A stretch of DNA of 64,000 nt, taken from assembly GCF_022012475.1 (NCBI RefSeq), contig NZ_JAKLWS010000004.1:124001-188000 (forward strand). Reading direction: 5' to 3'. Every line of letters begins with the position of its first letter. Position 1 is the first letter of the stretch. This document shows positions 1-64,000 of the stretch, piece after piece. This DNA comes from Rhodohalobacter sulfatireducens (GTDB lineage: Bacteria > Bacteroidota > Rhodothermia > Balneolales > Balneolaceae). The translations under genes were made by a program, and so were the position numbers. Under the pieces are notes generated by a model. That model was not told the origin of the DNA. It ran no database searches and was given only the letters and a program-made list of their open reading frames with translations.

Positions 1-377
1 GTTTGTCGAATGCGGCATTGTTTACAATAATATCGACCCTCCCCCATGCATCCTCAACCCGGTCAAACAGTTTCGGAATATTGTCTGGTTCCGCTAAATC
101 CGCTTCCAACGTCATGCATTCTCCTCCCAGGCTACTAATCTTTTCAGCAACCCAATCCGCAGTTTGCCCTATCTCACGGCAATAATATGAACTGCCCGGA
201 GCAGTGGCTTCTTCTACGCTTTCTTTCGTTTCACCGTACAGTTCGGGGGGCTGTCGAAGATAAGTAATCAACACTTTCGCCCCTTCCCTTGCAAAAGCGA
301 TCGCTATAGCAGCACCAATCCCATGATTGGCACCTGTTACAATCACAGTTTTTCCATTTAAGCCCGTATCAATCATG
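1..377 (-). CDS. SDR-family NAD(P)-dependent oxidoreductase, C-terminus cut by window edge
   Basis: The reading frame starts at an ATG at 377-375 and stays open to base 1, so only about the first 125 residues are present. The N-terminus shows the Rossmann cofactor motif of short-chain dehydrogenases (VTGANHGIG), and the last visible residues include the NNAA motif that follows beta-4. An insertion of roughly 25 residues follows beta-2 (around LRQPPELYGETKESVEE), longer than in the other SDR of this window. The active-site Ser/Tyr/Lys would lie beyond the edge and cannot be seen. It follows the mannosidase genes on the same strand but is separated from them by a strong terminator, so it may be a separate unit. 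The substrate is unknown; a sugar or polyol dehydrogenase is plausible from context only. Confidence 0.85.
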
Positions 378-713
378 ACTCTTGTATTTAGATGAATGAT
401 GTATAATCAATTCTCAACCAAAGTAATCCATGTAATTATGACTCTATCCAAGATCTGTACTTTGTATGATATTCATTCCCAGGTTGATATCGACATCTTT
501 ATTATACATAATTAAAAAATCCCGGGCACCTTCTATGCCCGGGATCCGGTGTTATCTGCCACATGGGTTATGATGCGACAATATTCTTCTAAAGACTCAA
601 CTTATAGTTTCTGTAAGCATCTATATTTCAATCTTGCCAAAATTGATATGTATTTAATTTGAAGTCATCAAATATCTATTCCTGATTTATTGAATTTGAT
701 TTTCCAAATCTTA
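378..713. other. Intergenic region with one terminator
   Basis: This 336-base gap holds the intrinsic terminator described at 513-545. Apart from that I see only AT-rich sequence that could carry the promoter of the SDR gene at 1-377. No ORF or RNA gene is supported. Confidence 0.6.
513..545 (-). terminator. Intrinsic terminator after the last GH92 gene
   Basis: A perfect 10-bp stem (ATCCCGGGCA at 519-528 with TGCCCGGGAT at 536-545) encloses a 7-base loop. Read on the minus strand it is followed by a run of six T. It lies about 170 bases past the stop codon of the GH92 gene ending at 714 and closes the mannosidase unit. Confidence 0.85.
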
Positions 714-3095
714 TTAATCCAACCCCCAACTTTTTACTGCATTTGGCGAAGATTCAAGATGTAAATGTCCTCCATTAATAAAGGTATCCCAGGGAAAATG
801 AATCGAATTCAATGCCTCTCCATTCAAAACAGCGGAACGAATATATTTATGGTTTGAGGGATCACCATCAACCGTGATCACAAATTCATCCCCGCGAAAA
901 TGGTCCGGATTGAGTTTAATCCGAACTCTTTCAAACATGGGCAGTGATAACTGCAGTGTGGGCTCTTGGTCACTCCCACCCGCTACATCAAACAGGCCCA
1001 TTCCGGCAAGAACAAACCAAGCTCCCAACTGTCCCTGGTCCTCATCCTGGCCCAAACCGTATCCCCGAATGGGTTCTGTTCCGTAAAATGAATCGCTGAT
1101 TTCCCGAACCCATTTTTGTGTGAGCCATGGGCTTCCTGAATAATTAAAAAGCCAGGAGATGTGCAGGCTGGGTTGATTTCCATGGTTATAAACCCCGCCC
1201 ACTCCGGCAAATGCATCGATCTCTTCACTGCTTGAAAAATTTACTTTTTCAGCCATTTCAAAGAGGTTATTCAGTCGTTCATTAAAGGTATCTTCACCAA
1301 TTTTTTCCACCAATCCTTCCGGGTCATGCGGAACATAAAATGTATATTGATATGCATTCCCTTCCTGGAAACCTCTCCACGGTTCAGACGGATCAAAGTT
1401 ATCTATAAAATTCCCATCCAGATCACGTGGCCGGATATATCCTGTATCGTCATCATAAAGTATTTTCCAGCCGTGTGACAGATCCATAAGCCTTTCGTAA
1501 TCATCAGACTTGCCCAGCGATTTTGCCATTTGAGCAGCCGCATAGGCACTAAAGCTGTACTCCATCGTGTGTGACGCCGCAAACCGGGAGGACCGATTCG
1601 TGGAACCGGAATAATACTCACCGGTATTCTCGAACGGTACATAGCCACGCTCAAGAAACGCTTTCACGTCCCTTTTCCCTGCACCATAAGGCCGATTGAT
1701 CCAGCCAAGCTCATTTCCGCGAACGGCTTCCCACGCTGCTGCAGTATCCAGTCCCTGAATGCCCCTGTTATATCCGGATGCGATAAACTGCCCTACAAAA
1801 TTTGTCCCAACCCCCGACACATATTTAAAAGCTGCCATGCCATCAGACAGCCAGCCTGTTTCTTCAAAAAAGTCGATATGAGTATTCAGGTATTCGCTGA
1901 GGTAGTCCGGATAAGCCATCGCCCAAAGGGTGCCCAGGTTCCAGAATGCACCCCATACAGCGTCGGTATTATAGTGGTGATATAATGGGTTGCCACTCTC
2001 ATCTAATGGGATCTGACCAATACTATGATCGTTTTTCCGATAAGTTCCACTTACATCACTGGCCAATCCACGTCCCAAAAGCGCGTGATACAAGCCGGTG
2101 TAAAACTTGACTTTATCCTCTTTTGAGCCTCCTTCAACGGCAATTCTGCCCAACATCGATTCCCATTTCTCTTCCGACTGTTTCCGGGCTTCTTGAAATG
2201 TCAGCTCATCTGCTTCGGCCTCAAGATTCAGCCTGGCCTGCTCCGTGCTGGTGTACGACAATCCCAGCTTTACCGTAACACTTTCCTGTTCATCTGTTTG
2301 AAAAGTGACATACATGCCGGCCCCTTTTCCCTGGACGGATTCCTGCCCCGGATTCCTCTTCTCATTCAAAAAAGTCCCAAATGAATCCGGTGTTTTGTCC
2401 AGCCGTGCCACAAAATACATCGCTACCGTGGCCCCGGTTTGATAGTTTTTAACATACTCAGGAAGTGTAATCACAAACCCTTCAAATTCACGATCCGACA
2501 CTTTTCGTACTACGGCATCGATCACTTCACCACTCTCTCCCTGCCTGTTACCGATATCAAACAGCAGATGTGACCGATCCGATTCAGGAAATGTATAACG
2601 ATGGAAAGCAACCCGCGGAGTAGAGGTCAATTCTGCTCTGATATCGTAATCATCAAGGATAACACGATAATATCCGGGGCTGTCAACTTCATTTTCTTTA
2701 GAAAATCGAGATCGGTATCCACTGTCAGGTTCTTCCAGATCACCCGGAATTGTGATCAAATCTCCTGTGGTTGCCATCAATGCAACGCCTCCAATCTGGA
2801 ATTCCCGAAAATTCACAAAACTTTCTATCGATTCGTGACGCGGATCGTATCCCACAGCTTCCCAGCCGGATGGATTCCCATAATGGCCGTCCGTACTTGC
2901 AGAGGGCTTAGCCATTCCAAATGGATTAGCTGCCGGTGTATAAAAAAACCAGCGTGAATGGGCTGAGCCGATCACCGGATCTACATAATCACTAAACCGC
3001 TCTGACTGGGCCGAAAGAGTCTGCAGATTCAAAAGAGCTAAACAGAAAAGCAGGATAACGAATTTTAGAACTGATTTTACGGGCAAGGATTTCAT
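714..3095 (-). CDS. GH92 family alpha-mannosidase, secreted
   Basis: Exo-acting, calcium-dependent inverting alpha-mannosidase of family GH92, predicted to remove terminal alpha-mannose in the periplasm or at the cell surface. I prefer the ATG at 3095, because the protein then begins with a classical signal peptide ending near LNLQTLSAQ; in-frame starts at 3119 and 3137 only lengthen the n-region. The usual N-terminal beta-sandwich opens with the family hallmark SDYVDPVIG, followed by the (alpha/alpha)6 barrel. The presumed catalytic acid is the Glu of QEGNAYQ (E592 counted from the 3137 start) and the presumed base lies in QDEDQGQ (D698-D700). The helix motif that reads EY..DW in two of the paralogues is EYSFSAY here, so specificity may differ. 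It is the most distal of the four GH92 genes and is followed by a terminator. Confidence 0.93.
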   Translation of the reverse strand: MKSLPVKSVLKFVILLFCLALLNLQTLSAQSERFSDYVDPVIGSAHSRWFFYTPAANPFGMAKPSASTDGHYGNPSGWEAVGYDPRHESIESFVNFREFQIGGVALMATTGDLITIPGDLEEPDSGYRSRFSKENEVDSPGYYRVILDDYDIRAELTSTPRVAFHRYTFPESDRSHLLFDIGNRQGESGEVIDAVVRKVSDREFEGFVITLPEYVKNYQTGATVAMYFVARLDKTPDSFGTFLNEKRNPGQESVQGKGAGMYVTFQTDEQESVTVKLGLSYTSTEQARLNLEAEADELTFQEARKQSEEKWESMLGRIAVEGGSKEDKVKFYTGLYHALLGRGLASDVSGTYRKNDHSIGQIPLDESGNPLYHHYNTDAVWGAFWNLGTLWAMAYPDYLSEYLNTHIDFFEETGWLSDGMAAFKYVSGVGTNFVGQFIASGYNRGIQGLDTAAAWEAVRGNELGWINRPYGAGKRDVKAFLERGYVPFENTGEYYSGSTNRSSRFAASHTMEYSFSAYAAAQMAKSLGKSDDYERLMDLSHGWKILYDDDTGYIRPRDLDGNFIDNFDPSEPWRGFQEGNAYQYTFYVPHDPEGLVEKIGEDTFNERLNNLFEMAEKVNFSSSEEIDAFAGVGGVYNHGNQPSLHISWLFNYSGSPWLTQKWVREISDSFYGTEPIRGYGLGQDEDQGQLGAWFVLAGMGLFDVAGGSDQEPTLQLSLPMFERVRIKLNPDHFRGDEFVITVDGDPSNHKYIRSAVLNGEALNSIHFPWDTFINGGHLHLESSPNAVKSWGLD

Positions 3096-3188
3096 ATCCG
3101 AGAGTTCATCCACCTTCATCGTATTACTTATAAGCATATCATTGTACCTTAATTATTGGAGCAGGCCAGCGAGCAGAGATCATACCAA

Positions 3189-4481
3189 TTATTTATTTTC
3201 ATTTGCCCACTGGTTAAACATTTGAATCGCTTTTCCAAGTACTCCCGCCGAGCCTTTGAATTCTGCCGAACCGGCCGGAGTCCCATCCATTCTATACCAT
3301 TCATAAAACCCATCATTTTCGATCACTCTTTCCAACATCGGCTGCGAAAGTTCGTAGGCTTCCTCTACAAAGCCATGTTTGATCAACTGCTGAATCATTC
3401 TGCCACCAAACCAGGTCCAGTCGCCCCCATTTTGGTATTCGTAAGGAGCCGAAACATTTTCACCCAAAACGTTTGAAGGATAGGCGGGATAGAGTGTTAA
3501 TCCTATTGAAGGAGCACCTGCCAACTCAACATTTTTTTTCATCTGTTGAGCGACTTTGGCAATTTCATCACGGCTTAGAACACCGGCCTCAATAGCGACT
3601 GCTGTTCCGCCGTGGTAATGGATTTCGTTTTCATCGAAATCGTCCGGAAACGGCGAGCCGTCGATATAGATATGGGGAATAAATTTTTGACTATCGCCAT
3701 CCCACAGGTGCTTTCGAATATTTATGATCAGTTGTGTATTTAATCCCTTCCAATATTCTTTGTCCTCTTCAGGGCTTAGCTCAGCCATATTTTGAGCGGC
3801 AATAGCCAGCATGGCGTTGTCATAGACATCAATACTCCAATGTGTTAATTCATCCACATCAACAATTGCACCGCCTTCAACTTGAATATCTCCCCAATCG
3901 AACGTGGTAGCGCCGATAATCAGGCCATACTTTCCTGAATATCTCTCATCCAGTAAAAAATCCACCGACCCTTTTAAACGATTATAAACCGTATTTCCTG
4001 CTACTGTTTCGTTCAATATATCTGTATCGCCGGTTTTGTCGACGTATTTATAAATGGCCTGGATGAGTGATGTTTCCTGGTCAGACTCAACCGTATTTTT
4101 AAAGCCAATATGATTGGGTGCCGTAGCCGACTCATACGGATGCGGATCGCCCCAGGTAAATCCTTCCTTGCGGACATATCCATCCAGCATCTCTCCATTC
4201 TCCTGTTGAAAGTGGAAAAACATCAAGAGGTTTTCTCGAATCACGCTATTATCATATTCCTCACACGACAGCTCGATAAATGTATTCAAGTCGCGAGACC
4301 ACACCATTTGATACCCTGAACCCGCATAAAACCCTTTTTTCATCAGGTTACGGGCCATGCCATCCACTTTAGATATCGTAGTATCTGTCAGAATTTTCTC
4401 TGCAAGTATTTTATTCTCTCTGCTTTGATCTGCAGAAAATATGAACATCAATCCACTGAAAATGAACAGGCTGAGCTTCAT
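3189..4481 (-). CDS. Secreted (alpha/alpha)6-barrel glycosidase-like protein, family unassigned (copy 1)
   Basis: This 430-residue protein has a short Sec signal peptide and an all-helical pattern typical of six-hairpin glycosidases (GH63/GH94/GH125-like fold). Acidic candidates for catalysis are D64 in WSRDLNTF and E394 in DGFYEWY. Other conserved blocks are NTVESDQETSLIQA, DWGD, SIDVYDNAM, HGGTAVAIEAG and QNGGDWTWFGGRMIQQL. I could not match it to the hallmark motifs of GH125 alpha-1,6-mannosidases, although its size and position in a mannan locus would suit that role. It is closely related to the protein at 8024-9310, and each copy sits directly downstream of, or leads, a GH92 gene, so the two are probably paired with those enzymes. 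The substrate is inferred to be a mannose-containing oligosaccharide. Confidence 0.75.
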   Translation of the reverse strand: MKLSLFIFSGLMFIFSADQSRENKILAEKILTDTTISKVDGMARNLMKKGFYAGSGYQMVWSRDLNTFIELSCEEYDNSVIRENLLMFFHFQQENGEMLDGYVRKEGFTWGDPHPYESATAPNHIGFKNTVESDQETSLIQAIYKYVDKTGDTDILNETVAGNTVYNRLKGSVDFLLDERYSGKYGLIIGATTFDWGDIQVEGGAIVDVDELTHWSIDVYDNAMLAIAAQNMAELSPEEDKEYWKGLNTQLIINIRKHLWDGDSQKFIPHIYIDGSPFPDDFDENEIHYHGGTAVAIEAGVLSRDEIAKVAQQMKKNVELAGAPSIGLTLYPAYPSNVLGENVSAPYEYQNGGDWTWFGGRMIQQLIKHGFVEEAYELSQPMLERVIENDGFYEWYRMDGTPAGSAEFKGSAGVLGKAIQMFNQWANENK

Positions 4482-4529
4482 CTGTTTATGTATGTATTTG
4501 TTTGAGAACCATTTTCATACTTTTCTCAC

Positions 4530-4550
4530 CAACCATTGTGTGAATGGTTG
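4530..4550 (-). other. Intergenic stem-loop
   Basis: A perfect 8-bp stem (CAACCATT / AATGGTTG) with a 5-base loop lies between two glycosidase genes of one apparent operon. No T-run follows on either strand, so it is more likely an mRNA processing or stability element than a terminator. Confidence 0.4.
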
Positions 4551-4652
4551 AATCTTGATATCGGGTAAACCACTATCGCTTTACTGTATTTGGTTGTATC
4601 TACGGCTGTTCGGTACAAGCTATCTGAAAATCGAGTGCTCTTCTCAAAAAAG

Positions 4653-7600
4653 TTATTCACTTTCAATAACTCCCCACTCTTTATTTGGCTCCGGTCCCAT
4701 TTCAAGAATGAGCGATCCCCCTTTCAGTAATTCCGATGCATCAAAGTAAAAGGTGTCTAATTCTTGTCCATTGAGTGTTGCACTCTGTACATACTTGTTA
4801 TTTCTTGATGCGTTCTTCGCTTCTATGACAAATGTTTCACCCCGGCCGTACATGCCCCCAAGGTCAATCTCTACCCGTTCAAATAGAGGACTTGCAATTT
4901 CATAGATTGGGTCCACGCGCGTACCGCCGTCTGTTTGGAAAAGACCGATAGATGCCATCACAAACCAGGCACTTAATTGTCCCTGGTCTTCATCTCCCAG
5001 GTAGGCGTTTCCAACCCCAAACCCGTAAAATCTTTCCATAACAGCCCGGCTCCATTTTTGAGTGAGCCACGGTTTGCCTGCCCAGTTGAAAAGAAAAGAG
5101 AAATGTAAAGACTGTTGATTTCCCTGGTCTACCGGGATGTCCCAATATTGATCATTGACAGCATTAAACCGCAGAGGATAACTTTTTTCAAATCCCCAGA
5201 TCAGGTTGTCTACAAACCGTTCTTTCCCGATGTAATGGATAAGTTCGGTTACATCCTGCGGAACAAAATGGGTCAGCTGCCAGGCATTGCCTTCCACATA
5301 GTGGTGATTTGCCCCGGACGCAAATGGGTCAAAATCCTCGAGCCAATTTCCGTCACTGTCCCTCATGTGGGCAAAACCTGTGTCGGAAATGGCATTTTTC
5401 CACCAGTATCCGCGGTCATTAAAGGTTTCATAGACATCACTCTTTCCTATCGCTTTGGCAAGCTGCCCCACCGTCCAGTCATCGAATGAGTATTCCATTG
5501 AGTTGGAGAAACGTCCCTTATCGTATGGAACATACTCGTGTTCAAGGTAAACGGTAAGATCCCTGTTGCCGGCAAATCCGTCATGCACTTTTTGAGCCGG
5601 AGTGTTCTGCATTTTCACGGCAGCTTCGAGTGCTTTATCTGCATCAAAATCCCGTATCCCCATCTGGTAAGCCCCGGTGATGAGTGGAATTTCGTGCTCA
5701 GCAACCATCACCGGTATATAGTTCATACCGGCCGGGCCTTTGGCTAACCATCCGTATGCATCATACATAGCCAACTGTGAATTCACCCAACGGCTGCTCC
5801 ACTCCGGTGTGACAAGGTTCCAAAACTGGTTTAGGTTCCAGAATGTATTCCAAAATGCATCACATCCCAACGCAACATGATCAGGATCCATCAGCTTGTG
5901 AACAGAGCCATCCGTTCCACGCCACTCCCCATTCACATCACTCCAGGTATTCCTTGTGCTCAGAGAACGGTAAACTGTATTGTAAAATCTCTTTTTCTCC
6001 AGGCGGTTATTTGTGCTGATGAGCACTCTGCTCATTAACTCGTTCCAGGTATCCACCTGGTGTTGTCTCACGGCTTCAAAATCCCATCCGAACGGTTCGC
6101 TCATCTCAGTCTCCAAATTCTGAGCGGCATTCTCAATACTCACCAGGCTAATTCCTGTGCGAACCTGTACCACCGGTTCTTCTTTATGATCAAAATAGAT
6201 AAACAAGCCGGCATCTGTGATATCTTTTGCCGTAAGCTGGTCGCCTTCAACAATTTCATCCTCAACCCATCCACCCATGGAAAGGATTGGCTGATCGAAT
6301 TCCATAACAAAGTGAACCGTGTAATCCTGTTGTGCATCACTACTCCAAACACGACCTGAAAACTGATCGGAATACCCCTCTAACCGGTAGTCAGAGACTT
6401 TCCTGACGTTTACCTCTTTAAGAACATAATCGTACTCTGCCGGGATATGGAAATCAATCAACACCCGCGCACTGTCTCGTTCCTCGGGAAACGTAAAACG
6501 CATCAAACTGCTTCGGGTCGTTGCGGTGAGTTCAGCTTGAATGTCGTAGTCGGTTAAGTTCACTTTATAGTAACCGATAGGGGCTTCCTCACTTTTTTTA
6601 TCGATCCGTGAACGGTACCCTGAATCCGGTTTTAACTCATCCCCGATCTGTGTTTGTAACCGCCCGTTTGTCGGAAATACTCCAAGACCGGCCATCGTCC
6701 ACTCATGGATATGGCTGAAAGCTCCAACACTTTCAAATATCGAATCATACCCTGCCTGCCACCCCGAGTTTTGATTAATGGGAGAAAGTTTCACCATGCT
6801 GAATGGCATCCAGGGGCCCGGTGCGTACATCCAGCGGGCATGGGCCGCTCCCATCCTTGTATCTACATAGTCCGAGAGTGCTTGAACCTGCTGAGGTGAT
6901 CGTTCGACCGAGCCCGATTCTAACTCCCGGCCATCTATTAAAATTGCATACTCACTTCTCATTTCTTGCGATACTGCGGGCATCAGTACTTCAAAATCGT
7001 ATTGGCCCATCTCAACAGTTTCTTCAAAAATTTGTTCTCCGTCCAGTTCTACACTCAATAGCGGGGATCCTTCAAAGTGCTCCGTTTTTACCAACAGCGG
7101 TTGAAATTCATCCTGGCCTTTTACGACCTGGTATTCGGCCGGCCTTACATCTCTCACAAATAGCTTTTCTACGTTGCGCAATTTTAGTTCGGGTCCCTCT
7201 AATCGAACCTGGTCGAATTTAATCCACGAACCTTCCAGGATGGTAATGTTTATCTCATTTCCATCCTGTTGTATCACATTTTGATCAATTGGAATTGATA
7301 TTGTGGTTGGTGTGGCATCAGCATCTTCGCCTCTTAAAGCCTCTTCATTAATAAATTCCTCATTTCTTGCAGGCGAACGTTGTGATTCCCGGCTATAACC
7401 CTCTGCTTGAAGTGCGTATCGCACCTCCTGACCGTTAATGTGAACTTTCACTACAGGTAAAAACTCTTTTGCGAAGTCAGCCAGTTCAATGTAGAGAGTA
7501 TAGTTGCCGTTCTCCGGCTCTTCATCAGCAGAAAACAGAATATTTACCGAGTTACTTCGCCATCCGGATGTAGGCCACGTACCTCCCCAAGTGTCAACGG

Positions 7601-7880
7601 GACCCGGCAAAACATAGGGTATATCTTCTTTCTCATCGTGAAAACCGATTGCAAAAAAATTATCCTCATAGCCAAAATCCTCATATTTAAAATCCTCAAA
7701 GCCATCAGGAGCCAGCGCAAATTCATCAGCTAAGTTGTCTTTCTCTCCGATACTCCAAATAACCTCATGATGAGCTTGAGTAATAAGAACCGCATTACGT
7801 TCTGAGGTATTTATAGCAAGTAGTATTGTTGGAAAAGCAAACAGTACACAATACAGGATTAAATATTTGATTTTTTTCAT
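4653..7880 (-). CDS. GH92 alpha-mannosidase with an extra N-terminal beta-sandwich module
   Basis: The protein has 1075 residues, about 300 more than a simple GH92 enzyme. A signal peptide (ends near TILLAINTSE) is followed by a module of about 200 residues starting with VIWSIGEKDNLADEF. This resembles the galactose-binding-like domain III of PL4 rhamnogalacturonan lyases and recurs on the GH38 protein at 19071. The GH92 part begins near residue 340 (LSDYVDTRMGAAHARW). The catalytic acid is predicted as E863 in VEGNAWQ and the base as D963-D965 in GDEDQGQ; EYSFDDW is intact. It is predicted to act on exported or surface alpha-mannan, with the extra module probably aiding binding. It lies in a row with the unassigned glycosidases on both sides. 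Confidence 0.93.
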   Translation of the reverse strand: MKKIKYLILYCVLFAFPTILLAINTSERNAVLITQAHHEVIWSIGEKDNLADEFALAPDGFEDFKYEDFGYEDNFFAIGFHDEKEDIPYVLPGPVDTWGGTWPTSGWRSNSVNILFSADEEPENGNYTLYIELADFAKEFLPVVKVHINGQEVRYALQAEGYSRESQRSPARNEEFINEEALRGEDADATPTTISIPIDQNVIQQDGNEINITILEGSWIKFDQVRLEGPELKLRNVEKLFVRDVRPAEYQVVKGQDEFQPLLVKTEHFEGSPLLSVELDGEQIFEETVEMGQYDFEVLMPAVSQEMRSEYAILIDGRELESGSVERSPQQVQALSDYVDTRMGAAHARWMYAPGPWMPFSMVKLSPINQNSGWQAGYDSIFESVGAFSHIHEWTMAGLGVFPTNGRLQTQIGDELKPDSGYRSRIDKKSEEAPIGYYKVNLTDYDIQAELTATTRSSLMRFTFPEERDSARVLIDFHIPAEYDYVLKEVNVRKVSDYRLEGYSDQFSGRVWSSDAQQDYTVHFVMEFDQPILSMGGWVEDEIVEGDQLTAKDITDAGLFIYFDHKEEPVVQVRTGISLVSIENAAQNLETEMSEPFGWDFEAVRQHQVDTWNELMSRVLISTNNRLEKKRFYNTVYRSLSTRNTWSDVNGEWRGTDGSVHKLMDPDHVALGCDAFWNTFWNLNQFWNLVTPEWSSRWVNSQLAMYDAYGWLAKGPAGMNYIPVMVAEHEIPLITGAYQMGIRDFDADKALEAAVKMQNTPAQKVHDGFAGNRDLTVYLEHEYVPYDKGRFSNSMEYSFDDWTVGQLAKAIGKSDVYETFNDRGYWWKNAISDTGFAHMRDSDGNWLEDFDPFASGANHHYVEGNAWQLTHFVPQDVTELIHYIGKERFVDNLIWGFEKSYPLRFNAVNDQYWDIPVDQGNQQSLHFSFLFNWAGKPWLTQKWSRAVMERFYGFGVGNAYLGDEDQGQLSAWFVMASIGLFQTDGGTRVDPIYEIASPLFERVEIDLGGMYGRGETFVIEAKNASRNNKYVQSATLNGQELDTFYFDASELLKGGSLILEMGPEPNKEWGVIESE

Positions 7881-7917
7881 ATTGTTATTGTATTAAAATC
7901 GGGAGTTCTTCATAACA

Positions 7918-7999
7918 CGTCAGACGGCTGATTTTGCCGTCAGACGGATACCCTAAGGCTTCATAAATCCGTCTTACCGCAACCACAGCGGTCTGACGG
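7918..7999. repeat. Palindromic intergenic repeats
   Basis: Between two glycosidase genes lie two direct copies of CGTCAGACGG (7918-7927, 7938-7947), then a hairpin with arms CCGTCTTACCGC (7969-7980) and GCGGTCTGACGG (7988-7999), 10 of 12 paired. The same arm sequence, CCGTCTAACC(GC), recurs in the hairpin at 44470-44498, which makes this look like a dispersed REP-type family rather than a local regulator. Confidence 0.6.
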
Positions 8000-8023
8000 G
8001 AGGGTTCAATTTGAATTTTCGGT

Positions 8024-9310
8024 TTATTGATTTGCAGCCCACTCTTCAAACATTTCGATCGAGGTGTAAAGTACTCCCGCCGATCCTCTGAATGTTCCTG
8101 AACCCATCGGCTCATTACTTGGAGTGTACCATTCATAAAAACCATCGTTTTCTACAACTCTTTCGAACATGGGGACGGCTTCTTCATAAGCTTCTTGTAC
8201 AAATCCGTAACGGATGAGCTGCTGAATCATACGACCGCCAAACCATGTCCAGTCCCCGCCGTTTTGGTAGCCGTACGGATACATCCCTTCATTCATGAAA
8301 AAGCCTTCAGGGTAGGGCGGGTAGAGTGTTAATCCTATAGTGGCGGCATTTGCTGCCTCTACATTCTCCCTCATTCGCTGCAAAGCATCATAGACTTGAT
8401 CTTCAGTAAGCAGTCCTGCTTCAATTGCAACTGCCGTGCCTCCGTGCTGGTAAATTTCATCTTCATTAAAATCATCCGGGAATGGCGAATCATCCAGGTA
8501 GCGATGTGGTACAAATTGTTGATTTTCTTCTTCCCAAAGATGATTCATAACATTTACAGAAATGCTCTCGTGAATTTCCATCAATGCGTCTGCTTCTCCA
8601 GGCAACATTTCAGCAAGGTTCTGAAGTGCGATCAAAAACATGGCATTATCATAAACATCCACTGCATAGTGAGTATCTTCTGTAAGGAATACTCCCCACT
8701 CGTGTTCAGGCTGTACATCTCCCCAATCGGCAGTGGTTGCTCCCCAGATTAAGTCATACTCCTCACTGAATCGCTCATTCATCAGAAAGTCGACAGCGAA
8801 TAGCATTCGTTCTGCGACGGTCATCTCCCCCACAGTTTCATCTAAAATAGTGTAATCACCCGATCTGTTTACATATTTATAAACCGCTTGTATCAACGAG
8901 GATTCATGATCCGTTTCCACTGTATTTTTGTGTGCCATGCGGTCCGGTTCAAGATCTGAATAGATATAATCATATCCGCCCTCTTCGTCTTCAGCACGCG
9001 GGATAAAACCATCAACAATTCCGCCCTCATCGCTTTGAAACCGAAAGAATATCAGTAAATTTTCTTTAACAACTTCCTGATCATGCAGTTCCAATGCCAG
9101 TTCTATGAATGTATTATAATCCCTGATCCAAACTTCAGAGTAGCTGTCGCCCGCATTAAATCCGGTCGATACAATTTCAATCGCCTTTTCTTTGACAACC
9201 GGAATATTTGGGTCGTTACTAAGCGAATCAATGAGTTCGTGATTCGAATTACCTGCAGTACAAGAACTGAGGATAAAGAGAGATAGAAACAGAAGGTATT
9301 TGTGTATCAT
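8024..9310 (-). CDS. Lipoprotein (alpha/alpha)6-barrel glycosidase-like protein, family unassigned (copy 2)
   Basis: This 428-residue paralogue of the protein at 3189-4481 aligns over its whole length. The equivalent acidic residues are D64 in WIRDYNTF and the Glu of DGFYEWY; DWGD, AVDVYDNAM, HGGTAVAIEAG and QNGGDWTWFGG are all shared. Unlike copy 1 it carries a lipobox (FILSSC), so it is predicted to be a lipoprotein, possibly surface-exposed. It is the first gene of the last transcription unit of the locus, behind its own operator-like site (9608-9623) and a long structured leader that ends in a terminator 31 bases before the ATG. The glycosidase role follows from fold and context; the bond it cleaves is unknown. 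Confidence 0.75.
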   Translation of the reverse strand: MIHKYLLFLSLFILSSCTAGNSNHELIDSLSNDPNIPVVKEKAIEIVSTGFNAGDSYSEVWIRDYNTFIELALELHDQEVVKENLLIFFRFQSDEGGIVDGFIPRAEDEEGGYDYIYSDLEPDRMAHKNTVETDHESSLIQAVYKYVNRSGDYTILDETVGEMTVAERMLFAVDFLMNERFSEEYDLIWGATTADWGDVQPEHEWGVFLTEDTHYAVDVYDNAMFLIALQNLAEMLPGEADALMEIHESISVNVMNHLWEEENQQFVPHRYLDDSPFPDDFNEDEIYQHGGTAVAIEAGLLTEDQVYDALQRMRENVEAANAATIGLTLYPPYPEGFFMNEGMYPYGYQNGGDWTWFGGRMIQQLIRYGFVQEAYEEAVPMFERVVENDGFYEWYTPSNEPMGSGTFRGSAGVLYTSIEMFEEWAANQ

Positions 9311-9340
9311 TTTGACATGTAATAAGAATGAAAAATTTCA

Positions 9341-9378
9341 AAAAAATACGGCTCAGGAAAAAGGAGTCCCTGAGCCGT
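9341..9378 (-). terminator. Intrinsic terminator or attenuator just upstream of a start codon
   Basis: A perfect 10-bp stem (ACGGCTCAGG 9348-9357, CCTGAGCCGT 9369-9378) is followed on the minus strand by A and then seven T. It lies 31 bases before the ATG at 9310 and about 285 bases past the stop at 9664. That position fits attenuation of the downstream gene at least as well as simple termination of the upstream one. A second ACGGCT copy at 9393-9398 could compete for the distal arm of the stem. Confidence 0.8.
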
Positions 9379-9575
9379 TTACTGTTATCTTAGCCGTTAT
9401 GCACAAGTCCGTACTATGATTAACACTATCAATATTCGAGAGCCCGACCTCTTCTCTGCATATCGCACCTAATCTTTCAATTAGGCATAATTTCGCGAAA
9501 TAATGCCTTTTGTTATACGATTCCAATACCCAATTCATTTTCGCTACAGATGGCAAGATTCAATGTCGCCTTTTA
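9379..9575 (-). ncRNA. Candidate structured leader RNA or PUL-associated small RNA
   Basis: On the minus strand this stretch can form a hairpin with arms AGGCAT/ATGCCT and an inner ATTT/AAAT around a CGCG loop (9483-9508). A second hairpin, CCTAAT/ATTAGG (9468-9485), shares bases 9483-9485 with the first, so the two full stems exclude each other. A small AGAG/CTCT stem follows before the terminator at 9341-9378. The layout promoter, exclusive hairpins, terminator, gene is that of a riboswitch or attenuator, but I recognise no known riboswitch core. A free-standing small RNA ending at the terminator is the alternative. Confidence 0.45.
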
Positions 9576-9607
9576 AATTATAAATAAAGAAAAAAATCAT
9601 TATGTAC

Positions 9608-9623
9608 AAATGTTTAAACATTT
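9608..9623. promoter_or_regulatory. Operator-like palindrome, site A
   Basis: A perfect 16-bp palindrome, AAATGTTTAAACATTT. Its core GTTTAAAC fits the GTnTAnAC half-site pattern I recall for HutC-type GntR regulators, and such a regulator is encoded at 32427. On the minus strand the wider match TGTTYAAACATTTRYACAW is shared with sites at 28144 and 32375. It precedes the unit that begins with the gene at 9310. Confidence 0.65.
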
Positions 9624-9663
9624 AATTAACGACTAAAATGATTCTTTTTTCTCGTAATCTGTA

Positions 9664-12483
9664 CTAATCCACCCAATTTTTATTGGGTTCCGGCCCGAGC
9701 CAAATTTCAAGAATACCGCCTGCTGAAAATTCCTTATGGCTGAACCAAAATTGATCCAGAGAATTGCCATTCAATGTTGCTTTTTGGATATACATATTTT
9801 CGGTTGAGTTATTATACGTTTTAATAACGAACTCCTCCCCTTCGTAATAAGCCGGATCCAGTTTTATCGTGATTTGATCAAACACCGGGCTGGTAATCTC
9901 ATATACAGGATTTATAGAGGCAGTACCTCGAAGACTAAAAATCCCCATAGACATTAAAGCACTCATTCCTCCCATCTGCCCCTGGTCTTCATCATGTCCG
10001 CCGTACCCTTCCCCCGGAGTCACAGCTCCATATGCTTGTTCATTAACTTTGCGTACCCAATATTGCGTCAGCCAGGGCCTATCGATGTGATTGAAAACAT
10101 GAGCTCCGGAAAGTCCCGGTTGGTTGGCATAACTCACGTGACCGTCACTATATCCAAATACAAAATCATCCGGTTGAGCCTGTTCAAATGCAAAGTTTAA
10201 TTTTTCGCTTACCTGTTCATATCCCCCCATCATTTCCGACAGTCCGGCAATATCATGAGATACCGACCAGGTTCCTTGCCACGAGTTTCCTTCAACCCAA
10301 CCTGAACCGTCCAGGGGATCCTTGTGAAGCCAGTTCCCTTTTTCATCTTTTGGAAAGATCAAGCCTTCTTCATCATTAAACAGGTGTTTCCATCCGACTG
10401 AACGATTTAAAAAGTATTCAGAATCTTCATTCTTGCCTAACCCCTTTGCCATTTGAGCCAACGACCAGTCCTGGAAGTTCGCCTCAAGCGTTCGACCTGC
10501 ATTGTTAATGAAATATCCATTCTGAAGGTAGTGGTCAGTAACCTCAAGCATTCCACCCGGCATATGATTGGATTTCATAGCTTCAAACGCATGTTCATGA
10601 TCCACTTTCGTCAATATTCCTTTTGTGTATGCCGAGACTATTAGCGGAGTTGCCGGACAGCCGGTCATGATGTAGGAATAGCCACCCACGTTAGGTCCCC
10701 TGGGAAGCAATCCTCCATTATCGGCATATTGAACAAGCGAGGCTGAAAAATCATCCAACACTTCCGGCCACGCCAATCCCCATAGAATATTCAAATTCCA
10801 TTGGGTCAGCCAAAAAGCATCTGAATTGTACATGTGAAACCTGCTTTCACCCTGCTCATCTTTCGGGACTTTTCGAACTTTTAGTCTCGCATTCATCGTG
10901 TGCGAACCGACTCTGTCTCCCTGCGTATAATCAGGGTAATCACCACTGTAGTCATCAATCTTACTCCGCCCCATCAACACATGCCACAGATCCGTGTAGA
11001 ACTTTGTCTTTTGATCATAGGATCCTCCTTCTACATCAATTTTTCCCAGCCAGTGATTCCACTCTTGCCTTGATTCATTTATTACCTGTTCAAAGTCCCA
11101 GTGGCCTCCCTCTTTGGCGAGATTATTCCGGGCATTTTCGAGACTGGTATATGAAACCGCAAATTTAACGCTGATCTGATCTCCGGGGGTAACCTTATAC
11201 CTTGCACTTACACCAGCAGTTGGTGCATCGTGGTAACTTTGTCCCTCATTTTTTGGTGTACTTCCGGGTCTTCCTTCAAGATTATTTATATCATGAAAAT
11301 ATGTTTCACCGTCCCATCCGTCCAATCTTTCAAAAGGACGGTCGAACTCAGCTGCAAAATAGATCTTTACATGATCGGGACCTCCCCAGAAGCGGCCGGT
11401 CGTATTAAAATCCCCTTCGATCTTTGTGTTACTCACTTTGGTTACATTTGCGTCTGTCATGGTAGAGGTACCCACATATCCGCCCAGATTCAGAAGGATG
11501 TCAGCCACCGTTTCTGTTGTATATGTCAGACGGTAGTAGCTGACCCGATCCGTACTTGTTTGTTCAACCCACACGTAATAGTCCTCAAGATATTGCCGAT
11601 GATAACCGGGCTGAACGATTTCCGCGTCATGAGAGAATGATGATTTCCAGTATTCTTCCCCTTTCAAAGGATCAATATCTCCGGTTGTAGGCATCATGGT
11701 GAGTCCAGATAACATCCAGCCATGTATTTGAGGGTACCCTAACACCTCTGTTGTATTGTAATTATACCCACCGCCATCCTGGTTCTTATTTCGGGTCAAT
11801 GGAGCTGCACCAATCATTCCAAAAGGTCGTCTTCCGGTGATAAAGAAAAAATATCTTCCTCTTGTAGTTTCGATATACGGATCTACCCAAGATACATAGT
11901 CAGAACTCTCATCCGGAGCAGCATACACTTCAATTTCCGATAGTCCCAAATTCAACCCATCACCATCCGTCACTTCAAAGCGAACCCATTCGACCTCTTT
12001 TGGCGGAAATGTGATCTCCTTTGGGCTGCCGTCATTTGGAATCTGGAATACACTTATCTCCTCTCCGTCACTAAAAAATAACGTACCTCCGGCCGTGTGG
12101 GTTTTTTCATCTGCCCGGTCAAAGAGAATAATTTTATTTATTTTTTGAGGAGCATCCCAATCCAGTTGAATCCATGGATAATTGATAGCTCCCCAGGAAG
12201 TGATACCGCTCTCCGAAGTCCACTCCCCGTAATTGGCAATTCGAATAATCCCATCCGTAACGTTCGAATCACTTTTTTCTTCACCCCAATTATAAGAACT
12301 CGTTACCGTTGCCACCGGGGCAATATTAGATGAACTCGATATCTTCCCTGACGTCAAGCCGGACTCAGTTTGGGCTTTTATACCTTCAGCCATCATTCCT
12401 GTCAATAGAATAGCCATCAAGAAATAAATAGTCCTCAACCTCATAAAACGGCAGATTTTTTTAAGAAAGTTTTGGCTCATCAT
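9664..12483 (-). CDS. GH92 alpha-mannosidase with N-terminal F5/8-type (discoidin) domain
   Basis: The 939-residue protein starts with a signal peptide (ends near GIKAQTESG). About residues 50-190 form an F5/8 type C carbohydrate-binding domain, with APVATVTSSYNWGEEKSDSN near the start and VEWVRFEVTDGDGLNLGLSE near the end. The GH92 fold follows from YVSWVDPYIETTRGRY. The presumed catalytic acid is E731 in VEGNSWQ and the base region D831-D833 in HDEDQGQ. The motif usually reading LEY is LEANFQDW here. It is the second of two adjacent GH92 genes, 12 bases behind the stop of the one at 12496, so the pair is co-transcribed. The binding domain suggests that it acts on polymeric or cell-attached mannan. 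Confidence 0.93.
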   Translation of the reverse strand: MMSQNFLKKICRFMRLRTIYFLMAILLTGMMAEGIKAQTESGLTSGKISSSSNIAPVATVTSSYNWGEEKSDSNVTDGIIRIANYGEWTSESGITSWGAINYPWIQLDWDAPQKINKIILFDRADEKTHTAGGTLFFSDGEEISVFQIPNDGSPKEITFPPKEVEWVRFEVTDGDGLNLGLSEIEVYAAPDESSDYVSWVDPYIETTRGRYFFFITGRRPFGMIGAAPLTRNKNQDGGGYNYNTTEVLGYPQIHGWMLSGLTMMPTTGDIDPLKGEEYWKSSFSHDAEIVQPGYHRQYLEDYYVWVEQTSTDRVSYYRLTYTTETVADILLNLGGYVGTSTMTDANVTKVSNTKIEGDFNTTGRFWGGPDHVKIYFAAEFDRPFERLDGWDGETYFHDINNLEGRPGSTPKNEGQSYHDAPTAGVSARYKVTPGDQISVKFAVSYTSLENARNNLAKEGGHWDFEQVINESRQEWNHWLGKIDVEGGSYDQKTKFYTDLWHVLMGRSKIDDYSGDYPDYTQGDRVGSHTMNARLKVRKVPKDEQGESRFHMYNSDAFWLTQWNLNILWGLAWPEVLDDFSASLVQYADNGGLLPRGPNVGGYSYIMTGCPATPLIVSAYTKGILTKVDHEHAFEAMKSNHMPGGMLEVTDHYLQNGYFINNAGRTLEANFQDWSLAQMAKGLGKNEDSEYFLNRSVGWKHLFNDEEGLIFPKDEKGNWLHKDPLDGSGWVEGNSWQGTWSVSHDIAGLSEMMGGYEQVSEKLNFAFEQAQPDDFVFGYSDGHVSYANQPGLSGAHVFNHIDRPWLTQYWVRKVNEQAYGAVTPGEGYGGHDEDQGQMGGMSALMSMGIFSLRGTASINPVYEITSPVFDQITIKLDPAYYEGEEFVIKTYNNSTENMYIQKATLNGNSLDQFWFSHKEFSAGGILEIWLGPEPNKNWVD

Positions 12484-12495
12484 TAACCATATATT

Positions 12496-14901
12496 TTAAT
12501 TCTCAGGCTCCGACAATGATGGTGGAGCGTCATCTTGTTCGCTTCCCCAATCTTTGTTGGGTTCGGCTCCCATCTCTAAAATGAGTGTCCCTCCATCTGC
12601 CAGTTCTGAATGATAGAACCATGGCTTATTTAGAGGTTCTCCATCGATAGTCGCCGACTGGATATACCTGTTTTGATCTGAATTATTCCTTGTTTCAATG
12701 ACAAATGTATCACCTGTATAATAATCTGAATCAAGTTGAAACGTGATCTTATCAAAAATCGGGCTTCCAATTTCATAAACGGGATTTGACGCCGCTCCTC
12801 CATTTACGGAAAACAGACCTGTTTTAAAAAGCACAGCAAGGGCACCCATCTGTCCCTGGTCCTCATCACCATTGTACCCGGTTTCTGGTGATAAACCCTG
12901 GTACACTTTTTCAGTCACTTCACGTGTCCATTTTTGTGTTAGCCAGGGACTTCCGGAATAGTTAAAAAGCCAGGCCATCTGCTGGGTTTGTTGATTCCCG
13001 TAATTAACATACACTCGCCTCAGCTCTCGTAATGTCTCCTGGGCATGAGCACTTCCGGATGTAAAGTTATGTTCCCGGGCTCGTTCAAAAGCGTTATTTA
13101 ATTTGGAAGTGAAATTTTCCCTTCCATCCATCAAGTTGATCAGGCCCTGAACATCATGTGGCACCCACCATGTGGATTGCGCCGCATTCGTTTCAACCCA
13201 GCCCTCACCGTACTCTAAAATGTCGAAGGGTTCCTTCCATTCTCCGTTCTGGTTGCGCACCCACATCCAGGTAGAATCGGCATGCCAAAGATTTTCATAG
13301 TTTTTGGCTCTTTTGGAAAAGCGATCCTGATCTTCAGAATATCCGAGGCCGGCAGCCATTTCGGAGAGCGCCCAATCCTGGTAGGCATATTCCAATGTCT
13401 GTCCCGCTCCGTCTTCGTGAAAGCCACAAGGCTCCTCATTTAGCGGGAAAGGTATATACCCTCTTTCGATATATTCATCCAGGCCACCGCCGCAAAACGT
13501 ATCATGTTCATAACCGGCCTTTGCCATAATGCCACCGGGCATATGGTTCTTTTTCATACCCTCATACGCTTTTTCAACATCAAAATTTCGAATCCCTTTT
13601 GAATAGGCACTTGCGATAAAGGGTGAAAATGAAGCACCTGTCATGACAAAGGTATAATTGCCGCCCGAAGGTCCCCGCGGTATCAAACCACCGTCATCAT
13701 ACATGAGCAGCATTGAGTTTACAAATTCCTCTGATATTTTAGGGTAAGCCAGGTGCCACAGGATGTTCAAGTTCCAATGCGACCCCCAAAAAGAATCGGA
13801 ATTATAGTGATTAAATAACGGCTCTCCCGAGCTATTCAGGGGGATCTGACCGATCCGTGGTTCATCGCCTGTCATATCTATATATTTCCCATTCACATCA
13901 CTGACGGTGCGTCTTCCCTGCAGAGCTTTCCAAAGATCTGTATAAAACCTGCTTTGCTCTTCTTCTGTACCTCCTTCCACCTCAATTCTTGTGAGTGCTT
14001 CATTCCACTCGTTCTTGGAGTCTTGTACAACTTGATCGAAATCCCAATGAGCAAGTTCGGTATCAAGATTGAGCCTGGCCTGTTCAGTACTTACATAGGA
14101 GATGGCTACCTTCATCAATCGTTCTGTATTATCCCGGGTACTGAATTGTACATATCCCCCTGTATTTTCTCCTTCGATGATCTCATCTGCCTCAAGGAGT
14201 TCACCATCTTCCCAACCGCCAAACGTATCGAAGGGCTGATCAAAATCAGCAACAAAATAGACTGTGAATGGTTTCGGCCTTCTTATTGTGGGTTCCATCA
14301 CGGCGTACCCTTTCAGCTCAGTATCACTTACCTTTTCTATATATCCACTTTGTGTGCCGGAAGGTCCCAACATTGTAGTAAAATCAAAATGAATATAACT
14401 GCTGTCTGTCGGTGGAAACTGGTACCTGTGAAAACCAACCCGCTTAGTAGAAGTTAGTTCTGCGGTGATATCATAGGCATCCAGTGTGATTTTATGATAC
14501 CCGGCTTCTACTACCTCCGAATCGTGGCTATAAGGTGAGCCGTATACCTCAGGTCCCATGTGACCTCTGAACTCGCCATTGGTGGGCAATACAGGAATTC
14601 CTGAAATCTGCCAGCCGTGAATATGGCTAAACACTTTAACTGAGTCTTTATCGAATTGATATCCTGATTCCCAGGCCCCATTTAAGTCCATATCCGGGCT
14701 CAAATTCACCATTCCAAAGGGCCTCGTGGCAGAGCTAAAAAATAACCACCTTGAATTTGAGGCATCTATCAGCGGATAGACCTTGTCCACAACTCTCGAC
14801 TGATTATTTTCTACAATATAGGTTCGAGGTTGACAGGCACTGAAGAATCCAATTACAGCAATAACTACTAATACAGTCCAATTAATCTTTAAAGATTTCA
14901 T
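12496..14901 (-). CDS. GH92 alpha-mannosidase lipoprotein
   Basis: I choose the ATG at 14901 because it gives a compact lipoprotein signal with lipobox FFSAC; frames opening at 14904 or 14934 only add basic residues. The GH92 domain begins at VVDKVYPLIDASNSRW. The presumed catalytic acid is E581 (numbered from 14934), but the motif around it reads VETNAAQ instead of VEGN(A/S)WQ. The base region D690-D692 in GDEDQGQ and the LEYAYQDW motif are intact. An insertion with two Cys (around HDTFCGGGLDEY and NEEPCGFHEDG) sits before LEYAYQDW and is absent from the paralogues. The lipid anchor suggests a surface or periplasmic membrane location. It is the first of a tight GH92 pair, preceded by a 99-base AT-rich spacer that may hold a promoter. 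Confidence 0.92.
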   Translation of the reverse strand: MKSLKINWTVLVVIAVIGFFSACQPRTYIVENNQSRVVDKVYPLIDASNSRWLFFSSATRPFGMVNLSPDMDLNGAWESGYQFDKDSVKVFSHIHGWQISGIPVLPTNGEFRGHMGPEVYGSPYSHDSEVVEAGYHKITLDAYDITAELTSTKRVGFHRYQFPPTDSSYIHFDFTTMLGPSGTQSGYIEKVSDTELKGYAVMEPTIRRPKPFTVYFVADFDQPFDTFGGWEDGELLEADEIIEGENTGGYVQFSTRDNTERLMKVAISYVSTEQARLNLDTELAHWDFDQVVQDSKNEWNEALTRIEVEGGTEEEQSRFYTDLWKALQGRRTVSDVNGKYIDMTGDEPRIGQIPLNSSGEPLFNHYNSDSFWGSHWNLNILWHLAYPKISEEFVNSMLLMYDDGGLIPRGPSGGNYTFVMTGASFSPFIASAYSKGIRNFDVEKAYEGMKKNHMPGGIMAKAGYEHDTFCGGGLDEYIERGYIPFPLNEEPCGFHEDGAGQTLEYAYQDWALSEMAAGLGYSEDQDRFSKRAKNYENLWHADSTWMWVRNQNGEWKEPFDILEYGEGWVETNAAQSTWWVPHDVQGLINLMDGRENFTSKLNNAFERAREHNFTSGSAHAQETLRELRRVYVNYGNQQTQQMAWLFNYSGSPWLTQKWTREVTEKVYQGLSPETGYNGDEDQGQMGALAVLFKTGLFSVNGGAASNPVYEIGSPIFDKITFQLDSDYYTGDTFVIETRNNSDQNRYIQSATIDGEPLNKPWFYHSELADGGTLILEMGAEPNKDWGSEQDDAPPSLSEPEN

Positions 14902-15033
14902 CATTTTTCTAGGTACACATTTTTTGGGTGACACAATAATACAACCATTTATTACTACATGAGACCGTTTTTGTTATTAAGCTTTTGAAAACATTTTTAC
15001 AAAGCTGTTATGACATTTTCTAATAGTTTTTTA

Positions 15034-15801
15034 TCAATCCTGCTTTTTACTCCCTGCAACCATAACACCCAACCCGCCATCAACACGAATAGCTTGTCCT
15101 GTAATAAACTCTGCTTTCTCACTTGAGGCAAAAAAGATTAGCTCTGCAATTTCAGATGGGTCTGCTACACGATTGGCTAAATGCATATCTTCACACTCCT
15201 TATAAACTTCTTCAGGATTTGGTGACTCCTGTATGGCTTTTTGAAGCATGGGTGTATCCACGGTTCCCGGACAGATCGCTATCGAACGTATTTCGGGACT
15301 GTAATCAACAGCAATGCTTCGTGTAAGACCTAAAAGAGCTGTTTTTGATGTTGTATAGGCAGCCACCTTCTGCTGACTCAAAAATGCCTGGACACTGGAA
15401 ACATTGATAACAACGCCTTTTCCGTTTCGAAGCATCGAAGGAATGCATTCCCTCGCACAGATGAAATGACTTTTCAAATTTACATTCATCACCCTGTCCC
15501 AAAGCTCATCTGATGTTTCTGTAACGGCACCATAAGGGTTGATTCCGGCGTTGTTGACAAGCACACTAATTTCACCGAACCGGTCGATCGCTTTTTCAAC
15601 TGCTCTCACTACTTGATCTGTATCAGAGACATCACATTTGATAAATTGAGATAAATCTCCCAAACTCTCCGCCAATTTATTCCCTTCTTCATCATCCACA
15701 TCAAGAATAGTGACATGATGAGAGTTTTCTGCGAATAAACGTACACAGCAAGCCCCGATTCCTTTGGCACCTCCGGTTACAATAATGTGCTTTTGCTTCA
15801 T
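15034..15801 (-). CDS. SDR-family sugar or polyol dehydrogenase candidate
   Basis: A complete classical short-chain dehydrogenase of 255 residues. It has the cofactor motif VTGGAKGIG, an acidic residue after beta-2 (ILDVDDEE) that favours NAD, LVNNAGIN, the catalytic Ser in INVSS and Y-x-x-x-K in AAYTTSK, and the usual C-terminal GQAIRVDGG. Only 9 bases separate it from the DUF4432 gene upstream, and the lactonase and mannonate dehydratase genes follow the same rhythm. In that setting oxidation of mannose to mannonolactone is an attractive role, but the sequence itself does not give the substrate. L-fucose or other aldose dehydrogenase activity is an alternative. Confidence 0.88.
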   Translation of the reverse strand: MKQKHIIVTGGAKGIGACCVRLFAENSHHVTILDVDDEEGNKLAESLGDLSQFIKCDVSDTDQVVRAVEKAIDRFGEISVLVNNAGINPYGAVTETSDELWDRVMNVNLKSHFICARECIPSMLRNGKGVVINVSSVQAFLSQQKVAAYTTSKTALLGLTRSIAVDYSPEIRSIAICPGTVDTPMLQKAIQESPNPEEVYKECEDMHLANRVADPSEIAELIFFASSEKAEFITGQAIRVDGGLGVMVAGSKKQD

Positions 15802-15810
15802 AATTATTCC

Positions 15811-16842
15811 TTAACTGTTATCCACCGGAAAAGCCTTTATCGATGTTTTTTTAGTTTCGCGGGGATCGAGACGCAACCACTCACCTCTCTGAATAGCTCC
15901 TTCAGGGTCGGATGGACTCTTAGATGTCCAGGGTTCTAATGCTATTGCATACGTATTGCCCCACCAGGGAGAGTCTTTGGTGCCATATCGTTCCTGCCAA
16001 AACCAAACATATTCATAAAGTGAGGCATCCCATTCTAAACCGAAACCGATCTTTTTTTCCTTGTTCATAATGGTGTACCTGCCTGTATCTCCAAACCCGG
16101 ATAAGTAGGCAAGATCCGAATAGGGCTGTTCATTTTCCGCCGGAATAAAACTTGCGTCATCTTCCTCTCCCAAAATGGTTAAAGCCTTTGGCCATTCAGT
16201 TTCAATTCCCGGTTTAAATCGCCTGTGATCCGGCATATTGGGTTCTGTTTCCATCTTTTTTGCATTGATTTCAACGGTTGCTCCGTCTTTTAAGAATGGC
16301 ATACCAAAAGCAATATGCTGGCCCCACATCATATCAAAATGAGTATTCGATTCATTTGAAACAGAAGAGGATATATGTAATTTCGGGCTATTGTTTGTGA
16401 GCGTTATTGTTTTTTCGACCATTAATGGAGTACGCAGTGGACGAACCCAACATTTCAGAGATACTTCTTCCTGGCTGTTATTAATGATGCTATAGTCCCA
16501 GGGAATCGCCCATGCTTCACCATGCTGACCAAATATAGAACCCCGGTAATTGAAAGAGGGGCTGTTTGGCAGTGTTTCCTGCCATCCGCCATAGTAATAG
16601 TCCTCCATTTGATTGGCTGTATCCCGTATCTGGGGAAAAGTTTTTTGAGGATTCTCGATCTCTCCGGGCAACCGTAAAAGTAAATTCAGGTCTGCAGGTT
16701 TATACCGAAATTCAAAAATATCAGCTCCACGCCCCACAAGTATACCCACTCTTATCAGGTCATTTTCTAACCAGACAACTTGCATACCATTGTATTGCCA
16801 TTTGTCTGTGATAAAACACCGATTCTTTGGAAAAGATATCAT
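15811..16842 (-). CDS. DUF4432 / aldose 1-epimerase-like protein
   Basis: A galactose-mutarotase-like beta-sandwich protein without a signal peptide, so cytoplasmic. An open frame extends to 16893, but that start overlaps the upstream gene by 40 bases; the ATG at 16842 lies 11 bases past that gene's stop and is preferred. Recognisable blocks are VGRGADIFEFRYKP, YYGGWQETLPN, GQHGEAWAIPWDY, MMWGQHIAFG and the C-terminal EYVWFWQERYG, typical of DUF4432-type aldose epimerase relatives. In this gene order it could equilibrate sugar anomers ahead of the dehydrogenase. Activity of DUF4432 proteins is poorly established, so the role is inferred. Confidence 0.8.
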   Translation of the reverse strand: MISFPKNRCFITDKWQYNGMQVVWLENDLIRVGILVGRGADIFEFRYKPADLNLLLRLPGEIENPQKTFPQIRDTANQMEDYYYGGWQETLPNSPSFNYRGSIFGQHGEAWAIPWDYSIINNSQEEVSLKCWVRPLRTPLMVEKTITLTNNSPKLHISSSVSNESNTHFDMMWGQHIAFGMPFLKDGATVEINAKKMETEPNMPDHRRFKPGIETEWPKALTILGEEDDASFIPAENEQPYSDLAYLSGFGDTGRYTIMNKEKKIGFGLEWDASLYEYVWFWQERYGTKDSPWWGNTYAIALEPWTSKSPSDPEGAIQRGEWLRLDPRETKKTSIKAFPVDNS

Positions 16843-16853
16843 AGCAAACCAGC

Positions 16854-17945
16854 TTAGGGAGTTAAAAATTGAATACTTACCGGAGTTCCACATTCAAAGG
16901 ATGATGCGTATTCACCTACAGGCAGACCAGACTCATCGTCCAACCGAAATGGCACAATGGAGTCTGTGTCCTGGTTAGCTACCAGTAACCAGGTGCCTGT
17001 AGGATCAACAGCAAAATCGCGGGGAGTTTTTCCCCTGATTGAAAACCAACTTTCATACTTCAACTTTCCAGATTCACCAATAGAATGAACGATAATACTA
17101 TTATGCCCCCGGTCGGATACATAAAGGGCTTTATGATTCGGGTGAATGCGAATTGCTGAACCGGCAGCCTGCCCTTCATACTCTTCAGGAAGAGCTGCGA
17201 TATCCTCAATTAAACTCATATTCCCGGTTTCCTGGTCCCAATCATAAACCAATATATGTGAGTTCAGCTCGCAGTAGACGTATGATTTGTTTAGCGGTTC
17301 ATTCCAGACTAAGTGCCGAGGACCATATCCCGGAGGCACATCAATACTCCTTATGATATTCTCAAGGTCGGCCATATCATGAATCCAGATTTTATCGCTT
17401 CCCAAATCGCAGACATACAACCATTTATTATCGGGAGAAACCACTGCCTGGTGAGCATGAGAATCTTCTTGTCTTTCTACATTTGGTCCACTCCCCTCAT
17501 ATGTAATAATCTCTGTAGCTGGAGAAATTTCGGACCCGTCAAAATTATACGCTGTAAGCTTACTATCCATGTAGGAACTGAGGAATATTCGTTCTCCGTT
17601 GCGGTCAGACGCAATATGGCAGGTAGATTTTCCGTGTGAAGGTTGGGTTGATAATTGGGATAGTGAGCCATTGCTGCCAATTGAAAAAACACTCACAGAT
17701 CCAATCTCAGAGAACCTGTCGATCGCAGCAAACAGGTACTTTTCGTTCGGACTTTTATCCAGATACGTAGCATTGACTCCCTCTTCACAGAGGCTGTTTT
17801 TTTGAATGTTTCCTGTTTTTAAATCAAGAGTACAAGAAAGAATGCCATCCCCATTTGCAGTGAGAACATAGGGACCTTCATCTGAATATGAACCGACGAA
17901 AAAATTTACAGTTTTACCTTTTTCTTCATCCATCTCATCGCTCAT
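16854..17945 (-). CDS. Lactonase-family seven-bladed beta-propeller (6-phosphogluconolactonase-like)
   Basis: The 363-residue protein belongs to the Pgl-type lactonase family (PF10282). Repeated propeller strands carry motifs such as SPNEKYLFAA, SPDNKWLYVCDLGSDKIW, GPRHLVWN, HPNHKALYVSDRGHNSI and DPTGTWLLVANQDTDSI. There is no signal peptide, so it acts in the cytoplasm. Directly upstream is mannonate dehydratase and downstream an epimerase-like protein and an SDR, which together suggest hydrolysis of mannonolactone to mannonate. A phosphogluconolactonase role in the pentose pathway is the default family annotation but fits the surroundings less well. Confidence 0.85.
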   Translation of the reverse strand: MSDEMDEEKGKTVNFFVGSYSDEGPYVLTANGDGILSCTLDLKTGNIQKNSLCEEGVNATYLDKSPNEKYLFAAIDRFSEIGSVSVFSIGSNGSLSQLSTQPSHGKSTCHIASDRNGERIFLSSYMDSKLTAYNFDGSEISPATEIITYEGSGPNVERQEDSHAHQAVVSPDNKWLYVCDLGSDKIWIHDMADLENIIRSIDVPPGYGPRHLVWNEPLNKSYVYCELNSHILVYDWDQETGNMSLIEDIAALPEEYEGQAAGSAIRIHPNHKALYVSDRGHNSIIVHSIGESGKLKYESWFSIRGKTPRDFAVDPTGTWLLVANQDTDSIVPFRLDDESGLPVGEYASSFECGTPVSIQFLTP

Positions 17946-17976
17946 TTCTATTGAAATTTCGTTTTTAATTAGATTT

Positions 17977-19053
17977 TCAGAAGTACTGAAGCAGAGCTTT
18001 TATATAACCCATACTGAACGCCATCCCGGCATGCCATGGTGCTTCGCAAGACATTTGAGGAGCATGGTCCGGAATAATCATACCCCGGTAATCGTGTTTT
18101 CTGAGAATTTGTACGATTCGAGCCATATCAATATCACCCTCATCCACAAAAGTCTCTTTGTAATACGGCACCCTATTTCTGACATTTCTAAAATGGATAT
18201 AGCCAATCTCATCTCTTTTAGCAAAATGCTCAACCGTCTCATAGATATCTCCTGAGGCCATCTCGGCTATAGTCCCCAAACAAAGTTCCATAACGTGATT
18301 TGGGCTTTCACTGGTTTTAATGATCTCTTTAAAATGATCCGGTTGATACCCAAGCCGTGGCTGTTTTCTGATCTCTTTAAGGGGCGGGTCGTCGGGATGC
18401 ATGGCTAATTGAACACCGGATTCTTCTGCAACAGGTAAAATTTCATTTAAAAAATCCCGATGTCGCCTGATCAATTCCTGTCGGCTGATCGGTTCGATGA
18501 TATCTCCAGGTTGAATCTGTGAAGAGTCATAAATCATATTCCAAACCATTCCACGTGGAATAGGAGTGTCGATAACTTCAGACTTACCTTCCATCCCTAC
18601 AGCAACCGCACCACCACGTGCAAATCTCCCCCTTATTCTGCCGGCAACTCCAGCCAAAGAGAAATAATATCCCAGGATTGGAATTCCGGCCTTTCCCATA
18701 TTTCGGACGAGTTGTTTGACATTCTCAACCTGTTCATCACGTTTGGGACCATCCAGCAAGATGTCATGCCAGAATACGGGGTTGATATTCTCCAGGGCTT
18801 CCAGTTTAAGGCCGTGCTTGGCTAGCCGTTTCTTCAGTGAAATCAGCGTCTCGTACGGCCAAACTTCCTCTTTTTTTGCAATGCCCCATCCCATTTCCTG
18901 GTCTCCTACGGGCTGATCTGTCCTGTTCTCATCCTCACCTTTGTTAAAATAATCGGTGAGATGCGCAACAATGTGGGTAGCACCTGCTTGCCGTGCAAAG
19001 GCAAAGTGTTCATCATCGAGCATCTGTTTATATAAGCCAAACCCTAATTTCAC
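17977..19053 (-). CDS. uxuA: Mannonate dehydratase
   Basis: UxuA converts D-mannonate to 2-keto-3-deoxy-D-gluconate with a divalent metal, in the cytoplasm. The 358-residue TIM-barrel protein shows the family blocks ATHIVAHLTDYF, LKLEALENINPVFW, GIPILGYYFSLAGV, the metal-site stretch LAMHPDDPPL, CLGTIAEM, IGYIHFRNVR and PDHAPQM. The size is slightly below the 390 or so of the E. coli enzyme but normal for the shorter subgroup. It is normally a hexuronate-pathway enzyme. Here no uronate isomerase or mannonate oxidoreductase is near; instead a lactonase and an SDR follow, which points to mannonate made by oxidation of mannose. It is 17 bases downstream of the GH38 gene. Confidence 0.93.
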   Translation of the reverse strand: MKLGFGLYKQMLDDEHFAFARQAGATHIVAHLTDYFNKGEDENRTDQPVGDQEMGWGIAKKEEVWPYETLISLKKRLAKHGLKLEALENINPVFWHDILLDGPKRDEQVENVKQLVRNMGKAGIPILGYYFSLAGVAGRIRGRFARGGAVAVGMEGKSEVIDTPIPRGMVWNMIYDSSQIQPGDIIEPISRQELIRRHRDFLNEILPVAEESGVQLAMHPDDPPLKEIRKQPRLGYQPDHFKEIIKTSESPNHVMELCLGTIAEMASGDIYETVEHFAKRDEIGYIHFRNVRNRVPYYKETFVDEGDIDMARIVQILRKHDYRGMIIPDHAPQMSCEAPWHAGMAFSMGYIKALLQYF

Positions 19054-19070
19054 AATGTAAACCTATCCTG

Positions 19071-22000
19071 TTATTGGTCAAACAACCTGCTTTTTGTTAC
19101 GAGCCTGATCGTAGTGTATCGATTCGCCTGATATGGGATACTTACCACATTATTTTCAACGCGCAATTCTCTCTGGTTCTCTTCCACTCCATTTGCCAGG
19201 TAGGCCGCATCAATATCCAGCAGGTCTGTTGACAATTCGGTTTCACCTTCTTTACCTGCTGTTTCAAGAAGTCTGAGTATCCATCCATCTCCATCCTCAG
19301 CCTGTTTAAGAGTAACAAATTGTAAGTTTTCTGATTCTGTTAAAGAAAAGAATTTCCCTTTTTCAGCGGACAACGGACGATCTTGTGCCTCTACACCGGC
19401 CGCCCAGGTAGAAAGAAGCGGATACCCAATTATCGGGCTCCGAATATCGGCATCAAATTGAGCCAACTCTTCCCGACTCATATTTTCACCACTTGTAATG
19501 GAGTAACTGAAGATAAATTCTCCCTCCTGGCTCGCCTTGTAATTGGTAAACCAGTAGTTGTTCATCACGTAAGAGAAAACATGGCCATTCTCAATATCTA
19601 AATGAGTAGGCCACTCCCCACGATTAATATCGGTCAAAGTAAACAAAGGAGCATCCGGAGAAGCCCATGCTATTGAATAATTACCGTCGTTTACCCTAAC
19701 AAGATTTTGGGTCGTAAACCATTCTCGTGCCGCCCCCGGAAGTTGGTCCTCATTTGGACGCAACCAGCCATTTTGAATTTGATAGGCAACCTCAGGATCT
19801 TCGGACATAAAAGGAAAAGCAAAATAAACCCCCTCTTTATCCAATGTTGATGCTTTATGAACCGTGTTAATAATATCAACCCGTTTGATGTCATTATATA
19901 ACCTGTATTCGCTGCGAATCATCGGTGTGATTTGCGACCGGGCTTCAACTATGATCCTCTGTCCAACAGATGTCTCACTATTTTCTATAATTCTGACATC
20001 TGTAGGTTTATGGATCTGCAGGTCAGCCGGCGGTATCCCCATGCCGTGGTTGATAATTTTTGTATCCTCACCACCACTTACATACAGATATTCGTTCAGA
20101 GAGTATGAGGCGTTTTCATCGACAATCTCTTTACCGGATTCTTTATCATATACACGAATCAGTCCACCTGTAGTGGTATCTACTGTCAGCCTGTAATACT
20201 GATTCTCAGCAGTGCTACCTGAAAATTCATCTTTTTCAGCTGGTGGAGTATCTGCTGATCGTATCTCATAACCTTTATAGCCCATCGCAGGAATATCTCT
20301 GGCTATAAAGCGAATTTTCCTATAACCATCCTGCTCGTAAATTACGTCGTATTCCACCGGTATCTCTTTCTCCAGGTCAAAGAGATATTCCCCGGCGTTC
20401 AGTTCTAACTCAACTGGATTGGATCGCATCCAGGGCTGCCAGTTGTACGCAAAAACGGTACTCCCTTCAACCTTAAATAACTGACTAACCCGGTTCAGTG
20501 AACGTGTCAAAACTGTACGTGTGCTCAAGTCAGCTTTGTTTGCGTAATTCTCTTTGATCTCCCACTGTCTCGTCACAAATTCTCTTTCAGGCTGACTGAT
20601 TGCATTAAAGGCTCCCCAGGTATGTTCATTATAAAAGAGTATGTTTTTCCAAATGTCATTGAATAGTTCAGACTTATAAGAATATCTCGGCATCAACATT
20701 GATGAAAAGCTTGCTGCAGTTTCAGCCATTGGCAGCATCTCTTGGGCCTTCTGAACTTTTTTGGTTGCCTTGGAGGTCGAGGCAGCTCCATCTTCCCAGT
20801 AGGCACCCGCTCCCCCTCTGTACGTTTTGAGTTCGTTACTAAAATTTTCATCTATATAATCATAGAAATCTGCATCTGAGGCGGTCACCAGTTTGGGATA
20901 TTCAAATTCTGAATTCCACTCTTCAATGATGGTAGCATCGGCATCTTCCGGAATCAATGCATTATCCACGTAGGCTCCGTAGATCATAATTGCGTCTGGT
21001 GCGTAATCTTCTCTGCGATAACGCTCCAGTGCCTGGGGAACATTTACCTTCATAATGTCGAGATTCGGAGGACCCTGCCAGCCTCCAACCCTTGTCAGCC
21101 TGGCCAGGTGCAGATAGCTCCTGGCATACCATTTCATAATTTTTTCTCCGTTCATCCCCTCCCAATAGAATGGAGATTCTTCATTGAGATTACTGAATCG
21201 AAGAATTGGAGCCCTGGTTTGATTACTTCCGACTACAAATCCTTTTACTCCAACATCCGTAAGCAAAGTCGGAAGAAACCAGCTGTGTGAAGGGGCGTCC
21301 GTTAACGAGGCCCAATTGAAATCAATTCCATGGTCCCGGTGCAATTTATACGTGTAGTAAGTAGCCCTATAGAGCTCTTCTCCGGATGAAAGACCCGTCA
21401 GAAGATTTAAATACAAAGCATTGACCGGCGCTCTGCCTTCAACAGAATACTCCAGAAATTTGTTTTTGTAATAATCGGTTCTGCTTTCCAGGTAATTATC
21501 AACCAGCCAGCTCGTCTCGAAATTGAACACATAAGATGGATACTGATCCAGCACCTCAAGCACACGATCTGTATTACGATTATCCAGCTCATTCACGTGT
21601 GGCTGCAGGTCGGTAAAACCTACATCATTATGAACCCGGGGCGTTACAAAAAGCGTCCATTTTTTTTCGGGTACATATTGCTGTTCAATACTCACTGAGT
21701 TCTGATCCAGACTCACGTTAAGGGTGATCTTTTCGGCAGCCTCTAAGTCTGGCACCATGACCTTTTTCCGCAGTAATCCGAAATCATACCCATCGCTATC
21801 AAATGAAGTAGTAACTCGTTCATTTTCAAACTCTATCTCTGCTTCGCCATTCTCAAAAGAAGATTCAAAAGGTATCTCAAGATGAGCTACCCCCTTTAGT
21901 TCTCCATCTTCGTATTGATAGTATACACTTGGTTTCAAATGGGGAGGTATCGACGTCACGTCTTGATTTTCATTATTCTCAAAACTAATTGCATCATAAG

Positions 22001-22541
22001 ACATCCCCCCCACACCGATAGGAACAATAGTAATTTGATTATTTTCTTCATGAACCCACTCCCCATTAATCGGTACAACTAAACGCTGTTTTGTTAGAAG
22101 TAGCGAATTTGCTTCTCCGTCATTTGCATCCTGTTTAACGTCGTATTCAACCGAAAATATTCCATTTTTTCCGTTTACGGATATCTCAATCAGTTCCGGT
22201 GATCCGGTGCTGTAGATTAGATCCAGGGTTAACCTGTAGTTTTCTCCCTGGTGGTCTGGCAAATCAAAAACTATGTTATAAGGGCTTTCTTTTTCACCTT
22301 TAATAGGCGACTTCGAACCCAAATGCCGGCCGGGAAAATCGGGTGATTGATGCTCAGAAACATCAAAAGTAAGCTCCTCCTGATGACCGGCCTTGAACTC
22401 TATTGATAAGCCATCGTTTTCACCAATTTTCCATATATACTCACTTTGATCAACTATGGACTTCGCATTTGAAAAATTTACAAATGCAGGATATACGAAA
22501 ATTGAAATTATGCTAAATGAAAGTAGAATTAATTTCTTCAT
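19071..22541 (-). CDS. GH38-like alpha-mannosidase, secreted, with N-terminal beta-sandwich module
   Basis: Retaining, metal-dependent alpha-mannosidase related to GH38. The ATG at 22541 gives a clean signal peptide (MKKLILLSFS...); the upstream ATG at 22553 adds four residues. About residues 35-210 form the module beginning YIWKIGENDGLSIEF, also present on the GH92 protein at 4653. The catalytic region begins at TPRVHNDVGFTD, where H308 and D310 (numbered from 22553) match the HND metal ligands of GH38. D419 in LTDAPSHSW matches the nucleophile of the usual IDPFGHS. The C-terminal half is the long beta-rich GH38 tail. Overall divergence from typical GH38 suggests a distinct subgroup. It follows the SusCD pair and would cut mannosides outside the cytoplasm. 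Confidence 0.85.
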   Translation of the reverse strand: MKKLILLSFSIISIFVYPAFVNFSNAKSIVDQSEYIWKIGENDGLSIEFKAGHQEELTFDVSEHQSPDFPGRHLGSKSPIKGEKESPYNIVFDLPDHQGENYRLTLDLIYSTGSPELIEISVNGKNGIFSVEYDVKQDANDGEANSLLLTKQRLVVPINGEWVHEENNQITIVPIGVGGMSYDAISFENNENQDVTSIPPHLKPSVYYQYEDGELKGVAHLEIPFESSFENGEAEIEFENERVTTSFDSDGYDFGLLRKKVMVPDLEAAEKITLNVSLDQNSVSIEQQYVPEKKWTLFVTPRVHNDVGFTDLQPHVNELDNRNTDRVLEVLDQYPSYVFNFETSWLVDNYLESRTDYYKNKFLEYSVEGRAPVNALYLNLLTGLSSGEELYRATYYTYKLHRDHGIDFNWASLTDAPSHSWFLPTLLTDVGVKGFVVGSNQTRAPILRFSNLNEESPFYWEGMNGEKIMKWYARSYLHLARLTRVGGWQGPPNLDIMKVNVPQALERYRREDYAPDAIMIYGAYVDNALIPEDADATIIEEWNSEFEYPKLVTASDADFYDYIDENFSNELKTYRGGAGAYWEDGAASTSKATKKVQKAQEMLPMAETAASFSSMLMPRYSYKSELFNDIWKNILFYNEHTWGAFNAISQPEREFVTRQWEIKENYANKADLSTRTVLTRSLNRVSQLFKVEGSTVFAYNWQPWMRSNPVELELNAGEYLFDLEKEIPVEYDVIYEQDGYRKIRFIARDIPAMGYKGYEIRSADTPPAEKDEFSGSTAENQYYRLTVDTTTGGLIRVYDKESGKEIVDENASYSLNEYLYVSGGEDTKIINHGMGIPPADLQIHKPTDVRIIENSETSVGQRIIVEARSQITPMIRSEYRLYNDIKRVDIINTVHKASTLDKEGVYFAFPFMSEDPEVAYQIQNGWLRPNEDQLPGAAREWFTTQNLVRVNDGNYSIAWASPDAPLFTLTDINRGEWPTHLDIENGHVFSYVMNNYWFTNYKASQEGEFIFSYSITSGENMSREELAQFDADIRSPIIGYPLLSTWAAGVEAQDRPLSAEKGKFFSLTESENLQFVTLKQAEDGDGWILRLLETAGKEGETELSTDLLDIDAAYLANGVEENQRELRVENNVVSIPYQANRYTTIRLVTKSRLFDQ

Positions 22542-22563
22542 ATTATTTACCAATTTTCATGAA

Positions 22564-23115
22564 TTAGTTCGATGATGCCTTTGAATCAGAGAGCCTGTTT
22601 TTCTCTTTCTTATCTCTGCTCACTAATTCAAATTCAACAGAATTTCTATCGCCCTCTAGTTGTGCATTCTCTTGGTGTTCTGATTTTTTAAATCGCACTT
22701 TAGTAACATGCGAACGACTGGTAAATTCACGTAGTTTTGATTCAATTCTTAATAAACCACTCCTTTGATCTTCTGTTAAATTATAGTGGGCCCTGAAAAT
22801 GAGATGATGGGTGTCATCCACTGTAATCCCCGTTTTATCAGTGTGTAGTGGATTATTATCCAGTTTTAAAACCAGGGCTTTATTAAGCTTGGTGATTATT
22901 TCCTGTTTACCGTCTGAAAATCGATCCCAATCAATCACTCCATTTTTAATCATCTCTCTTCCGCCTAAAGCTTCTAACTCGAAAGCGTTCATCCTAAGCT
23001 CTAAGTGTAAAACCGAGTCTCGTTGAATGACTGTCAATTCACTCGTATAAATATCATGGCCATTGGATTGAGTATAACCCAGAAATATGATCGATAGGGC
23101 TAGTACTATTTTCAT
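22564..23115 (-). CDS. Small exported protein of unknown function (DUF6702-like)
   Basis: I take the ATG at 23115 because it starts a clear signal peptide (MKIVLALSIIFLGYTQSNG); the frame opens at 23151. The mature part of about 160 residues is predicted beta-rich in its first half (HDIYTSELTVIQRDSVLHL) with a charged Lys/Glu/Ser-rich tail. The pattern resembles DUF6702 proteins of Bacteroidota, but I am not certain of the family. It lies between the SusD terminator and the GH38 gene, with 22 bases to the latter, so it probably leads that transcript. No catalytic residues are evident; an accessory envelope role is a guess. Confidence 0.65.
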   Translation of the reverse strand: MKIVLALSIIFLGYTQSNGHDIYTSELTVIQRDSVLHLELRMNAFELEALGGREMIKNGVIDWDRFSDGKQEIITKLNKALVLKLDNNPLHTDKTGITVDDTHHLIFRAHYNLTEDQRSGLLRIESKLREFTSRSHVTKVRFKKSEHQENAQLEGDRNSVEFELVSRDKKEKNRLSDSKASSN

Positions 23116-23253
23116 CAGTCCAACGTGTCTAACTTTACGTGCAGATTCCATTCTATTATTCCTATTGCTGTTATTTTATAAGCAAAGTGAATGTAAACCA
23201 GGTTTATTCGACACAACAAGTCATGGTAAACGGGTAGGAAAGTAGAGATTATA

Positions 23254-23286
23254 AAAGGACCCGGTCCATTGTTGACCAGGTCCTTT
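23254..23286 (-). terminator. Stem-loop terminator after susD
   Basis: Arms AAAGGACCCGGTC and GACCAGGTCCTTT pair over about 13 bp with one mismatch, followed on the minus strand by TTTTATAAT. It lies 23 bases beyond the SusD stop. The short T-run suggests partial termination, the usual way for susCD transcripts to exceed the downstream enzyme genes. Confidence 0.7.
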
Positions 23287-23308
23287 AAGTTTAACGACCG
23301 ATATTCTA

Positions 23309-24880
23309 CTAATATCCCGGGTTTTGTGTCAACTCAGGATTTCTCTGTATCTCGTCACTTGAAATTGGATATAACAAGTGTTTTTCCTGGAAAGGTACAC
23401 CCCTTTGATTGGTTGCACCAATAACGTCAACAAACTCAACTTCCCCGGGATTACTTTCTGAGGATGTTGGATATTTTCTTGTACGTCGAACATCGTCCCA
23501 TACTTTAAAATCAAGGGCTAATTCACGTAATCTCTCTTTCCAAACTTCCTCAACAAATTCTTGTTCGGAAAGCCCGGAAAGTTGGTTGACAATAACACTT
23601 CTGTCAGTTTGCCAATAGGCTCTGTCCCTGACATCTGCAAGATATCCAACCGCTTCAGAGGTAACACCTTCGGTACGGGCAATCGCCTCAGCTGCAATTA
23701 ATAGTACAAGTGGATACCGAAGAGCATGAAGATTATTACTACCCACACCCGTTTCAAAGACAGCAGCGTCTTCGTGCCATAGATATGGTGCATGTTCACC
23801 GAACTCAACTTGTTCACCACCTTCAGTTTCGTAATAATGATGGAACATTTGTTGATTTTGAATTCTGAGATCCATTTCAGGATCAAAGAAATTTATATAC
23901 TCATCCGTTAACAGATAAGCGTTATATCCATCGGTATATTTTACACCCGGAGCTCTGCTGGACCGTGGGTAAACTAAACTTGGATAAGGGTTTGAGCTGA
24001 TATTCGCATTAAATTCAATGTCATATATGTATTCTCTTTCAACCTGGGAGTTACGAATAACATTGTATGCACTCTGTTCGGGAGTTGGCCCATTCTGAAT
24101 GAGTTCATACTCACCTGAATTGATAACAGACCTTGCTGCTGCAGCTGCATTTGCGTACATACTTTCTTCACCCTGTACGGGAAATCCGGCCATCTGCAAA
24201 TAGACTTCTGCCAAAATGGTTTCAACGAGTCCACGAGTAACCCTGTAGTTATTCATGGGAAATGGTACGGTTGATAATCCACCATTGTCTCTTGCCCATT
24301 CTAAATCTGCTATTATCTGCTGATATACAGTTTCAGCGTTATCTCTCGGGACAAATATGCCGCTGAGCCCTTCCACAGGCTCCATCACCAACGGTACATC
24401 ACCAAAATTCTTAACCAAATTGAAGTAATTGTAGGCTCTAAAGAATCTTGCCTCAGCTAAAAGCCGGTTTGTTTCAGCTTCAGAGAGTCCTTCAATACCG
24501 GGAATATTTGTGATAGCTAAATTTGCCCTGGCAATAGAGTTGTAATGACCTGACCAAACTGAGTTTAGCCATTGCGATAAATTAACCGGTGTTAATGACA
24601 GATCTTTAACAACCTGAACGCCCACCCTGCTTTCCGGGTGCTCGACTAATCCCGATAAATAACCGCTGCGCATGGCATCTACGCCATCCCAGTAACTTGT
24701 GGAGAAGTTATACCAAGAACCTGCTCCGCTTCGATATAGCGCATTCACAGAACTCCTGGCATGTGCCGGTGTCTCATAAAACTGATTTACAGAAATTTGA
24801 GTTTCGGGCGTTTCCGTTAAGAAATCATCACAAGAAACCAGTACTAAAAATCCAATAAATATTATTAAATAATTTTTCAT
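23309..24880 (-). CDS. susD: SusD/RagB-family nutrient-binding outer-membrane lipoprotein
   Basis: Surface lipoprotein that captures oligosaccharide and passes it to the SusC channel. It has a lipobox (LVLVSC at residues 12-17) followed by DDFLTETPETQIS, the usual SusD opening. N-terminal TPR-like helices include SVNALYRSG, LAEARFFRAYNYFNLVKNFGDVPLV (residues about 140-165, the most conserved SusD block) and LAEVYLQMAG. The C-terminus has ALRYPLVLLIAAEAIAR and WKERLRELALDFKVWDDVRRT. Length 523 residues is typical. It is 22 bases behind susC. Ligand is inferred to be alpha-mannan or high-mannose glycan from the enzyme genes that follow. Confidence 0.96.
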   Translation of the reverse strand: MKNYLIIFIGFLVLVSCDDFLTETPETQISVNQFYETPAHARSSVNALYRSGAGSWYNFSTSYWDGVDAMRSGYLSGLVEHPESRVGVQVVKDLSLTPVNLSQWLNSVWSGHYNSIARANLAITNIPGIEGLSEAETNRLLAEARFFRAYNYFNLVKNFGDVPLVMEPVEGLSGIFVPRDNAETVYQQIIADLEWARDNGGLSTVPFPMNNYRVTRGLVETILAEVYLQMAGFPVQGEESMYANAAAAARSVINSGEYELIQNGPTPEQSAYNVIRNSQVEREYIYDIEFNANISSNPYPSLVYPRSSRAPGVKYTDGYNAYLLTDEYINFFDPEMDLRIQNQQMFHHYYETEGGEQVEFGEHAPYLWHEDAAVFETGVGSNNLHALRYPLVLLIAAEAIARTEGVTSEAVGYLADVRDRAYWQTDRSVIVNQLSGLSEQEFVEEVWKERLRELALDFKVWDDVRRTRKYPTSSESNPGEVEFVDVIGATNQRGVPFQEKHLLYPISSDEIQRNPELTQNPGY

Positions 24881-24902
24881 GACTTTGTTTCCTTAAACAA
24901 TT

Positions 24903-27900
24903 TTAGAATCTGAGATTTAATCCGAGAGTAAATGTTCTCGCCTTCGGATATTGGTAGAAGAATATATTTTGAGCGTGCAAATTGCCGCCCCAGGAAGTTG
25001 CTTCCGGGTCATATCCTTTGAACTCATCAGAATGTATTACAAATGCGTTTTGTAAACTTGCAGTCACTCTTAAGCGAGATATCCCAACTGTTTCAAGTAC
25101 GGATGGGTTAACATTATATCCGAGTGAAAACAGATTACCTCTGATATACCAACCAGGAACGATCCAATGGCTATCTGCCTGTGAATTTTGACCGGCATAG
25201 GAGAAGTGACGAATCTGTTGAACCATTGTATCCTGGTTATCAGGAGTCCAAGAGTCGTACAATTGTGTAGCAAGGCCACTGGTTAATCCCATTCTGTCTT
25301 CTGATGAATGCAAAAATTGTTGCATTATGTCAGCACCAAAAGAAAACTGGAAATCAATGGTGGCATCAAACTGCCCAAAGCTAAATCTATTGATAAAACT
25401 ACCAGTCCAATCCGGCAAACCATTCCCAATAATCTTTTGGTTATCGGACCTTCTTGCTTCACCAACCACACGGCCGGCTGCGGCAGCCTCTTCGGGATCA
25501 TCCCAGGTACCTAATCTTTCAAATCCCCAGAATGTACCAATAGATTCTCCAACTCTGAGGATGGTTTGACTACCAGACACCCAGTATGGGCCGGGAAATA
25601 TATCTTCATCCTCAACTCCAAGAGATTCTATCCTGTTCTTGTTATAGTTAAAGTTTAAGGTTGTCGTCCAGATAAAATCAGCGGAGCGCGCATTGTATGA
25701 TGTGATTTTAAAATCGACTCCTCTGTTTGACACGGAACCGATATTATCGGTAATGGATGTAAATCCTGTCGTGGCAGGTATTGGACGACTTAATAACAAG
25801 TCATTTGTTAATTTATAATAATAGTCACCTTCAATTAAGATATTCTCATTGAACAAATTGATTTCAGCACCAATGTTGAACATTTGAGTTTTTTCCCATT
25901 CTAAATCGGGATTTGGAAGCCGTGTCGGGAATGTAACAGGTGCCCGGTCTCCACCAATCAAAGATGTACCAGAACCAATTGTAGCAAGTGATTGATAAAG
26001 GCCAATCTCAGTGTTACCGGTTATTCCGTAAGAAGATCTTAATCTCAGATAATTAATAAAATCAACATCTGACATAAAGTCTTCATTGGTAACAACCCAG
26101 GATGCACCTATTGATGGGAAGAATCCATACTTATTATTCTCTCCAAATCTTGAAGATCCATCTATCCTCGCAGTAAAAGTTGCAGAGTAGGTATCATCGT
26201 AGGTGTATGTATTTCTCGTAAAGTAGGAATTCATCGTCCAGTCATTGGAATCAGACTGAGGCTGACCGGGACGTGTTGCAACACCTACGTTATTGAACCT
26301 AAAGAAGTCATCGGTAAATCCTTGGGCACTAAACCAGTTAGCCCTGTAATCTCTTTTCTGCCAACTTGCACCCAGGACTGAATTGAGTCGATGTTCGCCA
26401 AAATCATTCAAGTATGTCAGATAGTTCTCATTTTGCCAATAGAGTGTTTCATTATTGTTAATGTAAACATTCCCATCGGGGCTGCCTCCACAAGAAAACA
26501 TTCCTACGGGGCAATAGTCATTCATTTCCATCAGTGTATTATCTACACCAAACTGCGTACGAAACTCAAGATTTTCAGCTAATTGTAATGCAGCAAATGC
26601 ATTACCGAATAAGATGGTTCTTTTTCGCAACCTGTCCGATTTTCTAAGAAGGTGAACAGGATTTGTTTGAGCTTCAAATGAGAATTCATTGTCTTGAATT
26701 TGTGTTGCATCCGGGAAACTACCGTCTTCCCATTGAACCGGGAAAATCGGAGGGAATTCAATAATGGTTCTTCTTGCACTCGTTCCACCGCCTCCCTCTT
26801 CAATATTATTTTCATTGACTCTTCCTATGGATAAATTTGTACCCATAGAAAGCCAATCAGTTGGACTTGCGTCATACACCAATTTCAAGTTGAGGCGTTC
26901 CATGTAGGAATTCAGAAAGACACCTTCTCTGTCGGTATAATTTAAAAAAGCACCAAAAGAAGAATTTTCTCCACCCCACTGAACACTCAACTGGTGATCT
27001 TGTGAAATAGCAGTTCTGGTAGCTTCATCCTGCCAATCGGTATCGTAAAGAGGGTTCCCCTGCGAGTCAAACAATCGAGGATCTGTCGGATCTATCACAG
27101 GCGGTTCATCTCCTCCATATGAAGGATACTTTGGTGCATTCTCAAAACCAATCCTTTGCACTTCCATGAATTCTTCAGCATTCAAAACATCCATTTTACC
27201 GGCTCTCGTACCGGCACTTAAACTGCTTTCATAACCAACAGTTACTCCTGTACCTTCTCTACCCCCTCTTTCGGTAGTAATCATAATTACACCATTGGCA
27301 CCTCGGGCTCCATAAATAGATGTTGCTGCAGCATCTTTTAACACCTCTACACTTTCAATGTCGTTAGGATTCATAAACTGAATATCCTCTCTTACAACAC
27401 CATCTACTACGTAAAGAGGATCAGCATTCGCATTTATCGTTCCAACACCTCGAATTATCACCCTGTTACTTCCGGTCGGTGAACCAGAGTTTGTCATAAT
27501 ATTCACTCCTGGAACTTTTCCTCTTAAACCTTGCAGAGCATTAAATGACGGCATTTCTTCAATGTCATCTCCTGAAGCAACCCCAACAGAACCGGCAATG
27601 TCACTTCTTCGCTGGACTCCATATCCAACGACTACAAGTTCATCCGTTAAAAAAACTGCTTGTTGCATTTCTATATCAATCTCGGTTCGACCATTTATTG
27701 GGATCTCTTGAGTTTGATATCCTATATAAGAAACAACAAGTGTGTCATTTAAAGATGGAACTGGTAATTCAAAATTACCGGATATATCCGTAGTTGTTCC
27801 GGTTGTAGTACCTTTCAATACAATGTTTACGCCTGGAAGCGCTTCCTCAGTTTGCAAATCAGTAACGGTCCCTGTAACGGTTTCCTCTTGAACCTCTTCA

Positions 27901-28055
27901 CTTGTCCCACGATCATTACTATTAGCAATCATCGGGGATGTGAAAATCAGAAACAAGACGAGACTACTGATGATCTTTATTCTTAAAGAATAAATACATT
28001 CAAATACGCTGAAAATATTTGCGTATAACCTGCCTGTAACTATCTGGTTTTCCAT
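24903..28055 (-). CDS. susC: SusC/RagA-family TonB-dependent outer-membrane transporter
   Basis: TonB-dependent channel that imports the oligosaccharide held by SusD. Residues about 25-45 form the signal peptide, preceded by an unusually long n-region. About 58-145 is the carboxypeptidase-D-like domain (VTGTVTDLQTEEALPGVNIV), with the SusC-type VVGYGVQRRSD at the end. The plug follows to about residue 265 (VLKDAAATSIYGARGANGVIMITT). The rest is the 22-strand barrel, ending in the aromatic YPKARTFTLGLNLRF. Length 1050 is normal. No N-terminal anti-sigma-interacting (STN) domain is visible, so regulation is not by a FecR-type relay; an operator-like palindrome lies 89 bases upstream instead. 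Confidence 0.97.
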   Translation of the reverse strand: MENQIVTGRLYANIFSVFECIYSLRIKIISSLVLFLIFTSPMIANSNDRGTSEEVQEETVTGTVTDLQTEEALPGVNIVLKGTTTGTTTDISGNFELPVPSLNDTLVVSYIGYQTQEIPINGRTEIDIEMQQAVFLTDELVVVGYGVQRRSDIAGSVGVASGDDIEEMPSFNALQGLRGKVPGVNIMTNSGSPTGSNRVIIRGVGTINANADPLYVVDGVVREDIQFMNPNDIESVEVLKDAAATSIYGARGANGVIMITTERGGREGTGVTVGYESSLSAGTRAGKMDVLNAEEFMEVQRIGFENAPKYPSYGGDEPPVIDPTDPRLFDSQGNPLYDTDWQDEATRTAISQDHQLSVQWGGENSSFGAFLNYTDREGVFLNSYMERLNLKLVYDASPTDWLSMGTNLSIGRVNENNIEEGGGGTSARRTIIEFPPIFPVQWEDGSFPDATQIQDNEFSFEAQTNPVHLLRKSDRLRKRTILFGNAFAALQLAENLEFRTQFGVDNTLMEMNDYCPVGMFSCGGSPDGNVYINNNETLYWQNENYLTYLNDFGEHRLNSVLGASWQKRDYRANWFSAQGFTDDFFRFNNVGVATRPGQPQSDSNDWTMNSYFTRNTYTYDDTYSATFTARIDGSSRFGENNKYGFFPSIGASWVVTNEDFMSDVDFINYLRLRSSYGITGNTEIGLYQSLATIGSGTSLIGGDRAPVTFPTRLPNPDLEWEKTQMFNIGAEINLFNENILIEGDYYYKLTNDLLLSRPIPATTGFTSITDNIGSVSNRGVDFKITSYNARSADFIWTTTLNFNYNKNRIESLGVEDEDIFPGPYWVSGSQTILRVGESIGTFWGFERLGTWDDPEEAAAAGRVVGEARRSDNQKIIGNGLPDWTGSFINRFSFGQFDATIDFQFSFGADIMQQFLHSSEDRMGLTSGLATQLYDSWTPDNQDTMVQQIRHFSYAGQNSQADSHWIVPGWYIRGNLFSLGYNVNPSVLETVGISRLRVTASLQNAFVIHSDEFKGYDPEATSWGGNLHAQNIFFYQYPKARTFTLGLNLRF

Positions 28056-28143
28056 AGCTATTACTTTTGGGTTAATTTATGTTAAGACATCAAGGATTTT
28101 CATCCACCTATTATTCAAATAACGGAAATAATCTACATTGTGC

Positions 28144-28159
28144 AAATGTTTAAACAAAT
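28144..28159. promoter_or_regulatory. Operator-like palindrome, site B (upstream of susC)
   Basis: AAATGTTTAAACAAAT contains the full core TGTTTAAACA of site A and, on the minus strand, continues as CATTTGCACA like the other two sites. It lies 89 bases upstream of the susC ATG, in a position suited to control of the susCD promoter by the GntR protein encoded nearby. Confidence 0.65.
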
Positions 28160-28319
28160 ATTGGCTTCTTTAGAACGAGTACAGATATGCCTCAAAAAAG
28201 ATGAGCTAAGTTGTGAACAATCAGGTAGATGAGCTTGTATTAAATAATCTTAATAAATATAGTTATAAAGGGTAAATAACTGAATAAAAACGCACTTATT
28301 TATTAAACTTATTTACTCT

Positions 28320-29699
28320 CTATTGCCACATTTTTTGAATCTCTTCCAGTGATTTTCCTTTGGTTTCCGGCACCATTTTGTAGATAAACCAAAAAGCAAT
28401 CACACAAAAGACTGCAAAAAACCAAAAAGTAGTTGAAGCTCCACCCGCTGATAACAACATTGGGGTTAACTGCCCTACAATGGTATCAGATATCCACATC
28501 GCCATGATGCTCAAAGCCAGTGCCCGTCCCCTGATTCTATTTGGAAAAATTTCTGATGCGATCACAAATTTCAGAGGACCGATAGAGAAAGCAAAGCAAG
28601 CCAAAAAGGCTATCACACTTATTAATAGGAAAACACTGCCGGTAGCACCTATATAGAAGAAATATCCTGTTAACAACAGGGAAATGGTTGCACCTGCTGT
28701 ACCAAAAAGGTAAAGTGGACGACGGCCCAAACTGTCTACTTTCCACACAGCGATAAACGTAAAAATCATATTAGCAAAACCCAGGAGTATCTGGCTGATT
28801 AATGCGTTATTCACTTCCATACCTGCTTCGTTTAGAATTCTGGGCCCATAGTAAATAATTGCATTAATTCCACTGAATTGAGAAAACACGGGCAACAAGA
28901 TTCCAATGATCAAAGCTTTTCGTAAACCGGGCTTAAACAGTTCTCTGTATGAGCCATCCTTCTCTTGAAGGGTTTGATGAATCTCTTTTTCACTCTGCTG
29001 TGCTTTTTCTCTGCCCATGATTCGTTCCAGAACAGACCTCCCTTCACCCTCTCTGTTTTGATTATATAACCATCTGGGACTCTCAGGAATCATAAAAATA
29101 CCGCCTAAAAAAAGAAGTGCCGGAACTGTTTCAATACCAAACATACCCCTCCAAACTTCATCCACAAAAATGAATTCCAGAAAGGCCCACATATTATAAC
29201 TGCCTGCCGTTTCAGTAAGATTCAGTACAACAGCGTTGGATATATATGCAAACAATATTCCCACAGTTATAGCAAGCTGGTAGAAGGTTACCAGACGACC
29301 ACGAATATGTGGCGGCGCAATCTCAGAGATGTATAAGGGTACCACATTTGAAGCTATACCTACCCCTACTCCGCCAAGTAATCTTGCCGTTATCAGCCAT
29401 TCAAAACTCGGAGCCGCAGCTGTACCCACTGCAGAGAGGAAAAATAGAAAAGCGGCTGTTTTCATGGCAGATCGTCTTCCAAGGCGGTCGCTAAACTCCC
29501 CGGATGCACTGACTCCTATGATGCAGCCAATCAATGCCGATGAAACAAACCATCCTTCCTGTACAGCTGTTAAATTAAACTGATCCTGAACAAAAGTAAG
29601 CGCCCCCGAAATAACCGCCATATCGAAACCAAACAGGAATCCACCTGTAGCAGCAATCAGGGTTATGAGTACCAGGTAAAATGTATTCCCTTTCAACAA
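28320..29699 (-). CDS. MFS sugar porter (sugar:H+ symporter family)
   Basis: Inner-membrane sugar transporter of the sugar-porter family (XylE/GalP/GLUT type), 459 residues and 12 predicted membrane helices. Family signatures are all present: GGFLFGFDMAVISG in helix 1, FSDRLGRR in loop 2-3, VPLYISEIAPPHIRGRLV after helix 4, IPESPRWL after helix 6, the QFSGINAIIYYGP motif in helix 7 and VPETKGKSLEEI at the C-terminus. Its start is 3 bases past the stop of the kinase-isomerase gene, so the two are translated as a pair. That points to uptake of free mannose, which the fused kinase then phosphorylates. Confidence 0.95.
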   Translation of the reverse strand: MLKGNTFYLVLITLIAATGGFLFGFDMAVISGALTFVQDQFNLTAVQEGWFVSSALIGCIIGVSASGEFSDRLGRRSAMKTAAFLFFLSAVGTAAAPSFEWLITARLLGGVGVGIASNVVPLYISEIAPPHIRGRLVTFYQLAITVGILFAYISNAVVLNLTETAGSYNMWAFLEFIFVDEVWRGMFGIETVPALLFLGGIFMIPESPRWLYNQNREGEGRSVLERIMGREKAQQSEKEIHQTLQEKDGSYRELFKPGLRKALIIGILLPVFSQFSGINAIIYYGPRILNEAGMEVNNALISQILLGFANMIFTFIAVWKVDSLGRRPLYLFGTAGATISLLLTGYFFYIGATGSVFLLISVIAFLACFAFSIGPLKFVIASEIFPNRIRGRALALSIMAMWISDTIVGQLTPMLLSAGGASTTFWFFAVFCVIAFWFIYKMVPETKGKSLEEIQKMWQ

Positions 29700-29702
29700 A
29701 AT

Positions 29703-32360
29703 CTATTTCATGAATGCTTTTAAGACTTTTGCTTTACCCGCCTCATTATTTTCTATTACATATTCACCGGTTGCGGCGGGTATCACAATTGTTTCTGCGT
29801 AACGAAGTGTAATTTTTTGATTGTCGCTGATAAGGTTGACTGATTCACCCTCAACTAAATTCAATACGTGAAATTTGTTTTCTGTATATACACGGATAGA
29901 TGTTTCGAATTCCAGCCGCTCTGCAGAGTAAAGATGTTCTTTATGGGTAGGCAGGTTTATAATTTCCCAGTCATCCCCATTATCTTTTATTTCCGGTTTA
30001 CTGATCAATTCCTTCCCGACTGATTGTCCGTTCCGCCCAAAATCCAGGTTTTCCATCGCCCTGCTGATATTCAGGGGCCTCGGGTTTCCATCCAGATCCA
30101 CACGCTGCCAGTCATAGATTTTGAATGTGAAAATGTATGGTGTGTTGCTGATCTCCAAAACCAAATTATTTTCCCCGGAACAGTGAATAGTACCTGCAGG
30201 AATCAAAAACAGATCATGCTGTTTTGCCGGAAATGTCTGTACATATTTTTCGACGTCTGCCTTTTTTCCAGTTTCTTTGCATTTCTCAAATTCATCTTGA
30301 AATTGGCCCGGTTTAACATTTTCCTGGAACCCCAGATAAACATGAGCATCCGGTTTTGCATCCAGAATGTAGTAGGTTTCATCCTGGGTAATCAGTTCCC
30401 CAAAATTCTCTTTGATATAATCCAATTTGGGATGACATTGCAATGAAAGATTTTGCCCGTCCATTGTATCGAGATAATCAAATCGCAACGGGAAATAATT
30501 ACCATATTCTTCTGCATGCTGGCCAAGAACTGCTTTATTGTTGTGATACAAGAGAAATTCAAAACCTGCTTCCAGCATGATGCCATCACTTTCAAAAATA
30601 ATTCCATTTTCAGGGGCAATTATTTCGAAAGACCAGGCATAATTCTCCGCATCGGGATTTAAACCTTCAAACCGTTCTTGCATCCAGTGACCTCCCCAAA
30701 CCCCGGGTTCAAACCATGGCCTTACCCGAAATGGACTCTCCACCATTTGCTCCAGGCCTTTCCGGAAATAATTCCCTTCGGTCCAGGTAATTGTTTCTGG
30801 ACGTTGGCCATCCACAAAAATCGTAATCTCCGGCAGCAACTCTTGTTTGTGCTTATTACAAACCGGCCAGTCTACAAAGTAGAACCGTTTGTACATTTTC
30901 TTTGCATCATTGGGTTTGGATGCCCCAAGATTGGTTACAGATCCTACCCTGGATCGATATTGAATTTCATTTTTAGGTTGATCTATATAAACAACCGGTC
31001 CCTCCCAACCAGCAAGTGCTGCACCTGTACCGTAAAGTATAGAAAGTGTATTCTGATCATGTGAAATTTGCGATAGGGATTCTTCATTAAAATAGTTTTT
31101 CATCTTTCCGGGATAATTAAACCCAAACAACGGGTCATCACCACCCAAATATCCCTTAAGCATGCTATCTATCTCATCTTCAGGTTTAAAAGCCGCCTCA
31201 ATACTATACCAGTGTATATCTGTTCCTGTCGAAATAAATTCACGGTTCAGGTTTTTAATCACCTCTTCCCAAACCGTACCCACATTTCCATCAACGACTA
31301 TTTGATTGGAGTCTTGCTTGAGGATAAACTCCACCAGTGATTTATACCCAGTATTTATCTTCCCGTCTGAAAGTGGAAATGTAGGATAGATGTCGTACCC
31401 ATCAGGTTCTTCCTTATTTTTCAAAACCGGAAGTACAGGTGACACAGAGTTCCGTATCGCCTGTGGTTCATCTTTTGATGCTTTGTGAAGATGAGCAGAA
31501 GCTCCCAAAAGCGAATATTCTGACGTTTTATCTGCTATGTAGAGCTCAACACTATTTTTGAAATGATCCCGAAATGATTTACTAAAAAGATGAAATGACT
31601 GAAAGATATTACCTCCAAAAACGATGCTGTCTACCTGTTTTTCACTGAATAAGTCATTCAAATATTCTGCAAGATTTTCCCCAAAATGATCAAAAATTTC
31701 TTGAACTGCCTGGTCATTTTCCGCTTTTTCTGCCAGCTCTTTCACTCCGGTAATTGTATTCCCATTGCCAATATTAATTTCCTTAGCCTGGTTTAAAAAC
31801 CATTCTGTAGAAAAGTAATCTTCAGCAATTCCATCCCTAAACCTGCTTTTATAAAGGGCATTTTCGTCCAAAAATCCCGAGAATAGTTCTCCCTCCGAAT
31901 AGCTGGCACTGCCAATTCCAGTACCCAATGTTATACCTAAAACTCTTTCCGACTGTAGACTTTTTTGATACAATACCCCCAACAAAAAAGACTGGGCATC
32001 ATTTAAAAAAGTTATTTTGTCAACTTTAACTTCTTTTGAGGCCAGCGTATTTATTAAGCTCATTTTCAAATCCAAACCAAACAGAGATTTGAATTTATGA
32101 TCTATACAGCTGACACCTTTCTTGTAATCAAAAGGGCCCGGTATTGATATCGCAACACCATCAATTTTTTGAGAAGTGGTTAATTGTTTTGAAACAGCAA
32201 CAATGCAATCAGTTATATCTGCAAGCAGTTCTTCAACATTTGCATTGTTATTTATTGGTTGATGGCAGGTGTATTCTACTTTTTTATTGCCATTTTTAAA
32301 ATCGACAAGTCCCGAAGTGATATGGCTTCCACCAATGTCAAGCGCTATGTAACAGCCCAT
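29703..32360 (-). CDS. Fusion of ROK-family sugar kinase and class I mannose-6-phosphate isomerase
   Basis: One 885-residue polypeptide. Residues 1 to about 290 are a ROK kinase with the phosphate motif ALDIGGSHITSGLVD, GTGIGSASYSEGEL and a C-terminal FGGNIF. The usual ROK zinc motif CxCGxxGCxE is absent. About 320-500 is the accessory domain (YDIYPTFPLSDGKI, VVDGNVGTVWEEV) that I associate with long Bacteroidota phosphomannose isomerases. About 510-885 is the cupin-fold isomerase, with metal ligands Q641 and H643 in QCHPKL, a Glu in DETYYILDAKPDAHVYLGF and H726 in GTIHCSG. It would turn mannose into mannose 6-phosphate and then fructose 6-phosphate without release. It is the first gene after the regulator, with an operator-like site 15 bases before its ATG. 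Confidence 0.92.
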   Translation of the reverse strand: MGCYIALDIGGSHITSGLVDFKNGNKKVEYTCHQPINNNANVEELLADITDCIVAVSKQLTTSQKIDGVAISIPGPFDYKKGVSCIDHKFKSLFGLDLKMSLINTLASKEVKVDKITFLNDAQSFLLGVLYQKSLQSERVLGITLGTGIGSASYSEGELFSGFLDENALYKSRFRDGIAEDYFSTEWFLNQAKEINIGNGNTITGVKELAEKAENDQAVQEIFDHFGENLAEYLNDLFSEKQVDSIVFGGNIFQSFHLFSKSFRDHFKNSVELYIADKTSEYSLLGASAHLHKASKDEPQAIRNSVSPVLPVLKNKEEPDGYDIYPTFPLSDGKINTGYKSLVEFILKQDSNQIVVDGNVGTVWEEVIKNLNREFISTGTDIHWYSIEAAFKPEDEIDSMLKGYLGGDDPLFGFNYPGKMKNYFNEESLSQISHDQNTLSILYGTGAALAGWEGPVVYIDQPKNEIQYRSRVGSVTNLGASKPNDAKKMYKRFYFVDWPVCNKHKQELLPEITIFVDGQRPETITWTEGNYFRKGLEQMVESPFRVRPWFEPGVWGGHWMQERFEGLNPDAENYAWSFEIIAPENGIIFESDGIMLEAGFEFLLYHNNKAVLGQHAEEYGNYFPLRFDYLDTMDGQNLSLQCHPKLDYIKENFGELITQDETYYILDAKPDAHVYLGFQENVKPGQFQDEFEKCKETGKKADVEKYVQTFPAKQHDLFLIPAGTIHCSGENNLVLEISNTPYIFTFKIYDWQRVDLDGNPRPLNISRAMENLDFGRNGQSVGKELISKPEIKDNGDDWEIINLPTHKEHLYSAERLEFETSIRVYTENKFHVLNLVEGESVNLISDNQKITLRYAETIVIPAATGEYVIENNEAGKAKVLKAFMK

Positions 32361-32374
32361 TTTCTAAAATGTAT

Positions 32375-32390
32375 AAATGTTTGAACATAT
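32375..32390. promoter_or_regulatory. Operator-like palindrome, site C (before kinase-isomerase)
   Basis: AAATGTTTGAACATAT differs from site A by one base in the core (GTTTGAAC), and on the minus strand reads TGTTCAAACATTTATACAT. It sits 15-30 bases before the ATG at 32360, between the GntR gene and its first target, and could act as a roadblock or lie over the transcription start. Confidence 0.62.
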
Positions 32391-32426
32391 AATAGTAGAT
32401 AGTTATTATTCCAAAAAATTGCCAAC

Positions 32427-33152
32427 TTATTTTCTTTCAAACCGGATTGAGTACTTAAATTTATCACTTCGATAGTAACCAAGATTATATTCGATAGGAC
32501 GTTCTCCGGCATCTAAAACAAGCCTTTTTCTAAAAAGAATGGGTTTATTTTTTTCTATCTGCAGATATTCTGCAATTCTAATATCTGCTTCAATAGCATC
32601 TAATTCTTCTTCTGAATATACCGGAACAACAGAATGCTTTTCTTCAATAATTGTATAAAGAGAGCAGGTATAATCCTCATTTTCATCAAGCTGAGTTCGA
32701 GGATGAAACCAAGATACAAAATAAACAAAGGGGGCTATTCGATCCCCGCGCAATCTTTCCAGCTTGAATAGTTTTTTATCCTTATTAACATTCAGTTTCT
32801 GATAGACTTCCCCCGGGGCGTACTCAAACTCGGCTTTAACGAAATAATCCTTTACGGTTATCCCCTTCTTCTGCATCTCGTTACGGAAGCTGTGCCATTC
32901 AGAAAGTTTGGTGGTTATTGTTCTCTGTGCCAGCACTGTTCCTTTGCCCGGTGTTCTCTTTAGCACGCCCTCATTTACGAGATTCGCAATACCCTGCCTG
33001 ACGGTATTACGGGAAACGCCAAACTTATTTGCTAATTTTTGTTCTCGAGGTAAAAAGCTGCCATCATCGTATTTACCACTTTCTATCTCTTGCCGGATAT
33101 AAGATTCAATCTGTTTATAAAGTGGTATACCCGACGTCTGGTCAATTTTCAT
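32427..33152 (-). CDS. GntR-family transcriptional regulator with UTRA effector domain (HutC type)
   Basis: DNA-binding repressor of the HutC subfamily. The ATG at 33152 gives the standard opening MKIDQTSGIPLYKQIESYI; an upstream ATG at 33212 adds 20 unconserved residues. The winged helix-turn-helix spans about residues 10-75, with LPREQKLANKFGVSRNTVRQ and the wing GVLKRTPGKGTVL. The UTRA domain fills the rest (about 95-240), with LFKLERLRGDRIAPFVYFVSWF and ILFRKRLVLDAGERPIEYNLGYYRSD. Such domains bind sugar phosphates or similar metabolites, so mannose 6-phosphate is a natural candidate effector. It is located upstream of the kinase gene, and the three palindromes at 9608, 28144 and 32375 are its likely targets. 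Confidence 0.93.
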   Translation of the reverse strand: MKIDQTSGIPLYKQIESYIRQEIESGKYDDGSFLPREQKLANKFGVSRNTVRQGIANLVNEGVLKRTPGKGTVLAQRTITTKLSEWHSFRNEMQKKGITVKDYFVKAEFEYAPGEVYQKLNVNKDKKLFKLERLRGDRIAPFVYFVSWFHPRTQLDENEDYTCSLYTIIEEKHSVVPVYSEEELDAIEADIRIAEYLQIEKNKPILFRKRLVLDAGERPIEYNLGYYRSDKFKYSIRFERK

Positions 33153-33588
33153 AGTAGACTTTTCTAACCTTTTTTTTGATAATGACATATTTGCTTTTGG
33201 CACTATTTTCAATATCAGACGCTTTTTTAAGCCAACGCAATATTAATTTTAAGTTAGTTAAAGATATGCTAAAGTTGATAATTTTTTAAGGATTAACAAA
33301 TGAGGCATTGTTAACCGCCAATACTACAAATAAATCTTTAAAAAAACCGAATCCCGAATTTATTTTAACGCGTTTACCGGTTAGAGCTCTATTCCCGCCA
33401 CTTGAAGGGGCTTAACTGGTAAACGCGTTACTTTAATTAAATGAATATTTAGTTGTTGCCAAGAACCCCGAAATAAAAATCAAAATAATTCAGTATCGTA
33501 AATCAACCCCCGGGATTTCACTCCCGGAGGTCGCGTTGGGAAATACAAATCTATGGACTGATTGATTTCCCAGGGCACCAAGGATCCT
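33153..33588. other. Intergenic region with a long inverted repeat
   Basis: This gap between the regulator and the DUF5777 gene holds the inverted repeat at 33366-33430 and a small CCGGGA/TCCCGG stem at 33510-33527. The stem lies just past the DUF5777 stop on the minus strand but lacks a T-run. The part nearest the regulator is AT-rich and probably contains its promoter. No gene is supported. Confidence 0.6.
33366..33430. repeat. 18-bp inverted repeat around a 29-base loop
   Basis: TAACGCGTTTACCGGTTA (33366-33383) and TAACTGGTAAACGCGTTA (33413-33430) are inverted copies with one mismatch, and each arm contains the self-complementary AACGCGTT. No T-run follows, so an ordinary intrinsic terminator is unlikely. 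It could be a mobile-element end, a recombination site or a large mRNA hairpin. Confidence 0.65.
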
Positions 33589-34452
33589 TTATCGTCCACC
33601 CAGGCCAAAAACCCGGTGAATATTAAAACCAAATCGAAAATCTCCCTCCCAAAATCGATCCCGGTTGTTCGCCATAACAAACTGCTCATTATGCCATTGA
33701 GAACTGGCAAAGAAGATCTGGAAAACATGTCCGCCGGTATTGATGTTCAGAGCAATGGCCATCGCATCTTCCGTACCCGGATTTCGATCACCAAAAACCG
33801 GCAGATATTCTCCGCTTAAAGAAAATTGCTCATTCAGTTCTACATTCAGCAGTACTCCAAGACCCAGCAGATCTTCTTGAGCTTGTCCAAGAGTTCGATT
33901 GAAATGAGAATACATAGGGCTTAGCTGAACAGAAAAGCCGTTAAATTTCTTTGCAATCATTAAGGACGTGAAGTAGCTCAGCCGATCCGAAAATTCCAAA
34001 CCGAGTCCGGAAAGTGTTGAAATTCCGGTGGCTCCTTTCAGGGCAATACTTAGTGGCACTGAACCATCGGTCGTCTGTCTCAACAGGTTCATTTTGGTTG
34101 ATACATCAACTACTTTTCGAAACGTCATTCGCCCAAGGCCAATTGAAACCCGATCCGTGATCCCGTAAATCAAACCAAGCCTTGTGTTGGCGCCATCATC
34201 TAAACCAAAAAAGCGATCAATTCCTCCGTCAACCAAACCAAAAGTATGGAGAACGGACGAGTGAAGATCATTCCCCGATGGGTTAATGGTAGTACTAATT
34301 CCCACATTTTTGGTTGCCCAAAACGTATCCTCAACCGGCGTGGAAGTGACTACCCGCTCCCGCTCCAATTGTGCATAACAAACGGCGGGCAGGCACAGTA
34401 CAAATCCCGTAATCAAATAAATAATGGAATTAGGTTTCATTTGTTTCATCAT
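33589..34452 (-). CDS. DUF5777 family outer-membrane beta-barrel protein
   Basis: The frame opens at 34530, but the methionines at 34452, 34449 or 34440 each start a normal signal peptide ending at CYAQ, so I use 34452; the start then overlaps the yceI-like stop by 23 bases. The mature protein of about 260 residues is rich in alternating beta strands (RLGLIYGITDRVSIGLGRM, FSVQLSPMYSHFNRT, FSLSGEYLPVFGDRN) and ends FRFGFNIHRVFGLG. This is the pattern of DUF5777 barrels, which in Bacteroidota commonly sit beside YceI and cytochrome genes as here. Function is not established; a porin-like or barrel partner of the redox lipoproteins is an inference. Confidence 0.82.
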   Translation of the reverse strand: MMKQMKPNSIIYLITGFVLCLPAVCYAQLERERVVTSTPVEDTFWATKNVGISTTINPSGNDLHSSVLHTFGLVDGGIDRFFGLDDGANTRLGLIYGITDRVSIGLGRMTFRKVVDVSTKMNLLRQTTDGSVPLSIALKGATGISTLSGLGLEFSDRLSYFTSLMIAKKFNGFSVQLSPMYSHFNRTLGQAQEDLLGLGVLLNVELNEQFSLSGEYLPVFGDRNPGTEDAMAIALNINTGGHVFQIFFASSQWHNEQFVMANNRDRFWEGDFRFGFNIHRVFGLGGR

Positions 34453-34993
34453 CCTGTAGTTCAAGTTCTGCTTCAATTCTAACTTCGATCTCCTCGTCAA
34501 CCCTGTAGAAAAGTATACCGGGTGGTTCAATCTTGTAATCTGCCATATTTAAAATCCAGGAGGCGTTTAGCTGAAGACCGGCACCTGTTTTTTGAAGAGT
34601 TCCTTCTACTTCTATGTTTTGGGTAACCCCGTGAATGGAAAAATCACCTGTAACAGTTACATTCTGTTCCTCCGCAGATTCGGGATCATATGAACTTGTA
34701 AGCGAACCCGTAAACTCGGCAAATGGATGCTCTTCAACCTCAAGGGTTCTGTACATATCCCGGTCCCGTTTGCCATTCCCTGTATCCAGTGTTTGCAGAT
34801 CGATGTAGAAATCCACCAGGTTCTCCTCCAAATCAATAAGGCCGTTCAAATGTTCAGATCTCCCGGTAAATGAGTGAAGTGGCACACTCGATGTAAACGA
34901 AACACGACCGGTTTCAGTAATATAAGATTGAGCCTGAGCGGTTGTGGAAAACATCAGAATCGCGATAAAAATAGACACTGAAAAAATTTTCAT
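34430..34993 (-). CDS. YceI-family periplasmic lipocalin-like protein
   Basis: YceI proteins bind isoprenoid or other amphiphilic molecules in an extended lipocalin-like barrel. I choose the ATG at 34993, which gives a signal peptide ending TAQAQ and a gap of 19 bases to the cytochrome gene; the 35038 start would overlap it. The mature protein shows the YceI pattern: GRVSFTSSVPLHSFTGRSEHLNG, the central DRDMYRTLEVEEHPFAEFTG (equivalent to the usual KRDxHLxSxDFFDVxKYP) and VTGDFSIHGVTQNIEVEG. Substrate is unknown. It is one of four co-directional envelope redox-type genes. Confidence 0.9.
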   Translation of the reverse strand: MKIFSVSIFIAILMFSTTAQAQSYITETGRVSFTSSVPLHSFTGRSEHLNGLIDLEENLVDFYIDLQTLDTGNGKRDRDMYRTLEVEEHPFAEFTGSLTSSYDPESAEEQNVTVTGDFSIHGVTQNIEVEGTLQKTGAGLQLNASWILNMADYKIEPPGILFYRVDEEIEVRIEAELELQDDETNET

Positions 34994-35012
34994 AATAAAC
35001 CTCACTGAACTT

Positions 35013-35489
35013 CTAATTATTTTCTGCACCCTCGTCAATCCATTCTCTTATCTGTTCAATTCTGTCTGAAGACAAGAAAGGTCCACCCCGCGGCATCCTT
35101 TCACCAATTTCTGGATTAGGTTCGATCTTGTCTATCAGAGGACTGTCATCCGCATTACCGGGCCGAACAACTTGAGTACCGTACTGATCGCCCACACTGT
35201 TAACAACATTCTCATAATTATTTAAGCGTACACCACTGTCACTTCTCCCGATGTGACAACTACCACAGTTCTGACTGAAAATCATCTGAACATTTGAGAA
35301 AGTCGGTTCCAGTCCGATCTCCTCCGTATCATTATTATCGTTATCATTGTTATCGTTGTTATCTCCAAGAGGGTCGGTACTGCCACCACTACTGCATGAT
35401 AATATCAAAAGCGGTAGCGACAGAAATATCAGTAATATCCAAGTGCGTGGTATTACATCTGTAAGAGTAAAATGTTTTTGCATCTTCAT
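35013..35489 (-). CDS. Lipoprotein c-type cytochrome (single haem)
   Basis: A 158-residue lipoprotein with lipobox LLILSC and an Asn/Asp-rich linker (GDNNDNNDNDNNDTEE) leading to a small cytochrome domain. The haem-binding motif is C75-G-S-C-H, and the likely axial Met lies in GERMPRGG about 55 residues on. The end (SDRIEQIREWIDEGAENN) is the terminal helix found in monohaem domains of this type. The linker would let the domain reach partners in the periplasm. With the cupredoxin upstream and YceI downstream it forms a plausible electron-transfer set; donors and acceptors are not visible. Confidence 0.88.
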   Translation of the reverse strand: MKMQKHFTLTDVIPRTWILLIFLSLPLLILSCSSGGSTDPLGDNNDNNDNDNNDTEEIGLEPTFSNVQMIFSQNCGSCHIGRSDSGVRLNNYENVVNSVGDQYGTQVVRPGNADDSPLIDKIEPNPEIGERMPRGGPFLSSDRIEQIREWIDEGAENN

Positions 35490-35528
35490 AATTTTGTTTT
35501 TGAAAGGTGGTTAAGGTCTACTATTCAA

Positions 35529-35987
35529 TTACTCTTCTGTAACTGTCACTTCAGCATCCATTCCGGGATGGAAATCACAGAAGTAGGCAAAAGTACCTGC
35601 TTCATCGAATGTAAATGAGAAGACTCCGCCGGGAGAAATGCTGCCACTATCAAAAAGTTCACCGGCATCGTCTGCCCCTCTTTCACCACTTGTCACAGTG
35701 TGATTTGCATTGCTTTTATTTGTCCATGTAACTGTTGTGCCGGCTTCTACCTCAAGATTAGAAACGTTAAAAGCATTGCCATCCATCCATACTTCATTGG
35801 CTTCCTGGTTCTCTACAGGTTCTTCATTTCCCTCATTGTTTTGATTAGGATTATTATCAACAGATGTTGAACTGTCTGACCCACAACCTGCAAATGAAAT
35901 GAGTAAAGATGATAGAAGGGTTAACATCAATAGTTTTTGAAGTGATTTAATATTAAAGATATTGTGTGTTTGTTTTGTGGTTTTCAT
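35529..35987 (-). CDS. Cupredoxin (plastocyanin/azurin-like) lipoprotein
   Basis: A 152-residue lipoprotein with lipobox ISFAGC, an acidic Asn/Glu linker and a blue-copper domain of about 90 residues. The four type-1 copper ligands are visible: H96 in NANHTVTSG, then C137, H140 and M143 in YFCDFHPGM. It should carry one electron at a time outside the cytoplasmic membrane. The start at 35987 gives a longer n-region than usual; the ATG choice is uncertain by a few residues because no other in-frame Met precedes the hydrophobic core conveniently. Its neighbour is a cytochrome c lipoprotein 39 bases downstream. Confidence 0.9.
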   Translation of the reverse strand: MKTTKQTHNIFNIKSLQKLLMLTLLSSLLISFAGCGSDSSTSVDNNPNQNNEGNEEPVENQEANEVWMDGNAFNVSNLEVEAGTTVTWTNKSNANHTVTSGERGADDAGELFDSGSISPGGVFSFTFDEAGTFAYFCDFHPGMDAEVTVTEE

Positions 35988-36037
35988 AGAGATACAGGAT
36001 TATAGATTAAAGGATTTGACGGGTGAATCTTGACATT

Positions 36038-37396
36038 TCACATGCTGAATCGATAGTTAAGCGATAAAAAATTACCAAATGAATAAAGCTCGACATCGCC
36101 CCAACCCACTCCCTTTAGTGGAACTTTGATATGAGGTTCGGCTCGGATCGACCAGCTCGGGGAAAGGTCGTACTCAACCCCAATAGAGAAACCGGCATTG
36201 CTGAACCAGTGTCGTGTGCCGGTTGCGTCGCTCCATGAACTATCCAACCCCTGCTGATTCCCCTCGTACTGAAACTTGTATTCCTCATTCACCATGATGT
36301 ATGAGGAGAGCCCGGCAGTCGTGTAAATACGGGATCGGTCAAAATTGAACAGGTTGGCTTTCAGGTTGATTGGAATATCCAAAACCACACAGACGGCACT
36401 GGTACGATCCGGCATTACTCCATAGTTCCAGCCTTGAGGAGGATTATATGCATCTCCATCTGCTTTATATTTTACATTTGAAATGGCTATACCGCTGATG
36501 ACCGAAATATTCTTACTGATAGCATATTCTGCCAAAATACCACCTTTAAACCCGGGACTATCGAAATTGGACATACCGCTGGCTGTACTTAAATCCGGTG
36601 AAAGTACAATACCAACTGCAAATCTTGAATCAGTTGCAAAAGCAGATTGATTTGAATTAAAACCATTTTTGGCAGGTAGAGGTGCCGTTCTTATCGCACT
36701 TGTCCCGTTCTCAGGATCACCATTATAAGTTTGAAATCTGCTGTATGAAGATGTTGATTTTAAGTCAACCGCTTGATTTTCTGAATGCACGGTTGCAAGC
36801 ATGGACGAACGATTGGGGAATAGTTCACTCGGCTGAACCGATTGTTCCGGGATGGTTTGCCTTGCTTCTGCAAATGCTCTCCCGGGCAGATGTTCTGGCT
36901 CATCAGCTAAAGGTTCATCTTCAGTAACTGTCGCGATCGATTCTGAATCGTTATTGACAGTAGTGCTTGGTTGTTGATCTTGCCCGGTTGTTTCGGGTTC
37001 ATTCACAATTACCGAGCCTTCACTTTCATCTGCAGCTTCAGCTTCATTCGCCTGATCATTCGATTCAGCTGTTTCCCTTTCAGTAAGGGCTAAATTTTCT
37101 TGAGGATTAACAGGTTGATCATTTGGCTGAACCTGTTCAGTTTGATTCAACTGTTCAGTAAGTTCATTTATTTTATTGTGGTTTTGAACGGTGTAATAAC
37201 CAATCAGGGAAAGAATCAATATAGAGGCAGCTGCCAGCCATCGAAATCGGCGCCGGTAGTAGATCTTCATATCCCGGGCATCCAGCTTTTTCTCGAGCTT
37301 CAGCCAGTCTTCCTCCCGATAAGAAATATCATATTCCTCTGCCTTTTTTCTAAAAAGACGTTCAAGGGGATCGTTATGGTTCTGTTCGTCACTCAT
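36038..37396 (-). CDS. Membrane-anchored beta-barrel/anti-sigma-like partner of the ECF sigma factor
   Basis: The 452-residue protein has a charged cytoplasmic N-terminus (about residues 1-45, LERLFRKKAEEYDISYREEDW), one membrane helix at about 50-67 (WLAAASILILSLIGYYTV), and a long Gln/Glu/Asn/Thr-rich linker. From about residue 250 the C-terminal domain resembles small outer-membrane barrels (FAVGIVLSPDLST, GGILAEYAISKNISVISGI, SIGVEYDLSPSWSIRAEPHIKVP). It starts 5 bases after the sigma factor gene, the classic position of an anti-sigma factor. The mixture of an inner-membrane anchor and a PorT-like domain is common in Bacteroidota, and a role in sensing envelope state is inferred. Confidence 0.78.
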   Translation of the reverse strand: MSDEQNHNDPLERLFRKKAEEYDISYREEDWLKLEKKLDARDMKIYYRRRFRWLAAASILILSLIGYYTVQNHNKINELTEQLNQTEQVQPNDQPVNPQENLALTERETAESNDQANEAEAADESEGSVIVNEPETTGQDQQPSTTVNNDSESIATVTEDEPLADEPEHLPGRAFAEARQTIPEQSVQPSELFPNRSSMLATVHSENQAVDLKSTSSYSRFQTYNGDPENGTSAIRTAPLPAKNGFNSNQSAFATDSRFAVGIVLSPDLSTASGMSNFDSPGFKGGILAEYAISKNISVISGIAISNVKYKADGDAYNPPQGWNYGVMPDRTSAVCVVLDIPINLKANLFNFDRSRIYTTAGLSSYIMVNEEYKFQYEGNQQGLDSSWSDATGTRHWFSNAGFSIGVEYDLSPSWSIRAEPHIKVPLKGVGWGDVELYSFGNFLSLNYRFSM

Positions 37397-37401
37397 ATCA
37401 T

Positions 37402-37929
37402 TTACATTAAATTTTTCTCCAACAATGCTCTGAGGTTGCGCTTGGCTTTAAACAGGTTCGACTTCGATGTTCCCACCGATATACCAAGCAACTCTGCAAT
37501 CTCCTCATGTTTAAATCCGTCAATCACATACAGGTTAAAAACCGTTCTGTACGCAGGGGAAAGTTTTTGTACCATCTCAATAATTTCATCATAAGTCAGC
37601 CCGCTGATAATGGTCTCATCCTGCCCAATTTCCTCAGAACTTTCATCGAGGCCTTCCCAGTTCTGGTACTTTTTATTAGCGTTGAAATGATTAATCGCCG
37701 TATTTACAATAATCTTGCGAAGCCAGGGTTTGAACGGGCGGTGGCGGTCGTACTTGCGTATGTTATCAAACACCTTCATAAACGCGTCGTTCAAAGTAGC
37801 TGCAGCCTTGTCACGAGAATCCGCATACCGCATGGTGATGCTCATCCCGTAGGCATAGAACATCTGGTACAGCTCTTTTTGATTTTTCCGGTGCCCTTTA
37901 CGGCAGCCGTCAATTATTTGGCTCAGCAA
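37402..37929 (-). CDS. ECF-type RNA polymerase sigma factor
   Basis: Sigma-70 family factor of the extracytoplasmic-function type, 175 residues. Region 2 includes YAYGMSITMRYADSRDKAAATLNDAFMKVF and the following FKPWLRKIIVNTAINHF. Region 4 is LSPAYRTVFNLYVIDGFKHEEIAELLGISVGTSKSNLFKAKRNLRALL with a typical helix-turn-helix. It directly precedes the membrane-anchored partner at 36038, and the cupredoxin, cytochrome, YceI and DUF5777 genes follow on the same strand, so it may drive this envelope cluster. No promoter with an obvious autoregulatory motif could be picked out by eye. Confidence 0.93.
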   Translation of the reverse strand: MLSQIIDGCRKGHRKNQKELYQMFYAYGMSITMRYADSRDKAAATLNDAFMKVFDNIRKYDRHRPFKPWLRKIIVNTAINHFNANKKYQNWEGLDESSEEIGQDETIISGLTYDEIIEMVQKLSPAYRTVFNLYVIDGFKHEEIAELLGISVGTSKSNLFKAKRNLRALLEKNLM

Positions 37930-38043
37930 GACGTTTAGATTTCAGGAAATAATTGGTTGTGATTTTAGAAATTCAAATATGCCTCTATTTAACAATACAA
38001 AGGGAGACAGAAAATGGTTGCTTCTAAAAATCTTCAGGTAGTA

Positions 38044-38913
38044 TTATTCTGGTTCGGGTGCTTGTTGAACATCCATGTTCACAATGGGCCATATGCCCGG
38101 GTTTGGGAAACTGACACCTTTCGTATCCCCGCGTTCGGTATCCTGCCCAAAATAATAGAGGGGCCATCCTTTGTAGGTTAGTTGCTGTTCTTCACCGTGA
38201 ACAGAAATTTCACCAAAGTTATCTACATCTAATCCTGTAGGCAGAGATTCAATATCAGTATGATAAATGGGCCAGACTCCGTTGTTGCTAAAATCCTCAG
38301 CGGTAAAGTTGTTGGTATTTGCTGCATCAAATGCAAAACTGTAGATCGTTCTTCCCTCTGCATCGGTAAAATAGGTTGTATTTTCTTCGCCTATTTCATA
38401 TTCGCTGGTGTAATTGTTGCCATCTTCACCAACCAGTTGACCGTTGGCCACCATTAAAGAATAGTCGGGTTTGGCAACAAACCACACACCGTTTGCGCCA
38501 TCACCGTTAATCTCGCCTGCTTCATTATCATTGGTAAAATAGTAAAGAGGCCATCCGCGGTACGTCGTTTGGGATGAACCATCCGCACGGGTTATTGATC
38601 CTACATCCCCTATCTCAATACCATTCCCGGATTCCACATCTTCCGAGTGGAAAACGGGCCAGTTGGCCAGGCAATCACCTTCGCACCTGCTCTCCCCCTG
38701 TACATCACGGGCAAAGAAGTAGAGTGCATTTCCATCTGCATCCGCAAGAATATTTCCGTGTGATTGAGTGGAAGTTACTTGCAAATAGTCTTCGTCTTCG
38801 TCGGGGCCGGTACTGTCGTCACTACAACCCATAAAACCAAATCCGATAACAGTTAAGATTGCTACAAAGAACACTTTTAGTCTATCCGAAGAGATATTTT
38901 TTAAAACTTCCAT
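38044..38913 (-). CDS. Lipoprotein_15 (COG4315) secreted repeat protein
   Basis: A 289-residue lipoprotein (lipobox GFMGC) with two or more copies of the secreted-repeat motif PF03640. The blocks DADGNALYFFARD, CEGDCLANWPVFH, TTYRGWPLYYFTND, then DAEGRTIYSFAFD, NNGVWPIYH and LTYKGWPLYYFGQD show the internal duplication. Only the first repeat keeps the Cys pair (CEGDC). Function is unknown in the family, although members often sit near redox or stress genes, as here beside the sigma factor cluster. It is separated from the sigma gene by 114 bases and may be an independent unit on the same strand. Confidence 0.85.
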   Translation of the reverse strand: MEVLKNISSDRLKVFFVAILTVIGFGFMGCSDDSTGPDEDEDYLQVTSTQSHGNILADADGNALYFFARDVQGESRCEGDCLANWPVFHSEDVESGNGIEIGDVGSITRADGSSQTTYRGWPLYYFTNDNEAGEINGDGANGVWFVAKPDYSLMVANGQLVGEDGNNYTSEYEIGEENTTYFTDAEGRTIYSFAFDAANTNNFTAEDFSNNGVWPIYHTDIESLPTGLDVDNFGEISVHGEEQQLTYKGWPLYYFGQDTERGDTKGVSFPNPGIWPIVNMDVQQAPEPE

Positions 38914-39250
38914 ATTATCATTTTTTGATTATTCAATTAGAAAGGAGGTATCCATCTTGTCATAGATAAAATGGGTACACCATTTTTATTCAGTCTCTAT
39001 TAGTCCATACAGCAATAAAGAGGAAAGGGTTGCCTCTGGATCTCAATTTTTTTGAAGAAATAAATGTGAAGCCCGGGCAAGAAGCTAATATTTGATGAAA
39101 GCTTTTAAGAATTTGCAGGATAAATCCGGCATAGATGTGCCACATCTCTCATTTCCATGAAAAGGTGGATATCATTATTAAACTCGGCGAGAAAGAAAAG
39201 GCTACTATTGATCAGTATAAAATCTTTAAATGACTCAAATCACTCAGATT

Positions 39251-39310
39251 GCTGGCGCAACTCTCTCATTGCTGGCGCAAGTGTCTCACTTGTGCCCTTT
39301 TTACTTAAAA
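39251..39310. repeat. REP-like palindromic repeat, copy 1 with an extra half unit
   Basis: The palindrome has arms GGCGCAAGTG (39274-39283) and CACTTGTGCC (39287-39296) with a three-base loop, and is preceded by ATTGCT. A half unit ATTGCTGGCGCAA at 39248-39260 lies just upstream. The flank CCCTTTTTACTTA is shared with copy 2. Confidence 0.75.
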
Positions 39311-39366
39311 CAGAAATCCTGTGCAAAACCCAGCACTAAACCAAAGCAACTTCCCGAGAAAATAAC

Positions 39367-39432
39367 CTACGCTCTATCGACTAAGAATTGCTTGAATCCC
39401 TCAAAATCACTCCCAATCGATGTTGACTTCTT
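39367..39432 (-). pseudogene. Decayed duplicate of the thrC 3' end
   Basis: Read on the minus strand these 22 codons encode KSTSIGSDFEGFKQFL followed by VDRA and a stop. They align with the true C-terminus of threonine synthase at 39534 (KSTTIGCDFEGFKEFL, then INRA). The fragment has no start and is cut off on its upstream side, about six bases from the REP-like palindrome at 39439. It is evidence of a past local duplication, with the repeat inserted at or causing the break. Amino-acid changes are conservative, which suggests that the copy was once under selection or was donated by a related strain. Confidence 0.75.
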
Positions 39433-39438
39433 CGCTAA

Positions 39439-39480
39439 TTGCTGGCGCAAGTGTCCCACTTGTGCCCCTTGTACTTATAA
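39439..39480. repeat. REP-like palindromic repeat, copy 2
   Basis: Arms GGCGCAAGTG (39444-39453) and CACTTGTGCC (39457-39466), 9 of 10 paired plus one G-T, with the same ATTGCT lead and a CCCCTTGTACTTA flank. It lies between thrC and its truncated duplicate and may also cap the thr operon transcript. Confidence 0.75.
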
Positions 39481-39533
39481 GAAAAGCGTTTTGAATATCT
39501 CCACACTATATAAACGAAACCCTGCAAAAAAAT

Positions 39534-40841
39534 TTAAGCTCTATTGATCAAAAACTCCTTAAACCCCTCAAAATCACACCCAATTGTCGTTGACTTCTTC
39601 TCTTTTTCCAGCCAGACTTTTAACCGATCCGGAACATCAATCTCTTGGTTGATTTCCGTTTCAATCACATCCCGAAACTTCACCGGGTGTGCCGTTGCGA
39701 GTGTAACCGTTGGAATTTTCATTCCCCTTTCGGTTTGATATTCTTTTGACGCCCGATACCCAATCGCTGTATGCGGACAAAGCAGGTAACTGAATTTTTC
39801 AAAAACCTCTCGAATGGTTTCGCGGGTTTCCTCATCCGTATAGGAGTAACCGGTGATCTGATCCCGAATGGCTGAATCAGAATCTCCGAACAGATATTTG
39901 ATCCGTACAAAATTACTCGGATTTCCAACATCCATCGCGTTGGAGATCGTTTGAACAGAATCGCGTGGTTGGAACTGATCACCCTTTAAATATTCGGGCA
40001 CGACATCATTTACATTCGTTGCAGCCAGGAAATGTTTGGCCGGCATGCCCATCTTCATGGCCAGGAGTCCCCCGGTCAGGTTTCCAAAATTCCCACTCGG
40101 CACGGAGAAAACAGGCATTTCTATTCCTTTTTTCTGAAGTACACTCACGGCATAAGCATAATAAAATGACTGTGGTAATAACCGTGCAATGTTGATGGAA
40201 TTCGCCGAACTCAATTGCATTTTTGAGTTTAGTTCATCATCGATAAATGCCTGCTTCACAAGACGCTGACAATCATCAAAAACGCCTTCCACTTCCAAAG
40301 CCGTTACGTTTTCTCCAAGCGTGGCCATCTGCTGTTCCTGGAGATTGCTTACTTTCCCTTTGGGAAACAGGAGACAAACTTTCACTCCATCCACCTTATA
40401 AAATCCGTGAGCCACCGCGCTTCCCGTATCGCCGGAAGTAGCAACTAAAATCGTCACCTCCTGCTGATCTTTTCTGGCTTGCTCGGAAAAGAGTCGTGCC
40501 ATAAATCGCGCGCCAAAATCCTTGAATGCAAGTGTGGGTCCGTGAAAAAGTTCAAGCACAAAATTATTCCCTTCAACGGGTGTAATCGGAACCGGAAAGT
40601 TGAAGGCATCATTGATTACAGAGTTGAGTTTTTCATCAGACAACTCCTCTCCGAAATAAGGCTTGGCCATTTCGAACGCAATCTCATTGAAACTCAACTC
40701 CTTGAGAGAACTCCAAAATGAATCCGGCAGAACGGGAATTTCTTCAGGCATATAGAGTCCGCCGTCGGGGGCGAGGCCTTTTCGCATTGCCTCGAGAAAG
40801 GTTACGGGGTTTGAGTTTTTGTTTGTACTTATGAATTTCAT
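39534..40841 (-). CDS. thrC: Threonine synthase
   Basis: Last enzyme of threonine synthesis: O-phosphohomoserine to threonine, PLP-dependent, cytoplasmic. The 435-residue protein has the family opening MKFISTNKNSNPVTFLEAMRKGLAPDGGLYMP (in part), the PLP lysine in FHGPTLAFKDFGARFM, ILVATSGDTGSAVAHGF and VPSGNFGNLTGGLLA. This is the E. coli-like fold-type II class. It closes the thrA-thrB-thrC operon, 73 bases behind thrB; that spacer is made of heptamer repeats. A degenerate copy of its last 22 codons lies 100 bases downstream. Confidence 0.96.
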   Translation of the reverse strand: MKFISTNKNSNPVTFLEAMRKGLAPDGGLYMPEEIPVLPDSFWSSLKELSFNEIAFEMAKPYFGEELSDEKLNSVINDAFNFPVPITPVEGNNFVLELFHGPTLAFKDFGARFMARLFSEQARKDQQEVTILVATSGDTGSAVAHGFYKVDGVKVCLLFPKGKVSNLQEQQMATLGENVTALEVEGVFDDCQRLVKQAFIDDELNSKMQLSSANSINIARLLPQSFYYAYAVSVLQKKGIEMPVFSVPSGNFGNLTGGLLAMKMGMPAKHFLAATNVNDVVPEYLKGDQFQPRDSVQTISNAMDVGNPSNFVRIKYLFGDSDSAIRDQITGYSYTDEETRETIREVFEKFSYLLCPHTAIGYRASKEYQTERGMKIPTVTLATAHPVKFRDVIETEINQEIDVPDRLKVWLEKEKKSTTIGCDFEGFKEFLINRA

Positions 40842-40845
40842 GTCT

Positions 40846-40915
40846 CAGGATGCAGATTTCAAGTTGCAGGGTACGGCATTTCTCGTCTCATGTCTCAAAT
40901 CTCAGAACTCAGTTC
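40846..40915. repeat. Ten consecutive degenerate heptamers between thrB and thrC
   Basis: The spacer divides without remainder into CAGGATG, CAGATTT, CAAGTTG, CAGGGTA, CGGCATT, TCTCGTC, TCATGTC, TCAAATC, TCAGAAC and TCAGTTC. The period-7 phase runs from five bases past the thrC start codon side to the thrB stop codon. Confidence 0.7.
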
Positions 40916-41862
40916 TAAACTACAGAAGCTCCTTCGGTATTAATTTTTGAGATGTGAAGATTGTATTCCAGGCCAATGCTTTTCAGTACGGTTCCCATTG
41001 CTTTCCCAATCTCTTCGGCTTCATCCCGGGATTTGCTTAGCGCAAAAAGCGATGGCCCAGAACCGGAAATGCTGCAACCGAGAGCTCCGTGATGGAGTGC
41101 AGCTTCTTGCATCTCTGAAAATCCCGGAATCAAAACAGCTCGGACCGGTTCAATAATTTCATCATGCAAAGATCGGCCAATCAAATCGTAATCATTGGTA
41201 TACAACCCGGCAATCAGGGAACCCAGGTTCGCCCATTGTGTGACAGCTTTTTGAAGAGCTACTTGCTTCCTTAAAATCTTGCGGCTGTTCTTGGTCTGAA
41301 TCTCAATTTCCGGATGGATAATTGTGCAATGCAATTTATCAGGAGTGTTAAGTGAAATAACATCCGGTGGTTGATGCGTTTTCACTAAAATAAATCCGCC
41401 GATCAGGGCCGCTGCTACATTATCCGCATGAGCCGTTCCGCTGGCTGCAAGTTCTCCTTCCACAGCAAATGGTAACAGATCATGACGTGAGAATGGTTTT
41501 CCTAAGAGTTCATTCACGGCAAAAACCGCGGCGGCCGAACTGGCAGCGCTGGAACCAAGTCCGCTGCCGAGTGGCATTTTCTTCTCGATCTCCAGATCAA
41601 TGCCGAATTCCCGTTCCTCGTCCAATTCTTTCAGCATTGAAAGGACAGCAAGTCCCGCTGTATTTTTTTCAACTTCTTTGGGGAGTTTTCCTTCTTCACC
41701 CGAAATGGATGTGATTCGTAAACCGGGTTCTTCTGAATATGATGCGGTTACATAATCTCCCAATCCATGAATGGCAAAACCAAGTACATCAAACCCACAG
41801 GCAACATTGGCAACGGTTGCCGGGGCGAACGCTTTGATTTTATTTGGGTTGGATTTTGTCAT
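40915..41862 (-). CDS. thrB: Homoserine kinase
   Basis: GHMP-family kinase phosphorylating homoserine for ThrC. In 315 residues it shows the N-terminal substrate motif APATVANVACGFDVLGFAI, the GHMP phosphate loop MPLGSGLGSSAASSAAAVFAVNEL and the C-terminal motif LGCSISGSGPSLFAL. It is the middle gene of the thr operon, with heptamer-repeat spacers on both sides (41874-41957 before it and 40846-40915 after it). Confidence 0.96.
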   Translation of the reverse strand: MTKSNPNKIKAFAPATVANVACGFDVLGFAIHGLGDYVTASYSEEPGLRITSISGEEGKLPKEVEKNTAGLAVLSMLKELDEEREFGIDLEIEKKMPLGSGLGSSAASSAAAVFAVNELLGKPFSRHDLLPFAVEGELAASGTAHADNVAAALIGGFILVKTHQPPDVISLNTPDKLHCTIIHPEIEIQTKNSRKILRKQVALQKAVTQWANLGSLIAGLYTNDYDLIGRSLHDEIIEPVRAVLIPGFSEMQEAALHHGALGCSISGSGPSLFALSKSRDEAEEIGKAMGTVLKSIGLEYNLHISKINTEGASVV

Positions 41863-41873
41863 TGAAACAGATT

Positions 41874-41957
41874 GAATTACAAATATCGAACAAGGAATAA
41901 CGAATTATGAACTTCTTCAAAATTCGACATTAGATATTCGGTTTTCAATATTTGTTA
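41874..41957. repeat. GAAnnnn/TTCnnnn heptamer array between thrA and thrB
   Basis: From 41888 the sequence reads GAACAAG, GAATAAC, GAATTAT, GAACTTC, then switches to TTCAAAA, TTCGACA, TTAGATA, TTCGGTT, TTCAATA, TTTGTTA. The last three bases are the thrA stop codon. GAATTAC at 41874-41880 is in the same phase. The switch from GAA to TTC in the middle makes an imperfect hairpin of about 35 bases per arm. Confidence 0.75.
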
Positions 41958-44429
41958 GAACCCCGCATTGCTATACGCCTTGGTATTTGCAACTCGCAAA
42001 ATATCAGAAATAATTCCCGCGGCGGTTACTTTAGCGCCGGCACCCGGTCCTTTTATCACCAATGGATTGACATCATAATTGGAGGAGTGGATCGCCAAAA
42101 TATTGTCGCTTCCGGACAGGTTGTAAAATGGATGATCTGACGCGATGGTCTCCAGCTTTACTTCTGCATTTCCATTCTCGAATCGTGCAATATAGCACAA
42201 TTTTTTTCCTTCATCGGCGGCGGCTTTCCACATTGATTCAAACTCATCATCAAACTCTTTCAGCTTCTCAAAAAACTCATCAATGTCTTTTGTATCCCGT
42301 GCTTCTTCGGGTACCAGATTCTGAATATCAATATCATCAAAATCCAGTTCATAACCAGAAACACGCGCCAAGATCAATAACTTTCGTCCCACATCGAAAC
42401 CATTCAGATCTTCCCGCGGATCCGGTTCAGTGTATCCCATCTCTTTCGCTTTCATCACGAGGTCACTAAATCCAACAGAATCGTCAAAACTGTTGAACAG
42501 ATAACTTAATGTACCAGATAAAACTGCTTCAATTTTATGAATGTGATCCCCCGTTGTTACCATCTCGTTGAGTGTTCCGATCACCGGCAGGCCGGCACCC
42601 ACATTGGTTTCATACTTATAGGCAGCGTTATGTTGCTTGGCCGTTTCGTGCAACTGATCAAACAACTCCTGGCTGGTTGAATTTGCCAGTTTGTTTGGAG
42701 TGACCACCGAAATACTCTCTGATAAAATTTCATTATAAAACGATTTCAACTCAGGGCTTGCCGTACAATCCACAAAAATGCTGTTCGGCAAATTCATCTG
42801 CTTCATCTCCTCTACAAAGTTCTTCAGATTTGTCTTCTTACCATCCTCACCCAAATGATCTTCCCAATCAGAAAGAGAGATCGATTCCTCACTCAGTAAC
42901 ATTTGTCGGCTATTTGCCAACCCCTTGATATTCACATCTATCTGGTACTCTTTATAAAGTTCTTCGGCATGATCACTCAACATTTCAAGCAGTGTGCTTC
43001 CGATAAGGCCAACTCCAACCAGGAATAGATTCATTGTCTTCACACCAGAAAGGAAAAACGCATCATGCAGCGTGTTCATCGCTTTTTTCTCATTATTTCG
43101 GTCAATTACAAACGAGATATTTCTTTCGGACGAACCTTGTGCAATCGCTACAATATTAATTCCGTTTCTTCCGAGTGCATTAAACACGCGACCTGCTATT
43201 CCCGGAATTTGACGCATATTATCGCCCACCACAGCCACAATCGAGAGATCGTTTTCAACCCGAATTTCATCGATGATATCTGCCTTGAACTCTTCCGAAA
43301 ACTCTTCAGAGATAGATTCCTTTGCATCAGCGGCAAATTCAGGCAACACGGCCAGTGTGATGGTGTGCTCAGACGAAGACTGCGTAATTAAAATGATATT
43401 GATATTCCGCGCCGCCAAAGCCCCAAATATTCTCGAGGCCACCCCGGTTACGCCAATCATTCCGCTGCCTTTAATTGTAATAAGAGCTACATCTTCGATA
43501 GATGACAACCCACGAATGATTCCACCTTTCTTCTTAATCTCCTTCTTGATCTGCGTTCCTGGATGCTCCGGCTTGAAGGTATTTTTGATGAGAATCGGAA
43601 TCTCAGATTTAAGCGCCGGTTGAATAGTTGGCGGGTAAATTACACGAGCACCAAAGTGCGACAACTCCATCGCTTCCTCGTACGAGGCATGTTCAACGGA
43701 GAACGCATTTTTCACTTTCCGGGGATCAGCAGTCATCAACCCGTCTACATCGGTCCAGATCTCAATCACATCTGCTTCCAGGGCCGCCCCAAATAGCGAA
43801 GCTGTGTAATCCGATCCGCCCCTGCCCAAAGTAGTACTTTCTTGATTTTCAGTTGATGATATAAAACCGGTGGCAACCACAATATTTTCATTATGATCCT
43901 CTAAATAATTCCGGATATTTTGAAAGGTTTGAGCTGTCAAAACCCGGGCAGAGCCGAAATTATTGTCCGTTTTGATCAGGTCTCTTGTATCGGTGTAAAG
44001 TGCTTCCATTCCCTGATTTTGCAGGGCAGCCGTAAGTATTTGGGCAGAAAAGCGCTCGCCAAACCCAACAATAAAGTCAAGTGTCTTTTTGGTAAGTTCA
44101 CGAATCAGCGATACTCCCTGCAGTACATCCTGCAGTTCATTCAACAGAAGTTTAAAAGAAGTGATCACTTCACTCCGCTTGCTAACCGGGAGCAGGTCGT
44201 TAATCGTATCGATATGGCGTTTGTCAATTTCATTCAGCCGATCTTCGAATGAATCATCACCCGCTGAGGCAAGGGTTGCCGTCTCTATCAATTTATCTGT
44301 TATACCGCGCAGAGCAGATACAACGACTACAATTCTTTGATCTTTCTGTTTCGACTCAACAATAGATATCACACGGCGCAGGGCATCCGGGGATCCCACT
44401 GAGCTCCCGCCAAATTTTAAAATCCTCAT
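41955..44429 (-). CDS. thrA: Bifunctional aspartokinase / homoserine dehydrogenase
   Basis: First and third steps of the threonine branch in one 824-residue cytoplasmic protein. About residues 1-295 are the aspartokinase (ILKFGGSSVGS, VVVVSALRGITD, TLGRGGSDYTASLFGAAL). About 315-460 hold two ACT regulatory domains (ISSIEDVALITIKGSGMIGV and LSIVAVVGDNMRQIPGIAGRV), so feedback inhibition by threonine is expected. About 465-824 are homoserine dehydrogenase (NLFLVGVGLIGSTLLEML, NVGAGLPVIGTLNEMVTTGD, EPDPREDLNGFDVGRKLLIL). No Thr/Ile-rich leader peptide is visible upstream, so classical attenuation is unlikely. It is the first gene of the operon. Confidence 0.96.
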   Translation of the reverse strand: MRILKFGGSSVGSPDALRRVISIVESKQKDQRIVVVVSALRGITDKLIETATLASAGDDSFEDRLNEIDKRHIDTINDLLPVSKRSEVITSFKLLLNELQDVLQGVSLIRELTKKTLDFIVGFGERFSAQILTAALQNQGMEALYTDTRDLIKTDNNFGSARVLTAQTFQNIRNYLEDHNENIVVATGFISSTENQESTTLGRGGSDYTASLFGAALEADVIEIWTDVDGLMTADPRKVKNAFSVEHASYEEAMELSHFGARVIYPPTIQPALKSEIPILIKNTFKPEHPGTQIKKEIKKKGGIIRGLSSIEDVALITIKGSGMIGVTGVASRIFGALAARNINIILITQSSSEHTITLAVLPEFAADAKESISEEFSEEFKADIIDEIRVENDLSIVAVVGDNMRQIPGIAGRVFNALGRNGINIVAIAQGSSERNISFVIDRNNEKKAMNTLHDAFFLSGVKTMNLFLVGVGLIGSTLLEMLSDHAEELYKEYQIDVNIKGLANSRQMLLSEESISLSDWEDHLGEDGKKTNLKNFVEEMKQMNLPNSIFVDCTASPELKSFYNEILSESISVVTPNKLANSTSQELFDQLHETAKQHNAAYKYETNVGAGLPVIGTLNEMVTTGDHIHKIEAVLSGTLSYLFNSFDDSVGFSDLVMKAKEMGYTEPDPREDLNGFDVGRKLLILARVSGYELDFDDIDIQNLVPEEARDTKDIDEFFEKLKEFDDEFESMWKAAADEGKKLCYIARFENGNAEVKLETIASDHPFYNLSGSDNILAIHSSNYDVNPLVIKGPGAGAKVTAAGIISDILRVANTKAYSNAGF

Positions 44430-44785
44430 GTATATGGTTTCTATTAAGCAATTACCAAGACGGTACTTCCCGTCTAACCACTCAATGCGGTTAGACGGAA
44501 CTCAAATAAATTTCTTTTGAATTTATACATCCAAAAAGGAAGATAACCTTAATTTTAGCTATTCATTACGCCGTAACCAAGATTTTTTTATAATTCACTA
44601 ATCAAAGTTGTAAAAGCGCTTCCACTTATTTCTGTCTCTTTTTGGTCATTCATGGTTGTAGGTTGAACATCTATTGCTTTAGTTGGTTCCAAACAAGAAG
44701 TATATATTTCCAGTAATGAGCCTACTTTTCTGCAGTTTGGTTCGTTATTATCACTTACTAGCTCATAATAAAAAATCTATCATAC
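44430..44785. other. Divergent promoter region between thrA and proC
   Basis: This 356-base gap separates two divergent biosynthetic operons. It carries the hairpin at 44470-44498. The rest is AT-rich without an ORF, leader peptide or recognisable riboswitch. Confidence 0.55.
44470..44498. repeat. REP-type hairpin upstream of thrA
   Basis: Perfect 10-bp stem CCGTCTAACC / GGTTAGACGG with a nine-base loop ending in GC. The arm matches that of the hairpin at 7969-7999 (CCGTCTTACCGC / GCGGTCTGACGG). No T-run follows. It lies in the thrA leader, 41 bases before the ATG. Confidence 0.6.
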
Positions 44786-45595
44786 ATGGACTTCAGCGAT
44801 AAAAAAACTGCCATATTGGGCGCCGGTAATATTGGGTGCTCTATTGCCAACGGTTTAACCGCCTCAGACATTTTCAAACCATCTCAGCAAACGTTAACCA
44901 GGCGCCGGACTGATAAACTGAGTGAATATACTGAAAAGGGTTACAATGTAACTTCCGATAACATTGAAGCCGTTAAGAACTCAGATATTCTTATCGCATG
45001 CGTTGAACCACATCAGTTAGATGGATTGCTGAAGGAGATCTCATCCGCGCTAAATCCCGAAAAACATCTATTGATTTCCGTTGTTTCTGGAGCGAAAATA
45101 TCAGACATCAAAAAAAATATACCTGATGGAGTAGCCGTTGTGCGTGCCATGCCAAATACTGCAATCGCCATCCGGGAATCTATGACATGTATATGCTCTG
45201 AGACGCTAGATAATGGTACCATCGAAACCACAAAAGCTATTTTTGATACCGTTGGTGAGACATTGGTAATCCAGGAAGAGCAGATGTCTTCTGCTACTGC
45301 TCTGGTTGCATGCGGAATTGCTTTCTTTTTGAGAGCGATACGTGCAGCATCACAGGGTGGAATTGAGATTGGATTCAGTTCACAGGAATCTCTTGCAATG
45401 GCCACGCAAACAGCAAAAGGGGCAGCATCTCTTCTTGGTTCAATGAAGAATCATCCAGAATACGAAATTGATCGTGTAACCACGCCCAAAGGCTGTACCA
45501 TTTCCGGTCTGAACCAGATGGAACACGGTGGATTCAGCTCAGCCATGATTAAAGGAATTCTGACATCCGCAGAGAAGGCTGAGAAGCTTTATTAA
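44786..45595 (+). CDS. proC: Pyrroline-5-carboxylate reductase
   Basis: Last step of proline synthesis: NAD(P)H-dependent reduction of pyrroline-5-carboxylate. The 269-residue protein has the dinucleotide motif AILGAGNIGCSIANGL, the VVSGAKISDIKK and VVRAMPNTAIAIRESMT blocks, and the C-terminal dimerisation/substrate region ATQTAKGAASLL with VTTPKGCTISGLNQMEHGGF. All are standard for the family. It is a single gene on the plus strand, divergent from thrA. Confidence 0.95.
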   Translation: MDFSDKKTAILGAGNIGCSIANGLTASDIFKPSQQTLTRRRTDKLSEYTEKGYNVTSDNIEAVKNSDILIACVEPHQLDGLLKEISSALNPEKHLLISVVSGAKISDIKKNIPDGVAVVRAMPNTAIAIRESMTCICSETLDNGTIETTKAIFDTVGETLVIQEEQMSSATALVACGIAFFLRAIRAASQGGIEIGFSSQESLAMATQTAKGAASLLGSMKNHPEYEIDRVTTPKGCTISGLNQMEHGGFSSAMIKGILTSAEKAEKLY

Positions 45596-45656
45596 AAGAG
45601 GACTTTGCAGAACCAATCATCTGTTTTCCCGAGTAGGCGGGATCGTAACTTCTCAT

Positions 45657-45686
45657 TGCGCTCAAACTGACATCCTATTGAGCGCA
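45657..45686. repeat. Intergenic palindrome with GAGCGCAGCGGAGCGAAG tail
   Basis: Perfect 9-bp stem TGCGCTCAA (45657-45665) / TTGAGCGCA (45678-45686), followed by GCGGAGCGAAGTCGAAA. This kind of GAGCGCAG/CGAAGTCGAAA element is a familiar intergenic repeat of marine Bacteroidota as I recall. It lies past proC on one side and past fadE on the other, and may help to end the proC transcript. Confidence 0.5.
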
Positions 45687-45730
45687 GCGGAGCGAAGTCG
45701 AAAATGTGTCTGGTATTTCAAGCCCCTCTA

Positions 45731-45765
45731 AAAAAAGAAAACCCACAGTCATGCTGACCTGTGGG
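45731..45765 (-). terminator. Intrinsic terminator of the fadE operon
   Basis: Stem CCCACAG (45742-45748) / CTGTGGG (45759-45765); on the minus strand it is followed by TTTTCTTTTTTT. It lies 26 bases beyond the fadE stop codon. Confidence 0.85.
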
Positions 45766-45790
45766 CTGGGATTGGGAACTCAATAAAATC

Positions 45791-48289
45791 TTAGAGTAGT
45801 ACAGTATCTTTGTCCGGGTCTTTCAAGCCGGCATCCTTTTTCGGATCAACTGCGCTTTTGTCGTATTCTTCTAACGTGAATTCGTCCACTAAGATTGTGT
45901 CGTACCTGGCTTCCTCAGTTTTTCGAACCATCTCAGCCTCTTCCTCTGTGATGATATCTTGCTCAAGGGCTGAATCCAGTTGTTTCAAAACATGAGTTTT
46001 TTTCAGCTTCTTAGCCTTGGTTGCTTTATACAGCTTTTTATAAACCGGGTACGATTTTTCAACCCATTCCAGCGCGTATTCATATTTACCCATCGCTTCC
46101 TCGCGGCTGGTTGGAATATAGATATCTTCCGTCATGCGGTCTCGTTGCTCCCCTCTCGTTTGCATTGCCTGGGCAACTTTATGTCCAAGTTTATCAGATG
46201 GCTTTTTCCCGATCCTGTTTATTCTCGACCAGAGAGCAACCGGCCCTCTGAACAACCAACTCAAACCCGGAACTTTGATTTCTGAAAAGATCTCATCAAA
46301 AGCGGTTTGTATTCGTGAGAAAGCTTCATCCATCGCCCATTCAAAGTAAACCCGATCTTCTTCCTTTTTCCCTTCAATTTCAAACCGGCGAAGTGTTGCA
46401 GCAGCGAGCAGCATCCAACTCAAAATATCCGCATATCGGCCGGAAAGTTTCTCTTTCATTTTGAGAGCCCCTCCATAAGATCCAAGGGCGATATCCGCCA
46501 TAAAAGCAAACGTAGCCGAAGCCCAAGCCAGTTTCTTGTAGTATTTTGAAGCGGGTCCGCCAACCGGGGAGCTTGCGAGTCGCCCCCGGGTTACACTCAA
46601 CACCATCGACCGAATCATATTTTGCACGGCGTGACCGATATGTTTCCAGAAATTATCATCAAACTTTTTGACGTCTTTATTCATCAATGCTTCAATCTCT
46701 TTCAAGGCGTAGGGATGACTTCGAATAGCGCCCTGGCCAAAGATCATAAGAGTGCGGGTGAGAATGTTTGCTCCCTCAACGGTAACGGCAATTGGCATAG
46801 CCATATAGGAGTGAGCGAAAATGTTTCTCGGGCCGCGTGATATACCCGAACCACCAACAATGTCCATCGCATCATTAACGATTTCTCGCCCCAGCTCGGT
46901 GAAGTTGTATTTGGCGATGGCTGTCACAACGGCCGGTTTTGCTCCTTTGTCGAGAGCACCGCAGATGTATGTTCGGGCCGCACCCAGCAAATATGTATAT
47001 CCACCAATTCGAGCCATCGGTTCCTCAATTCCCTCAAACTTACCGATGTTCAATCCAAACTGTTGACGAATCGCCGCATATGCACCAATCGCGCGGGTTG
47101 CAACTTTCGCTCCTCCAACGGACTGTGCAGGCAGTGAAATTCCTCGTCCCACAGCCAGTGATTCCATCAGCATACGCCAGCCGTTCCCGGCTCCATCTTT
47201 TCCACCGATAATTGCACTTACCGGAACCACAACATCTTTTCCGCGAATCGGGCAGTTGTAAAATGGAACTCCAAGCGGATCGTGCCTCTTTCCAAGTACA
47301 ACTCCTTCGGTATCACTGGGAATGAGTGCAGCAGTAATTCCAAGCTCCTCACCTTCGCCCAATAAATTTTCGGGATCATACAGTTTAAACGCCAAGCCAA
47401 TTACAGTTGAAATAGCCGCAAGGGTGATGTACCGTTTCTCCCAATTGAGTTTGATATAAAGCTTTCCATCCTCACCTTTGAAAACTTCACCCCGGCTTTG
47501 CATTGCACCTGCATCCGAACCGGCATTCGGTTCTGTCAATGCAAAACATGGAATCTCCTCTCCTTTGGCAAGGCGGGGCAAGTAATGATCTTTCTGCTCT
47601 TCCGTACCATAATGCATCAGGAGTTCGGCCGGGCCTAACGAATTGGGGACCATTACAGTCGTGGCTAAGGGGCCGCATCGTGAAGCAAGCTTCGCAACAA
47701 TCAAACTATGGGCATTTGCAGAAAACCCATGCCCCCCATATTTCTCAGGTATTACCAATCCAAAAAAACGTTCTTTCTTGAAATAATCCCAGGTTTCTTT
47801 ATCAAAATCTCGTCGTTGGAAAACATCCCAGTCGGATACCATGGAGCACAACTTCTCTACCGGGCCATCCATAAACGCCCGCTCTTTTTCAGTTAATTCG
47901 GGATATTCCTCCTCACTCAACTTCTTCAAATCAGGTTTTCCGGAGAAGAGTTCGCCCTCTACCCAAACCGTTCCGGCATCGATGGCAGTTTGTTCTGTTT
48001 CTGAGATTACCGGCAAAATTTTAAGCTTTTCTAACAAGGTCATTAACGGTCCTGAAAGAATAGATCTGCGAATCGGTTTGATATTAAAAACCAGCGCAAG
48101 AACCAGATAAACGGCCAGTAACCAGGTGGGAGCCCCAAGTCCCGTTAATGCAGCAAAACCTGCAATAGCCCATAACCATAGCGGTGTACCGGTAAATCCG
48201 AAAAGAAAGAGTAAAAAAATGATGGATGGCCAAACGATCCATCCGGACATGCCTTCAAAAAATGTGAGTTGCTCCAGTAGTGTTTCCAT
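45791..48289 (-). CDS. fadE: Acyl-CoA dehydrogenase, FadE type
   Basis: First, FAD-dependent dehydrogenation step of fatty-acid beta-oxidation. At 832 residues it has the long FadE architecture. Two or three N-terminal membrane helices fill residues about 15-70 (IVWPSIIFLLFLFGF, WLLAVYLVLALVFNI). The acyl-CoA dehydrogenase core spans about 110-530 (GLVIPEKYGGHGFSANAHS, CFALTEPNAGSDAGAM, AMDIVGGSGISRGPRN, VTVEGANILTRTLMIFGQGA). A DUF1974-type C-terminal domain extends to about 790. It follows a TetR regulator by 12 bases, so the two form an operon, and ends at a terminator. Confidence 0.95.
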   Translation of the reverse strand: METLLEQLTFFEGMSGWIVWPSIIFLLFLFGFTGTPLWLWAIAGFAALTGLGAPTWLLAVYLVLALVFNIKPIRRSILSGPLMTLLEKLKILPVISETEQTAIDAGTVWVEGELFSGKPDLKKLSEEEYPELTEKERAFMDGPVEKLCSMVSDWDVFQRRDFDKETWDYFKKERFFGLVIPEKYGGHGFSANAHSLIVAKLASRCGPLATTVMVPNSLGPAELLMHYGTEEQKDHYLPRLAKGEEIPCFALTEPNAGSDAGAMQSRGEVFKGEDGKLYIKLNWEKRYITLAAISTVIGLAFKLYDPENLLGEGEELGITAALIPSDTEGVVLGKRHDPLGVPFYNCPIRGKDVVVPVSAIIGGKDGAGNGWRMLMESLAVGRGISLPAQSVGGAKVATRAIGAYAAIRQQFGLNIGKFEGIEEPMARIGGYTYLLGAARTYICGALDKGAKPAVVTAIAKYNFTELGREIVNDAMDIVGGSGISRGPRNIFAHSYMAMPIAVTVEGANILTRTLMIFGQGAIRSHPYALKEIEALMNKDVKKFDDNFWKHIGHAVQNMIRSMVLSVTRGRLASSPVGGPASKYYKKLAWASATFAFMADIALGSYGGALKMKEKLSGRYADILSWMLLAAATLRRFEIEGKKEEDRVYFEWAMDEAFSRIQTAFDEIFSEIKVPGLSWLFRGPVALWSRINRIGKKPSDKLGHKVAQAMQTRGEQRDRMTEDIYIPTSREEAMGKYEYALEWVEKSYPVYKKLYKATKAKKLKKTHVLKQLDSALEQDIITEEEAEMVRKTEEARYDTILVDEFTLEEYDKSAVDPKKDAGLKDPDKDTVLL

Positions 48290-48301
48290 AATGGTCTCCT
48301 G

Positions 48302-48889
48302 TTATGCGGGTGTTTTTTGTATGATAAATCCCTGGATTACATGTTCAATCGCCTGATCAATAAATTCCTTTTGTGGTATACGGGTGTCGAGTCTTTTGTT
48401 GAGAATTACCGAAACGACTCCGTGCAGCTGAGCCCAAAGCGTATATGCGCTGATTACCGGGTTTTCTACATCGATTAAATCTTTTTGTCGACCTTTGTCG
48501 ATGATCTCCGCCAAAAGTTCATAGGCGCTTCGTATCTGCTGAAATTTCTCTTTTGGATATTCCGGCATCTCCTCGGGACGAACCATATAGATAATTTCAT
48601 ATTCTTTTGGATGATCGAGAGCAAATTGAATGTAGCACCTTGCCAGGTCTTCCAGTTGCCGGATTAAATCTTTGGAAGAGTCGATTTCCGCAAGAAGTTT
48701 CTCTTTTAAATGCTCAATGCTTTGATCAATAAGAGCAAGAAGAAGGTCATCTTTATTATCGAAATGAAGATAAATACTTGTAGCGGTGACATTTGCCCGC
48801 TTTGCGATATTGCGCATGGACAGTTTTCCAAACCCGCGCTCAATCAACAACTCCCTGCTTACTTCTAATATTTCGTTTCTCAGAGACAT
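48302..48889 (-). CDS. TetR-family transcriptional regulator of fatty-acid degradation
   Basis: A 195-residue TetR repressor. Residues about 5-55 are the helix-turn-helix (LSMRNIAKRANVTATSIYLHFDNKDDLLLALID); the remainder is the variable ligand domain, ending with a helix DQAIEHVIQGFI. It precedes fadE in one transcript, and a 17-bp perfect palindrome lies 18 bases upstream of its start. By analogy with FadR of Bacillus and PsrA of Pseudomonas, an acyl-CoA is the likely inducer. Ligand identity is not readable from the sequence. Confidence 0.92.
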   Translation of the reverse strand: MSLRNEILEVSRELLIERGFGKLSMRNIAKRANVTATSIYLHFDNKDDLLLALIDQSIEHLKEKLLAEIDSSKDLIRQLEDLARCYIQFALDHPKEYEIIYMVRPEEMPEYPKEKFQQIRSAYELLAEIIDKGRQKDLIDVENPVISAYTLWAQLHGVVSVILNKRLDTRIPQKEFIDQAIEHVIQGFIIQKTPA

Positions 48890-48907
48890 GGTTCGTTTTC
48901 AGTTAAC

Positions 48908-48924
48908 ACTGTTAAGTTAACAGT
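48908..48924. promoter_or_regulatory. TetR operator candidate
   Basis: ACTGTTAAGTTAACAGT is a perfect palindrome (8+1+8), preceded by a further GTTAAC at 48902-48907. It lies 18 bases upstream of the TetR start, where it can block the TetR-fadE promoter. Confidence 0.72.
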
Positions 48925-49073
48925 TCTAAATTATCAAAATTGTATTTAATGTCAACATTCAACTGATCAACAACATCTTCAAAGAAGTATTGGTATTATT
49001 ACATTCAGACTTTTTTATACTATATCAATCCTAAATCTTTTATGTTTCAGCAGCTAAAAAACTCAACCATTTT

Positions 49074-50546
49074 ATGATGATGAAGAAACCCCTTTTATCC
49101 ACACTCTTTATTGCACTTCTCCTTGTTATCAACTCCTGTAGTTCGAATGTGAGTGAAGTTGCACCACCTGAACCTGTTCTTCCGGTTCCATCTGAAGCAC
49201 AGATGGAATGGCACGAAATGGAATTACTGGCATTTGTGCATTTTACGACCAATACTTTTACAAATATGGAGTGGGGATATGGCGATGAAAGCCCATCTAT
49301 TTTCAATCCAACCGAGATGGATGTTGACCAATGGATGACCACCCTGAGCGATGCGGGATTTGAAGGGGTGATTTTGACGGCTAAGCATCACGACGGATTT
49401 TGCCTGTGGCCAAGTGATTATACAGAGCACGATGTAGCAAACAGTCCGTATAAAGATGGCGAGGGTGATGTAGTCAAAGAAGTATCCGAATCCGCAAGAG
49501 AGCATGGGATGAAATTTGGAGTCTATCTTTCGCCCTGGGATCGAAACCGGGCTGATTACGCTGAGGCGTCTTATATCGATTATTACAGGAATCAGATTGA
49601 GGAAATTTTTACGAACTACGGCCCAATTTTTGAGATGTGGTTTGATGGTGCTAATGGTGGTGACGGCTATTATGGAGGCGCTGATGAAACCCGAACGATC
49701 GACCGGCAAACGTATTACGACTGGCCAACCACAATTGATTTTGTTCGCGACCTCCAACCTGAGCCACAGGTTCTTTTCTTCAGCGATGCCGGACCGGATA
49801 TCCGATGGGTGGGAAATGAACATGGTTACGTCAATGAGACGAACTGGAATACAATCAACAACGATACCCTTTATGCCGGCAAATCTGGTATTAACGACCT
49901 GCTTGGCACCGGTTCAGAAGACGGCCAAAAATGGATCCCGGCCGAAGTAGATGTATCTATTCGTCCCGGCTGGTTTTATCATCCCGAAGAAGATTCACTC
50001 GTAAAAACTCCGGAAGATCTGTTCGATATCTATATGACGTCCGTTGGCCGTGGTTCCAACCTTTTACTGAATGTGCCTCCGGACAGGCGCGGACTGATTC
50101 ATGAAAATGATGTAGAGTCACTTAGAGAGTGGAGACAGATGCTGGATGAGGCTTTCAGCACAAACCTGGCTGAAGGTGCAGAGGTCACTGCCGATTCGTA
50201 CCGAGGCAGTCATGAAGATTATGCACCTTTCAATCTTACAGATGATGACAGTGAAACATATTGGGCTACAGATGATAACGTAGATACCGGCGAGCTTGAA
50301 ATCACATTAGATGAACCCGCTGAAATCAAATATGTGGTTTTGCAGGAATATATTCGTTTGGGTCAGCGTGTTCGATCTTTCTCCGTTGATGTTTGGGAAG
50401 AGGGAGAATGGCAACCGGCAGCAGAGGGAACCACCGTCGGGTATAAACGCATCTTAGAGATCGATCCGGTTACAACTGATCGAATCCGCATTCAAATTGA
50501 GGATTCTCAGGCAAGCCCGGTTATCTCAAATGTTGAGCTTTATTAA
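49074..50546 (+). CDS. GH29 alpha-L-fucosidase lipoprotein with C-terminal F5/8 domain
   Basis: Retaining alpha-L-fucosidase, 490 residues. The lipobox LVINSC at residues 17-22 predicts lipid anchoring. The catalytic domain spans about 35-350 with FVHFTTNTFTNMEWG, GFEGVILTAKHHDGFCLWPS and MKFGVYLSPWDRN; the nucleophile is the Asp of IFEMWFDGANGG. About 355-490 is an F5/8 type C (discoidin) domain (VTADSYRGSHEDYAPFN, YWATDDN, IQIEDSQASPVISNVELY). The short sequence and architecture resemble GH29 subfamily B, specific for alpha-1,3/1,4-linked fucose. It stands alone, over 15 kb from the mannan locus, convergent with a glycosyltransferase cluster. Confidence 0.92.
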   Translation: MMMKKPLLSTLFIALLLVINSCSSNVSEVAPPEPVLPVPSEAQMEWHEMELLAFVHFTTNTFTNMEWGYGDESPSIFNPTEMDVDQWMTTLSDAGFEGVILTAKHHDGFCLWPSDYTEHDVANSPYKDGEGDVVKEVSESAREHGMKFGVYLSPWDRNRADYAEASYIDYYRNQIEEIFTNYGPIFEMWFDGANGGDGYYGGADETRTIDRQTYYDWPTTIDFVRDLQPEPQVLFFSDAGPDIRWVGNEHGYVNETNWNTINNDTLYAGKSGINDLLGTGSEDGQKWIPAEVDVSIRPGWFYHPEEDSLVKTPEDLFDIYMTSVGRGSNLLLNVPPDRRGLIHENDVESLREWRQMLDEAFSTNLAEGAEVTADSYRGSHEDYAPFNLTDDDSETYWATDDNVDTGELEITLDEPAEIKYVVLQEYIRLGQRVRSFSVDVWEEGEWQPAAEGTTVGYKRILEIDPVTTDRIRIQIEDSQASPVISNVELY

Positions 50547-50563
50547 AGGCAACAAATAATCAA

Positions 50564-51454
50564 TCAGCTTGCCATTCCCAATTTATTCTTGATATAATTC
50601 TTAACGGCTTTTTTCTTTCTGCTATTAATAACCTCAACCCGGCCTTTGTCGAGATGGATATTCCATTTTTCCTCGAACCGTTTGATCGTTGTAATTGTCC
50701 CCTGCTTGTCCCATCGGAAGAAATGGAATCGAAAATCAGTTAATTTAAGCGGATATGGATATACGTAATGAATTACTGATTTTGGCTCAAGATAGATTGG
50801 TAATCCCGCCTCTTTAGCAATCAGGCAAATATCTACATGCTCACGAGTTGTAAGCAGTTCATCATCTAAAGGGCCATACTTGTCCAAGAAAGATTTACGA
50901 ACCAAAACAGCATGAAATTCAATATTGTCTGTTTGAAATCTTTCAAGAGGTTCTTCAAGTTCAGAAACTTTCTTCATATGGTGATGCATATCGATAGAGA
51001 GTCTTTTTATTCCATCGGACTCGTCTACAACCATTTTTCCACCCGCCATATGAATTCTCTCTTCACCAACATCTCCTTCAAGGTAGAGCGGGCCAACTAA
51101 TGCAGCAGAGGTTTCTTCGGCACATTTCACAAGTTCAGTTAACCAGTTTTTACGTACCAGAACGTCATTATCTAAAAATATCACGTACTCAGTATCTTCC
51201 GAAACTGCTTTAAAACCAACATTTCGAGCTTGATTAGGATGCAAGTAGTGATTGGTTCTGATATGTTTAAATCCCTTTTCTTTTGAATATCTCTCCAAAA
51301 ATCTGTTTAGATACCCCGGTGATTTCCCGTCAACATATATTAAATCGAAATCATATGATGTGATATCATAGATGTTTTTCAGAGACTCGATTGAAAAGCT
51401 AAATCGTTCCCTGGGAACTACAACTATCGTTACTTTTGGATTATTCTTTTTCAT
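50564..51454 (-). CDS. Glycosyltransferase family 2
   Basis: GT-A fold transferase of 296 residues. It has an N-terminal nucleotide-sugar domain (VTIVVVPRERFSFSIESLKN, ARNVGFKA, and the DxD-like metal site in VIFLDNDVLVRKNWL). In the second half are TREHVDICLIAKEAG and a basic C-terminus. No membrane helices are predicted, so it is a cytoplasmic or peripheral enzyme. Its start overlaps the stop of the GT4 gene by 4 bases (ATGA), which indicates translational coupling. Acceptor and donor are unknown; an envelope polysaccharide or glycolipid is likely. Confidence 0.9.
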   Translation of the reverse strand: MKKNNPKVTIVVVPRERFSFSIESLKNIYDITSYDFDLIYVDGKSPGYLNRFLERYSKEKGFKHIRTNHYLHPNQARNVGFKAVSEDTEYVIFLDNDVLVRKNWLTELVKCAEETSAALVGPLYLEGDVGEERIHMAGGKMVVDESDGIKRLSIDMHHHMKKVSELEEPLERFQTDNIEFHAVLVRKSFLDKYGPLDDELLTTREHVDICLIAKEAGLPIYLEPKSVIHYVYPYPLKLTDFRFHFFRWDKQGTITTIKRFEEKWNIHLDKGRVEVINSRKKKAVKNYIKNKLGMAS

Positions 51455-52686
51455 CTTTCTGAATATTTTTGTGCCAACTTGATATACTCTCTTGAGATTA
51501 TATCATTCCGTGATTCAATTTCATAATTATTTTCTACAAATTTACGACCCTTTTCTCCCATCTCAGCTCTTTGTGAAGGTGAGTTCACAAGTTGATCTAA
51601 AGCTTCTTTCATAGCTTTAATGTTTTTCTCAGGAATTAATAACCCGTTTTCCTTATGCTGCACCAATTCGGGAATACCTCCGTGACGGCTTGCAATTACC
51701 GGAAGCTCGCATGCCATAGCCTCTTTAAGAACATTGGGAACTGTATCTTCATCACCATTCTCTGCAACCACACTTGGACAGATCAAAATATCACTGGCCT
51801 GCACTTCAGAAACGATCTTTTCTTGGTTCACTGAAGCCTTTATTTTAATTTTGCTTATCAAATTATATGCTCTGACTTTATTCAAAAGCTCATTCTTTAA
51901 ACTGCCTTCACCAATAATTGTATATGTTATCTCCTTATCAGGATTTTCATTGATGTACTCTGCCACCGCCTCAATACTATAGATAAATCCCTTCTTTTCT
52001 ACCAGGCGACCTATACTTATAATACTAACTTTTGTTGATGATCGATTTTTATCAGTCGGAACAAACTGTTTTACATCAATTGCACTTGGGTGAACCAATA
52101 TTTTTTCTACGGGACAGCCGAGTCGAATAAGTCTTTTTTTATAATACTCACAGACGGGCAGGAACAGGTCTCCTTTTTGAAACAGTTCACCATAGATAGA
52201 AGGATTTTCTTTTATCTCGCTGCTTAAATCTATGCCGTGAAAAGAAATTGCAATCGGTCCGTCAAGTATACCTAATTTCCTGGCCTGAACTGCTAAATTG
52301 CCATTCATCCCAAAAAAAGCATGAATCAGATCGTATTTTTTCCCTTCTTTGAATCTTGTAAGATTACGAATCTTCTTTTTACCGGGATAATTTTTCAAAA
52401 ATCGAAATACGCCCGAATATTTGATGATCGAAAGCGGCGCTTGCAATCTTCGATAGATCTCTAACAAAGGAGTTGAAGCAGGTTTTGTTTCGTAGGATGT
52501 TTTATCATGTAGATTATAATCCAATACAGTCTGATGAACATATTCATCAGTCTCCCTCGGTTGACTCGCATAAATATCAACTGAATGACCTCTGTCAATT
52601 AACCCGGTAATCCTGTTCAATATAAACGTCTCAGAAAGGGCCGGAAAAGGGGTTACGATTGCCGCTATTTTCAATTGTTTTTTCAA
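51451..52686 (-). CDS. Glycosyltransferase family 4
   Basis: GT-B fold transferase of 411 residues. N-terminal acceptor half: IAAIVTPFPALSETFILNRI. C-terminal donor half: VSIISIGRLVEKKGFIYSIEAV, ASDILICPSV and the E-x7-E motif in NVLKEAMACELPVIASRHGGIPELV. The opening resembles the capsule or exopolysaccharide enzymes of the WcaL/colanic-acid type, but not closely enough to name it. It is the middle of three tightly spaced transferase genes (14 bases after the GT2 at 52701, 4-base overlap with the GT2 at 50564). Confidence 0.92.
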   Translation of the reverse strand: MKKQLKIAAIVTPFPALSETFILNRITGLIDRGHSVDIYASQPRETDEYVHQTVLDYNLHDKTSYETKPASTPLLEIYRRLQAPLSIIKYSGVFRFLKNYPGKKKIRNLTRFKEGKKYDLIHAFFGMNGNLAVQARKLGILDGPIAISFHGIDLSSEIKENPSIYGELFQKGDLFLPVCEYYKKRLIRLGCPVEKILVHPSAIDVKQFVPTDKNRSSTKVSIISIGRLVEKKGFIYSIEAVAEYINENPDKEITYTIIGEGSLKNELLNKVRAYNLISKIKIKASVNQEKIVSEVQASDILICPSVVAENGDEDTVPNVLKEAMACELPVIASRHGGIPELVQHKENGLLIPEKNIKAMKEALDQLVNSPSQRAEMGEKGRKFVENNYEIESRNDIISREYIKLAQKYSER

Positions 52687-52700
52687 ATTCGATTCATGAG

Positions 52701-53498
52701 TTAACCGGTAAACATCAACCGAAATTTGGTGAATATTTTTCGGGCTAATACCTTGAGTTGTATGAGCGGATATCTATCCACTGGAAGTCCGGATTCAATC
52801 CAGCGGATCTGATCTTTCTTATATAATTCCCGGGGTACCTTCTTGCCAGTTTCTGCCTCCCATCTCTTAATTTTTTTCAAAAGCACCTTCGTATTTTCAT
52901 AGAGGCTTATTTGATTATCTTTCCGATATTTTGAAAAAGTTTCCGAATAACTGTGATCAATATGATGAGCCATCCCTTCCGGCAGAATTTTGTAAGATAC
53001 ATCGTTGAAATAAAGCCGTAATCGCATCTCAGATGCATTTGTACCATACCCGGTTATAGCCTCATCGTATCCACCTACTTTCAGAAAATCTTTCTTTGAT
53101 ACTATAAGCAATCCCCCCAACCCTTTCACCTTGTTGTAAATATTATATCCTGTTATAAATGTACTTTCCTCCAACAACTTCTGGATCTTTTCTACAAAAT
53201 TATCTGAAACAATTGTATCAGCATCCACAAAGCATAACCATTCGCAATCAAGCTTTTTTATTTCGGGGATGGCTGCATTTCGAGCTTTCGTTAAACAGAA
53301 ATATTTTTCACCGGGAACCTCCACTACACTGCACTCGGGATAATTTTCTTTAACCCAGTCACCGGTTTTATCGGGACAGGAATAGTCAACAACAACTGTT
53401 TTGCTGGAGGGCTGTGATAGTATAACAGGCAAACTCTTTTTTATGTGAGCCAATCTGCCCATACTCGATGTAACGAAACAGACATTTTCAAGTAGCAT
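52701..53498 (-). CDS. Glycosyltransferase family 2 (galactosyltransferase-like)
   Basis: A 265-residue GT-A transferase. It has VCFVTSSMGRLAHIKKSLPVIL at the start, ARNAAIPEIKKLDCEWLCFVDADTIV with the DxD metal site, and GGLLIVSKKDFLKVGGYDE followed by NASEMRLRLYF, a pattern like GT2 C-terminal galactosyltransferase domains. It is first in a three-gene transferase operon; a 239-base gap separates it from trmB. The product is presumably a cell-surface glycan. Confidence 0.88.
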   Translation of the reverse strand: MLLENVCFVTSSMGRLAHIKKSLPVILSQPSSKTVVVDYSCPDKTGDWVKENYPECSVVEVPGEKYFCLTKARNAAIPEIKKLDCEWLCFVDADTIVSDNFVEKIQKLLEESTFITGYNIYNKVKGLGGLLIVSKKDFLKVGGYDEAITGYGTNASEMRLRLYFNDVSYKILPEGMAHHIDHSYSETFSKYRKDNQISLYENTKVLLKKIKRWEAETGKKVPRELYKKDQIRWIESGLPVDRYPLIQLKVLARKIFTKFRLMFTG

Positions 53499-53737
53499 TT
53501 CCCTTAAATCTAAAGCAACTATTAATCTATGACCGATAATTAACCAGACATTACAAAAAATGTGAATAACAAAATAATGTGATGTCTCAAATTTTGAATG
53601 TCGCAGTTTCTAAAGGAAAGCTAATTAAACTTCAATCATCTTAAATTTTTTTGCAAGTGGATTGAATGAAACCAGAAATTTCGGCTGTCTGAAAGCCCCA
53701 TTTCCCAAGACCATAGGAATAAGAGATTATGCAATTC

Positions 53738-54403
53738 TCAGTTTAATCGAAATGCTACGTAATGAATTGTCTTACCGGCTTTCAAGTGCTTCTTTTCATA
53801 GAATGTTTTATGGGTAAGGAGTTTATCATCAGGTTCTTCTTTATAGATATCGTCTACTTTTTTACCAATCTGACAATCCTCCTCCTCAATCGTTTCAAGC
53901 GTAAAATTATACAGGAGGTCAGAATCTGTTTTCAGATGGATCAGCCCACCCGGTTTCAGCACATTCCGATAGATTTCAAGAAATTTCGTTGATGTGAGTC
54001 TCTGCTTGGATCGCGACCCCCTTGGATGTGGGTCAGGAAAAGTAATCCAGATTTCATCCACTTCCCCCGGCTCAAAATAATCCTCCAAGTGATCGATCAG
54101 CATACGAATAAACCGAACATTTCTTACTTGGTTATTTAAAGCATACGTGGCACCCTTCCAAATCCGGTTTCCCTTCAAATCAATGCCAATACAGTTCTTC
54201 CCGGGATTCTTTTCAGCAAGATAAATGGTGTACTCACCTTTTCCACAGGCCAATTCAAGAACAATGGGATTGTTGTTCCCAAAAATCTCCTTCTTCCATT
54301 TTCCTTTGGGCGGCGGCTCGTTCCCCTCAAAATCGGTGTACTCAAACACATTTTGATAGCGAGCGATATCTTTAAATCTCCGGAGCTTATTTTTATTGCC
54401 CAT
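53738..54403 (-). CDS. trmB: tRNA (guanine-N7-)-methyltransferase
   Basis: SAM-dependent enzyme that makes m7G46 in tRNA. The 221-residue protein carries the SAM motif IVLELACGKGEYTIYLAEKNPGKN, NCIGIDLKGNRIWKGA, and the TrmB signature WITFPDPHPRGSRSKQRL followed by FLEIYRNVLKPGGLIHLKTD. Length is typical. It is 13 bases downstream of a peroxiredoxin-like gene, with which it is probably co-transcribed. Confidence 0.95.
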   Translation of the reverse strand: MGNKNKLRRFKDIARYQNVFEYTDFEGNEPPPKGKWKKEIFGNNNPIVLELACGKGEYTIYLAEKNPGKNCIGIDLKGNRIWKGATYALNNQVRNVRFIRMLIDHLEDYFEPGEVDEIWITFPDPHPRGSRSKQRLTSTKFLEIYRNVLKPGGLIHLKTDSDLLYNFTLETIEEEDCQIGKKVDDIYKEEPDDKLLTHKTFYEKKHLKAGKTIHYVAFRLN

Positions 54404-54416
54404 GAACTACAGAAGC

Positions 54417-54995
54417 TTAGCCATACCAGGCCGGTTCATTTCCTTTCTTCCATTTGATATTGCATCCCATACTCGGAATCTGTTTTTCGGGTGCAGGCTC
54501 CCCGGCCAAAAGACGATCGGTAGCATCTCTCAAATCTTCACCGGTTGGTTCGATATCGTTTTTAGGCCTCGCACTGTCGAATTGTCCGCGATAGTAGAGT
54601 TCCTGGTTTTCATCAAAGAGGAAAAGGTCGGGCGTGCAGGCTGCTTTGTAGGCATGAGCCGCTTCCTGTTCCTTATCAAAGAGGTAAGGAAATGGGTATC
54701 CAAATTCTTCCGCATCCTCTTTCATCTTATCAGGTGCGTCTTCCGGATAATTCTCAATATCATTTGAACTGATAGCTACAATTCCGACTCCTTTCGGCAT
54801 GTAATCAGAAGCATACTCGACAAGATCTTCTTTGATCAGTTTTACATATGGGCAATGATTACAAATAAACATCACCAAAAAAGCTTTGTTTCTCTCAAAG
54901 GCTTCAGGAGTATAGGTTCTGCCCGACACTACATCGTGAAGTGTAAAGTCCGGGGCTTTTGTTCCAAGTTCCAGCATTGTTGATTCAACTGCCAT
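54417..54995 (-). CDS. Thioredoxin-fold (AhpC/TSA-like) protein
   Basis: A 192-residue cytoplasmic protein of the redoxin family. The N-terminus APDFTLHDVVSGRTYTPEAF is peroxiredoxin-like; the redox site is MFICNHCPYVKLIKEDL with a CNHC motif. The block GVGIVAISSNDIENYPEDAPDKM and the cis-Pro region ACTPDLFLFDENQELYYRGQ follow. The CxxCP arrangement is that of the small group annotated thioredoxin family protein rather than true AhpC. Substrate is unknown; thiol-disulfide exchange or peroxide reduction is inferred. Confidence 0.9.
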   Translation of the reverse strand: MAVESTMLELGTKAPDFTLHDVVSGRTYTPEAFERNKAFLVMFICNHCPYVKLIKEDLVEYASDYMPKGVGIVAISSNDIENYPEDAPDKMKEDAEEFGYPFPYLFDKEQEAAHAYKAACTPDLFLFDENQELYYRGQFDSARPKNDIEPTGEDLRDATDRLLAGEPAPEKQIPSMGCNIKWKKGNEPAWYG

Positions 54996-55160
54996 AGTCT
55001 TATCTGTTATTTAAATTTTACGTTTGATATGATTAACAAAGTGCACACATATCTCATTCAAATCATGTAAAAATAAGAATTTTTCGGTGTGATGTAAGGT
55101 ATACTCTGTTGCCGCAGAGGAACCGAAGTTAACCAATCCTTTTCTGTACTTCTGTGGGAA

Positions 55161-56207
55161 TTAAAATAATCGCAATTGATCCGTTTCGGGCCTTCTGAAA
55201 TGCTTTGTTTCTAACGGGCTGATATTCTTATTCAGGCCCAGCCGTTTTGCATGTATTTTCAAGAGTTGGCGAATCTGATCTCCAAACGGACCCTCAACCT
55301 GAAATCTCTCTCCCCATTCCGAGCGATTCAATTTTCCATCCTTCATATTTTTGATTCGATTGATCACTTTCTTTTTGCGGTCGGGTTGATGATCTTCGAG
55401 CCATTTCACAAACAGATCCTTCACAGCATAGGGCAAGCGTAACGGAACAACCGCCACAGAACCGGCTCCGGCTTCTGCAGATGCTTCCATGATAGGAACA
55501 AGCTCTTCATCTGTTAACCCGGGAATCAGGGGCGCAATATTCACATGAACCGGAATTCCGGCTTCAGTCAATTCCCGAACAGCCTTTAGTCTTCGATTGG
55601 GCCTCGATGTTCTTGGCTCCATCGTATCCGTAAGGCTTTTATCAAGCGATGTGATCGACAATACCACTTTTACCGCATTCTTTTCAGCAAGAGATAAGAG
55701 CAGATCAATATCACGCGTAACCTGGTAATTCTTCGTAATAATCACCAACGGATGATTACACTCAGCCAGCACTTCAATACATCCACGGGTAATGCGCAGC
55801 TTTTTTTCGATGGGTTGGTACGGATCAGTTACACCACTCATAATCAGTGTTTGTGGTTTCCAGCACTCCTGTGCCAATTTTTCGCGTAATAGCTTTGGAG
55901 CATCATACTTCACAACAATTTTGGATTCGAAATCCAGCCCGGGACTCATTCCAAGGTATTCGTGTGTGGGGCGAGCATAACAATAAACACATCCATGTTC
56001 GCATCCACGATAGGGATTCAAGCTTACATCAAAAGAGATATCCGGACTTTGATTTGTAGAGATGATTTCAGAAGTATGATCCGTCAGAAGTTGGGTGTCA
56101 GGTTTCTTGAACTTGCCGGTTTCCTCGTTTATATCATACTCCAGGTGAGTATCCTTGAATCTGTTTTTGGGGTTGTGTGCGCTCCCCCTGCCTTTGATTG
56201 GTTTCAT
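55161..56207 (-). CDS. PA0069-family radical SAM protein
   Basis: A 348-residue radical SAM enzyme with a [4Fe-4S] site in LNPYRGCEHGCVYCYARPTH (CxxxCxxC). The family-typical opening is MKPIKGRGSAHNPKNRF and the next block HEYLGMSPGLDFESKIVVK. The GVTDPYQPIEKK and CIEVLAECNHPLVIITKN motifs recall spore-photoproduct-lyase relatives and Rv2578c/PA0069 proteins. The reaction is not known. It sits alone between a redoxin gene and a glycosyltransferase. Confidence 0.92.
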   Translation of the reverse strand: MKPIKGRGSAHNPKNRFKDTHLEYDINEETGKFKKPDTQLLTDHTSEIISTNQSPDISFDVSLNPYRGCEHGCVYCYARPTHEYLGMSPGLDFESKIVVKYDAPKLLREKLAQECWKPQTLIMSGVTDPYQPIEKKLRITRGCIEVLAECNHPLVIITKNYQVTRDIDLLLSLAEKNAVKVVLSITSLDKSLTDTMEPRTSRPNRRLKAVRELTEAGIPVHVNIAPLIPGLTDEELVPIMEASAEAGAGSVAVVPLRLPYAVKDLFVKWLEDHQPDRKKKVINRIKNMKDGKLNRSEWGERFQVEGPFGDQIRQLLKIHAKRLGLNKNISPLETKHFRRPETDQLRLF

Positions 56208-56304
56208 ATACTACACATGTTTTGTACATAATGTAATATCTGTTTATATCACTTTCAAATCCCTCTAATAAACCAACTCACCAATTACCGGACAGATATG
56301 AAAT

Positions 56305-58590
56305 TTATGGTCCATAGTTCATTATTTTTTTCCGGGCGGCCAGAAATTGATCTATCACCTTTGACCATTTGAACTCTTCAGTCACATAATTATAACCCGA
56401 TTCAGCCATTCTTGAAACCTCTACCCTTTTATGAAGTAGTATATCCAATGCACTGTTAAATTCTGACTGGGATCTTACAGCAAATCCTCCTTCTGAATTA
56501 TTTACATGGTACTTTGTCACAGAGCAGTCTGCATGGACAATGACAGGTGTTTTTAGCGCCCAGGCTTCCATTATCACCAATGAAAAACTTTCAAACAGAC
56601 TTGGTTGAACGAGGGCCAAAGAATCCCTGATTAGTTCTATCTTCATGTCTTCCTCTACCCAGCCAGCATATTCTACATAGGGAGAGGAAGTTAACTTTTC
56701 TATTTCAGGTTCATGACCTTCTCCCACAAAAAGAAGGGATACTTTATCGGAAGTAGTGTCATTGAATCCAGTAATCCAGCTTATTAAAGCACTAATATTT
56801 TTTTCTTGAACTATGCGGCCTATATATATCAATTGATTCTTTTGTTTTCTTGTGTGGGAAATCTGATTGTATTCCTTTTCTGCTAAGGAAACACCGACAC
56901 CAATGGGAAAATATAAATCCGGAAGCATTCCCTGGAATGACTTTATACCAACTTCAATTTCTGGTGCAGAATTAATAATTGCACCTCTGGCACAAGAAAA
57001 CATCCAACTCATGGCTTTATGATAGGCTGCCGGCTCGTTGTGAATAAAGGGATGAAGGATGGTTTTTTCAGGGGCGATAGATGCAAGTCTATGAGAAGAA
57101 CCAGAGAAATAGTGGCATAAATGAATCGTAGAGTACTTTTTAGCATTTTCTCTAAGGGATTTCTCCATACCCTTTCCAGACAAAGCTGATTTTTTCCAGA
57201 GCCATCCCGTTAATAAACTGCCTTTGTTTTTCGCGACTTGTCTATGCATGATATTAAAAATAGGTTCCATTCGCTTGTTTGATGGGAATCTGACGATTTC
57301 AAACGGAGTTCCTTGGTCTTGTTGACCATCCAGATAGTGATTGTTACGATTAACAAGCGTCGAACTAGCAGTGGCCCAAACTTCAACGTTTATTCCTCTC
57401 TCACATAATTTCTCGGCTATAGTAAAGATTACTTTTTCAGCACCTGCCTGTATATTCTTAAAAAACCAGGGCATCACAAACAAGATTGGTTTCTTAGATA
57501 AATATTCAACATTTTCGGAAGAGTTGTAGTTTGCTGAGTGCTCTGGAAGAGTAGATTTTTTTTCGAATTTCTTCAGAAGTCGCATTAATCCTTCTGAATT
57601 TTCATACTGTAAAACCTCATTATCTCCCTGGAACTGATACCCGAGATTTGTTTTTCCATTAACGATGAGCGGCCTTCCTAATAATCGAGTTCGTGCTCCC
57701 ACACCAGAACTTGATATTTTAAGATAAGGCAAAATCACACAGTCAGACGCAACAATCCAAGCATCAAATGCATCATCATCTACAAACTCTTCTATCAAAT
57801 AAACACCTTCTGTTCTATGAGCTTGCGCGTAAAGCTCGTCGCGATATTTGGAGTATTTTGGATTAGTGGTCCTTAAGCTACCTACAATGTATAGTTCTGC
57901 ATTTTTTTTACATTTTGCTTTTTCAAAAGCTTCTATTGCCAAATGAAATCCTTTGTGTTGCTGAAAAAATCCAATACAGAGAAAAATTTTCTTGCTTTGG
58001 TCCAACCCAAACATATTGCGTGCATCTCTCTGGCTACCTGTAAATCTGGATTGCATATACCGCTCATGAGGCAATACAGTTGCCCTCGTTCCCCAAAAAC
58101 TCCCGAGTTTCTCTATAATTTTTTTCCTTTCAGGCTCGGTATGAAATATCATTTGATGAAATAAATGAAAAGGAATTGTCAGAAGAGATTCTGAAAGTTT
58201 AGATTTTCCGGTAAACAAACCTGTTTCATGAAAAATTATTCCACCCTCATTTCGCCCTTTCCATCCCAGAAAGTAAAATAAAAGAATTTGGCAGATGCGG
58301 GTGAAATATTTTCTCGGTAAGCTTCCTTGAGTGTTTGAATAGATAAATGTGGAAGTATAATGAACAAAAACAGCATCGAGTTTAAGCCAGAGAATATTCC
58401 AAATGGCCATCAGGATACTTTTATAATTGTTAAGATTTATTTTAATAGCTGCTGACGAAGTTTCATCTGGACTACACTGCAAGACAATGTTCCCCTTTGA
58501 TTTTTCATACTTCACTTGTTCTGCAGCATATCTTCCAATGCCACACCGTGTAGGTGGAAATGATGAATAAATCAGTATTCTTTTTGCCAT
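56305..58590 (-). CDS. Dual-domain glycosyltransferase (two GT4-like GT-B units)
   Basis: The 761-residue protein carries two GT-B transferase units in one chain. The N-terminal unit (about 1-350) has the acceptor motif SFPPTRCGIGRYAAEQV and a donor half with FLCIGFFQQHKGFHLAIEAFEKA. The second (about 370-755) begins ILFVMPWFFKNIQAGAEKVIF, followed by LIYIGRIVQEKNISALISWI and the E-x7-E region SFSLVIMEAWALKTPVIVH. Two rounds of sugar addition by one enzyme are therefore possible. The first unit appears to lack a clear E-x7-E near its end (SGVGARTRLLGRPLIVNG), so it may be inactive. It stands apart from the three-gene transferase set at 50.5-53.5 kb. Confidence 0.88.
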   Translation of the reverse strand: MAKRILIYSSFPPTRCGIGRYAAEQVKYEKSKGNIVLQCSPDETSSAAIKINLNNYKSILMAIWNILWLKLDAVFVHYTSTFIYSNTQGSLPRKYFTRICQILLFYFLGWKGRNEGGIIFHETGLFTGKSKLSESLLTIPFHLFHQMIFHTEPERKKIIEKLGSFWGTRATVLPHERYMQSRFTGSQRDARNMFGLDQSKKIFLCIGFFQQHKGFHLAIEAFEKAKCKKNAELYIVGSLRTTNPKYSKYRDELYAQAHRTEGVYLIEEFVDDDAFDAWIVASDCVILPYLKISSSGVGARTRLLGRPLIVNGKTNLGYQFQGDNEVLQYENSEGLMRLLKKFEKKSTLPEHSANYNSSENVEYLSKKPILFVMPWFFKNIQAGAEKVIFTIAEKLCERGINVEVWATASSTLVNRNNHYLDGQQDQGTPFEIVRFPSNKRMEPIFNIMHRQVAKNKGSLLTGWLWKKSALSGKGMEKSLRENAKKYSTIHLCHYFSGSSHRLASIAPEKTILHPFIHNEPAAYHKAMSWMFSCARGAIINSAPEIEVGIKSFQGMLPDLYFPIGVGVSLAEKEYNQISHTRKQKNQLIYIGRIVQEKNISALISWITGFNDTTSDKVSLLFVGEGHEPEIEKLTSSPYVEYAGWVEEDMKIELIRDSLALVQPSLFESFSLVIMEAWALKTPVIVHADCSVTKYHVNNSEGGFAVRSQSEFNSALDILLHKRVEVSRMAESGYNYVTEEFKWSKVIDQFLAARKKIMNYGP

Positions 58591-58596
58591 TTCTTA

Positions 58597-58779
58597 TTCT
58601 TGTGGAAATCAAACCACCATTCATACTTCAACATCAGATCTTTTAAGCCGTTTCACAGCCTGCTTTACCGCATAGGGTATGATACAAGCGGATGCCACAT
58701 TATACCGACGGGCTACATCACACCCCTCTTTCAACATCTGATTATTCATGATTGGGTGAAGAAGCGAATGATCGATCAT
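58597..58779 (-). pseudogene. Truncated deoC-like (deoxyribose-phosphate aldolase family) pseudogene
   Basis: On the minus strand the frame from 58779 encodes MIDHSLLHPIMNNQ, then CDVARRYNVASACIIPYAV and KRLKRSDVEV, which is the N-terminal beta-alpha-beta of DeoC aldolases (IDHTLLKP..., AREY..ASVCVNPY, L..SDV.V). A TGA at 58623-58621 follows. Past it the family sequence continues in frame (MVV, TGA in place of the Gly codon, then FPQE matching GFPHG), so two nonsense codons interrupt it. The frame then runs into the glycosyltransferase start at 58590, and the remaining 170 or so residues are missing. It is a relic of an aldolase gene lost when the region rearranged. Confidence 0.78.
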
Positions 58780-58838
58780 TTTAGCGAACTATTCAACTTC
58801 GTTCAGGTTGTGGTTATTTGTTTGAATATGTTTAGTTG

Positions 58839-60029
58839 CTAGCTGAAATCTGCTATAGCTCGGATTATACTGTTTAGTGAGCTACGCAATAGATTTTCAT
58901 CGATAATTAATGGCGGAGCGATTCGAATCAATGAGTTTGAGTGTAGGGTCCATCCCAAAATCAGCCCGTTTTCAAAACATCTGTTCACTACCTTTTCAGT
59001 GAGTACAGAGTCTCTTAATTGAAGTCCTAACATAGCTCCCCGTCCCCGAACTTCAACAATACCATCTCCCTTCAGGATCGATCGCACAATCTTTTCAATC
59101 TTCATTCCTTTCTCTGCAAAGTCATCACTTAGAAGAGTTTTCAAACTGGCATGAGCGGCTGCACAACTGACAGGATGCCCCCCAAATGTTGTAACGTGAT
59201 TCAGCGGGGGGTCTTTCTTGAAAACCTCAAAGATTTCGGAGGATGAGACAAAAGCCCCCATCGGCATGCCGCCGGCCATCGCTTTTGCCAGGCAGATGAT
59301 ATCAGGAACGACATCATAATATTTAAAAGCGAACAGGCTTCCGGTTCGATAGAATCCGGTTTGGATTTCGTCGAAGATCAGAAGTGCCCCGGTTTCATCG
59401 CATCTTCTTCTGACTTTCTGAAGCCATTTTTTCTCCGCTGGAATGATACCTCCTTCTCCCTGGATCGGTTCCATAATAACGGCAGCGGTCTCCTCGTCAA
59501 TCAGATCAAAAACTGCATCAGAGTTAAAATCAGAAAAATAGACATTGGGCAGAAGCGGTTGATAAGGATCTCGGTACACGTTTCGACCGGTCACACTCAG
59601 TGAACCATGCGTATCCCCGTGATAGCTGTTATGAAAAGCTACAAACTTACTGCGGCCGGTAAACTTTTTTGCAAGCTTCAGGGCTCCCTCAACGGACTCA
59701 GTTCCACTGTTTACAAAATAGACGCGATCCAGATTTGTAGGAAGTTGTTCACACAAAAGGTGTGCAAACTTACTTTGCGGGGACTGTATAAATTCACCAT
59801 ACACCATTACGTGCAGATGCTTTTCTAACTGTCCCTTGATGGCCTTAAGCACATTCGGATGTCGGTGCCCCAGGCTGCTGACTGCGATGCCTGAAATCAG
59901 GTCTGTGTATCTTTTTCCATCCGTTGTGTATATAAATGACCCCTCAGCCCTGTCAATCTCGAGCCCTATCGGTTCATCGCTTGTTTGTGCGACGTGTTTG
60001 TAAAACGATTGGCTCGATTCAGACATCAT
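58839..60029 (-). CDS. Class III aminotransferase (acetylornithine/ornithine aminotransferase-like)
   Basis: A 396-residue PLP-dependent fold-type I aminotransferase of subgroup III. Motifs are YTDLISGIAVSSLGHRHP, VYFVNSGTESVEGALKLAKKFTG, FHNSYHGDTHGSLSVTG, GALLIFDEIQTGFYRTG and the PLP lysine in CLAKAMAGGMPMGAF, followed by HVTTFGGHPVSCAA. ArgD, RocD and related enzymes share these, and no arginine-pathway genes lie nearby, so the substrate is left open. It is 6 bases behind a thioredoxin-like gene. Confidence 0.92.
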   Translation of the reverse strand: MMSESSQSFYKHVAQTSDEPIGLEIDRAEGSFIYTTDGKRYTDLISGIAVSSLGHRHPNVLKAIKGQLEKHLHVMVYGEFIQSPQSKFAHLLCEQLPTNLDRVYFVNSGTESVEGALKLAKKFTGRSKFVAFHNSYHGDTHGSLSVTGRNVYRDPYQPLLPNVYFSDFNSDAVFDLIDEETAAVIMEPIQGEGGIIPAEKKWLQKVRRRCDETGALLIFDEIQTGFYRTGSLFAFKYYDVVPDIICLAKAMAGGMPMGAFVSSSEIFEVFKKDPPLNHVTTFGGHPVSCAAAHASLKTLLSDDFAEKGMKIEKIVRSILKGDGIVEVRGRGAMLGLQLRDSVLTEKVVNRCFENGLILGWTLHSNSLIRIAPPLIIDENLLRSSLNSIIRAIADFS

Positions 60030-60035
60030 AAAAGA

Positions 60036-60665
60036 TCATATCTTGTTTGCCCACTTTTCGATTAAGGGGATAAATTCATCCTGCACAGATTCAGATTTGT
60101 CATCTGCGTACCACTTGTGCAACTTTTCAGCTCTTTCTTGCGAGGTATATTCATGATTGTCCTTCATCTTCTTGAACAGGTATTGGGCCTCGTCGGGTCT
60201 TGGCCCCCATTCACCGAGAATTTCAAGCGTTTTGGAATCGAGGCAGATCAGTTTAGGTATTGACCTTGCTCTTCCATCCGTTAAAAACTGATCCATAATA
60301 TCAAGATGTTCATCCCTTAAAATGTATCGAGTTTGGATCATTTTTGTTTGATCGGCCATTTTTTGGATTACCGGAATGACCTGAGCCGCATCTCCGCACC
60401 AACCTTCCGTTAAAATCAACCATGTTAGCGACCGATCCAGGCTTTCTAACTTATGAATCAGCTCCTCTTTCAGATCAATTTGTTTATCTAGTCTCCTCAT
60501 TCTGTGCACATTCATCTTGGTGTAGTGCAGCATCGAGTCAGAATGATTTTCACCTGTGGTTTTATCCTGCTTGAGAAGTTTGTCGATCAAATCACGATAT
60601 TCATCGTACGTAAAGGCATTCTCAATCGTGCCCCTGGTGATAATAGCTGTTTTTATGTCTGTCAT
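60036..60665 (-). CDS. Thioredoxin-family protein (Thioredoxin_9 type)
   Basis: A 209-residue cytoplasmic protein with a thioredoxin fold around LTWLILTEGWCGDAAQVIPVI. The usual CxxC reads C-G-D-A, so only one active-site Cys remains. The cis-Pro region SIPKLICLDSKTLEILGEWGPRP follows and the C-terminus is helical. This is the bacillithiol/thioredoxin_9 type seen in Bacteroidota and Firmicutes. A single Cys argues against dithiol oxidoreductase action. It lies between a UbiA gene and an aminotransferase on one strand. Confidence 0.87.
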   Translation of the reverse strand: MTDIKTAIITRGTIENAFTYDEYRDLIDKLLKQDKTTGENHSDSMLHYTKMNVHRMRRLDKQIDLKEELIHKLESLDRSLTWLILTEGWCGDAAQVIPVIQKMADQTKMIQTRYILRDEHLDIMDQFLTDGRARSIPKLICLDSKTLEILGEWGPRPDEAQYLFKKMKDNHEYTSQERAEKLHKWYADDKSESVQDEFIPLIEKWANKI

Positions 60666-60683
60666 GTTACTTCTTTATATTGC

Positions 60684-61574
60684 TTAAAAATAGTTTGATA
60701 ATAAAGTTTCTCCTATCCACTCGTACCTGATGATATTCGCTGTCAACAGGAAAATTACGAATGAAAGTGAAGCAAAAAATTTAATATTCATCACTTTTTT
60801 ATATTCCTTCTGATTTCCCTCTAATCCGGCTACAAAACTGTTTATGATAGCAAACGAAAGTAAACCTACAATGAAGAGTACGATCGCAGGTGTACTGTAG
60901 ATTCTGAAAAAACCTATACACATCAGCACCAATCCAATAACGTATGCAGCCATAAAAAATCGTTGTACACCACTAAGGCCGAATTTCACAAAAAAAGTGA
61001 TGTCACCTCTCTTCGAATCTTCATCCGCCTGGTATATTTGCGAAACAGGATACAAACTCAGCAGAATGAGTGATGCACCTATTCCACTAAACAAAATTGA
61101 TGTTGAAAAAGCTCCACCCGCAGCCCAAAATCCGAGAAAGACAGAGTTCAAACCAGTACTTATTCCAATAGCGATGAGGCTTAAAATGGGTTCTCCTTTC
61201 CAGCGTGCATGTGGTGTTGAATAGAGCCAAAAAAGTAACAGACTGATTCCGTAAACAGTAAAATATACCCAACTAACAGTTATAGCCCATATCCATCCGG
61301 CAAGCATCAAAAACAAAGAAACCTTGTGCATCCAGGGAGTCATTTTTGGAGGATGTTTGAGTCCGCCGATGGGACCTTCATCTTTATCCCAAAAAGAATT
61401 AAATGCCGTTGCGCCCCCATAGAGAAGAACATGAACATTTAGAAACTGTAACCAAAACTGTGAGAATTGCATCTGATCTGCCAGCAATCCTCCCAAAAGA
61501 TATCCCCCGGAAAGGATAAAAAACTGGTAATGCAAACGGAGATGGAGGATAAAATTTTTGATTTCCTGGATCAT
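60684..61574 (-). CDS. UbiA-family prenyltransferase
   Basis: Integral membrane prenyltransferase, 296 residues and about eight or nine membrane helices. The first aspartate-rich motif is NSFWDKDEGPIGGLKHPP, differing from the standard NDxxDxxxD by having S and F in place of the early Asp. The second is YQADEDSKRGDITFFVKFG, which is normal. Loop sequences such as YSTPHARWKGEPILSLIAIGISTGLNSV are typical. The prenylated acceptor could be a quinone, haem or carotenoid-type precursor; no menaquinone gene lies nearby. It is 18 bases ahead of the thioredoxin-like gene. Confidence 0.9.
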   Translation of the reverse strand: MIQEIKNFILHLRLHYQFFILSGGYLLGGLLADQMQFSQFWLQFLNVHVLLYGGATAFNSFWDKDEGPIGGLKHPPKMTPWMHKVSLFLMLAGWIWAITVSWVYFTVYGISLLLFWLYSTPHARWKGEPILSLIAIGISTGLNSVFLGFWAAGGAFSTSILFSGIGASLILLSLYPVSQIYQADEDSKRGDITFFVKFGLSGVQRFFMAAYVIGLVLMCIGFFRIYSTPAIVLFIVGLLSFAIINSFVAGLEGNQKEYKKVMNIKFFASLSFVIFLLTANIIRYEWIGETLLSNYF

Positions 61575-61754
61575 TGGCTCTATTTAAAAACCTGTCAGAG
61601 TCCTTCGGATCTGTCTGAGTTCGTATTACTTTTTTTAGGCTAATCAAACCATCGCAACTCTGGCAGTAGCTTGCGCACTCTTACAGGTTGCTTATGTTCA
61701 CGAATCTTCAAAATTACATTTACATCCCAAACATAAGAATCATATTTTTAACAG

Positions 61755-62654
61755 ATGCTAAAAGTTTTAGATAACATAACAACAAAGCGATCTGTTCTGG
61801 ATGAACCTGATTGGACGGCAATGGCCTCCCGTCATGAAGAAAAATTATCTGCCGTCCTGGATCCTTATCTCGAAAAGCGTTCCCGCCAGCAGAAAGACCC
61901 TGTACTCGATTTCCTCTTTGAGTATTATGCATTTCGGCCCTCCCATCTAACGCGATGGTCTCCCGGAATTGGAATAACTCTGAAATACAGCGATAAATCT
62001 AAACTGCCTGAAATTTCTGAATTGAACGGTTCGGACGGTTTCGCTAAACTCAACCCGGCATTCTTCCCTCAAAAAAGAATTCGTTCGGCCAAGTGGACTC
62101 TCGAGCTACTCGAAAATAGTGCCGAACGAAAACCGATGTTTGGTTGCTTTGGCATGCATGAATGGGCAATGGTGTATCGGGCGGAGAACGTACGTCATCA
62201 ACAGATCCCGCTACGGCTCTCGGATGATGAAATTGCCGAGTTTGTAGAATCGCGTCCTCTGGTATGCACCCATTTTGATGCGTTCCGATTTTTCACGAAG
62301 AAAGCTCGCCCGATGAACAAGCATGAACTGAGCCGGGAAACATTCCAGGATACAGAACAGCCCGGCTGCGTTCACACAAACATGGACCTCTATAAATGGG
62401 CGTTTAAACTTTATCCATGGATTTCGAGTGAGATTATCCGCGAAGCGTTTTTCAACGCATTAAAAACCCGGAAAGTGGATATGCAGGCGAGTCCCTATGA
62501 TGCAACAGAGTTTGGACTGAAGCCGATCAAAATTGAGACTGAACCCGGAAGAAAAGAATATGTTGAACGCCAGATGGAGATTTATCAAAACTCACAACCG
62601 ATTCGGCATAGACTGATTAAAGCGTATAAAGAAGTGATTCAAAGAGTGAGTTGA
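61755..62654 (+). CDS. Conserved protein annotated elsewhere as 3-methyladenine DNA glycosylase-like
   Basis: A 299-residue soluble protein. Characteristic blocks are DPVLDFLFEYYAFRPSHLTRW, SPGIGITLKY, CFGMHEWAMVYR, THFDAFRFFT and CVHTNMDLYKWAFKLYPW. These match a family commonly called 3-methyladenine DNA glycosylase in genome annotation, but I see none of the catalytic motifs of AlkA, Tag or AAG, so the name is doubtful. Asp and His residues in THFDAFRFF and HEW could form an active site. It is the only plus-strand gene of this corner, convergent with DUF2442. Confidence 0.72.
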   Translation: MLKVLDNITTKRSVLDEPDWTAMASRHEEKLSAVLDPYLEKRSRQQKDPVLDFLFEYYAFRPSHLTRWSPGIGITLKYSDKSKLPEISELNGSDGFAKLNPAFFPQKRIRSAKWTLELLENSAERKPMFGCFGMHEWAMVYRAENVRHQQIPLRLSDDEIAEFVESRPLVCTHFDAFRFFTKKARPMNKHELSRETFQDTEQPGCVHTNMDLYKWAFKLYPWISSEIIREAFFNALKTRKVDMQASPYDATEFGLKPIKIETEPGRKEYVERQMEIYQNSQPIRHRLIKAYKEVIQRVS

Positions 62655-62717
62655 TATTTAGACATGGAGACACGGAAACTCAAAGAAATATTTTTTGGCG
62701 AATCTCTTTGACGTTAA

Positions 62718-62954
62718 TTAAGATAGAAGACCTTTTACTGAAATATCTTCATCCAATGACTCCCAGTGAATTCCGACTCCATTGCCAATCAAACGCCAAT
62801 TTTTCTTTTCCTCTATTGAAGCGTCTCGCAGTTTTGGGAACCATTCAATCGGCACCGTTATCTCACGGCCATCTTCAAGAAATACTCTCATTGAATCTTC
62901 CGTAAACTCAAGATCTGTTGCCTTCACCAACTTATTTTTCACTAAAGTGCTCAT
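62718..62954 (-). CDS. DUF2442 domain-containing protein
   Basis: A 78-residue protein of the DUF2442 family, with the pattern ATDLEFTEDSMRVFLEDGREITVPIEWFPKL and IHWESLDEDISVKGLL. Its start overlaps the DUF4160 gene end by 23 bases, so the two are translated together. This pair is widespread in bacterial genomes and often suspected of being a toxin-antitoxin-like module; that has not been shown in general. Confidence 0.9.
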   Translation of the reverse strand: MSTLVKNKLVKATDLEFTEDSMRVFLEDGREITVPIEWFPKLRDASIEEKKNWRLIGNGVGIHWESLDEDISVKGLLS

Positions 62955-63171
62955 TCCAACCTGATTCTATTTTTTGTTTATTTGCTTCAACTAATTTACT
63001 GATTTTATTCAATTCAGATGAATTATAACCAGTTGAATATGCAAGAGCTGTAGGATTCAACCAAAATTTACAATATCCATCACCACTTTCAACGTGTATA
63101 TGAACAGGTTCATTTCCCTCATTACTGAAGAAAAAAAAGCGATAACCATCAATTCTTAGTACAGTTGGCAT
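62932..63171 (-). CDS. DUF4160 domain-containing protein
   Basis: A small protein of about 79 residues when read from the ATG at 63171 (the frame opens at 63213). The family sequence MPTVLRIDGYRFFFFSNE, GNEPVHIHVESGDGYCKFWLNP is clear, including the His pair HIH. DUF4160 commonly precedes DUF2442 as it does here, with a 23-base overlap. Function unknown; the compact size and pairing make a toxin-antitoxin or nucleic-acid-binding role imaginable. Confidence 0.9.
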   Translation of the reverse strand: MPTVLRIDGYRFFFFSNEGNEPVHIHVESGDGYCKFWLNPTALAYSTGYNSSELNKISKLVEANKQKIESGWNEHFSEK

Positions 63172-63218
63172 ACAACAAACATGTAAAATTCTTATTAGCT
63201 CTGTTACTGTCAAATAAC

Positions 63219-64000
63219 CTAATCAGGAAAGGAAACTTTCCCAAAATTCACTTTTTTACTCTCTTCATCTGATTCAAATTCAAATCCATTTCCGGCCAGC
63301 ATCTCATTCGCTAAAACAGCAAAAATCACTGCCTCTTTCGAATCTGCTGAGATCCCTAAATCTTCAATCTCCCTTATATCCACTCGAGGCAACAGCTCTC
63401 CAATCCGATTCATGACATAGGGGTTGTGTGCTCCGCCACCACTTACATAAAGAGTAGCATTACGCTCTTTATCAATATACTTCTGAATATTCTCAGCGAT
63501 TGTTATAGCAGATAACTCTGAAACAGTACGAACCAAATCTTCAGGCGGAACTTCATCGATTGAGAATTTTAAATTATCTGCCTTTTTGTGAAGCCATTCA
63601 AGATTAAAATATTCCGGACCTGTTGTTTTGGCCTTGCTCTCATCTAGCCAGGAATCTCTAAGCATTTCATCCAGAAGTTTTTCAATTATTCTTCCAGAAA
63701 TGGCGATTTCACCATCTTTGTCATACGGTTTTTGGAAATAATGGAGTGTTAGCGCATCAATTAAAGTATTTCCCGGGCCCGTATCGGTTGTGAAAGATTT
63801 TTTGGTTGATTTGTTCGGCGGCAGAAAAGTGAAATTTCCAATACCTCCAATGTTCAACAATATTCGGGTCTCCGTTGGATGACTGAATAACATTTGATCC
63901 ACCAATCCAGCCATCGGTGCACCTTCGCCACCGTGGGCTACATGTTTCTGCCGAAAATCGCTTATGGTCAGTATTTCTGTTCTAGTAGCAATTTGATCGC
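63219..64000 (-). CDS. anmK: Anhydro-N-acetylmuramic acid kinase, N-terminus beyond the window
   Basis: Recycling enzyme that hydrolyses and phosphorylates 1,6-anhydro-MurNAc to MurNAc 6-phosphate. The frame is open past the edge and continues ISDFRQKHVAHGGEGAPM upstream of the first in-frame Met at 63914. Visible ASKHA-family blocks are LLNIGGIGNFTFLP, TTDTGPGNTLIDAL, TLYVSGGGAHNPYVM and GISADSKEAVIFAVLANEMLAGN. About 260 residues are present; full-length enzymes have about 360-390. It lies 5 bases upstream of the DUF4160 frame, which suggests co-transcription. Confidence 0.93.
   Translation of the reverse strand, partial: DQIATRTEILTISDFRQKHVAHGGEGAPMAGLVDQMLFSHPTETRILLNIGGIGNFTFLPPNKSTKKSFTTDTGPGNTLIDALTLHYFQKPYDKDGEIAISGRIIEKLLDEMLRDSWLDESKAKTTGPEYFNLEWLHKKADNLKFSIDEVPPEDLVRTVSELSAITIAENIQKYIDKERNATLYVSGGGAHNPYVMNRIGELLPRVDIREIEDLGISADSKEAVIFAVLANEMLAGNGFEFESDEESKKVNFGKVSFPD

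Follow-up and report, generated by a model that had tools for sequence, protein, structure and literature searches.

Why does a locus for alpha-mannan utilisation that encodes a sugar kinase-isomerase also carry a set of genes predicted to oxidise an aldose? Bacterial mannan catabolism is usually modelled as mannose entering glycolysis via a kinase and an isomerase. A sequence-only reading of a 64,000 nt stretch of the Rhodohalobacter sulfatireducens genome (the window) had proposed an oxidative mannose pathway beside the phosphorylative one, and comparative evidence (seven loci, the company of mannosidases, and the ranking of the dehydrogenase among solved structures) supports it. The four genes probably encode the first steps of an oxidative, non-phosphorylative D-mannose pathway within an alpha-mannan utilisation locus.

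The four tightly spaced genes were confirmed where they had been described, on the minus strand, and the SDR, DUF4432, propeller lactonase and UxuA-family products all exceed Pfam cut-offs. They are co-directional and close together: a UxuA-like dehydratase (UxuAL, 19053-17977; PF03786), predicted to convert mannonate to 2-keto-3-deoxygluconate (KDG); a seven-bladed propeller lactonase (17945-16854; PF10282), a predicted mannono-lactonase; a DUF4432 protein (16893-15811 as called), a predicted aldose mutarotase; and an SDR (SDR1, 15801-15034), a predicted NAD-dependent D-mannose (aldose) 1-dehydrogenase. The spacer between UxuAL and the lactonase is 31 bp, and that between the DUF4432 gene and the SDR is 9 bp. 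The lactonase and DUF4432 ORFs overlap by 40 bp as called, or are separated by 11 bp if the latter starts at its second methionine, residue 18; alignment with relatives suggests that this start (giving 15811..16842) is the more likely.

The flanking genes, all on the same strand, are those of a mannan locus. Upstream of UxuAL, and 17 bp from it, is the preceding gene of the run, encoding a GH38-like alpha-mannosidase (19071..22553; PF01074, 54.9 vs 25 bits). The SDR is followed, at gaps of 99 and 12 bp, by two GH92 alpha-mannosidase genes, 12496..14934 (PF07971, 473.7 bits) and 9664..12483 (400.3 bits, with a DUF7402/F5_F8 domain), and two more lie at 4653..7880 and 714..3137 (PF07971 at G000:C83:128692-130131 and G000:C83:124753-126240). 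On the other side are a SusD-like lipoprotein (23309..24880) and a SusC-like outer membrane transporter (24903..28055), both assigned by eye from the translation and both with homologues near the four-gene module elsewhere. Beyond these are an MFS sugar porter, the predicted mannose importer (28320..29699; TIGR00879, 403.3 vs 237.8 bits), a ROK kinase fused to a ManA-like isomerase (29703..32360) and a GntR-family regulator (32427..33212; family by eye from the translation). BLAST places homologues of the regulator near the module in the six other loci, at 46-53% identity to the window's protein or among themselves.

The fused protein had been read as a mannokinase-isomerase. Its ROK domain was borne out (PF00480, 55.4 vs 22.9), but the isomerase half misses Pfam, although it has the PMI-type motifs QxHP and PAGTxH, which we take to be the metal-site motifs of PMI; a separate Gramella homologue of this half falls just short of the type I PMI cut-off (21.9 vs 22). 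The presence of this gene beside the oxidative set was counted against the pathway reading. Two proteins of 428 and 430 aa (9310-8024 and 4481-3189) were considered as GH125 and dropped, having no GH125 Pfam match; they show only GH94-superfamily similarity (18.4 and 35.5 bits, cut-off 27) and alpha/alpha-barrel folds.

The SDR scores 199.1 bits with Pfam adh_short_C2 (cut-off 27), and its best NCBIfam model of 224 is PRK06398, aldose dehydrogenase, at 268 bits, short of the equivalog cut-off of 341. When its profile was compared with the PDB, 3vtz, 2dtd/2dtx and 2zk7 took ranks 1-3 of 332 distinct sequences (E <= 1e-30) with 250, 235 and 234 bits, the next scoring 214. These closest solved relatives are aldohexose dehydrogenases of the Thermoplasma type, and by sequence the protein is AldT-like. 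It counts against a mannose reading that the SDR family is not mannose-specific. The DUF4432 protein (Pfam DUF4432, 65.6 vs 32.5 bits) is below the gathering score of PF01263 (20.2 vs 27). Its AlphaFold model (pLDDT 75.4, with 74 residues under 50) has a galactose mutarotase fold (Foldseek E 2.1e-15; VIA Z 27.6 and rmsd 3.6 over 306 aligned residues of 3ty1_A), from which an aldose mutarotase is predicted. The lactonase matches PF10282 at 298.1 vs 21.7 bits and falls short of the 6-phosphogluconolactonase equivalog (119.6 vs a cut-off of 370). It would not be strictly needed, because the lactone opens spontaneously according to passages of PMC6901390.

UxuAL had been called a mannonate dehydratase. 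The family assignment stands (PF03786, UxuA, 171.7 bits vs a gathering score of 23.7), but both NCBIfam models for mannonate dehydratase (PRK03906/TIGR00695) score it under their cut-offs (136.5 vs 191 and 93.8 vs 199.55), and it falls outside the canonical UxuA rows on the tree, in a separate clade; these scores and this position rule out a canonical UxuA. The tree was a quick one, with long-branch warnings for L054 and the second UxuAL copies of L056-L058. On it, the UxuAL of the seven loci with a full set (UxuAL, DUF4432, lactonase and SDR1) fall in two clades (SH-aLRT 100 and 98), and the full-set label needs three changes, two of them forced by well-supported branches, which may reflect two pairings or a gain and a loss. 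The His/Cys/His/Asp-His set of UxuA (the His of HPDDPP, a Cys, the His of HxR, and PDH), to which we ascribe metal-binding and catalytic roles, is kept in 87-90 of 90 UxuAL rows and 21/21 canonical rows. It is intact in the window's protein, and the three rows that depart from it are all divergent second copies. Other residues are constant in UxuAL and different in UxuA, namely N89 (for S), R146, E264, D304 and W340 (90/90 rows), while S132 replaces the M of UxuA in 87/90. These changes suggest a pocket altered relative to UxuA, and hence possibly an acid other than D-mannonate as the substrate.

The sequence-only reading had taken the lack of a uronate isomerase and of a mannonate oxidoreductase beside UxuA as a sign of entry by oxidation. 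The lack holds for the locus but not for the genome. Contig C62 encodes a glucuronate isomerase (611.1 vs 387), a canonical UxuA (557.9 vs 199.55) and an SDR scoring just under the D-mannonate oxidoreductase cut-off (268.8 vs 281). The KDG kinase or aldolase that the pathway would call for was sought in the genome, and the same contig supplies a PfkB protein resembling KDG kinase (266.5 with its best single-enzyme model, cut-off 440) and a KDPG aldolase (192 vs 156.05). A second keto-deoxy acid exit, an FAH hydrolase with SDR2, is present in an L-fucose cluster on contig C64. A genome lacking any exit for KDG is ruled out by these two gene pairs. An SDR 58% identical to that of the window lies on contig C49 (L172), in an apparent pentose locus that also encodes an SMP-30-like lactonase and a dehydratase of the IlvD type (PRK06131, 901.6 vs 539); this trio supports the pathway in that it is again a dehydrogenase, a lactonase and a dehydratase.

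If the four genes act on mannose, they might be expected to travel with mannosidases. The full set was found in seven loci, recurring in distant relatives as one conserved cluster of dehydrogenase, lactonase and aldonate dehydratase. Two of the seven have a propeller lactonase; in the other five an SMP-30-type enzyme takes its place. GH92 genes, predicted beforehand to co-occur, are in cis to six of the seven sets, as are ROK/ManA (6/7) and the sugar porter (6/7); GntR is found in all seven. The seventh locus (G391) counts against this association, having no GH92 and only a weak GH38-like neighbour (24%, ~19 kb off). In G155 the only GH92 found in the genome is in cis to the set, as are 4/5 in the window's genome (for G205 and G809, one of the GH92 matches counted is partial). 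Much of the window's locus recurs in G640, with three GH92 at 51-58% and the ManA part at 50%.

UxuAL relatives at large were also compared with canonical UxuA. One scan found 467 encoded relatives, and the 84 loci examined are L051-L054 from the phylum sample plus the best 80 of those 467, mutually related and many of them short. The 21 controls are L047 and L135-L154 (20 of the 24 canonical-looking matches outside G000, with truncated contigs among them and G014, G007, G051 and G009:C210 excluded). Within a reach of ~10 kb, a mannosidase is near 32 of the 84 UxuAL loci and UxaC near one; for the 21 canonical loci the counts are 0 and 14. Here "mannosidase" means a GH38, GH92, GH76-like, MGH1-like or barrel protein (31/84 without the last two), and L052-L055, whose GH92 or GH38-like genes are more distant, were scored as mannosidase-free. 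The same 84 loci supplied the models for the lactonase, GH76-like protein, porter and RraA, so the absence of these from the controls is partly built in; the GH92 and GH38 models are broader. Keto-deoxy acid exits near UxuAL are of the RraA type in 30 loci, FAH hydrolase plus SDR2 in five and PfkB plus KDPG aldolase in three. Several counts go the other way: for 52 of the 84 loci no mannosidase lies within reach, and 38 of these are verrucomicrobial (leaving 1/39 verrucomicrobial loci with one); DUF4432 together with an SDR1-type SDR occurs in only four of the 84; and both are missing from G181, one of the phylum sample's four close homologues.

In the proposed pathway, mannose released by the GH92/GH38 enzymes would be imported by the sugar porter and its anomers interconverted by the DUF4432 protein. 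The SDR would oxidise it with NAD to mannono-lactone, the propeller lactonase would open the ring, and UxuAL would dehydrate mannonate to KDG. From there KDG would most likely pass to the KDG-kinase-like protein and then the KDPG aldolase of the glucuronate cluster, or alternatively to SDR2 and the 2,4-diketo-acid hydrolase of the L-fucose cluster, with the fused ROK/ManA as a parallel kinase-isomerase branch. Each substrate, product and flux here is inferred from the observed genes and families, the predicted DUF4432 fold and the conserved gene association, and D-mannose is named as substrate solely from the company that the genes keep.

The same chemistry might instead serve another aldose accompanying mannose in the glycan, such as a 6-deoxy hexose, an L-galactose-type sugar, a pentose or a substituted mannose. 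The altered UxuAL pocket, the close SDR paralogue in the probable pentose locus and the verrucomicrobial loci mostly without a mannosidase nearby all fit this. So do a representative FAH near UxuAL, which best matches 2,4-didehydro-3-deoxy-L-rhamnonate hydrolase (319.5 bits, cut-off 500), and the FAH of L054, 66% identical to the hydrolase of the L-fucose cluster in the window's genome. However, full sets are accompanied by mannosidase and ROK/ManA, and in this genome L-fucose and, probably, a pentose are already served by clusters of their own. Among the nearest UxuAL relatives after Gramella, runs of UxuAL, lactonase, SDR2, FAH, kinase and enolase fit a hexonate yielding pyruvate and glycerate; the enolase and kinase after FAH in three relatives fit glycerate, and thus a sugar with a 6-OH. 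We consider another aldose unlikely, at about one chance in five.

Two further readings are far less probable. Uronate catabolism, with the SDR as fructuronate reductase and UxuAL making KDG from glucuronate-derived mannonate, would suit the Pfam-level membership of UxuAL in the UxuA family and the fact that some D-mannonate oxidoreductases are SDRs (NCBIfam PRK08277). PRK08277 is, however, not among the best 25 of 224 NCBIfam models for this SDR, whose best is an aldose dehydrogenase. Canonical UxuA (over cut-off) and UxaC are both present in 4/6 genomes with the set and both absent from 2/6 (G391 and G452). Location mainly beside uronate genes, which would speak against a mannose pathway, was not what the UxaC counts showed, the sets lying beside mannosidases; with those counts, the separate C62 cluster and the two genomes G391 and G452, the uronate reading was rejected. 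Equally improbable is an overflow or by-product branch, with the flux going through ROK/ManA and mannonate being stored or excreted. ROK/ManA does stand near six of the seven sets, and extracellular mannonate is formed from mannose by the glucose dehydrogenase of Pseudomonas putida in electrochemical culture (passages of PMC8313287), but three of the seven sets (L052, L054 and L159) have as neighbours an FAH hydrolase and SDR2 to handle the keto-deoxy acid.

The oxidative mannose pathway favoured here has precedents in an archaeon and a bacterium. A literature search found an oxidative mannose catabolic pathway once, in passages of PMC6901390, which propose AldT, ManD and a KDG aldolase for Thermoplasma acidophilum; none is described in the passages of PMC13063451, PMC9213526, PMC5507952, PMC4891872 and PMC3973600. 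In both systems an SDR gene adjoins one for a mannonate dehydratase (the dehydratases being likened by reaction, not kinship), the predicted route is phosphate-free from mannose through mannonolactone and mannonate to KDG, and the window's SDR is closest to the AldT type among solved structures. The T. acidophilum system, as presented in those passages, is archaeal, has two adjacent genes, and its lactone opening is called spontaneous, whereas the window has a bacterial mannan locus with an added lactonase and mutarotase-like protein, and KDG is probably phosphorylated. P. putida is likewise a bacterium that turns mannose into mannonate, its glucose dehydrogenase Gcd oxidising the sugar, but by a periplasmic oxidation cascade with mannonate built up outside the cells, and the passages of PMC8313287 do not describe a lactonase-dehydratase cluster for it.

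Other clusters of the window's genome offer further comparisons. The canonical UxaC-UxuB-UxuA-KdgK-KdgA route of C62 shares a UxuA-family dehydratase and the predicted product KDG, but UxuAL forms a separate clade with other neighbours, and the window's locus has no UxaC. The oxidative L-fucose cluster (C64, L171) shares the order of the chemistry, with a mutarotase-like protein, dehydrogenase, lactonase and dehydratase, then SDR2 and FAH; it differs in its L-fuconolactonase-like lactonase (276.5, cut-off 400) and enolase-superfamily dehydratase (under cut-offs). The probable pentose cluster on C49, similar in its SDR, lactonase and dehydratase, differs in the types of the last two and has no mannosidase among its labelled ORFs.

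UxuAL may represent an unrecognised dehydratase family that serves the oxidation of aldoses and not uronates. In Bacteroidota it would stand at the centre of an oxidative mannose pathway with varied lactonases and three exits (RraA-type cleavage; 4-oxidation and FAH hydrolysis with a glycerate kinase and enolase; or KDG kinase and KDPG aldolase), here beside a phosphorylative competitor, while in Verrucomicrobiota it may act on mannose or another aldose. We give this wider view slightly less than an even chance, the estimate being lowered by the 38 of 39 verrucomicrobial loci that lack a mannosidase within reach. A bacterial oxidative route would explain a large set of UxuA-like proteins outside uronate loci, add bacteria as a second domain to a route proposed to date for Thermoplasma, and change yield and redox predictions for the turnover of fungal and algal mannans.

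The four genes of the set are co-directional on the minus strand and match Pfam families over cut-off: a UxuA-like dehydratase (UxuAL, 19053-17977), a propeller lactonase (PF10282, 17945-16854), a DUF4432 protein (16893-15811) and an SDR (SDR1, 15801-15034). They are flanked by one GH38-like gene and two GH92 genes, and the gaps from the GH38-like gene to the SDR are 17, 31, -40 and 9 bp; the 40 bp overlap becomes an 11 bp gap if DUF4432 uses a later start. Upstream lie a sugar porter (403.3 bits), a fusion of ROK kinase and ManA-like domain and, assigned by eye, SusD, SusC and a GntR regulator. No signal peptide was seen by eye in any of the four proteins. The kinase and isomerase form a single 885-aa protein (29703-32360), and are encoded by two genes in Gramella (L055) and in genome G205 (L175). 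Separate mannose 6-phosphate supply or redox choice are guesses as to why a kinase-isomerase branch is retained in the locus.

The top model for the SDR is 'aldose dehydrogenase' (268 bits, below the cut-off of 341). Ranking of PDB entries by a five-sequence SDR profile placed 3vtz, 2dtd/2dtx and 2zk7 at the top, which we take to be Thermoplasma enzymes, 2dtd/2dtx being AldT. AldT is reported to oxidise mannose (PMC6901390). The predicted structure of the DUF4432 protein (pLDDT 75.4, pTM 0.78) shows a galactose mutarotase fold. UxuAL retains the metal-site residues of UxuA, departs from UxuA at positions constant or nearly constant within its own clade, and scores under the curated mannonate dehydratase cut-offs.

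In the phylum sample, four of the 393 other genomes encode close homologues of UxuAL over its full length (47-57% identity), and three of these genomes carry the set; the fourth (G181, locus L051) is without DUF4432 and its SDR is only 31% identical. The best 80 of the 467 UxuAL relatives from a single collection scan were retained. All four genes occur together in seven loci (the window, L052, L053, L054, L055 of Gramella sp. AN32, L159 and L160), with SDRs 52-63% identical to that of the window. Of 397 genomes from one family, four matched this DUF4432 type, G155 included; three of them carry the set, and in G619 (L161) DUF4432 stands by itself. The lactonase is of the PF10282 type in the window and L055, and of the SMP-30 type (PF08450) in the remaining five set loci. 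On the tree, the UxuAL proteins of the window and L055 cluster with those of L056-L058 (support 100), and those of the other five form a separate clade (support 98), so the same partners accompany dehydratases of two lineages and lactonases of two families. L056-L058 also carry a second, very divergent UxuAL copy (L056:1036-2073, L057:3452-4492, L058:2306-3343), accompanied by a porter plus an MGH1-like hydrolase and deviating at the otherwise conserved D221, R289 and D329.

The sequence-only reading had reported no uronate isomerase or mannonate oxidoreductase, but the genome (5.1 Mb, completeness 100% by the tool's figure) encodes a glucuronate isomerase (UxaC) and a mannonate-oxidoreductase-like SDR on contig C62, together with a second, canonical UxuA (557.9 bits). 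The KDG kinase or aldolase sought in the genome is represented on the same contig by a KDG-kinase-like PfkB protein and a KDPG aldolase. Canonical UxuA and UxaC are both present in four of the six searched genomes carrying the set, and both absent from G391 and G452 (each 99% complete). UxaC lies near 14 of 21 canonical UxuA loci, and a mannosidase near none of them. Among 84 UxuAL loci (L051-L134, being L051-L054 plus the best 80 of the 467 relatives), UxaC is near one and a mannosidase near 32; they do not lie mainly beside uronate genes. The UxuA-like protein of the window is very probably not the uronate-pathway enzyme.

The expected co-occurrence with GH92 was borne out in cis in all set loci except that of G391, which has no GH92 in its genome and carries, about 19 kb from UxuAL, only a GH38-like protein of 24% identity. 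The distance between UxuAL and GH92 is about 3 to 15 kb in the window and about 4 to 24 kb in G640, G155, G452, G809 (L055) and G205. The set locus holds the sole GH92 of G155, and 4/5 of the GH92 genes in the window's genome, 3/8 in G640, 1/4 in G452, 1/6 in G205 and 1/5 in G809. A ManA-type protein with a ROK kinase (that of G205 assigned by eye) is found in six of the seven set loci, a porter likewise in six, and a GntR regulator in all seven. Between the GH92 genes of the window are two paralogous alpha/alpha-barrel proteins of 428/430 aa (8024-9310 and 3189-4481), probably exported as judged by eye from their sequences, with a 59% identical homologue in L160. They match the GH94 superfamily at 18.4 and 35.5 bits (cut-off 27), have folds of GH94/GH100/GH63 type, and are possibly an unassigned mannosidase family.

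Across the 84 loci (same best 80 plus L051-L054), GH38 occurs in 28, GH76-like proteins in 12 and GH92 in 9. A mannosidase is in reach of 30 of the 36 Bacteroidota loci among them and of one of the 39 from Verrucomicrobiota, the other 38 (e.g., L063, L091, L104) having none in reach; mannosidase company is a Bacteroidota trait. Given the verrucomicrobial loci without mannosidases, the altered UxuAL pocket and the breadth of the SDR family, the set may act on an aldose other than mannose, although we consider this unlikely.

Candidate users of a 2-keto-3-deoxy acid near UxuAL in these 84 loci (best 80 of 467 plus L051-L054) are of three kinds: RraA-type proteins (30 loci), an FAH hydrolase with a second SDR, SDR2 (five), and PfkB with KDPG aldolase (three). 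In L056-L058 (two Arenibacter, one Aestuariivivens) the order is UxuAL, lactonase, SDR2, FAH, APH-type kinase and enolase. If KDG is converted by SDR2 and FAH to pyruvate and glycerate, glycerate kinase and enolase would be expected next, and the gene order suggests a hexonate bearing a 6-OH and not a 6-deoxy sugar. The APH-family kinase (L056:14067-15062), between the FAH hydrolase and enolase, is a glycerate kinase candidate of an unexpected family. SDR2 and FAH also adjoin UxuAL in G391, where the KDPG aldolase family had no match. The window's own genome encodes a member of this FAH family in its apparent oxidative L-fucose cluster too, so the hydrolase alone cannot identify the sugar. Another operon type (L070-L128 type loci, e.g., L089, L100, L120) comprises GH38, RraA, a porter, a 142-aa protein and an SDR, and further a solute-binding-like protein, enoyl-CoA hydratase, lactonase, CoA-transferase III and UxuAL; the 142-aa protein has no Pfam match and is present in 29 copies across 22 loci.

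For the oxidation of mannose there are precedents. In Thermoplasma acidophilum, an oxidative metabolism of mannose by AldT and ManD is described as feasible on enzymatic grounds, its operation in vivo being still a hypothesis (PMC6901390), and glucose dehydrogenase of Pseudomonas putida is reported to convert mannose to mannonate, which accumulates outside the cells (PMC8313287). A bacterial catabolic route from mannose by way of mannonate was not found in the open-licence papers searched.

Two other apparent oxidative clusters are present in the same genome. That on contig C64 (L171) carries FucP (441.4 vs 280.4), an L-fuconolactonase-like protein, a dehydratase, SDR2 and FAH, and looks like an oxidative L-fucose route. 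The cluster on contig C49 (L172), a probable oxidative pentose route, encodes an SMP-30-like lactonase, an IlvD-type dehydratase and an SDR 58% identical to that of the window, hence the SDR family does not settle the substrate. By analogy with these, the set in the window is best read as the putative mannose member among the oxidative clusters of this genome.
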